This document shows, in pieces, positions 1 to 32,088 of a stretch of 32,088 nucleotides of DNA. A program made the position numbers and the translations under genes. Source of the stretch: a virus; IMG/VR virus record IMGVR_UViG_3300018417_000040, positions 1 through 32,088 of that record; one strand, written 5' to 3'. The notes beneath the pieces are model-generated. The model did no database searches. It worked only from the letters and a program-made list of their open reading frames with translations, and was not told where the DNA came from. Positions within the stretch are counted from its first letter, which is position 1. Every line of letters starts with the position of its first letter.

Positions 1-175
1 GAGTGCCTGGGTCACCTTGTTCACCTTTCGGGCCTTGGGGTCCTCGTACTACGGTATTAGAATCAAGTTGGCCAACCTTACGATAGATATCATCTACGTT
101 TTCGTTGAGCTCTTTTCGAAACTTCTTGAATATACTGACGAGGAAACCGTTATTAACAATCTCATTTACGTTCAT
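1..175 (-). CDS. Collagen-like protein, 5' part only (cut by left edge)
   Basis: Reading leftward from an ATG at 173-175, the frame stays open to the window edge for 58 codons. The first 44 residues look helical and charged (FKKFRKELNENVDDIYRKV). From residue 45 the sequence becomes Gly-X-Y triplets (GPQGPKGEQGDPGT), the signature of a collagen-like triple helix. A GGAG ribosome-binding site sits 9 bases before the ATG and overlaps the stop region of the portal gene, so the two are probably translated together. In T4 the place after gene 20 belongs to small prohead core proteins (67, 68) and the protease 21, so this could be a virion or prohead protein carrying a collagen-like stalk. The remainder lies outside the window, so length and function are unknown. 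Confidence 0.72.
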   Translation of the reverse strand, partial: MNVNEIVNNGFLVSIFKKFRKELNENVDDIYRKVGQLDSNTVVRGPQGPKGEQGDPGT

Positions 176-181
176 ACTATA

Positions 182-1858
182 TTACTCCGATTCAATAAAT
201 TTCGTCATACTGTCAATAAGCTTTAGTTGACTTTCTTCTAATTTCTCCTTAGAATCTACAATGAGAGCGGTATCTTTATTTGAGGTATTAGCCGTCTTTT
301 TGATGTCACGTGGGTCGAGATCCATCTCCATATCGCCGAATTCATCCTCACCATCACCGGAAGCCTTTTCATTTTCGATTTCCTGAGTAATAGTTTCGAT
401 ATCTTCTTCTGACATCTGAAGAACGTTCTTCTGAATCCAGATCTTAGAGTAATACTGACCCTTATATTCTTCAATAGTGGTCAAGGTCTCTAATCTTTCA
501 CGGAGAATCTCTGCCTGCTTTAATTCCTCAAAATAATTCTCTTTTATGAAATCAAAGCGAATATCATTCTTGATCTGGGCAAAGTCGTCTGGGTTCATAA
601 TACCCTTCAGAACAAGTTGCTTCTCTAGCAATTGTATGAAGATATTTGCAAATCGTGCACGAACTCTTCGAATGAATTTACCAAATTTTAATTCATCTCT
701 GGTGATCTCTGAAACACGACCGAAAGAATACATTGCTTCTGGTTCAAGTCTTGACAGTGGTACGCGAAGAGCCTTAAAGAGTTTCCTTTGGAAATATTGA
801 AGGTTCTCATCAGTACTCAATGCCTGGGCAGATCCACCTGCAAGTGTATCTACCTCTGTCGTTCTTTCCCCGCCCCTACGTGGGAACCAGAAATCTTCCG
901 TCATGGTCATCATCTTACGACCATCAGTGATTTCACCCGTGGATGAGTTATATTGAAGTTTATTCTTATGGCGAGTCATCATATCCCGTAGATATTGCTC
1001 TGCCTTGTTCTTAGGCAGGTTACCTACATCGATATAGAAGATTCGACGTTCTGGAGCTCGTGTCAGTGTATAGATTACCGTAGCATCTTCCAACATACGA
1101 AGCTGATTAAGAGGCTTCATTGTCGGATGAAGATGTGATAACACCATAGAATTATCTTCGGTGACGATACCAGACGTTACACGAGCGATTGAATCTTTGG
1201 CAATCTTGATACCCTGTTGAGGGCCACCAGCACCACCAGAGCCCGATCCACCAAAACCAGAGTCCGAATAAATGTAGAATTCATTTTTAACTTGTTTCGT
1301 GGGTATTGATGCCTCACCAGTACCGGCCTTACTTTTGGCCATCTCACGAATTAGTTTGAGCTTTCGTGGGTCTACATATCTGAGTTCGGTGATGCCTTTT
1401 TTGATATCATTCTCGTCTATCATTACGTGATAGTTGAGACGACCATCTACATAGAATTTTGAAAATATCTCGTATCCAGCATTTGTGAAATCCAATAAGG
1501 ATAATATAGTGCCGAATTCATCGCGAATTTTATCTTGAATTTTATCAGGTATTTCTGCATCATCGAGTACGATTTCGACTACCTGGTCATTCGTATCGAT
1601 ATTAATTGCCTCATTGACAATCTCGTCGATAGCTTGTGTGATTTCTGGCTGCATTGCCAGGTTACGATATCGCGTGATAAGTTCAGATTCGGTCTTAGCC
1701 GAACCTTCCATATCAAGCATTGATGTATAGAAACCGCCGAGGGAGCCCCCGACTGTTATTGCTCCATCATCATTTTGTGGCTCGACGAAAGAAACCGGAG
1801 TATTTCCCCCGGTTTCTTGATCGGAAGCCCTAGTTATTGAGAAACCAAATAACTTCAT
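182..1858 (-). CDS. gp20: Portal vertex protein of head (gp20)
   Basis: This is the T4 gp20-type portal, which forms the ring at one head vertex through which DNA is packaged and to which the neck attaches. At 558 residues it is close to T4 gp20 (524). Recognisable family segments include the N-terminal ITRYRNLAMQPEITQAIDEI (61-80), YVDPRKLKLIR (161-171), LTRAPERRIFYIDVGNLP (265-282), and FPRRGGERTTEVDTL (325-339) leading into the RLEPEAMYSFGR region (370-381) and the long C-terminal helices. An unusual glycine/serine-rich stretch lies at residues 201-213, in a position that is probably a surface loop. The start follows an AAGGGG ribosome-binding site. It follows the tube gene at a gap of 21 bases, as in T4. 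Assignment from sequence recognition and gene order is firm. Confidence 0.96.
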   Translation of the reverse strand: MKLFGFSITRASDQETGGNTPVSFVEPQNDDGAITVGGSLGGFYTSMLDMEGSAKTESELITRYRNLAMQPEITQAIDEIVNEAINIDTNDQVVEIVLDDAEIPDKIQDKIRDEFGTILSLLDFTNAGYEIFSKFYVDGRLNYHVMIDENDIKKGITELRYVDPRKLKLIREMAKSKAGTGEASIPTKQVKNEFYIYSDSGFGGSGSGGAGGPQQGIKIAKDSIARVTSGIVTEDNSMVLSHLHPTMKPLNQLRMLEDATVIYTLTRAPERRIFYIDVGNLPKNKAEQYLRDMMTRHKNKLQYNSSTGEITDGRKMMTMTEDFWFPRRGGERTTEVDTLAGGSAQALSTDENLQYFQRKLFKALRVPLSRLEPEAMYSFGRVSEITRDELKFGKFIRRVRARFANIFIQLLEKQLVLKGIMNPDDFAQIKNDIRFDFIKENYFEELKQAEILRERLETLTTIEEYKGQYYSKIWIQKNVLQMSEEDIETITQEIENEKASGDGEDEFGDMEMDLDPRDIKKTANTSNKDTALIVDSKEKLEESQLKLIDSMTKFIESE

Positions 1859-1879
1859 GTTATAACACCCCTTATTTTA

Positions 1880-2413
1880 TTAAGTGGTGGAAATGCCAGT
1901 AGCGCCTTCAACTCTCCAAAAATCAAATTGGAAGGTAACACCGAATTCTTCGATGGTGTCTACCTGATCCCAACCCAGTTCGATTGCATCGATTGTGAGT
2001 GGGTACATTCCCTCAAATACGTAAGTTCGGAGTGGTGATCCGTCCTTACTAAATTGTGTAATGATTCCGTTAGACTTATAATCCTGTGGGAGTGCACGGA
2101 GATTGCTATCATGTGTGTTGATAGCATTAGACCATGCCTCTAATGAATTGCGAACTGCGAAATCTTCATCATTAATTACGGTGACAGTCCAATCTTCGAA
2201 GGTTCTATCACCTGCATATCGAACATTACGTCCGTAATATGGAACTTCAATTGTTCCAAGGGTCGACCCAGGTAACTGGGCCGTTTTAACCATGAAAGGT
2301 ACCTTGAAATCTGCATTTGGCAACACAGGATTCAAAATCTGAACTTGGAAAAGAGTTGGACGAGCACCACCGCCTACAAGCTGTGATTTAAACTCGTTGA
2401 TATTGAAACTCAT
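1880..2413 (-). CDS. gp19: Tail tube protein (gp19)
   Basis: This gene encodes the 177-residue inner tail tube subunit (T4 gp19 is 163 residues), which stacks in hexameric rings inside the sheath and conducts DNA. The N-terminus ARPTLFQVQI (17-26), the segment VKTAQLPGSTLGTIEVPYYG (42-61), and the motif RTFEDWTVTVINDEDF (70-85) followed by RNSLEAWSNAI (88-98) are the characteristic pattern of T4-like tube proteins. A strong AGGAG site lies 9-10 bases before the ATG. A CATAAATA late-promoter-like element overlaps the end of the sheath gene just upstream, which would allow extra transcription of this abundant protein. It sits between sheath and portal as in T4. Confidence 0.96.
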   Translation of the reverse strand: MSFNINEFKSQLVGGGARPTLFQVQILNPVLPNADFKVPFMVKTAQLPGSTLGTIEVPYYGRNVRYAGDRTFEDWTVTVINDEDFAVRNSLEAWSNAINTHDSNLRALPQDYKSNGIITQFSKDGSPLRTYVFEGMYPLTIDAIELGWDQVDTIEEFGVTFQFDFWRVEGATGISTT

Positions 2414-2438
2414 GTTCTCGTTCTCCTATTGTTATTTC

Positions 2439-2446
2439 TATTTATG
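2439..2446 (-). promoter_or_regulatory. Putative late promoter (CATAAATA) for gene 19
   Basis: The minus strand reads CATAAATA, one base from the T4 late consensus TATAAATA. It ends 26 bases before the tube ATG and overlaps the sheath stop codon. The short distance matches other candidates in this window (11413, 14850, 9545). Confidence 0.5.
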
Positions 2447-4361
2447 AAAGTGAGCCAACAATTTCGTCAAATTCAATTCCAGTCCTCGTCGCAACAAATG
2501 TCAATTCGATGACATTGATTGATCGTGCAGGCTTAATGAAGATATTTGCTCGGAATTGATTCGCATCGATTACCTCTGCCGTATTAACAGTACCATCAGA
2601 TACCACACGGAAGTCCGTAATACCACGGCGACCTTGTATTTCACGAAGGAAAGGATCGACGATATTCTTGAATTGTGTTTGAGTGAACTCATCATTCAGT
2701 TCGAACAAGAACGATTGTGCTGCATTTGCAATTGCCTTTTCTACAGCAATGAACAATCTTCGTACGTTAAGACGATCGAAGGCACTAGGAAGACCGAGTC
2801 CTGTCTTATCGCCAAACAGAATGATACCTTGACCTACCTGAGACATTACAGGGTTGATATCTGAACTGTATAATACATCACGTTGTGGCTTATTCGGATT
2901 GAAAGCAAGCTTAACAACATTCTTGATTACACCTTTTCGGAATCCAGCCGGAGACTCATAGGGTTCAACCCTAGCAGCAAGACCAGCAGTATCACCATTC
3001 AGTGGTACCCAACGATAGGTATCATTGTACTTGTCGTATCGATATTTGTATCCAGAATCTAGGAACCAGTAAGAAGAATTCTGTAACTTATTTCTGAAGG
3101 CGACAATATTAGTCATCTTAGTTTCGGTTACAAGAGTATCTACAACTGCCTCTTTGGAAGGCGAAACGAAAGCAACAACATCTTTACGGTAGTCTGCAAT
3201 GTTACTGATCACATAATTAGGAATCGTAGCAGCATCGTCTGATTTACCAACGATCGCGAATGAAATATCAATCTCATTAGTGTTCTTGAATACGTCCCAT
3301 GCCATGGCAGTCTGACCTAATGTTGCTGTCCCACCGTCAGAACCTCCAGCAAGAGTTTCATAGGAATATTCGGTAGCTTCAAGATGAATCGTATTAGCAG
3401 TTTTAATCCAAGCAGAACCATTATTGATTACGTCTTGGTAGTAATTTGTTCTGCCATCGCTCAGAGAAGCAGAAGAATCTTCTGAAAGATCACTATACGT
3501 CTCTAAGATATATCCAGCTGTACCACTGATTCCACCATCTTCATCTACAACAACTACGTGCATGTGTTCTGCTGATGAAGGCTCATTATTGAAAAGAGCA
3601 TGATACTTGAATTTCTTCTCAATCTTGACCGAACCATACGCCAATTCACCGAGAGTATATTTACCAGTCACATCGATCTGGTAAGTGTAATAATCAGTGA
3701 TTTGGTTATTTGCTTGGTTCAATACCTCACCTTCAGCGAAACTTGAAACCACAAAATCTTGATAACCAGCAGAATCGTTACCGATTCGAAGAACATCACC
3801 TACCTCAATTGTTTCTGTGATTCTGTTAGCAGGAACAACCCTGAAATCAAAATCTGATGTGAGATAATCGATACTCTGGCTAGTTAATGTATTTGAATCA
3901 CCAGGCGTAGCCTCATATGAATTAGGGATATCCCCAGCATCTAACACAGAAGCCGAGAAGGAACCACCCTTAACATATGCTACTTGGATATTATTACCAA
4001 GTGCACCTTCATATTTTGCAGAGAAGCCAGCATCTACAGAAATGGTTAATTCGTTATTAGCCGGATCGGGTATATCAGCAGATGAGATTGCCTCAGTTCC
4101 CCCACGACTAGCACGAGAAACATATAACGCATTCGCGTAAGACAAATAATCTGCTGCGGCAAAGAAAGTTTCGAAGTTAGAATCATCTGGCTTACCAAAC
4201 CGAGCCACCAAATTACTTTCGGACGTAATTAGAATAGCCTCATTGGTTGGACCCCAGTTGAAATCACCTGCAATAGCTGCAGGCGCGGTTGCAATGGCTG
4301 GAACTGCTGCCGATGCGTCGACTTCGCGAACAATTACGGAAGGACTTACGGAAAAAGCCAT
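2442..4361 (-). CDS. gp18: Contractile tail sheath protein (gp18)
   Basis: This is the 639-residue tail sheath subunit (T4 gp18 is 659), which surrounds the tube and contracts to drive it through the host envelope. The N-terminus SPSVIVREVD (5-14) followed by GDFNWGPTNEAILITSESNL and a LVARFGKP segment is typical of the sheath family. The conserved C-terminal domain is present too: FLREIQGRRGITDFRVV, then FRANIFIKPARSINVIELTF near the end. The middle (about 90-350) is the variable, surface-exposed part. An AAGGAG ribosome-binding site lies just before the ATG. The gene has its own perfect late promoter in the 81-base gap after the large terminase gene, as expected for a protein needed in many copies. 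Confidence 0.97.
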   Translation of the reverse strand: MAFSVSPSVIVREVDASAAVPAIATAPAAIAGDFNWGPTNEAILITSESNLVARFGKPDDSNFETFFAAADYLSYANALYVSRASRGGTEAISSADIPDPANNELTISVDAGFSAKYEGALGNNIQVAYVKGGSFSASVLDAGDIPNSYEATPGDSNTLTSQSIDYLTSDFDFRVVPANRITETIEVGDVLRIGNDSAGYQDFVVSSFAEGEVLNQANNQITDYYTYQIDVTGKYTLGELAYGSVKIEKKFKYHALFNNEPSSAEHMHVVVVDEDGGISGTAGYILETYSDLSEDSSASLSDGRTNYYQDVINNGSAWIKTANTIHLEATEYSYETLAGGSDGGTATLGQTAMAWDVFKNTNEIDISFAIVGKSDDAATIPNYVISNIADYRKDVVAFVSPSKEAVVDTLVTETKMTNIVAFRNKLQNSSYWFLDSGYKYRYDKYNDTYRWVPLNGDTAGLAARVEPYESPAGFRKGVIKNVVKLAFNPNKPQRDVLYSSDINPVMSQVGQGIILFGDKTGLGLPSAFDRLNVRRLFIAVEKAIANAAQSFLFELNDEFTQTQFKNIVDPFLREIQGRRGITDFRVVSDGTVNTAEVIDANQFRANIFIKPARSINVIELTFVATRTGIEFDEIVGSLS

Positions 4362-4386
4362 ATTTTTCTCCTTTATTTTATTATCT

Positions 4387-4402
4387 ATTTAAAGCTTTAA
4401 AT
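4387..4402. repeat. 16-base perfect palindrome in the gene 18 leader
   Basis: ATTTAAAGCTTTAAAT is a perfect inverted repeat with no spacer, placed between the late promoter at 4421 and the sheath ribosome-binding site. It is AT-rich, so an RNA hairpin would be weak. It could be a protein-binding site or chance. Confidence 0.5.
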
Positions 4403-4420
4403 CAGGTTTACCTATCAAGT

Positions 4421-4428
4421 TATTTATA
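4421..4428 (-). promoter_or_regulatory. T4-type late promoter upstream of gene 18
   Basis: The minus strand reads TATAAATA, a perfect match to the T4 late promoter consensus recognised by gp55-bearing RNA polymerase. It lies in the longest non-coding gap of the window, about 60 bases before the sheath start codon. Confidence 0.85.
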
Positions 4429-4442
4429 AAAACTGAATTTTA

Positions 4443-6059
4443 TTAATGTATCCAGCTATCACTATCATCGACAGCTATAGCCCAGCCGTTTTGATCCTCG
4501 TATCCACCTTCATCAATAAAGCCAAATGGCAAAAGTTCTTCCTCAATTTGTTCTTCCGTTTTCTTCCGTAGTTCTAACATCGTATTGATGTCAGTCATAT
4601 CTTTAAAGAAAGCCTGATCGGTTAACCAGGCAAAGATGACTAAATTCATAACCAAATCATCATGATATCCAGATTCCGCCTCATATGAGGCCCCTCTTTT
4701 TGAGAATCTCGATAATTCTTGTATGGTATTATAATCCTGTATTAATAATTGGTCTTGTTCGACCAGCATTTTTAAAATTGAACAACCAACAGATTTCACT
4801 GTCTTTGTTGTTCTGATGCCTCCATCTGATCTTTTACCAAAACCAGAGGAAATTCTCTTGCCGTTTCTTCCGGCGTTCTCAGTAAACAGAAGATTCTCGT
4901 AACCGTATTCCATCAAAAGAATATCAGATATCTGCTCACCTATGTCATTGATTTCAACCAGCACTGCTGCCTGATTGTATAAATTGCCTATCCTATATAT
5001 AACTGACGAGAAATCAACCGGCGTGATAAAATTATCACGATACGTACATACCTGCTTATAAGGCATTGCTGTGATATCAATAATTGTAAATGTCGAATAA
5101 TCCAATCCCTTACCCCTTGAAACATCTACAGTCATGGAATAAACGCTATTTGGATTAGGCCTTTCATATTGATATAGGTTTTCGGATTCCGCTATTGGCC
5201 TAGAAGGTGCCAGATTCTTCAGTTTCGATCCATCAATAAGGGTACCTGAGCTCCCTAAGAACTCCCCACAATACTCTTGGCGAAACTTTTGTTCATCATA
5301 ATCCAGCGCTGCCAAGGTCTCTTGTTTCCAATTTTCATCTCGGCCTGGCACATCATTCCACATGACCTTGACGAATTCGTATCCGTTGGTACCCTCTTCC
5401 GCCCCTTTACATGTTTTCCAGAAGTGATTTAATCCGTTGGGGGTAGAGGTCATAAGGAGCTTTGTGGTCTCACCAGACGAGATCGTGGGATAGACCGATG
5501 CAAAGAATTCATCAAAGCCTTCGATAAACGCGACCTCATCGAGGTATAGTAGAGAGATAGATTTACCTCGAATGGCCGAGGAAGTCGTAGTACCAGCGTA
5601 TATCTTACAGCCATTCTCTAGGGTGATATTACCTTTGTTCCACTCTTCAACACCTTGTTGCATCCATTTAGGAAGTGCCTCATAAGCCAATTGCACTCTT
5701 CCTAATACCTCTCTAGCTGCGTCGCCTTTGTTTGCAAGAATGGCAACCGTCTTATATTCATTGAAGAGGATATAATGAAGGATGACAGCTACTGCGGTGG
5801 TAGTCTTACCAGCCTGTCGGGCAGTGAGTACAGCAACCCTACGATTGTTGGTGATTTTTTCGATGATCTCTCGCTGATAACTATATAGGTCAAGATTGAT
5901 TAGGCCTTTATCAACGTGAACAATTTTGATATAATTCTCTGAAAAATAGCAGGGATCTTTAGCACATTTGACGTATTCTTGAAGTATGTCGGGTGACCAC
6001 TCGATTTCTTCTCCAATTCGCTTTAAATTTAAATTACCTAGATAGCCTCTATCCATCAT
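4443..6059 (-). CDS. gp17: Terminase large subunit (gp17): packaging ATPase and nuclease
   Basis: This is the motor that pumps DNA into the prohead through the portal and cuts the concatemer (538 residues; T4 gp17 is 610). The ATPase domain shows Walker A TARQAGKTT (79-87), Walker B SLLYLDEVAF (169-178) with the catalytic Glu, and the coupling motif TSTPNG (204-209). The RNase H-like nuclease domain carries the expected acidic residues: D312 in MTVDVSRGKGLDYS, E369 in AVLVEINDIG, and D467/D468 in SGYHDDLV. All catalytic residues are intact. The ATG at 6057-6059 overlaps the end of the small terminase gene by 11 bases and follows AAGGG, so the two subunits are translationally coupled. A second ATG directly follows and could also serve as start. 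Confidence 0.97.
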   Translation of the reverse strand: MMDRGYLGNLNLKRIGEEIEWSPDILQEYVKCAKDPCYFSENYIKIVHVDKGLINLDLYSYQREIIEKITNNRRVAVLTARQAGKTTTAVAVILHYILFNEYKTVAILANKGDAAREVLGRVQLAYEALPKWMQQGVEEWNKGNITLENGCKIYAGTTTSSAIRGKSISLLYLDEVAFIEGFDEFFASVYPTISSGETTKLLMTSTPNGLNHFWKTCKGAEEGTNGYEFVKVMWNDVPGRDENWKQETLAALDYDEQKFRQEYCGEFLGSSGTLIDGSKLKNLAPSRPIAESENLYQYERPNPNSVYSMTVDVSRGKGLDYSTFTIIDITAMPYKQVCTYRDNFITPVDFSSVIYRIGNLYNQAAVLVEINDIGEQISDILLMEYGYENLLFTENAGRNGKRISSGFGKRSDGGIRTTKTVKSVGCSILKMLVEQDQLLIQDYNTIQELSRFSKRGASYEAESGYHDDLVMNLVIFAWLTDQAFFKDMTDINTMLELRKKTEEQIEEELLPFGFIDEGGYEDQNGWAIAVDDSDSWIH

Positions 6060-6486
6060 CGTCGCCCTTGAGCATCTTCAATAGATCTGCTGTCGAGACG
6101 ATAAGATTATTATTGGTGACCTGTGTGGCTGGTTTTTCTCCTGTCTCTTCCTTCGCGTATTTCTTCTTACCAGAGATTTCGACGTATTCTTTGTTTGCGT
6201 CTAGCAGTGTCTTCATCAAGGTAGATACCACCTCGAAAGCCCTGGGCGATTCGGATTGCTTGGCAATCTCTACCATTTCACGCACAGCGTCATCACCCAG
6301 ATCAATAATATTTCGAACATTCTGTCTGGCAAGTTCTATATCTTGAATATTTTCTTTGGCGTTTTCTTCAAGCTCGGCAGGAAACAGATCTTGTTGCACC
6401 GCGGGGAGTGTCTCTTGCTCTGTAGATTCTTCGATCTCAGATAATGGCCTTAGGCCTAGATTTTCCGCGATGATATCTTTACTCAT
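6049..6486 (-). CDS. gp16: Terminase small subunit (gp16)
   Basis: This is a 145-residue, acidic and mainly helical protein directly upstream of and overlapping the large terminase gene, as gene 16 does in T4 (164 residues). The central helical stretch (ELARQNVRNIIDLGDDAVREM, with a further helix ending in STLMKTLLDANKEYVEISGKK) matches the gp16-type packaging protein that recognises DNA and stimulates gp17. The C-terminal tail ends in a short helix followed by a run of Asp (LLKMLKGDDDG). The ribosome-binding site is weak (GGTAA), so translation may depend on coupling with the methyltransferase gene ending four bases upstream. Confidence 0.9.
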   Translation of the reverse strand: MSKDIIAENLGLRPLSEIEESTEQETLPAVQQDLFPAELEENAKENIQDIELARQNVRNIIDLGDDAVREMVEIAKQSESPRAFEVVSTLMKTLLDANKEYVEISGKKKYAKEETGEKPATQVTNNNLIVSTADLLKMLKGDDDG

Positions 6487-6490
6487 TATA

Positions 6491-7240
6491 TTACCATTCG
6501 TTTGTGATGTATAACATGAAATAACTTTGGTCGGGAGTCAACGCCTTGATTGCATCATCATCCCATAGTATACTATTTAACCATTTTGTTTTATTGTTGC
6601 CATGGATCTGAGCATTGATCTTTATTGCTGGATTATCCATCAAAGGTTTTAAAAATGTATCACGAAATTCTAGGAACTTATCTTGGGCCCCATCAAATGC
6701 CTGTGTGTGTATCTCACCTGCAAAATGGCCTACCTTTCTCTTGAAAAAATCCAAATTCTCTGCAGTGAGGGTATCAAATTCATTACCTTCAATGTCCATC
6801 TTCAAATAGTCAATGTATTGAATATCGTAAAGATCCACCAGCTCCATTAATGACATTCTATCTATTGCATCAACACCTAGGTCGTCTGTTGGTGTCTCGT
6901 ATACGCCAGTTGGATTACAATCTCCAAGCAGCGCATTTACCGGATACACCTTGGGCACGGGTTCATTCATCATATATTCGGAAACATTTTCCATCGCGAC
7001 CTTGAGCAATTCTCTGCTGCCTTCGACCATATAGACCTTTGATGCCCCTTCATCTAATGCATGAGCAGTGAACATCCCACAGCATGCCCCCACATCAACA
7101 CAAACATCACCAGGCTTTACTCGATGAAACCACGTATAATCTTGATTTCTAAAAAATTCGTGATAGAATACAGAGGCCATTTCATATGTAAGGCCCTTAG
7201 TACTCATTTGTTGGTTTAAAGCAGGTCGTCGATTCATCAT
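6491..7240 (-). CDS. FkbM-family SAM-dependent methyltransferase
   Basis: This is a complete 249-residue class I methyltransferase of the FkbM type, a family mostly known for O-methylating sugars and other small molecules. The SAM-binding motif I is VCVDVGACCGMFT (46-58), followed by the acidic strand end VYMVEGS (69-75). The family hallmark near the C-terminal half is DYLKMDIEGNEFDTL (144-158), intact. The substrate is not predictable. It sits between gene 15 (gap 15 bases) and gene 16 (gap 4 bases), a spot with no equivalent in T4, so it looks like an inserted cargo gene. The ribosome-binding site is poor, and ATG codons at 7238-7240 and 7235-7237 are alternatives. It differs from the second, degenerate FkbM-like domain at 11739-12971. 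Confidence 0.9.
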   Translation of the reverse strand: MMNRRPALNQQMSTKGLTYEMASVFYHEFFRNQDYTWFHRVKPGDVCVDVGACCGMFTAHALDEGASKVYMVEGSRELLKVAMENVSEYMMNEPVPKVYPVNALLGDCNPTGVYETPTDDLGVDAIDRMSLMELVDLYDIQYIDYLKMDIEGNEFDTLTAENLDFFKRKVGHFAGEIHTQAFDGAQDKFLEFRDTFLKPLMDNPAIKINAQIHGNNKTKWLNSILWDDDAIKALTPDQSYFMLYITNEW

Positions 7241-7255
7241 AATATAAAGTCTCGG

Positions 7256-8068
7256 TTATGGGTCGGGGAAATTCTCTATTGCTTGTGCAAATCCATAAGG
7301 ATCATCAAAGTTGACATCTAGGTACGGAACCGAATCTCCTACCACAGTGGTCGGTTGATTATTGGCAGTAAGACCCGGTTGCAGTGTTTGTTTTTCTTCA
7401 AAGTCAACATCAGATCGTACATCTGTGGCAAGATTAGCCTCAACGAATTTAATGACCTTCTTCTCACGCTCAGGACCAAAGTACCAGGCCTTCATTGTAA
7501 AGTTAAGTGTCCACAAGATAGACCTAGATTCTGTGAAAGCCCCTTCGTAAATCTCTTCACTAGAAATATCATTTAAAATCAATGGTATATCCAATGGATC
7601 TAAACCAGGCACTATTCTAGCAGTCTGTGTCAGATCTGGATTGAAGAAAGGAACGATCTGTTCTACTAACTGTACAGCATCTTCATTGTATTTTGTCATG
7701 ATATACAAAGAGAAACTTATATCGTAAGGAGCACCAGAGTAATGAAAATTTCTAGCTCCAGTATCCGAATCTCCGACTGTCTTTCGAATCTTTCGTGTGG
7801 GAGAAATTTTCCTTGAAGGATCAAACGAATAGCCAGTAATCTCAAACGACATTCTAGGCAGTGTCATTTGCGTGGTGGGACTAACATCTTTTTGTGTGGC
7901 CAGGGCCAATACCTTTTGCCATGGAGCATAAGATATGGGCACAATCATTCGCTGAATTATATTTCCTGCATTATCGACACGAACAATTTGCAGCTGATTG
8001 AAATATGTGCCAAAAAGTGCTACATATTTACGGGTCGTCTGATTGTAGAAATAATTAGCTATGGCCAT
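7256..8068 (-). CDS. gp15: Tail sheath stabiliser / tail terminator (gp15)
   Basis: This is a 270-residue protein nearly equal in length to T4 gp15 (272), which caps the finished tail as a hexamer and joins it to the neck. The N-terminus NYFYNQTTRKYVALFGTYF and the following IQRMIVPISYAPWQKVLALA are characteristic of the family, as are LPRMSFEITGYSFDPSRK and the segment YDISFSLYIMTKYNEDAVQL. The region ILWTLNFTMKAWYFGP also fits. It lies directly after gene 14 with a three-base gap and has no clear ribosome-binding site, so translation is probably coupled to gene 14. Assignment by sequence and synteny is strong. Confidence 0.93.
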   Translation of the reverse strand: MAIANYFYNQTTRKYVALFGTYFNQLQIVRVDNAGNIIQRMIVPISYAPWQKVLALATQKDVSPTTQMTLPRMSFEITGYSFDPSRKISPTRKIRKTVGDSDTGARNFHYSGAPYDISFSLYIMTKYNEDAVQLVEQIVPFFNPDLTQTARIVPGLDPLDIPLILNDISSEEIYEGAFTESRSILWTLNFTMKAWYFGPEREKKVIKFVEANLATDVRSDVDFEEKQTLQPGLTANNQPTTVVGDSVPYLDVNFDDPYGFAQAIENFPDP

Positions 8069-8071
8069 GGT

Positions 8072-8767
8072 TTATGGGTCCAAATCCTGAATTGTAATAT
8101 CTTCACTAAAAGGATCTGTCTCTGTGAAATCTAAGATATTATCAGCATCTTGTTCGAATACCAGGTTACGAGCTCCTTGAGATTGAACTGCCAAGGTCTC
8201 AAGAGTTTGAGTATTTGCTGTACCTTCGAATGTGGTATCGATATGCCTAAAGTATTTGTCGATGTTATCGCGACCAGTCTGGAATCTTTCATTTGAATAT
8301 GTCATCAATTCACATTGCATATCATAGACCTGTAACGATCCCATCTGATAGAATACCGATTCATCTTCGACAAATTTAATTTCGAACATCTGATCATTTA
8401 ATGGGAAGTAGATAATATCGCCTTCCCTTGGCATTGTCTTCAGATAGTTCTCTTTGGTAACGTATCGCTCAAAAGAACGATTAGCTACAGTGAATGTGGC
8501 TGTATCATTGATTTGAAGACCAAATTTACTTAGGAAATCGCCTTCGCCTTCGAAACCATCCATCGTCTTGACATATACTTCGAATTCAAACGTCTGATCG
8601 AAGATGCTCAAATCATCTTCATTGAGTACGGTATCGATTGCCTGATAGGATCTTGTGATGTAGATGATATCAATACCATACATCTTGATCGATTCAATCA
8701 CGAGATCATCAATGAGATTTTGCTCATTAAAGTTGTCGTAATTGCGAAAATACGGATTTGTAGGCAT
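8072..8767 (-). CDS. gp14: Neck protein (gp14)
   Basis: This 231-residue protein (T4 gp14 is 256) belongs to the neck that forms on the portal after packaging and accepts the tail. Family features are the N-terminal NPYFRNYDNFNEQNLIDDL, the segment DIIYITRSY, and the central GDIIYFPLNDQMFEIKFVE with YQMGSLQVYDMQCELMTYSNE. The C-terminal 50 residues are acidic and rich in Gln and Thr. The AGGA ribosome-binding site lies within the end of gene 13, three bases away. Neighbours 13 and 15 confirm the call. Confidence 0.93.
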   Translation of the reverse strand: MPTNPYFRNYDNFNEQNLIDDLVIESIKMYGIDIIYITRSYQAIDTVLNEDDLSIFDQTFEFEVYVKTMDGFEGEGDFLSKFGLQINDTATFTVANRSFERYVTKENYLKTMPREGDIIYFPLNDQMFEIKFVEDESVFYQMGSLQVYDMQCELMTYSNERFQTGRDNIDKYFRHIDTTFEGTANTQTLETLAVQSQGARNLVFEQDADNILDFTETDPFSEDITIQDLDP

Positions 8768-8770
8768 GGG

Positions 8771-9514
8771 TTATCCTATGAAATTATAGGTGAGCGGTTG
8801 CAGATTCTGAATGACTTCTTCTTCCATTCTCTGCCTTTCTTCTCTGGCCTCAGCCAAGATAGCCTCTCCGTTGAACCCGACTCCTCCTACCAATTGCATA
8901 TTTGTGAATTTTGTGAGATTGAGACCCCACTGTTCGCGAACCAGAACAGCTGCATAATTTTGAAGCCAACGATCACCCCATACGTCTGGATAAACTGAGG
9001 AATCGATAACATCATATGCCTCTACAATAACATAGTTACCCACAACAAGGTTGGCAGCATCGACATCTAGCCAAAGTTTATTGACGTGTCTGTTATAGCG
9101 AATGTGTTGTTGGCCTACCAAAATTTCTTGAAGCATCTCAAGGTGTTGCATTGATTGATAATAATTCTGGACCTCATATCCAGTGATGTCTTCAAGGTTG
9201 TTCAATACAAATTGATAATTAACATTAAACATACCAGCGCCTGTGGCAGTACTGGTCTGTAGATTAAAGATACCTGAAATACCTAGGATGGTGCTAGGTA
9301 AATCAATATATCCGTTATCGATATTATCTTGAGTAAGTTGATGCTTGAGATATATCATTTGGCTACCACTATAGTGATAGTCTCGCCAGAAAGATACTGC
9401 CTCATCTACTCGATCTTCCACCTGTTCCTCTGCAACATTAATTTCAATTACAGGAGCACCGATTTTACGTAGGATATATTCTTTGAATTCTTCTCGGGTG
9501 GTAGGCTGAGCCAT
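8771..9514 (-). CDS. gp13: Neck protein (gp13)
   Basis: This is the 247-residue head-completion and neck protein of the T4 gp13 type (T4: 309 residues). The N-terminal TTREEFKEYILRKIGAPVIE (5-24), the segment EDRVDEAVSFWRDYHYSGS, and the later NKLWLDVD and VYPDVWGDRWLQNYAAVLVR segments are diagnostic. The C-terminus ends in a charged helix (AEAREERQRMEEEVI). A perfect TATAAATA late promoter ends 31 bases upstream of the ATG, and a GAGAG site precedes the start. It therefore probably opens a late transcription unit that continues through genes 14, 15, the methyltransferase gene, 16 and 17. Confidence 0.93.
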   Translation of the reverse strand: MAQPTTREEFKEYILRKIGAPVIEINVAEEQVEDRVDEAVSFWRDYHYSGSQMIYLKHQLTQDNIDNGYIDLPSTILGISGIFNLQTSTATGAGMFNVNYQFVLNNLEDITGYEVQNYYQSMQHLEMLQEILVGQQHIRYNRHVNKLWLDVDAANLVVGNYVIVEAYDVIDSSVYPDVWGDRWLQNYAAVLVREQWGLNLTKFTNMQLVGGVGFNGEAILAEAREERQRMEEEVIQNLQPLTYNFIG

Positions 9515-9544
9515 TTGAAACTCTCGAATCTATTTTCTTTAGTC

Positions 9545-9552
9545 TATTTATA
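9545..9552 (-). promoter_or_regulatory. T4-type late promoter upstream of gene 13
   Basis: The minus strand reads TATAAATA, a perfect late-promoter consensus, in the 39-base gap between the small helical protein gene and gene 13. It lies 31 bases from the gene 13 start. Confidence 0.85.
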
Positions 9553-9553
9553 A

Positions 9554-9820
9554 CTAGGAATTGTTGATTTCTGTGTTGGCAAGAAGAGCATTAATTTCTT
9601 CTATACGGCTTGCAACTGCATCGGCTGCTTCTTGAGCAGCAATTTTCTTTTCATTTTGATGTTCTTTTAAGGCATTTTGAACATTATAAATCACCGATCT
9701 TACTGCTAGAAACTCCGGATCTGTAGTATCACCACCATTAGAATCTAGTACGGATTGCAAATTAATATATAGCTGCTTCAATCTTTCTGTTTGAATGCGG
9801 TGTTCTTCTTGTGTTAGCAT
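9554..9820 (-). CDS. Small helical protein, unknown function
   Basis: An 88-residue protein that I do not recognise. It is strongly helical, with two stretches of coiled-coil character (EEHRIQTERLKQLYINLQSV and the Ala/Glu-rich AAQEAADAVASRIEEINALL) separated by a short NGGDTTDPE turn. No signal peptide or membrane segment is present. An AAGG site 8 bases before the ATG supports the start. It stands immediately before gene 13 in the direction of transcription. A role as a small virion or assembly helper protein is plausible but is inference from position alone. Confidence 0.75.
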   Translation of the reverse strand: MLTQEEHRIQTERLKQLYINLQSVLDSNGGDTTDPEFLAVRSVIYNVQNALKEHQNEKKIAAQEAADAVASRIEEINALLANTEINNS

Positions 9821-9830
9821 ATTATATACC

Positions 9831-10466
9831 TTAAGGAGTACTATTTAAAATAATTAATTCTACTCTACCCAAATTGGTGACCTGACCCTGTGATGCTGGT
9901 GGATTTGTTGGAGCGCCGCTTCCTAAAAGATCACTATAAATCCACATATCAAATTGAGCATACCAATGTAATGGACTGCCATTGCCACCATTTTGATTGC
10001 CAGTTGCTTGAAAAACCCAGGTATATTGTTGATCACTTGATAGTGAAAGCCAAGTATCAAAAGAAGAACTGCTGCCGAGCCAAGAGAGATTTTGTTGGCT
10101 GCCAGCAAAAAGAGGATCAGATCTAGGAGCTTGAATTTCTTCAGCATAACAATATACATCTGTCCAAGCGGAACCATCGTCGTATGGAAATAATGCCCAT
10201 TGTGATTGTACTACATCTAAATCATCTGTTTCCCATCTCCAAGATCCAGAGATTGCTTCGTAATCACCACCACTCGGGTAAGTCGTTATGCCAGTGGGTT
10301 TATTTGTTGTATTAGAACCGCCTGCTATGGAAAAGCCACAGCTTTCAGTTGCTAAACCATTAATAAAAATATACCTTGCTACATCTCCACCATTAAGGCT
10401 AGTATAACTGCCTTGAGCTGTAAGAATTGGTTGATCATCAAAAGTTAATGGTATGATAGTAGCCAT
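9831..10466 (-). CDS. Beta-rich putative virion protein, unknown function
   Basis: A 211-residue protein with no family that I can name. It is poor in charged residues and rich in Ser, Gly, Thr, Trp and Tyr, with alternating hydrophobic patterns that suggest beta-strands (SGSWRWETDDLDVVQSQWAL, QQYTWVFQAT, HWYAQFDMWIYSD). The tryptophan content is high for its length, as seen in surface-exposed beta-sandwich or carbohydrate-binding proteins. It has a GAGA site before the ATG and forms a close series with the next two upstream genes, which share this composition. A role as a decoration, fibre-tip or other accessory virion protein is inferred from composition and position only. Confidence 0.72.
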   Translation of the reverse strand: MATIIPLTFDDQPILTAQGSYTSLNGGDVARYIFINGLATESCGFSIAGGSNTTNKPTGITTYPSGGDYEAISGSWRWETDDLDVVQSQWALFPYDDGSAWTDVYCYAEEIQAPRSDPLFAGSQQNLSWLGSSSSFDTWLSLSSDQQYTWVFQATGNQNGGNGSPLHWYAQFDMWIYSDLLGSGAPTNPPASQGQVTNLGRVELIILNSTP

Positions 10467-10477
10467 AAAATTCTCTA

Positions 10478-10999
10478 TTACGGTTCGTTAATTCTAGTTA
10501 CGATAGTAAGACTTTTAGAGCAAATAACATTACTCGTAGAGTTTAATCTAATGTCGACAGATAAAGTACCACTATTAACTCTTTGATTTGCAGTCGCTTC
10601 ACTATGCCCAAATGTGACAGTGCGACTAGTGCCGAGGGTATACCAAGTATTTTGCACCATTACCGGGCTGGTGACCACAGTTTGGAAAGAGCCTGGACTC
10701 CAACTAAATCGTATATCATAATCGGAAGCTGTAAGAGTACCACTTTTAGATTCCCACCAACCAGCACTATCGATGCTAGTTAAGCTCGCTGCACTGCTCC
10801 AAGGAAAAAGTTCATCAAACGATAAACCAGTAAATGATAATGTACCATTATTTGAAAATATTATATCTGCTTCAGTGGAATTAAATGTTGATGAAACAGA
10901 ACATCCAGCATAAGGAATCGTCACCTGATCAGCACCCCCTGCTGGTGGACTAGTAGTCGAAGCAGTAAATACTGGATTGTATGTATGAGGCAAAGACAT
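10478..10999 (-). CDS. Beta-rich putative virion protein, unknown function
   Basis: A 173-residue, Ser/Thr-rich protein of unknown family. Repeated short hydrophobic strands (ADIIFSNNGTLSFTGLSFDE, SDYDIRFSWSPG, RTVTFGHSE, GTLSVDIRLNS) suggest a beta-sandwich fold, and there is little predicted helix. The ATG begins exactly after the stop codon of the upstream 128-residue gene (TAAATG), and no good ribosome-binding site is visible, so translation is probably coupled. Composition resembles the flanking genes at 9831 and 11000. It is likely part of the virion, but there is no direct evidence. Confidence 0.72.
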   Translation of the reverse strand: MSLPHTYNPVFTASTTSPPAGGADQVTIPYAGCSVSSTFNSTEADIIFSNNGTLSFTGLSFDELFPWSSAASLTSIDSAGWWESKSGTLTASDYDIRFSWSPGSFQTVVTSPVMVQNTWYTLGTSRTVTFGHSEATANQRVNSGTLSVDIRLNSTSNVICSKSLTIVTRINEP

Positions 11000-11386
11000 T
11001 TAGGTAGAAAACCCTACTGCTGTGAGTCTTGTAGTCGTAGCACTCCACGAAATAAGATATACCTGCCAATAACGATAACTAGACCAACTAGGAGCACCAC
11101 CACCTTCTGGGTATTCTATGCCAGAAAATGTTGGTGCAAACCCAGTAGTGTTTGTATCAAGTAAAATGACCTTTGTTCTACCGAGTGCTTCGGAACCGCC
11201 AGTTGGAGTGAAAGTACATGCGCCAGTCATTTGCCAATATTCCATTGCCGCTCCGGCCATGTCTATGTTTTTTGTACCGGTTACAGCTGTGTCGGATGTT
11301 ACCGCTGGCTGCACGTTTGTGTATGTCATATTCTGTGCAACATCTGTATCAGTAATGACTGTGGTCGCGCCCATTACTAGAGCCAT
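11000..11386 (-). CDS. Small beta-rich putative virion protein, unknown function
   Basis: A 128-residue protein with few charged residues and many Thr, Ala and Gly. The C-terminal half has an aromatic pattern, SSYRYWQVYLISWSATTTRL, that looks like a buried beta-hairpin, and the middle reads LGRTKVILLDTNTTGFAPTF. No family is recognised with certainty. A GAGG site sits 9 bases before the ATG, and an AATAAATA late-promoter-like element ends 27 bases before it, inside the end of the cupin gene. This suggests that the three beta-rich genes start their own late transcript. Its role may be structural or receptor-facing. Confidence 0.72.
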   Translation of the reverse strand: MALVMGATTVITDTDVAQNMTYTNVQPAVTSDTAVTGTKNIDMAGAAMEYWQMTGACTFTPTGGSEALGRTKVILLDTNTTGFAPTFSGIEYPEGGGAPSWSSYRYWQVYLISWSATTTRLTAVGFST

Positions 11387-11398
11387 TGAATTATTCCT

Positions 11399-11752
11399 CT
11401 ATGGTTTTTCTATATTTATTCTTTCGATGTCGTGTTCGTCACAATTTTCACCATATTGAATTTCTAAAATTTTTACTACGTAATTTGTATCGTTACGAAG
11501 TTGATGCCAATGCCCTACCGGAATATCAATCATATCATGTCTTTCTAATTGTATGGTTTTAAGCAAATCTCGATTTGAGCCAAGTAAAACTTTTGGTGAA
11601 CCCATAACAACAGTCCATTGCTCACTTCTACTGCGATGTCTTTGGAGGCTCAGAGATTGTCTGGGCCAAACAACGAGCTCTTTTACCTTAAACTGAGGTG
11701 ACTGTTCATAGAGAATTTTATAGTGGCCCCAAGGCTTTTCAGTTATAGACAT
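11399..11752 (-). CDS. Cupin, mannose-6-phosphate isomerase type II-like
   Basis: A 117-residue single-domain cupin resembling the C-terminal domain of ManC-type bifunctional mannose-phosphate isomerase/guanylyltransferases. The family pattern is clear: EKPWGHYKIL (5-14), then a WPRQSLSLQRHRSRSEQW segment (29-46), VVMGSPKVLL (48-57), IPVGHWHQLRN (77-87), and LEIQYGENCDEHDIERI (96-112). Of the metal ligands, His39, Glu44 and His83 are kept, but the second His of the HXH motif is Ser41. It may therefore bind metal weakly, or act by binding sugar rather than isomerising it. It overlaps the TPR-FkbM gene by 14 bases, so the two products probably act in the same pathway. Confidence 0.87.
   Translation of the reverse strand: MSITEKPWGHYKILYEQSPQFKVKELVVWPRQSLSLQRHRSRSEQWTVVMGSPKVLLGSNRDLLKTIQLERHDMIDIPVGHWHQLRNDTNYVVKILEIQYGENCDEHDIERINIEKP
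11413..11420 (-). promoter_or_regulatory. Putative late promoter (AATAAATA) for the gene at 11386
   Basis: The minus strand reads AATAAATA within the last codons of the cupin gene, 27 bases before the next ATG. It differs from the TATAAATA consensus only in the first base, which is reported to vary in marine T4-like phages. Confidence 0.42.
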
Positions 11753-12971
11753 GATCGAACCAGTTATCCACTATAAAATCGCTTTCATTTTGTTTTATTT
11801 GATTGAAGAGGTCAGCATCCATTGAAGGCAAATGAACCCAAATGTCCTCATGATAATGTATATCATTATCTGGAGCATAGAATATATTTCCTGCTAGCAT
11901 TGTATACCCTTTCTGTCTCATCTTATTTTTATACAAAGTGTTATCTGTCTCATTCATATCTGGTATATGAAAAGAGACTATCTTGAATCGGTGTAAATCC
12001 CATGGTATCTTGTCCATCACAATTTGATAGGATTTATATTTTGAATTTATCTGTAAATAATCGATATCGCCTAGACTGTGTGTTTCTAATAAATCCTCAA
12101 AATCTATTGACAAGGGGTCTTTGCATATGTAATAATTAGATCTTTTCTTTTTATATTCTGTCGCGACTCGGTGATCCGGTTCGATTGTCAACCCCTTCCA
12201 CCCAAACTCTTTTTCCAATAGATACGTATTATTACTACGATCTGCGAACCTTGTACCCAACTCCAAAAATGTTCCTTCTCTTTTACCGTTCAACATGGTA
12301 AGAACAATCATGTCTTGCAATCGAGGAGAATAATTTTTTGTGATAGATTCTAGGCCGGGGAATCCATATTTCCACAGACCACTCAGCTCTCCATTATACA
12401 TTATTTTCTTAGGATATTTGTGTACACCGAGGAGCATGTCAACTTCTTTTTCATACGTAGGATTGACCGGACCAATGAACCAATATTTGAGAGCAAAGGT
12501 CTTTTCTTTGGATTCTTGAATACCACGAACATACCAATCAGCAATACACTCATAGAAAGACAACCCAAAATGGCCTGGATAATCCACATCGATATCTTCC
12601 TCGGGTTCTTCACACTGAAGACCAACAGAAGCATACATTAGAGTCTGTTTCCACTTACCTTTTTCTTTACTTGTCTTTGCATACCAATACCAGGCCTCTG
12701 GTCGATCTGGCCTCAATGTCACAGCATTTTGAAGAATCCCTTCTACCGTAGCATCTCTTCGACCCAATCGATGGTACATAATAACCATCCGCAAAAGGCA
12801 GGCATATTGTAATAGGGTATCTTCCCATTCTTTATCGCAGGCTCTTAAATAAAAGGGAATCGCTGCAGAACACTGACCCAATCGATCATATTCCCTACCT
12901 ACCTCATAGAGTAACCCTGAATCGTGAACATCTTTAAGGTGCTCATTTAATAATTGTGTCAATCTTAACAT
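11739..12971 (-). CDS. TPR repeats fused to a divergent FkbM-like methyltransferase domain
   Basis: A 410-residue two-part protein. Residues about 15-120 are helical pairs of TPR type (YEVGREYDRLGQCSAAIPFY, then PEAWYWYAKTSKEKGKWKQT). Residues about 215-385 follow the FkbM fold: FLELGTRFADRSNNTYLLEK (235-254) and FGWKGLTIEPD (256-266) match the SAM-binding motif and the acidic loop. The later hallmark, normally D-Y-L-x-x-D-x-E-G-x-E, reads DYLQINSKYKSYQIV (304-318) with the acidic residues and Gly replaced. The closing EDIWVHL (375-381) is typical of the family. The protein may be inactive or altered in specificity. It overlaps the GH130-like gene by 7 bases and the cupin gene by 14. Similar TPR-plus-FkbM proteins are, to my knowledge, found in marine T4-like phages. 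Confidence 0.82.
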   Translation of the reverse strand: MLRLTQLLNEHLKDVHDSGLLYEVGREYDRLGQCSAAIPFYLRACDKEWEDTLLQYACLLRMVIMYHRLGRRDATVEGILQNAVTLRPDRPEAWYWYAKTSKEKGKWKQTLMYASVGLQCEEPEEDIDVDYPGHFGLSFYECIADWYVRGIQESKEKTFALKYWFIGPVNPTYEKEVDMLLGVHKYPKKIMYNGELSGLWKYGFPGLESITKNYSPRLQDMIVLTMLNGKREGTFLELGTRFADRSNNTYLLEKEFGWKGLTIEPDHRVATEYKKKRSNYYICKDPLSIDFEDLLETHSLGDIDYLQINSKYKSYQIVMDKIPWDLHRFKIVSFHIPDMNETDNTLYKNKMRQKGYTMLAGNIFYAPDNDIHYHEDIWVHLPSMDADLFNQIKQNESDFIVDNWFDHVYN

Positions 12972-14020
12972 ACTATTTGCGTCCTGTCAACAAATTCAAG
13001 AAAATCTACCAAAGGCATTTTCAAAAGATAGGTGGCCGCATCTGCCAATCCATAGGAAATCAAAATACTGCCATTATGGATCTGGACTCCGACCGCAAAT
13101 TCGATTCCGTAATCACAGCCGTCGTCTTCGAAATGATTCATCCCCATAAAACTAAAACCATCCGAGGCTTTGACTATATTCCAGTCGTTATCCCAAATGA
13201 TCACACGGTGTAGGTACAGACCATCTTTTCTGACATGGGCATCCTTATTTAATTCTACCTCATGGGTTATCGCCATTCTGTGGTTTTCATCTAACCGAAT
13301 GACTTGTGTACCTCCCCTGATATCACGAGGGAATCGATAACGCTTTCCTTCATCCAATTTTGTCGTATAAGATTTTGTGGTACTAATATCGTAATATACC
13401 AATTCAGTTGGATTGGTCCATTTAATAAAATGCCATGGCATATCAAGAACTGGCATCCAATTCTTTTCGCAATAGCCCAGCAGAGATGTTGTATCACTGG
13501 GTGCACGAATTGGATTACGAGATACCTCTTGCCATTCACCATCACGATATTCGATCTCGGCCATCTCCATACGACCGGTGCCCTTATCGTCATAGCAATC
13601 CCTACGAACACCACATAAGAATAATCTGCCATCCCACTCTATGAGCCTTCCATCTTCAAGGCCAATAAAATTCCAGGTCGGAGCCCCGGTATCAAATTTC
13701 ATATTGACCTTACAAAAAGACTCTACCTCTAGGTCATCGTTGAGGTCGCAGATATAATTATCAGTCTTCAGACTAATATCATTTTCTGGATGGATATATT
13801 GCAGGGGGCCCCATAGGTGAGGAAAACGCTTCCCTTCGCTGTGATAGAGAGCGTAATTCACCTGTCGGATATTAAAAAGAATTTTTCCTTTGTGGATAAG
13901 GATAGACGGGTTCATTTGGCCCGTCTCGGCAGTCTCTTCTGGGGGCAAAAAGATTGGGTGTAGACTACCTCCTCGTTTTACGGCCCAGGACGCCAGGCCA
14001 CCATACTGTATTTCGTGCAT
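12965..14020 (-). CDS. GH130-like five-bladed beta-propeller glycosidase/phosphorylase-type protein
   Basis: A 351-residue protein with the pattern of the GH130 (mannoside phosphorylase) and related five-bladed beta-propeller families. Visible motifs are NPSILIHKGKILFNIR (37-52), FIGLEDGRLIEWDGRLFLC (118-136), SEKNW-like CEKNWMPV (184-191), RGGTQVIRLDENHRMAITHE (235-254), and a closing EFAVGVQIHNGSILISYG followed by LADAATYLLKMP (307-336), which corresponds to the Y-G-x-x-D signature. In GH130 the Asp of the G-x-E-D segment is the proton donor, so catalysis is possible but the substrate is unknown. A GGAG site 5 bases before the ATG supports the start. The overlap with the next gene suggests a shared role in glycan handling. 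A binding-only role is also possible. Confidence 0.75.
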   Translation of the reverse strand: MHEIQYGGLASWAVKRGGSLHPIFLPPEETAETGQMNPSILIHKGKILFNIRQVNYALYHSEGKRFPHLWGPLQYIHPENDISLKTDNYICDLNDDLEVESFCKVNMKFDTGAPTWNFIGLEDGRLIEWDGRLFLCGVRRDCYDDKGTGRMEMAEIEYRDGEWQEVSRNPIRAPSDTTSLLGYCEKNWMPVLDMPWHFIKWTNPTELVYYDISTTKSYTTKLDEGKRYRFPRDIRGGTQVIRLDENHRMAITHEVELNKDAHVRKDGLYLHRVIIWDNDWNIVKASDGFSFMGMNHFEDDGCDYGIEFAVGVQIHNGSILISYGLADAATYLLKMPLVDFLEFVDRTQIVC

Positions 14021-14057
14021 ACACTCTCCATAATAAAAAGCACAATACTATATAGGA

Positions 14058-14387
14058 CTACCAAGGAAGCTTTTTTGTTTCTCTCGGTACCTTGTTGTAT
14101 TTCACAAGAAGCTTTCGATCTATTTCTTTCACCTCTTCAGGCAAAACATCATTCTCTATCCAACCAACTATTTGGTCCTCATAGAGATTACCATATAAAA
14201 TGAAATCACTCTTGGGTCTATCGATAGCAGAAAAAGATGAACGACCAGAAAAAGACTCGGATCTACCATCCGGTCCAGTCAATACCCTTTTCCAAAGAAC
14301 AGCCCGAACAGAATTTTGAAACATATACCCTTCAAAATTAAGTTCTCCACTGGTTTCCAGGCTATCTATAACCCAAGAATAATTCAT
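14058..14387 (-). CDS. Small putative virion protein, paralogue of the upstream gene
   Basis: A 109-residue protein of a family I cannot name. It aligns with the upstream 145-residue protein through MNYSWVIDSL at the start, VLWKRVLTGPDG (30-41), SGRSSFSAID (47-56), YEDQIVGWIENDVL (69-82), and a closing KKLPW (105-109). The two therefore look like a tandem gene duplication. The ATG overlaps the upstream stop codon (TAATG), and there is no clear ribosome-binding site, so translation should depend on re-initiation. Position behind the giant fibre suggests a virion-associated or fibre-assembly role, which is inference. Confidence 0.75.
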   Translation of the reverse strand: MNYSWVIDSLETSGELNFEGYMFQNSVRAVLWKRVLTGPDGRSESFSGRSSFSAIDRPKSDFILYGNLYEDQIVGWIENDVLPEEVKEIDRKLLVKYNKVPRETKKLPW

Positions 14388-14824
14388 TAGGGAGCATCAT
14401 CAGTGTCTGCTGGATCGACAACGGCTTCGATATCCTCATCGTCCATCACTGGCTGGCCCAAGAGAGGTGCATCTGGGTCCCAAGGTAATGGCTTTTCTTG
14501 AACTACCTTCAGTTCATCTTCAATACCTTTGATGATTCGATTTTGTATATCATCCATATAACCAGGCATTGAATCGATATAGGCAGTAATCCAACCTAAT
14601 ACAGTCTCTTCTGTTAGATCACTAAATGCAGTGAACTCACCAGCTGGGACTTTTTCTGCTGTGAAGGGAGTAGCGCCGGGAAATTTCCCTGTGTTACCAT
14701 TTTCATCAGTGCCAGTTGCTTCCCAGTATGTTTGGATTACAGCATCTGAAAGCGAAGCACCTTCTGTGTTTACTTGATCGCGGACTTTAAGACCCGTGAC
14801 CTTATACGACATTGTTAAGGACAT
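14387..14824 (-). CDS. Small putative virion protein of a marine-phage-type family
   Basis: A 145-residue protein. The core MSYKVTGLKVRDQVNTEG (5-22), YWEATGTDENGNTGKFPG (33-50), and EETVLGWITAYI (72-83) resembles small conserved proteins that I associate with cyanophage-type T4-like genomes, but no function is known to me. The C-terminal 30 residues are acidic and rich in Asp and Pro. The core also matches the following 109-residue gene, including the KPLPW motif (111-115). Two ATG codons compete: the one at 14822-14824 has GGAG 7 bases upstream and is preferred, although an inner ATG four codons later (MSYK) resembles the paralogue's start. Confidence 0.78.
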   Translation of the reverse strand: MSLTMSYKVTGLKVRDQVNTEGASLSDAVIQTYWEATGTDENGNTGKFPGATPFTAEKVPAGEFTAFSDLTEETVLGWITAYIDSMPGYMDDIQNRIIKGIEDELKVVQEKPLPWDPDAPLLGQPVMDDEDIEAVVDPADTDDAP

Positions 14825-14849
14825 AAAATATCTCCGTGTTTATTTCTAT

Positions 14850-14857
14850 TATTTATT
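14850..14857 (-). promoter_or_regulatory. Putative late promoter (AATAAATA) for the gene at 14824
   Basis: The minus strand reads AATAAATA, overlapping the stop codon of the 162-residue gene and lying 26 bases before the next ATG. The spacing matches the candidates at 2439 and 11413. Confidence 0.42.
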
Positions 14858-15344
14858 AATCCTCTATTGCATTTGCAAAATAGGATGTCTGTCTGAGATG
14901 TCTATAAGCCTGGGTAAGATAATTTTCGCCAGATTCGACATCAACAAAAAATTTAATCCAATGGTCCATTCCATCGGTACCAAGGGTTTCAGGTCTCATT
15001 TCATCTACTTGTGCATCTATAGACGGGCCCTTTACTGGACTATCTCCAATGAATCCAATTGGTTCTTTATCTTCATCTTCTCTGGCAGCCTTTGAAGCCC
15101 AGACCTCGATTGCGATTGTACCTACATACCCCTTTTTCCAGTAAACAGGAGGGCCCATATTTTCAATCATTTGAGCTTCATCGGTAGGATCAATATTGGA
15201 TGTATAACCAGTATCTGTAGAAGGATCTACGGGAGGCAAGATATTCTTAATTCTTTTGTCTATGTCGACATGAGACACGACGTAATAAGCCTCCGGTACA
15301 ATCATTCCAGTTGAGCCAATTTCATATGATCTAATAAAAGCCAT
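14856..15344 (-). CDS. Unknown protein translationally coupled to the giant fibre
   Basis: A 162-residue protein I do not recognise. It begins MAFIRSYEIGSTGMIVPEAYYV and has an acidic middle (AREDEDKEP), a proline-rich segment (ILPPVDPSTDTGY), and a C-terminal LTQAYRHLRQTSYFANAIED that looks helical. No signal peptide or membrane segment is visible. Its ATG shares one base with the stop codon of the 3804-residue fibre (TAATG), with a GGAG site 8 bases upstream inside the fibre gene. Such coupling suggests that it works with the fibre, for instance as an assembly chaperone or as an attached virion protein. This is inference from position. Confidence 0.75.
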   Translation of the reverse strand: MAFIRSYEIGSTGMIVPEAYYVVSHVDIDKRIKNILPPVDPSTDTGYTSNIDPTDEAQMIENMGPPVYWKKGYVGTIAIEVWASKAAREDEDKEPIGFIGDSPVKGPSIDAQVDEMRPETLGTDGMDHWIKFFVDVESGENYLTQAYRHLRQTSYFANAIED

Positions 15345-18300
15345 TATATTTTCTCCATTAATCTATTCACCATTTCTTTGAGTTCTTCAATCTGACTCTG
15401 TTGATTATTTATGATATTTTGTTGATCTTTTATAGCCTCAATAAAGAGGCCGGCCATCTTGCCATAATCAACACCATATTCATCACGATCTTCAGCATAA
15501 GTAACAACCTCAGGCAATACCTCCATAACCTCTTGTGCAATTACACCTGATCGTCTGGCTGAAGCCTCTTCTAATGTAATCTTTTGTTTTTCGGCTACCT
15601 TTTCGGGGTTCTTTAATGTATAGTATACACCACGTAATTTTAGAACCTTTTCTAATGCACCATCAATCGTGATGATGTTCTCTTTCTTTCGGCGATCAGA
15701 ATAAGCAACAATATTACTTGTAGCATAAATTGCACCATTTACATACATTGTATAAGACGATGAGGTAGCAGAAGTGCCTATACCCTGGCAAAAATTGTCC
15801 CATCTCCAATACTGAGACCATCCAAATGATTGCCAATAAAGTCCACCAGCACCACCACCACCATTCTGGAACATGATATGAGCTCGGCCGGTGGTTTGAT
15901 GCCAGCTAATACCATACCAACCGCGACCATTACCTCTCACATTCATAGAACCATAAGCGGTGAGTGCATCACGACCAGGTTCTATGTGCCAATCACGTCC
16001 CTCTTGCGAACTCCGGTTAGTGTAATAACCAGAGGTCCTGTTTGTATATAACCATGTATATTTGTACGAATAACCACTTCCGCCATTAATCTGGAATCTT
16101 AAAGCACCACTATTATAGTCATTATAGAATCGCATACCTTCATAGCTTGGGTTCGCAGAGAATTTCATACCGGTATGATATTGGAATACCATATCTGGAT
16201 ATGGGAAACTCCATCCGCCGGATTCTTGGAAACCAAACCCATACGGATACGAAGATCGAGCTATGCCAGAATTTCCACCAGCAATAATACTGTCATATAC
16301 GTATGCGCGATGTTTATAAACCCGGACCCCTATATTCGTATCATGACCATCCCATCGATAGAATGTGCTATTTCTATCATACATAATTTGAGTTTGGAAA
16401 GAATTATTATTATATACAGTTCCACCCACATACCATTGAAGGTACATATTACGGCCACCTTGAGAATCAAGGTGGAGATTACCATTAGTTGTTGCAACGG
16501 ATGCATACGAAGAGGACCAATGACCATTTGTACCTACAGCAAGATAGCGACCCCAAGTTGGGTTAGGTCCGTATAATGTACCACCTCTTTGTCTTCCTGC
16601 CTCATTACTTGTACTAGCAGGGTCATAGTAATAGTTACTATTATTAATATCGGTAAAGCGACTGCCTCTTACCTCTCCAGCAAAGTCAGCAAAATAACTA
16701 CCACCAAGCATCTGGTAATTTAATGCATACGTTCCGCCATTTGAAACTGTATTATTATAGATTCTAAAATAGGTATTCGTGTTATTATTATTAGAATCAC
16801 ACCTAATACTGACATCATTATATGAATTAACAGACATCGCATCTGCCCAGTTTGCGTTTCTATCAGTAGATGAAATTCCTTGATAGTTATAGCTATTCCA
16901 AGCGGATGATCCATTATTAAATGATATGTACCGAATTTTGTGCAGGGAAGATGCAACACTACCAGATGCTGCAGCATAACCGTGACTGGTATCTCTGGCA
17001 AAATACATGGTGTCAGTTCGAATCTGAGGTGTTCGTATTAAACTAGAAACGTCGACCCTCCAGAAAGTCGAACCACTGGTATCGTATATAATAGGAACAT
17101 ATAATGATCGATACATATAAATGTAAGAATCAGCAACGCATCGGATTGTCCAGTTTCCACTGCTTGATAAGAAACCAATACTTGGAGCAGTATCAGCATA
17201 AACATAACCGCGAGCAGTATTACCTGAAGTGGTGAATAAGATCTGTGCAGTAGATGATGTAGAATATAATCTCCAACGAGATGAATTATCAGCATACCAA
17301 TGCATTGCATTTGCAGTATTATATAAACCACGACCATTTACATCATTACGGAACCAACCATCGTTATAGATTTCACCACGGTTATCAATGGTCCGCGTAA
17401 CAGATGTAGAAGCAAAATCTCCATAGTATGCTGGATCATCTGCATCATAATAACGAGATGCATAGGGAGTGGTAAGATTGATTCCACCGTATAGATTTAA
17501 ACGATCAGATGCCCTATCATAGAGCATAAGCCATCTACTTGGATTTAATCTATAGACACCCCAATAACGACCGTAAGACCAAGATGATGAGCCATAATTA
17601 TTGCTCATTATCGTATACGAATTACGATGTCCGTATCCATTCCACGCACCCCGGCCGGTAGTAGAATATGTGGCCACGTTTCCATATGGGTTGCCTTCTG
17701 AGTGAGGCGACCTTAATCCCACACCATAGCTTTGAAAATAAAAACCGGTGCCACCTTGAGCTCGGAACCAGTTATTAGCCAGAACATAGTTAAGCTGAGA
17801 TACACTACCGGGATTTACATAATAACCAGGATGGTCTCTATCATTAAAGCGGTTAGCACTTATTTCACCATAGATCTCAGTGGTACTATTATTGGTTCGA
17901 AGAGCCCATCCACCGCCTTGATTCAAGAAGCCAATATTATTGCCGTTATCTGCATATACATAACCACGAATTACGCCGGCATATTCATCACGGAAACGAA
18001 TCCAGTTTGCACTCGATCCACCAGCAACGTTCCAACCATCATCATTATCAGAATACCAATGCTGCCCTGTACCCTGGTTATATAAACCCTGGCCGGAATC
18101 ATCATTGCGGAACCAATCACGAGCATAAATGTCAGTAGCACGAAGGCCTGTATTAAGGTTAGAGAATGATGCTGGATCTACATAATAACCAGTATTATTT
18201 CTATCGCGGAATCTTTGCGCGTCATGATATCTGTTTGTTAGAACATCACCATTACCACGAATGATTAGATTCCAAGTTCCCCCGAATCCACCATCACGGA

Positions 18301-21300
18301 AGATGAAGTCCTCTCCACCTGATGTAGCAAATTCAAAGTGGCTATCATTAGTTTCAGTTGCACGAATATATCCACGTAAGGCGCCTGCGCTTGTATAGAA
18401 ATAGAGTGGTGCACCACCAATCATATCTTGTCTACTGTAGACCTGTGGTCGAGAGAATCTTGATAACCCGTTGGCATCGAGTCGATAAAATGTATCATCA
18501 AGATCGTAAAAGATAGAAGCTCTGACATCACCCCCAGACCGAGTACTCAAATTACCAACATAATTTCTGGTATTAGAAGGATTCTGGCCCGCCGATGCGC
18601 CTTGGTTGGTTCTTATTTCCTGTCCTTGTAGAATATCATTTGAACTATTGGGTGGCGGATTACTTGTAGTATATCCAGTGCCTCCGTCGATTCTAGTATA
18701 TGAAGGACCTTCTAATGTCAGACCACTTCCAGCAGCATAAACATATCTCCATCTGAAGAATGAATCCCATGTATTGCTATATAAACGTATCCAAACTGCT
18801 CTGTTATTGTCTATTCTGACCTGTGGTGTAACACTATTTTCTGGCCCACCCATTGAATGGTGATCAACAGATACAGAACTATTATTCCAAGAGCTTGCAA
18901 CAATTCGGCCTACTGCATTACCAGAATAATTCACATCATCTTTTGCATAGTACTCGAGAATTACCTCATTACTCGAACCACCCATTGTGAATAATTTTAT
19001 CCAATACCACCTTGTGCCATTCGTTGGATCGTAGACATAGGTACCTACTGTTCTCCAAAATAATTCTTGAGCATTATTAATATTTGAGCCATCAATGGTG
19101 ACATTTACAAGATTGGAGCCAGATGCCGGATCTACATAGTAGTTGGTATCGTCATAATCATATAAATTCCGGGCAATTAATTGAGTACCATAGAAGGTGG
19201 CCGTTCTTGTATTCTGGGCAATGCGCATTGCATTGAGGCCCCATTGATTGTATCTGAAGCCATGGTATTCGCGAATTCCGAAATCATTGTTGTCAAAAGA
19301 GCCTATACCCCAGTTATTATTAGCGTTTCCGGCACTGAAGGTAATATTTGCCCGATCTCCACCTGTGGTATTTTCCACACGGAATTCTGCAACCTGACCC
19401 CATGAATGGTTCGCAAATTCGTTTGCAAAGTAAGCAGCGCGACTGTTGCCCGGGGCAGAACCTTCTCGACGAATTGATAATAATGCGGCACTGGTATCTG
19501 TTACACTAAGTCTTCTGAAGAGTGATTCATCGGCAGGAGCAGCATAGAAATTATTGTTATTGATATCGGTAAATCTATCTGCATAGAAATTGCCTGGAGC
19601 ACTAATACGCATGTTGCCCCAACCAATATCACGGCCGAGAATCAAATCATCGGTACCATCATAGAATAACGCAGAATTAACTTCATCGCCAGAATCATGA
19701 AGTGTCATCTCCCAAGTTTCGGAGAAATTGGCATGAATACCAGATCGAATATCACTGGCCCAAGAACCAGCTGTGAAATCGTAGTTTCTATCGGTGCGAC
19801 CTATATTTAAAGCACCCGGCTGCAGATTTCCATTGGCATAACTCGAATTAGAAATCTCACCATAAACTCTTATCGAATGATCAGCATTCGGGTCGATGAA
19901 ATAGGCCGTATCATCCTTGGCTCTTATTGTGTTGAGATCAACAACATTCATTCGTGATGTAGAAGCAAAATCTCCATAGTAATCATTATCACCACGGTCG
20001 TAGTAGATATTTGCATTAATTTGATCTGCAGTGATATCATCTGCTAGGATATCATCAACCAATAAATTAGATTCGACGTTTCGGCGCTTGAGCATAATGC
20101 CACCGAATTGTCGGAGGGCACCACCAGAGTTATAGTTGAGCAGAATTCGAATACGTACGTAATGAACACCACCACCGTCTGAACCATTATATGGCGTATG
20201 GGATGTTGGGAGTGTCGTATGATTACGATACGTTGTCCAAGACGTGTTCGTATAATTATTTGCTGATACTACGAAATATGTTGTACCTGTATTTCCGGCA
20301 ATTGGATTCTTATCTTTATCGAATCTTTCGACACCATAGTAAAGTAGACCACCAGAGCCCGAAATATATCGAACAGAAATCTCACCATAGATATCCTCGC
20401 CTGGCACAACCGGAATGTAATCAGAGTAAATTCTTCGATATGCAGAAGTTTGTATGGTCTTTCCTGCAAACGGTGCATCTGCTACCTCGATATATTCACT
20501 TTGTGCAACGGTAAGAATTTCATTGCCTTGAATCGGACTATCTAATTCTGCTTCAGAGTATGGAGTGAAATCAAATAATACAAGATCAGCACCACCAGAG
20601 CCATAGGCAGGATTGAGCGAAATATTACCACCAGGCCCAGTGATATTGAAATTATCGGCGTAGACTTCTCCACCAAAGAATGCGTTACCGTCGTCGAGAT
20701 CAATAGAAGCTCTTAGATTTCCATTACCAATAAAGACAATTTCATTTGGATTTGTTGTACTAAAATATGAAAGATATGGATTATCGTTTCCAGCCCAGAA
20801 AATACCCCAGTCGGTAGCTGTATTCCAAATCCAATGTGAATAATCTTGAGCAACAAGTAGTCTATTATCATCACCATCACCAGATGTAGCGAAACCTTGT
20901 CGATTGATTCGACTGCCAATATTCAAGCCCGTCTGAGTATTGCTCTGGCCCAGATTTAGGTAATATGAAGTCGTAGATGTATCATAATAAACTGGAGCGC
21001 GCATCTGATTATTTGCACGGAAATATCCGTTATCAGCTCGACCTTGTACCGTACCATTATAATAAATTTCTGTGTAGCTATTTCGCGTAGCTCTAATCGC
21101 CCATTCATTATTAACGTCGTTGTATATACCGGCCTGATTGCTCGAACTCCTTGCCATGAACACCCATTCACCATTAATAGAGTAGCCGCGCCAATCACCT
21201 TTACCATCACCGTTAATTTGTATCGAACCATAATCACCGGTTGGATAAGAAATATTAATGGTTGTGTCGTCATTATATACAGGATAAATTATGGTGGTTC

Positions 21301-24300
21301 TGAGTTCGTTGAGCCGAGATTCATTAGCTGGATTAACGTAGAAGTTTGTATTATCACTGTCTGTGAACTGTGGAGCTCTGGCCTCAACAGGAGCCAAGAA
21401 ATACCCATCATTGACCTCAGCCTGAATGACGTTATTCCATCTTAATTCAACACCTGCATCGGCGACTGCGCCGTGTCTCATTAATATCATCCAATGATTA
21501 TTAACATCATTGTAGATACCTGAAGTCGTGCCGTTATTGTGCATGAAGACGGATCGGCCGCCAATTGAAAAGCCTTCGTAGGAGCCTACAGCACCACCAT
21601 TAACCTCGAATGAGCCAAAGTTACCGGTAGGTCTTCGTAACCTGACCTCACCAGTATCCAATAAAATTTCATTTAATTTTGAATCTCCAGCCGGATCAAC
21701 ATACCACGCCGTATCATCATTGTCGTACATGATGGGGGTTCGGAATTCCGGCGTTGCACGAACATAGGAATTATTGACCAGAAGCCTTGCGGAACCTCCG
21801 GTTACTACTCGCCATGAATCCTCGGCATTAAATTGAATATAGGTATTCGTGTCACCATTGTGCTCGATATAGTCATCAAGACCAATCTGGTTCATTATCG
21901 ATTTAGAGGCAAAGTCACCATAATAGTTATTATTGTCTGCGTCATAATATCTACTGAAATATGCGTTCGCCCCTGTGACATCACCTGAGAAATTAGCTGT
22001 CTGAGCGTATACCGTTCCCCAACGATAGGTAGATAAACCTAAAGAACCAGAATTGGTAACTCTTGGAATAACATTACCACCGGCAGCATTTGCGTTCGTG
22101 CCAAATACGTAATGAGTAGTAGGCTCTGACGATTCAAACGCCATTGCCATATTAGCACCTGCCGTATATGAGTTATCGGCATGCCAAGCTTTAATAGAAA
22201 CTTGTTGTAATCCACTTAACCCTGGTGTTTCAGCAGAGCTTTGGTCAGTAAATGTGATACCAACACCACCACCATTACTATCTTTTTGTAATTCTATGCC
22301 TGAACCGTAAACTTCAAGCTTACGTCTTGCTCTTACTCGGTTTGCATCTATAAGTGCTCTTTGAACACCATTTGTCTGGAATGTAATTACGTCTGCCGAA
22401 GAGAAACCAAAATAAGTATTGAGATCACCGCGGTGACGAATATAATCATCAATCCAGATCTGGTTTAATTCAGAATCACCGGCTGGATTGACGTAGTAAT
22501 TATTATCATTATAATCAATGAATTGAGTAAAGTATGCTGCACCACCCATGCCAGAAAGGTCTTTGCCATTTCTTATCCTAAGAGTAGTACCCTCGGTCAT
22601 GTAGATACCACCACCCCAACCGAAGGCCAATTCTTCATCCTTCAAGAATGTTGCAGTACCAGCACCAAATACAATTGCGTCATTGGCTCCATTCAGCTGA
22701 AGACTTCCACCTTCGAAATGGAATTTGTTAGCACTTACAGAGCCGACCAGAGGGGTATTATCATTCTGGGTATAAACGGGAATATAATTACCAAAGAAAA
22801 TCTGGCCATCATGAGCAAAGTTCGCAATAGGAATAAACGTATCACCAGTCCAAATCTGGAAGCCATTCTCTGCTGTTGGATTTGAAGGCGAACCATTCAA
22901 TAAGAAGAATAAATTATCTCCTGCTGATTCGATTGCTATAGAACCAATTGAGGAACCATCTTGCAAGAAGTCAAGATATTTACCGCCGAATGCCCATGGG
23001 TTTGTCTCTGTGTTATTCAGTCGATTTAGAGACACCATTGCCTGACCACCAGCAGTACCACTGACGGCTATATTTGAGTTACCGGTTCCACCATCCCATG
23101 CATGTGTATTAAGGGCAATACCACCATTGCCTGAGTTATCCGACCATCGGGTACCATTCGTGATAATACCTTGTCGAATTGAACCACCAGCGAACATCGA
23201 GGTCGTTGTATCTGTGAGATCAATATAATAATTATTGTCATCGTAATCGATAAATCGAGGAGCTCGGAAATCAACAGAGGATTCAATATAGGTATTGGTA
23301 ACATAGAATCGTCGGACACTATTTGTGACGATTTCAAAATCATCTGTGCCAGGGAACTTGATCCAGTTGGTAGTATCACTGGCAGATCGAATCTTATCAA
23401 CAAGATTAATTCGATTCATCCGTGATGATGATTGAGGATCAACGAAGAATGATGTATCTCCTAAATCATAATAGAAATCGAAATATGCAGCCTCTGTGCC
23501 ACCAAAGCCTCTAATATTTCCATCAAAATATACAGTATTTTCAAAATAAAATGCTGGCCTATCAGTTCTGAAATGGGCGTAGTCGGGATCTTCGGCACCA
23601 ATATTTACTGTGCCGTTGGTCGTGCCAAAGACATGACTATTTGCACTATTGGGATTCCAATAATAATCTTGATTGGCCTGATCGTAGTAGATAGGAGCCC
23701 AGATCTCATTCTTGGCTTCAAGATATGAGGTTCTAACACCAGATGCAACTAATCCAGAAGAGTTGGTAGTATCAGCACCAATTTTATCGCCATAGAATTG
23801 CCACCATGCTCCCATTGCTTGACCAGCTACAGTATATGCATTATTATTATCATCAACTGTAAGATAGTTATCATCACCGGACGCATCATTTAAAAATACA
23901 AGTCTTGGTGTGACAACCTTGGTCGTAGCAAATATCGTGGTCGTAGAGATATCTGGGTCGGTGCCATCTGTAAGATTGGCTGTTGATCCGATATGTAATT
24001 TATTCAGAACTGAGGTAGACGCAAAATCACCATAATAGTTATTATCGTCTGAATCATAATAACGAGGCGCATACATGGCCCCATCAGCTGTAACATCACC
24101 AGAGAAATTACCATTGACAGCATTAATATCCCCGGTCAGAGTAATATTATTACCTAAGAAATCAAGATCGGTTGATAATACGGTGGTGTTTGCAGAGATT
24201 GCATTCGCGCCACCTACGACGACCTGATATTCATTTGTATTAGGAAAATGAATGTATGTATCAGCATCACCATCGTGAATGATTTCACCTACCAAGGCGA

Positions 24301-26758
24301 TATCATTGACACGAGATATCCCAGCAAAATCCCCATAGTAGCTATTATCATTCTCATCATAGAATATCGAGGCTTCTATAGGTACGTTTGATGTGACGAT
24401 CGTATTTGTAACTAATACCCTATCGACGCCATCTGTTCTTAATACAATCTGGGCAGATCCATTGAAACCAAGATAGGTGTTAAGGTCTCCACGGTGCCGG
24501 ATATAGTCATCGATGTCGACTGTATTTAATTGAGAATCACCAGCCGGATCGGTATAATACGCCGTATTGTCCAGGTCATAAAATATTGGTGATCGAATAT
24601 TAAATATCGCATCAACGTTATTATCATTAACAAGGAATCTCGGAGTACCGCCGGTGATAACTCGGAATTGATTAGTGCCGTCGAAATCGATATTCGTGCC
24701 ACTATTATTCCAAGCCTGAATTCGAAGATTCAAATTGATAGCTGACATATTAGAGACAGAAGCAAAGTCTCCATAATAGTTTAAATCATTTGAATCGTAG
24801 TAAATAGGAGCCCTGACTTGATGGAAGATCTGGGCATAGGTATCATTAATTCGAAAATTTTCTGTTCCGTTTGTAAAGATACTAAACTGATTCAGCCCAG
24901 TAAAATCTAGGTAAGTGCTTGAATTAGAATCAAATTGAATAATACCCAATAGAGATATATTATTCATTCGTGATGTAGAGGCAAAATCTCCGTAGAATGT
25001 AGAGTTATCTAAATCACGATATTGAGGTGCATACATTCTATTGACAGCATAGATGTCAGTATTAGAAGTAATGTCACCCCAAGAATTAATCTGGCCCTTG
25101 ACAAGCAAATCACCATCTGCAGTAATATCATTACCAGCAGTTATGTCATTATTTGCAATTAAATTAAATCCTACCAGATCACCAGAGAATGTGCCGTTAA
25201 CACCTGAGATATCTCCTGTTAGGTCGATATCAACACCAGTAATTGTACCATCGAAATCTGCAGAATTGAACTGAGAGGTTCCAGCCGGATCTACGAGATA
25301 TGTTGAGTTATCTGAATCAAGTAATCTTGGAGCATATAAGTCAACAGAAATATCTACCCTAGATGGTCGTATACGAACCTTCTCTGCGCCACCAGCATAA
25401 AATGTAATATCGTCTGGATTCTGAAATCCAAAATAGGTATTGACATCGCCATTATGTATGATATAATCATCAAGACCAATGGTATTCATTTGAGAATCAC
25501 CAGCTGGATCGACAATATAATTGTTATTATTTGAATCGATTATTCTGGGTACATACATATCGACGGCGACATCGACTCTTGTATCTGCAACTCCAATCCT
25601 CTCTGCCCCACCAGTCTGCAGACTGATATCATTATCGGTGAAGCGAATCAGTGTATCCGTATCCCCATTATGGAATAAATCGGAGTCAATTCCTACGTTA
25701 CCGACGACAGAAGTAGCTGCAGGGTCTACATAATAAGAAGCATTATCTGCATCAATAAATCTTTGACCAATGACATCAGTACCAGCAGTGATAGTGGTAT
25801 TGGCGGTAATCGAAGATCCGGCCGAGATGGTCGTTACAGATGTGAATGAATTTGCACTCAAAGCATAATTGAATACGGCCGAACCATCAGCATTCAGGTA
25901 TAGATTGGTATTGGTATCGTCACCCAATTCCATTCGAGTTGCGGATTCGTTATAAGTGATGATATAGGTATTGCCATCATCACCCTTGAATTGAAATGTT
26001 GGATTGAGAGAATCAATCGTGGTATTACTATCTAATGTCCACTCATCATTCGTCTCATTCCATAAGAAATAGGTATTTGCACTAGTACCACGGTTGATTT
26101 CTATACCGGCGTCTTGTGTTGGAACACCAACGTGATTGGCATTGAGTGTGATGATATTGTCAGATAAGAGAATGGTCTCTGTATCGACGTATGTGGTATT
26201 ACCAGAGACGGTTAAATCGCCTTGGATGGTAAGATTACCCACCATCGTATCATCTTCATCCGATCGTAGGAACTGTGTGGAGTCTAATCCATCGATTGTG
26301 TCCGCGTCAAGACCATTGCCAGATCCTTCATCTGCCGTGGTAAGAATCCTAAATCCTTCGATGGTGGTATTCGATAGGCCTGTGAAATCATTTCCTGTAG
26401 AAGTGATTGACAAACGAGAACTTCCATTATATAATAGATCTAATCCCTGTGTAATTCCGAATCGTATTACATTATTTCCACTACCAATATCATAGATACC
26501 GGCAGAAGGGTTGGTGATATCGAGAGAGTTTGAATCTCCAATGAACTGAGCAAGATTGGCAGGATGGGAATTTGATGTATTTCGTACTAAAAGCGAATAT
26601 GTGTTCGCAATCGAGTTGGTGATTTCTGCTTGACCAGAGAATAAACTAGGACCGGATACTTGAAGCGAATCGGTACCATTATCGGTGAGGGTACCAAAAA
26701 GGCCCCTACCAGCTGTAGCGATTCCGTTCTTCGCAAGAAAGAATTTATTGTTTGCCAT
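15344..26758 (-). CDS. Giant tail-fibre/adhesin protein with S74 chaperone domain
   Basis: A single uninterrupted 3804-residue frame. Residues 1-250 carry a marine-phage fibre head region (GNGLDADTIDGLDSTQFL, then TMVGNLTIQGDLTVSGNTTY and ILLSDNIITLNANHVG). From about residue 330 to 3385 there are some 25 copies of a module of about 70-130 residues centred on Y-D-x-x-N-x-x-Y-Y-x-D-P-A-x-x-S (or Y-Y-G-D-F-A-S-x-S), often paired with HNGD-x-N-T-Y-x-x-F and G-G-x-x-R. Two unrelated inserts interrupt it (about 2055-2225 and 2564-2690). The last part is rich in Tyr, Trp, Gly and Ser. Residues 3687-3804 are an S74 domain (SDRRKKENI, then SGVIAQEVMEVLPEVV). An 11-base spacer follows GGGGAG before the chosen ATG. 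The likely role is a trimeric receptor-binding fibre. Confidence 0.93.
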   Translation of the reverse strand: MANNKFFLAKNGIATAGRGLFGTLTDNGTDSLQVSGPSLFSGQAEITNSIANTYSLLVRNTSNSHPANLAQFIGDSNSLDITNPSAGIYDIGSGNNVIRFGITQGLDLLYNGSSRLSITSTGNDFTGLSNTTIEGFRILTTADEGSGNGLDADTIDGLDSTQFLRSDEDDTMVGNLTIQGDLTVSGNTTYVDTETILLSDNIITLNANHVGVPTQDAGIEINRGTSANTYFLWNETNDEWTLDSNTTIDSLNPTFQFKGDDGNTYIITYNESATRMELGDDTNTNLYLNADGSAVFNYALSANSFTSVTTISAGSSITANTTITAGTDVIGQRFIDADNASYYVDPAATSVVGNVGIDSDLFHNGDTDTLIRFTDNDISLQTGGAERIGVADTRVDVAVDMYVPRIIDSNNNNYIVDPAGDSQMNTIGLDDYIIHNGDVNTYFGFQNPDDITFYAGGAEKVRIRPSRVDISVDLYAPRLLDSDNSTYLVDPAGTSQFNSADFDGTITGVDIDLTGDISGVNGTFSGDLVGFNLIANNDITAGNDITADGDLLVKGQINSWGDITSNTDIYAVNRMYAPQYRDLDNSTFYGDFASTSRMNNISLLGIIQFDSNSSTYLDFTGLNQFSIFTNGTENFRINDTYAQIFHQVRAPIYYDSNDLNYYGDFASVSNMSAINLNLRIQAWNNSGTNIDFDGTNQFRVITGGTPRFLVNDNNVDAIFNIRSPIFYDLDNTAYYTDPAGDSQLNTVDIDDYIRHRGDLNTYLGFNGSAQIVLRTDGVDRVLVTNTIVTSNVPIEASIFYDENDNSYYGDFAGISRVNDIALVGEIIHDGDADTYIHFPNTNEYQVVVGGANAISANTTVLSTDLDFLGNNITLTGDINAVNGNFSGDVTADGAMYAPRYYDSDDNNYYGDFASTSVLNKLHIGSTANLTDGTDPDISTTTIFATTKVVTPRLVFLNDASGDDNYLTVDDNNNAYTVAGQAMGAWWQFYGDKIGADTTNSSGLVASGVRTSYLEAKNEIWAPIYYDQANQDYYWNPNSANSHVFGTTNGTVNIGAEDPDYAHFRTDRPAFYFENTVYFDGNIRGFGGTEAAYFDFYYDLGDTSFFVDPQSSSRMNRINLVDKIRSASDTTNWIKFPGTDDFEIVTNSVRRFYVTNTYIESSVDFRAPRFIDYDDNNYYIDLTDTTTSMFAGGSIRQGIITNGTRWSDNSGNGGIALNTHAWDGGTGNSNIAVSGTAGGQAMVSLNRLNNTETNPWAFGGKYLDFLQDGSSIGSIAIESAGDNLFFLLNGSPSNPTAENGFQIWTGDTFIPIANFAHDGQIFFGNYIPVYTQNDNTPLVGSVSANKFHFEGGSLQLNGANDAIVFGAGTATFLKDEELAFGWGGGIYMTEGTTLRIRNGKDLSGMGGAAYFTQFIDYNDNNYYVNPAGDSELNQIWIDDYIRHRGDLNTYFGFSSADVITFQTNGVQRALIDANRVRARRKLEVYGSGIELQKDSNGGGVGITFTDQSSAETPGLSGLQQVSIKAWHADNSYTAGANMAMAFESSEPTTHYVFGTNANAAGGNVIPRVTNSGSLGLSTYRWGTVYAQTANFSGDVTGANAYFSRYYDADNNNYYGDFASKSIMNQIGLDDYIEHNGDTNTYIQFNAEDSWRVVTGGSARLLVNNSYVRATPEFRTPIMYDNDDTAWYVDPAGDSKLNEILLDTGEVRLRRPTGNFGSFEVNGGAVGSYEGFSIGGRSVFMHNNGTTSGIYNDVNNHWMILMRHGAVADAGVELRWNNVIQAEVNDGYFLAPVEARAPQFTDSDNTNFYVNPANESRLNELRTTIIYPVYNDDTTINISYPTGDYGSIQINGDGKGDWRGYSINGEWVFMARSSSNQAGIYNDVNNEWAIRATRNSYTEIYYNGTVQGRADNGYFRANNQMRAPVYYDTSTTSYYLNLGQSNTQTGLNIGSRINRQGFATSGDGDDNRLLVAQDYSHWIWNTATDWGIFWAGNDNPYLSYFSTTNPNEIVFIGNGNLRASIDLDDGNAFFGGEVYADNFNITGPGGNISLNPAYGSGGADLVLFDFTPYSEAELDSPIQGNEILTVAQSEYIEVADAPFAGKTIQTSAYRRIYSDYIPVVPGEDIYGEISVRYISGSGGLLYYGVERFDKDKNPIAGNTGTTYFVVSANNYTNTSWTTYRNHTTLPTSHTPYNGSDGGGVHYVRIRILLNYNSGGALRQFGGIMLKRRNVESNLLVDDILADDITADQINANIYYDRGDNDYYGDFASTSRMNVVDLNTIRAKDDTAYFIDPNADHSIRVYGEISNSSYANGNLQPGALNIGRTDRNYDFTAGSWASDIRSGIHANFSETWEMTLHDSGDEVNSALFYDGTDDLILGRDIGWGNMRISAPGNFYADRFTDINNNNFYAAPADESLFRRLSVTDTSAALLSIRREGSAPGNSRAAYFANEFANHSWGQVAEFRVENTTGGDRANITFSAGNANNNWGIGSFDNNDFGIREYHGFRYNQWGLNAMRIAQNTRTATFYGTQLIARNLYDYDDTNYYVDPASGSNLVNVTIDGSNINNAQELFWRTVGTYVYDPTNGTRWYWIKLFTMGGSSNEVILEYYAKDDVNYSGNAVGRIVASSWNNSSVSVDHHSMGGPENSVTPQVRIDNNRAVWIRLYSNTWDSFFRWRYVYAAGSGLTLEGPSYTRIDGGTGYTTSNPPPNSSNDILQGQEIRTNQGASAGQNPSNTRNYVGNLSTRSGGDVRASIFYDLDDTFYRLDANGLSRFSRPQVYSRQDMIGGAPLYFYTSAGALRGYIRATETNDSHFEFATSGGEDFIFRDGGFGGTWNLIIRGNGDVLTNRYHDAQRFRDRNNTGYYVDPASFSNLNTGLRATDIYARDWFRNDDSGQGLYNQGTGQHWYSDNDDGWNVAGGSSANWIRFRDEYAGVIRGYVYADNGNNIGFLNQGGGWALRTNNSTTEIYGEISANRFNDRDHPGYYVNPGSVSQLNYVLANNWFRAQGGTGFYFQSYGVGLRSPHSEGNPYGNVATYSTTGRGAWNGYGHRNSYTIMSNNYGSSSWSYGRYWGVYRLNPSRWLMLYDRASDRLNLYGGINLTTPYASRYYDADDPAYYGDFASTSVTRTIDNRGEIYNDGWFRNDVNGRGLYNTANAMHWYADNSSRWRLYSTSSTAQILFTTSGNTARGYVYADTAPSIGFLSSSGNWTIRCVADSYIYMYRSLYVPIIYDTSGSTFWRVDVSSLIRTPQIRTDTMYFARDTSHGYAAASGSVASSLHKIRYISFNNGSSAWNSYNYQGISSTDRNANWADAMSVNSYNDVSIRCDSNNNNTNTYFRIYNNTVSNGGTYALNYQMLGGSYFADFAGEVRGSRFTDINNSNYYYDPASTSNEAGRQRGGTLYGPNPTWGRYLAVGTNGHWSSSYASVATTNGNLHLDSQGGRNMYLQWYVGGTVYNNNSFQTQIMYDRNSTFYRWDGHDTNIGVRVYKHRAYVYDSIIAGGNSGIARSSYPYGFGFQESGGWSFPYPDMVFQYHTGMKFSANPSYEGMRFYNDYNSGALRFQINGGSGYSYKYTWLYTNRTSGYYTNRSSQEGRDWHIEPGRDALTAYGSMNVRGNGRGWYGISWHQTTGRAHIMFQNGGGGAGGLYWQSFGWSQYWRWDNFCQGIGTSATSSSYTMYVNGAIYATSNIVAYSDRRKKENIITIDGALEKVLKLRGVYYTLKNPEKVAEKQKITLEEASARRSGVIAQEVMEVLPEVVTYAEDRDEYGVDYGKMAGLFIEAIKDQQNIINNQQSQIEELKEMVNRLMEKI
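15347..15700 (-). other. S74 intramolecular chaperone (auto-processing) domain of the giant fibre
   Basis: Residues 3687-3804 match the C-terminal chaperone domain known from endosialidase tailspikes and T5 fibre, which trimerises the fibre and then cuts itself off. The catalytic Ser (3687, in SDRRKK) and the Lys five residues later (3692) are both present, so cleavage is expected just before Ser3687. The end is a Gln/Glu-rich coiled coil (IINNQQSQIEELKEMVNRL). Confidence 0.9.
15406..15413 (-). promoter_or_regulatory. Possible late promoter (CATAAATA) inside the end of the fibre gene
   Basis: The minus strand reads CATAAATA within codons for the terminal coiled coil, 62 bases before the ATG of the 162-residue gene. 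The distance resembles that of the gene 18 promoter, but the motif may simply reflect coding of Ile-Asn-Asn. Confidence 0.25.
18690..19070 (-). other. Non-repetitive insert domain 2 in the giant fibre
   Basis: Residues of about 2564-2690 break the repeat series with a Trp/Tyr-rich beta-type sequence (FWRTVGTYVYDPTNGTRWYW, then NRAVWIRLYSNTWDSFFRWR). No family is recognised. It may be a surface-exposed binding domain. Confidence 0.5.
20085..20600 (-). other. Non-repetitive insert domain 1 in the giant fibre (lectin/CBM-like)
   Basis: Residues of about 2055-2225 lack the YY.DP module. They read as a beta-sandwich-like unit: IYSDYIPVVPGEDIYGEISV, then YYGVERFDKDKNPIAGNTGT and HYVRIRILLNYNSGG. 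This layout resembles carbohydrate-binding jelly-roll modules seen in phage fibres. The fold is inferred, not demonstrated. Confidence 0.55.
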
Positions 26759-26792
26759 TCGGTTCCATTCTCCCCAGTCAGGCGTTAAATTG

Positions 26793-29700
26793 TTATTCTA
26801 TAAGAGTGATCGATGCTCTATATGTCGTAGACGTAGCTCCTGCCGATGATACCCTCAATAAGATAAATCCGCCTGTATATAACACATCGAATGTACCTAA
26901 TTCAGAATTCGTAAACACAGAACCATACTGTGTGGCGACTGCCGTAGATCCATCATGTGTGATTAACATTTTAACCACATGTCTATTTATTCCTGTTGTA
27001 ATTACACAGGAAACCTCTGCCCCACCATAATCATTCCCGTTCCATATATACAGATTTGCCGGTAGTACGTTCGTCGTGGTTATTTCTGCACTATCGAATC
27101 GAGTGAATTGTTGTGCGATATATCCACTGCTAATGAAATTGTTCGCTGTTACATCTTCAGAAACAACGATAGAGGTATTGACCGTGAGATCACCTTCGAT
27201 GACAAGATCACCCGTAATCGTATCACCAGTAACATTAACGAATAATGCATTGGCCTGTGCTTCAGTCAGACCAGCTTCAATGACACCGGTAGATACACCA
27301 ACAACGTGACCGAATGTATCGAATTCAAGGCTAGTGATTGCTGTATTATTAGCAACCGAAGTATTAGCCACACTAGATGTATCTGCGTGATCGAATGTAA
27401 TTGAGACATTTGCAAATTGGTTGGCGTTGAATGTACCACCACCATCGAGAGCATCACCAGCCACGAGGGTAATGTCAGCGGTACCCACATTAGTATTAGC
27501 TTGTGTGGCTGCCTGATTGATAATATCTTGGGCTTCAAGTCCATCAAGAAGATCGGCATCGAGTAATGACCCAGCACCATCATTTGTGACATCAAAGAAA
27601 CCTAATGCCCTGATGTCGGCAGCAGTCTGGTCTGCGGTAGCTCCTGGTTCGATACCATCTAATTTGGCACCATCAACTGCAATATCTCGGCCATCAACAA
27701 GACCACCAAGGTCAACATCATTTGTGATGAAGACACCATTAGCGGTTGTTCTTAGCCTTTCAGATCCATCATAATATATTTGAACATCTGCCGATTGAGT
27801 GGCAACAACCATATTATTGCCAGTACCATCTGTGATTCTCACTTTATTGGAATTGATAAAGAGATCACCTGTACCGGCGTCATTAATTACACTATCGTTG
27901 CCATTGTGGAATAATTGCAGATCAGAACCATCACCAAAGTTTAATTTCGCGTTGTCAGCAAATCCTACGTCAGCTCCAAATTGATCGATCAACGTTGTAT
28001 AGACTGATCCATCTTGTGTTTGGGTGACCAGAGTATTGTTTGCAGAAGACCAAGTGATATCATCGATACCAGCTACGGGTGATGTATTCGCGACTGTGAT
28101 TCTGCCATCTACGTCAATGGTAAGAACAGGAACCTGGGATGAAGATCCATATGTATTGGCAACGACACCAGTGTCTTCTAATTCAGTGGCAATTGAAATC
28201 GTGCCAGTATTAGAAGTGGTCGATCCAGTGACCTTTCCTGTTAATTCGACAGTGATGTCATCTTCTAATTGATCGAGACGAGCACCATCTGCAGCAATAT
28301 CACGGCCATCGACCAAACCATCGACGATGATATCATCATAAACATGGATACCAGTACTGGTCGTATCCATCCTTGCGACGTTATCGTGGTATAATGTAAC
28401 CTTTCCATTTTCAGTAGCAGTAAGATAAGGTTCATTATTAAAGTAACTTCTGATTTGTAAATCACTGCCCTTGAGGACAAGATTACCCGTACCCGTATCT
28501 TCGATGATAGAGGTCGTTCCAGTGTGGAAAATTGCCAAATCACCATCAGCACCAAAAGTTAATTTTGCACTATCAGCGAATCCTACATCGGCACCGAATG
28601 AATCAATAAGGACAGAGAATACAGATCCATCCTGCGTCTGGGTCACTAGCGTATTGTTGGCAGAATACCATTCTATATCTGATACACCAGCAACCGGAGC
28701 AGTATTTGCCAGAGTGATTCGACCATCCTCATCTACGGTAAGGACAGGAACCTGAGAAGATGAACCGTATGTGTTAGCAGTAACACCGGTATTGGCCAAT
28801 TCTGTGATGACGGTCATAATACCAGTGTTGGTAAATGCCTGGCCAGTTACTTTACCGGTGAGTGTGAGATCTAAACTTGCTGGAGGTACGTTGACGAAAT
28901 TATTATAATCGAGATAATACGCGCCCTCTTGTCCATCAAGAAGGTCTGAATCTAGCTGAGATCCAGCACCATCTACCGTCAAAATTAAATCAAGTAATTC
29001 TTGAGGATCAGCAGTAAATGTGATGAGAGTATTTGCATTCGTATCTGGGTCATGCTGTTTTATGAAGAGTTTGCCTTCATACGTATTAACAACAACCTCA
29101 CCTAATTCGAGATCTTCAAGTACTGGTGTCCACCCAGGGGTCGTATTGGAGACCAGATTTCTCTCTAATTGTATTATCGTGTCCTGACCATCGACCTTGA
29201 TGATCGATACACCACCACCGATTCCTACACTAAAATTATTAGAGTGGAAATATGCAACACCCTTATTTGATGTATTTGCCTGTTCGGCTGCTATCGTGAT
29301 GACATTATTTGATACGGTAGTATCGATACCGTCACCGGCAGTAAATGTGAGGGTCTCACCGAGGGCTACATTATCGGCCGTACCAAATTCACCGGCGATG
29401 GTGATGAATGGATTTGCTATCTTTGCGTTTGTGATTCCTGAATCTTTAACACGTAGGGTGTCTGAAACAATCTCTATGGTCGAATCATCAACGTTAACAT
29501 CGAATGTGAAGGTATTGGCATCATATGTTAAACCTTCACCACCTACAAGACTAGAGATACCACCTGATATCTGATCATCAACATAGAATTTAGTAGCAGC
29601 ATCCTGGGCTAGAGTAGGATCTTGCAGATTTCTGATCTGCTTATTACTGACGAATATATGACTGAAGCCAGGGTCTAATGTAATACCTAATGATCTACTG

Positions 29701-32088
29701 ATTGACGTAGAGGTAATCTGCATATCATTTGCGATGGTCAGATCGGTATCTAATTCCAGTTGATCTGCTGTGATAAGAGTATCTACATCGATAGAAGCGA
29801 TAACAGAGTTACCATTTGGGTTTATGAAATATGCTGTGTTATCGGCATCATAAACAATTGGAGTCGTGGTAGAGAATGGAGCATGAAAACTAGAAGTAGC
29901 CTTTTCTACATACATCATGTACTGGAAGAAATTATTAACGAATCCTAATTTACCACCAGCACCATAAAGATATACTGTCGAGGCATTATTATCAGTAAAC
30001 TGTACACCCGAATAGGTCAGACCATATCCAAATATGGCCTCATTGAATCGAGAGATACTTGCAAAATCACCATAATAATTTGGATCTTGTGCATCTACAA
30101 ATCGACCAGCAGAAAAATTACCTTGTACCGTTACGTTGTTAAGATTAGATGAGCCGTTCGGGTCCAGATAAAAAGAATTATTATTTGCATCGATAAATTG
30201 TGTACCAGTCACCGAACCCGACGCGTTGATCGTATTCATTACCGATACCGATGCAGGATCTACATAATATGTAATATTATCCTTATCATAATATCGAGAT
30301 GCAAAGATATCTCCCGTGATATCTATGTCGCCTCCAGTGATTGTGATACCACTATTGGCCGTTATGCTTCCTGATGTTGAAATAGACCCGTTTGAGAATA
30401 ATACACCATCGATATCCAAATCACCACGTAATTCTAAATCCTGTAGGACGGTGAGTGAATCTGGGTCGACAAAGAAACTAGAGTTATTGGCATCGATGAT
30501 ACTTGGAACCGTAAGAGGTCCAGTCATCGAATCCCCTTCGATGTTTACAAAATTGACATTGAGGTCTTCTGATACTACAGATTGAACGTGGCCAAACTCG
30601 TCAAATGTGATATCATTAATAACGACACCAGGGCCATTGAGCACATCTGCAATGTTAGATGTATTCGCGTGCCGAATATCTGCAAAGGCTGCAACGCCTG
30701 GAGTTAGATCAACCTCAATACCACTATTTGCCGTAACACCAGCAAGGTAATCAACAGTGATCGCAGTATTAATTACTGTATTAGAATTACGAACTACCGT
30801 ATTGGCACCAACCACATCACCCTGAAGATCAACGACAAAATTCCTGACATAGATCTCCATTTTACCATCTTCGGGTGGATTTCCAGTCGGTGAATCGTTG
30901 TAGATGACCTCGACGCCTTCCTTGGTAGTGAACTCCCACATCTGGCCGGCAATATCTTGTACCGTCTCAGTCAAATCCACAACTGTATTTGCAGAGAACG
31001 CAATAGGAATATCTAGGGCTGTGGTAATTCGTCCCTGAGCGTCAACAGTAAGCTGAGGAATGAATCCCTCACGTCCATAGACATCTGGATCAACAGCGGT
31101 ATTTGCAAGGCCCCAACTAAATTCGTTATTGGCAAATTGTGCTTGCATTCCCTCGTTGACAGACAATTTGGGAATGTCATTAATAATATCCAAATTGAAT
31201 GTATTTGCTCCATCATTGATTTGAATGAAGCGAGAGAAAGAACCATTCTCTAGGTAATCGTAAGTAACGACATCAGTATTCGAGGTGGGATTAGCCACTC
31301 CTGTTAATTTGATATCATTAAAAGTAATCTGTGGAGTATCAGACGATATGGTATCATTCAAGATGAATAGGTCGTCAACGCGAAGAGATCCATTCATGGT
31401 CACGAGACCAGAACTTCCGTTGATCGTTACCTGATTTAAATTATCACCGAATAGGAAATTACCTTGTTCAGTGATCTCTAATCTTTGAACTCCTCGCGTG
31501 AAGAATTGAAGCTGATCATTATCCGCGTTTGGCCCTGATTCTGCTATGATCCTTGTGTCTTGGTCGACATCAATTACTGCACCAGCAAGACCTGCCCACT
31601 GGGCTCCATCATATCCTTCGAATCGGGTATCGTTCGTATTGTATCGAATCATACCAGCTTCTGGTACGGTAGGCCTCTGAGATGAATTACCTACTGGGAC
31701 AATGATAGCCCCTGAGATATCAAAATTAACAATTTCCGTATTATTATCGATAACGTTCGTATAGACACGAGCCCAATTCTTTGTCGACGAACCTATATTG
31801 TAGGTATCATCATCATTTGGTACGAGATTACTTGTGAAGTCAGCGATTACCTCGATCGTATCAACGTCTTGATCACCAATTCGAATATTACCACCTAGTG
31901 TAATATCTCCGTCTACACCAAGATTACCTGCGATCTGGACGTCGCCTGTAGCGTAATCAAGAGTAAACTTATCTGAATTATCACCGTATTCAATGTTACC
32001 ATCGGCATTGATAATTAATCTTTGCACACCCTGGGTAAAGAATTGTAGTTGATCGTTATCGGCCCCTGGCGCAGATTCTGCTTGTATC
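26793..32088 (-). CDS. Giant repeat-built fibre/adhesin, 3' part (cut by right edge)
   Basis: The frame is open through the right edge, so about 1765 residues of C-terminal sequence are visible. Translation upstream of the GTG at 32025-32027 continues as AESAPGADNDQLQFFTQG, which repeats a segment seen about 169 residues later (AESGPNADNDQLQFFTRG), so the GTG is not a start. Other parts are a GMIRYNTNDTRFEGYDGAQW module, GSSSQVPVLTVD-type modules in a 206-residue tandem duplication, five YY.DP modules shared with the 3804-residue fibre, and VDGAKLDGIEPGATADQTAA. It ends in a C-terminal beta-rich domain (VLPANLYIWNGNDYGGAEVS, closing with TTYRASITLIE) with no S74 domain. It stands 34 bases before the second fibre. 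The likely role is a tail-fibre or baseplate-linked adhesin. Confidence 0.9.
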   Translation of the reverse strand, partial: IQAESAPGADNDQLQFFTQGVQRLIINADGNIEYGDNSDKFTLDYATGDVQIAGNLGVDGDITLGGNIRIGDQDVDTIEVIADFTSNLVPNDDDTYNIGSSTKNWARVYTNVIDNNTEIVNFDISGAIIVPVGNSSQRPTVPEAGMIRYNTNDTRFEGYDGAQWAGLAGAVIDVDQDTRIIAESGPNADNDQLQFFTRGVQRLEITEQGNFLFGDNLNQVTINGSSGLVTMNGSLRVDDLFILNDTISSDTPQITFNDIKLTGVANPTSNTDVVTYDYLENGSFSRFIQINDGANTFNLDIINDIPKLSVNEGMQAQFANNEFSWGLANTAVDPDVYGREGFIPQLTVDAQGRITTALDIPIAFSANTVVDLTETVQDIAGQMWEFTTKEGVEVIYNDSPTGNPPEDGKMEIYVRNFVVDLQGDVVGANTVVRNSNTVINTAITVDYLAGVTANSGIEVDLTPGVAAFADIRHANTSNIADVLNGPGVVINDITFDEFGHVQSVVSEDLNVNFVNIEGDSMTGPLTVPSIIDANNSSFFVDPDSLTVLQDLELRGDLDIDGVLFSNGSISTSGSITANSGITITGGDIDITGDIFASRYYDKDNITYYVDPASVSVMNTINASGSVTGTQFIDANNNSFYLDPNGSSNLNNVTVQGNFSAGRFVDAQDPNYYGDFASISRFNEAIFGYGLTYSGVQFTDNNASTVYLYGAGGKLGFVNNFFQYMMYVEKATSSFHAPFSTTTPIVYDADNTAYFINPNGNSVIASIDVDTLITADQLELDTDLTIANDMQITSTSISRSLGITLDPGFSHIFVSNKQIRNLQDPTLAQDAATKFYVDDQISGGISSLVGGEGLTYDANTFTFDVNVDDSTIEIVSDTLRVKDSGITNAKIANPFITIAGEFGTADNVALGETLTFTAGDGIDTTVSNNVITIAAEQANTSNKGVAYFHSNNFSVGIGGGVSIIKVDGQDTIIQLERNLVSNTTPGWTPVLEDLELGEVVVNTYEGKLFIKQHDPDTNANTLITFTADPQELLDLILTVDGAGSQLDSDLLDGQEGAYYLDYNNFVNVPPASLDLTLTGKVTGQAFTNTGIMTVITELANTGVTANTYGSSSQVPVLTVDEDGRITLANTAPVAGVSDIEWYSANNTLVTQTQDGSVFSVLIDSFGADVGFADSAKLTFGADGDLAIFHTGTTSIIEDTGTGNLVLKGSDLQIRSYFNNEPYLTATENGKVTLYHDNVARMDTTSTGIHVYDDIIVDGLVDGRDIAADGARLDQLEDDITVELTGKVTGSTTSNTGTISIATELEDTGVVANTYGSSSQVPVLTIDVDGRITVANTSPVAGIDDITWSSANNTLVTQTQDGSVYTTLIDQFGADVGFADNAKLNFGDGSDLQLFHNGNDSVINDAGTGDLFINSNKVRITDGTGNNMVVATQSADVQIYYDGSERLRTTANGVFITNDVDLGGLVDGRDIAVDGAKLDGIEPGATADQTAADIRALGFFDVTNDGAGSLLDADLLDGLEAQDIINQAATQANTNVGTADITLVAGDALDGGGTFNANQFANVSITFDHADTSSVANTSVANNTAITSLEFDTFGHVVGVSTGVIEAGLTEAQANALFVNVTGDTITGDLVIEGDLTVNTSIVVSEDVTANNFISSGYIAQQFTRFDSAEITTTNVLPANLYIWNGNDYGGAEVSCVITTGINRHVVKMLITHDGSTAVATQYGSVFTNSELGTFDVLYTGGFILLRVSSAGATSTTYRASITLIE
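27630..28244 (-). repeat. Tandem protein repeat, second copy (about 205 residues)
   Basis: This copy begins LTGKVTGSTTSNTG and includes NTYGSSSQVPVLTIDVDGRI, SANNTLVTQTQDGS, FGADVGFADNAKL and GLVDGRDIAVDGAKLD. It aligns end to end with the copy at 28245-28862 and is one residue shorter. Confidence 0.88.
28245..28862 (-). repeat. Tandem protein repeat, first copy (206 residues)
   Basis: This copy begins LTGKVTGQAFTNTG and includes NTYGSSSQVPVLTVDEDGRI, SANNTLVTQTQDGS, FGADVGFADSAKL and GLVDGRDIAADGARLD. Its end joins the second copy without a spacer. Confidence 0.88.
29800..30510 (-). repeat. Five YY.DP-type modules in the partial fibre protein
   Basis: Copies are SIIDANNSSFFVDPDS, RYYDKDNITYYVDPAS, QFIDANNNSFYLDPNG, RFVDAQDPNYYGDFAS and IVYDADNTAYFINPNG. 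They are the same module as in the 3804-residue protein, including both the VDP and GDFA flavours, which shows that the two giant genes have exchanged or inherited a common building block. Confidence 0.85.

Follow-up and report, generated by a model that had tools for sequence, protein, structure and literature searches.

Exchange of fibre parts is thought to be a main route by which phages alter their binding, and the familiar cases concern the fibre tip. A 1998 study, going by its title, reportedly treats conserved motifs between variable segments as crossover points. In the system of that study, as represented by the reference in PMC3797505, it is the distal adhesin that is exchanged, whereas fibres of the type analysed here appear to exchange beads along most of their length. 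T4 gp34, a trimeric fibre of a T4-like phage, is a triple beta-helix with interspersed beta-prism domains (PMC5537660). For T4-like marine phages, a host recognition cluster of pelagimyophages and cyanomyophages has been described in which a hypervariable fibre region adjoins the neck genes; it is given as a gene cluster, and within-gene bead exchange at joints was not found in the passages covered (PMC7029224). The mosaic adhesive trimers of Bdellovibrio are long chimeric trimeric fibres with varied domains, many with an S74 end; however, they are cellular, measure ~1000 aa, and have a capping-loop consensus (V-G-G/N-x-x-x-P-x-x-x-L) different from the 26-residue module described below (PMC10769870).

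The window (the whole stretch of viral DNA analysed, 32,088 nucleotides) carries a giant fibre gene and a large upstream fibre gene (Table 1). Gene order in the structural region is T4-like, and PHROG models identified portal, tube, sheath, terminase, sheath stabiliser, and head-tail adaptor genes. The terminase is nearest to those of Sinorhizobium phages phiM12 and phiN3 (59%). The source is a virus of aquatic bacteria; its gene content suggests a T4-like myovirus, with the 3804-aa protein as putative host-recognition fibre. Residues ~171-246, within the presumed attachment end, form a stretch shared with cyanophage fibres. Where T4 uses gp34-gp37, the window fibre is one 3804-aa chain with ~25 connectors of one kind. 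The contrast with T4 drawn in the first-pass annotation holds in gene number, but less so in architecture, because gp34 is also a triple beta-helix with beta-prism domains (PMC5537660).

Table 1. Features of the two fibre genes in the window. Residues are those of the giant fibre; for joints, the first residue is given.
Feature	Residues	Coordinates	Strand	Remarks
Giant fibre gene	3804 aa	15344..26758	-	ORF; N-terminal region, 25 joints between beads, C-terminal S74 chaperone + coiled coil
Upstream large fibre gene		26793..32087	-	cut by window edge; 5 joints, then ~206-aa repeats of another kind
N-terminal region	1-329	25772..26758	-	presumed attachment end
Peptidase_S74 intramolecular chaperone	3687-3752	15503..15700	-	PF13884
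Tandem joint + A bead array	576-823	24290..25033	-	period 73 aa; self-match, structure prediction
Type B bead	1699-1793	21380..21664	-	predicted core pLDDT ~72-78
Type B bead	1820-1919	21002..21301	-	predicted core pLDDT ~75-86
Bead	2772-2845	18224..18445	-	74% identical to L160 bead; neighbours 20% and 32%
Bead	2872-2966	17861..18145	-	71% identical to L175 bead; neighbours 19%
Joint	330	25694..25771	-	module HMM
Joint	402	25478..25555	-	module HMM
Joint	475	25259..25336	-	module HMM
Joint, GDFA flavour	576	24956..25033	-	module HMM
Joint, GDFA flavour	649	24737..24814	-	module HMM
Joint	722	24518..24595	-	RSPIFYDLDNTAYYTDPAGDSQLNTV; top-scoring copy with final profile
Joint, GDFA flavour	795	24299..24376	-	module HMM
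Joint, GDFA flavour	896	23996..24073	-	module HMM
Joint, degenerate	1020	23624..23701	-	module HMM
Joint	1092	23408..23485	-	module HMM
Joint, degenerate	1165	23189..23266	-	module HMM
Joint	1409	22457..22534	-	module HMM
Joint, GDFA flavour	1600	21884..21961	-	module HMM
Joint	1673	21665..21742	-	module HMM
Joint	1794	21302..21379	-	module HMM
Joint, degenerate	1920	20924..21001	-	module HMM
Joint, GDFA flavour	2248	19940..20017	-	module HMM
Joint	2392	19508..19585	-	module HMM
Joint	2528	19100..19177	-	module HMM
Joint	2746	18446..18523	-	module HMM
Joint	2846	18146..18223	-	module HMM
Joint	2967	17783..17860	-	module HMM
Joint, GDFA flavour	3099	17387..17464	-	module HMM
Joint	3364	16592..16669	-	module HMM
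Joint, degenerate	3455	16319..16396	-	module HMM
Upstream fibre joint 1		30435..30512	-	module HMM
Upstream fibre joint 2		30228..30305	-	module HMM
Upstream fibre joint 3		30132..30209	-	module HMM
Upstream fibre joint 4, GDFA flavour		30036..30113	-	module HMM
Upstream fibre joint 5		29790..29867	-	module HMM

The module has a 26-residue consensus, [RY]APiFYDxNNTxYYvDPAstSrlNtI. Its HMM, with copies counted at ≥14 bits, found 25 in the giant fibre and 5 in the upstream neighbour, in agreement with the ~25 and five proposed from the first reading. The copies scored ~14-48 bits, whereas no score above 6.3 bits was obtained from 100 shuffled proteins. Two flavours, xDPA and GDFA, are present; their supposed alternation was not borne out, since the order PPPFFPFFPPPPFPPFPPPPPFP contains 11 runs vs 10.75 expected (runs test). 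Self-matching of the 3804-aa protein revealed a dominant lag of 73 residues, and module spacing ranged from 26 to >300 residues; the description "one repeat" therefore fits the joint, not the whole fibre. At the DNA level the copies, all in direct rather than inverted orientation, are only ~60-80% identical. Recent tandem expansion was ruled out because of this divergence.

In the upstream fibre, the N-terminus is open at the window edge and 1764 residues are visible (2333 aa in full in L002). Its strongest internal repeat is ~206 residues long and unrelated to the module. The view that both genes were built from one module is correct in that both contain copies, but the upstream neighbour consists mostly of other sequence, with modules taking up ~240 of its 1764 visible residues. 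Weak Pfam matches of this protein to PAS, YabP, and Bactofilin fell below the cut-off and were disregarded.

Sequences between joints (termed beads) were compared using 883 joint-to-joint intervals from 71 non-redundant relatives. Preferred interval lengths were 26, 73, 100, 122, 125, and 156 aa. The modules are separated by unrelated content, and 13 bead families with at least three members recur within and across proteins. Structure prediction (monomer) yielded small beta-meanders for the A beads (pLDDT ~90); a beta fold is confidently predicted for both A and B beads, and the connector is of low confidence. The module had been taken for a unit of the shaft; it is instead a joint between beads, and the bead is the confidently predicted folded unit. 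The closest solved folds to the A array were the Mu tail fibre and T4 gp34, both weak (PDB matches all E > 0.02; gp34 at E 0.13 or above), and a PDB search with a bead model combining A and B yielded no usable match. No sequence match to gp34 or other solved T4 fibres was obtained in PDB. Matches to viral models numbered 47 at E ≤ 0.001, and the named ones were mostly tail-fibre and S74 proteins.

The C-terminal Peptidase_S74 domain (PF13884) matched with 54 bits vs the curated cut-off of 22. The S74 catalytic motif is SDxxxK (PMC10769870), and SDRRKK at the domain start fits it. The domain presumably promotes trimerisation and afterwards is cleaved off. A trimeric state, which we infer for the giant fibre, fits both this S74 end and the weak likeness to T4 gp34 and Mu fibres. 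Function as a fibre is suggested by sequence comparison.

Pairs of related fibres revealed replacement of whole beads. L004 and L005 are 80% identical over aligned residues; however, three of their beads are only 17-24% identical while the flanking beads are far more similar, and the switches lie at or adjoining connectors. In 12 clean bead swaps, 19 of 24 switch points fell inside the 26-residue joint. Across 91 fibre pairs, 271 of 615 switch points were in connectors, compared with 99 ± 9 expected (500 rotations, highest 125); individual fibres appear in more than one pair, so that neither the pairs nor the 12 swaps taken from them are independent. Some of the switches, and some indels the size of one unit, lie outside connectors. 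Given that every relative conserves the connectors, a switch separating unlike beads is likely to be assigned a position close to one, and the precise crossover inside it is uncertain. One L004 bead is 90% identical to a bead of L198 although both its neighbours are just 18-21% identical. Window beads 2772-2845 and 2872-2966 follow this pattern at 71-74% identity. Single joint + bead units are also present or absent between relatives. The idea that the fibre grows and shrinks by recombination is upheld by these units, but the clearest change is bead replacement with switches in joints. In the window fibre, the best relatives of individual beads are spread over many different phages. No close variant of this fibre was found, so exchange is seen in the relatives and, for the window fibre, read from weaker mosaicism. 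These findings indicate that viruses exchange whole beads with one another and that the putative crossovers lie mostly inside connectors.

Taken together, the giant protein is probably a very long, most likely trimeric host-recognition fibre of a T4-like virus, in which exchangeable beta-beads are joined by conserved connectors, with an S74 end and homologous exchange at the connectors. The 3804-aa chain would be a string of exchangeable beta-rich beads with a 26-residue connector between each two. Co-infecting phages would recombine in frame at connectors, by which single beads would be swapped, added, or lost. We propose the connector as the homology stretch for recombination because it is closely similar between unlike beads; homologous recombination would then be the process behind bead exchange. 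The beads may be exposed to host surfaces and under selection for variable binding.

A scheme in which each module is a small trimeric shaft unit, and unequal recombination of tandem copies is the main source of length change, would account for the 73-aa tandem stretches and for those differences between relatives that are 72-73 residues long. We consider it unlikely: the modules are spaced by 26 to several hundred residues of unrelated content, their DNA copies are old, the clearest changes are replacements rather than changes in copy number, and the confidently predicted fold is the bead. Receptor-binding fibre parts are expected to evolve fast, and the mosaic might reflect unequal rates, with exposed beads diverging rapidly while connectors are constrained; the conservation of connectors in all relatives agrees with this. 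However, the beads that replace one another come from different families, and other fibres contain close relatives of them. The expected counter-case, in which a bead closely matches one in a distant fibre and its neighbours are unrelated, was already seen in L004/L198, and rate variation alone is insufficient for a 90% match with such dissimilar beads on either side. Unequal rates are therefore a distinctly unlikely explanation.

A dedicated variation system is suggested by the module's presence in PilV adhesins that carry a shufflon-type annotation; PilV in studied cases varies through DNA inversion, according to the abstract of PMC5430464. The PilV proteins that bear the module have a type IV pilin N-terminus, Shufflon_N (PF04917), and a single copy; in Pseudomonas megaplasmid PilV this copy lies at the stalk end, ahead of the C-terminal tip. 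In contrast, the giant fibre matched neither PF04917 nor a pilin N-terminus, and its modules are direct. Eight relatives, some of them contigs of 156-221 kb, were searched; in these possibly incomplete contigs neither a reverse transcriptase nor an integrase or resolvase (serine or tyrosine recombinase) was found, although the positive controls were detected. RecA-like genes were present in three relatives. A shufflon-type invertase or diversity-generating retroelement was thus rejected as the driver of variation, and such a system is highly improbable here. Under the preferred reading, exchange at connectors, a single gene seems arranged for exchange over most of its span, having ~25 joints and a shared bead pool; crossover sites and bead inventories can therefore be counted directly in metagenomes.

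No curated model for the module exceeded the cut-off in Pfam, NCBIfam, or PDB, and PHROG matches of the giant fibre were mainly to the A bead and S74 end. In the literature searched, which takes in a minority of subscription journals, no description of it appeared. The module also occurs in cellular surface proteins and in the pilus-tip adhesin PilV; phages and plasmids were searched with a 52-aa composite of module sequences, an insensitive query that could have missed copies in isolated phages. It may, tentatively, be a joint that is widespread in trimeric surface fibres but uncatalogued, used in phages, conjugative pilus tips, and bacterial and archaeal surface proteins, which mechanically couples unlike beta-beads and serves as a homology block for trading surface-binding beads among viruses, perhaps cells too. 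Because the joint is absent from the curated family libraries searched, a joint model would help annotate many "hypothetical" proteins of aquatic phages, Patescibacteria, and conjugative plasmids. In the metagenome-assembled Synechococcus phage DSL-LC03 (OR003938, PMC10611076), a 3161-aa protein annotated as hypothetical has five modules, fewer than the giant fibre, and is likewise located behind another large gene. The giant fibre had no NCBIfam match, including to the N-terminal MAT domain (NF053851); a sub-threshold match to NF053851 was seen only in the cellular relative L252.

The window is one complete IMG/VR record of 32,088 bases, and it carries two adjacent fibre genes. Searched with a profile made from the most distinct copies of the 26-residue module, the giant protein gave 25 modules and its upstream neighbour 5 at a threshold of at least 14 bits, in agreement with the counts in the first-pass annotation (about 25 and five). 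None of 100 shuffled proteins scored above 6.3 bits. The consensus from 232 modules was [RY]APiFYDxNNTxYYvDPAstSrlNtI. The two module flavours (VDPAG and GDFAS), which were said to alternate, did not do so. Both fibres carry the module, as that annotation held, but in the neighbour it is only a small part of the protein. Overall, the annotation was mostly correct in observation and correct in part in interpretation.

Feature positions in the window and in L002, a longer contig overlapping it
Feature	Sequence	Position	Strand	Remark
Giant fibre ORF	Window	15344-26758	minus	3804 aa
Upstream fibre ORF	Window	26793-32087	minus	Extends past window edge
Two adjoining genes, each matching DUF7936	Window	14058-14824		Shortly downstream of giant fibre
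Sugar-/methyl-transfer-like genes	Window	6491-7240, 11399-14020		Amid structural genes
Large fibre-like gene	L002	2-3712		1236+ aa, PHROG tail fibre match
Large fibre-like gene	L002	4190-10342		2050 aa, PHROG tail fibre match

In tandem stretches, a 73-aa period consisted of the module and a 47-residue bead (pattern DDYIxHxGDxNTYxGF...TGGxxR); elsewhere, module spacing ranged from 26 to >300 residues. Among 883 intervals from 71 non-redundant proteins, each with at least three modules, the favoured lengths were 26 (58 intervals), 73 (52), 122 (33), 100 (25), 125 (22) and 156 aa (21). Clustering of the inter-module stretches gave 13 families with at least three members, recurring inside and between proteins; the biggest cluster includes some long composite stretches as well. 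The favoured lengths and recurring families indicate that the module is the joint and the beads are the variable part.

Comparison of relatives pointed to exchange of beads. The fibres of L004 and L005 were 80% identical across aligned residues, and L004 beads 2143-2263, 2513-2592 and 2776-2867 were only 17-24% identical to their L005 counterparts; codon-level alignments placed these switches in or beside the flanking joints. In 15 pairs picked from an earlier scan, 12 clean swaps (neighbours at least 75% identical) were found, and 19 of 24 switch points lay within the joint, against ~1/4 expected by chance because the search covers ~100 residues per side. Across 91 pairs, 271 of 615 switch points fell in joints (99 ± 9 expected when joint positions were rotated); this count and that of the 12 swaps overstate the independent evidence, since fibres recur among the pairs and joints are conserved. 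Bead provenance is the stronger argument. One L004 bead was 90% identical to a bead of L198, another fibre, whereas both of its neighbours were 18-21% identical. Two window-fibre beads likewise had close matches (71% and 74%) in fibres with dissimilar neighbours, and the best relatives of the window's beads were scattered over many different phages. Growth and shrinkage by recombination had been proposed earlier; single-unit differences of 72-73 residues between some relatives indicate that gain and loss also happen, but outright bead replacement was the clearest change.

A search of eight relatives (including contigs of 156-221 kb) for tyrosine and serine recombinases and reverse transcriptases gave no hit, and control genomes were matched. 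A RecA-like gene was present in three of the eight. Together with the observed swaps, these results favour ordinary homologous recombination, by which co-infecting phages would swap beads with the joints supplying homology. The likely benefit would be a varying set of binding surfaces down the long fibre. The giant fibre is a modular phage fibre of a known kind whose layout for bead exchange is unusually explicit.

The predicted structure of an array of A-type beads (alignment of 29 sequences) had a mean pLDDT of 76.8, with each bead at ~90 and joints at ~50-78. A mixed stretch of A and B beads was modelled poorly (mean 52.8), with two B-bead cores at ~72-86. In the PDB, the A array came closest to the Mu tail fibre (E 0.027) and T4 gp34 (E >=0.13), matches too weak to show more than the right kind of protein. 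A search of predicted viral structures gave 47 matching models at E <= 0.001, the named ones mainly tail-fibre or S74 proteins. T4 gp34 is a triple beta-helix interrupted by beta-prism domains made of five-stranded sheets (PMC5537660); on the simplest reading of the presumed trimer, the giant fibre would follow the same plan, much lengthened. A Peptidase_S74 domain, scoring far over the Pfam cut-off, terminates the giant protein and is followed in the translation by an apparent coiled coil.

The 26 residues gave nothing over threshold in Pfam, NCBIfam or PDB, and PHROG matches lay mainly in the A bead or at the S74 end. With a composite query, DSL-LC03 was the only phage record to yield clear module copies. 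The same query matched plasmid PilV tip adhesins, which share the module with the phage fibre and carry one copy, between stalk and tip; in Pseudomonas megaplasmid adhesins (L036, L037) it sits at the stalk end. A pattern scan of genomes found 38 loci (Patescibacteria, Bacteroidota, Myxococcota, archaeal MAGs and others). Many of the encoded proteins have a signal-like N-terminus, and S74 or PilV-type domains occur in some. At these loci the module period was frequently 26, 31 or 37 residues; four such cellular proteins with signal-like N-termini (L268, L259, L254, L271) are built of tandem modules at these spacings. The ~5-6-residue steps might represent optional beta-helix rungs.

The window and L002 overlapped over 11,143 bases with 81 mismatches. 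From L002, the full upstream protein is 2333 aa, of which the window carries approximately residue 572 onward. It has a separate repeat of ~206 residues, unrelated to the module, with copies at residues 1139 (EWYSANNTLVTQTQDGSVF) and 1345 (TWSSANNTLVTQTQDGSVY) of its visible part. The extra fibre-like genes of L002 sit upstream of both fibres; thus, a large share of the phage genome is spent on fibres.

Downstream gene order agreed with a T4-like structural region, and the terminase was nearest to those of Sinorhizobium phages phiM12 and phiN3 (59%). The giant fibre gene occupies a position corresponding to the host recognition cluster described for marine T4-like phages (PMC7029224). Three module-bearing contigs (L244, L247, L248) were binned with a Rhodobacteraceae MAG, a faint hint at the host. 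A single 162-aa ORF without a match separates the giant fibre from the DUF7936 pair, which possibly has a role in fibre assembly. The transfer-like set comprises an FkbM methyltransferase, a mannose-6-phosphate isomerase-like cupin, a TPR protein and a weak GH130-like match.
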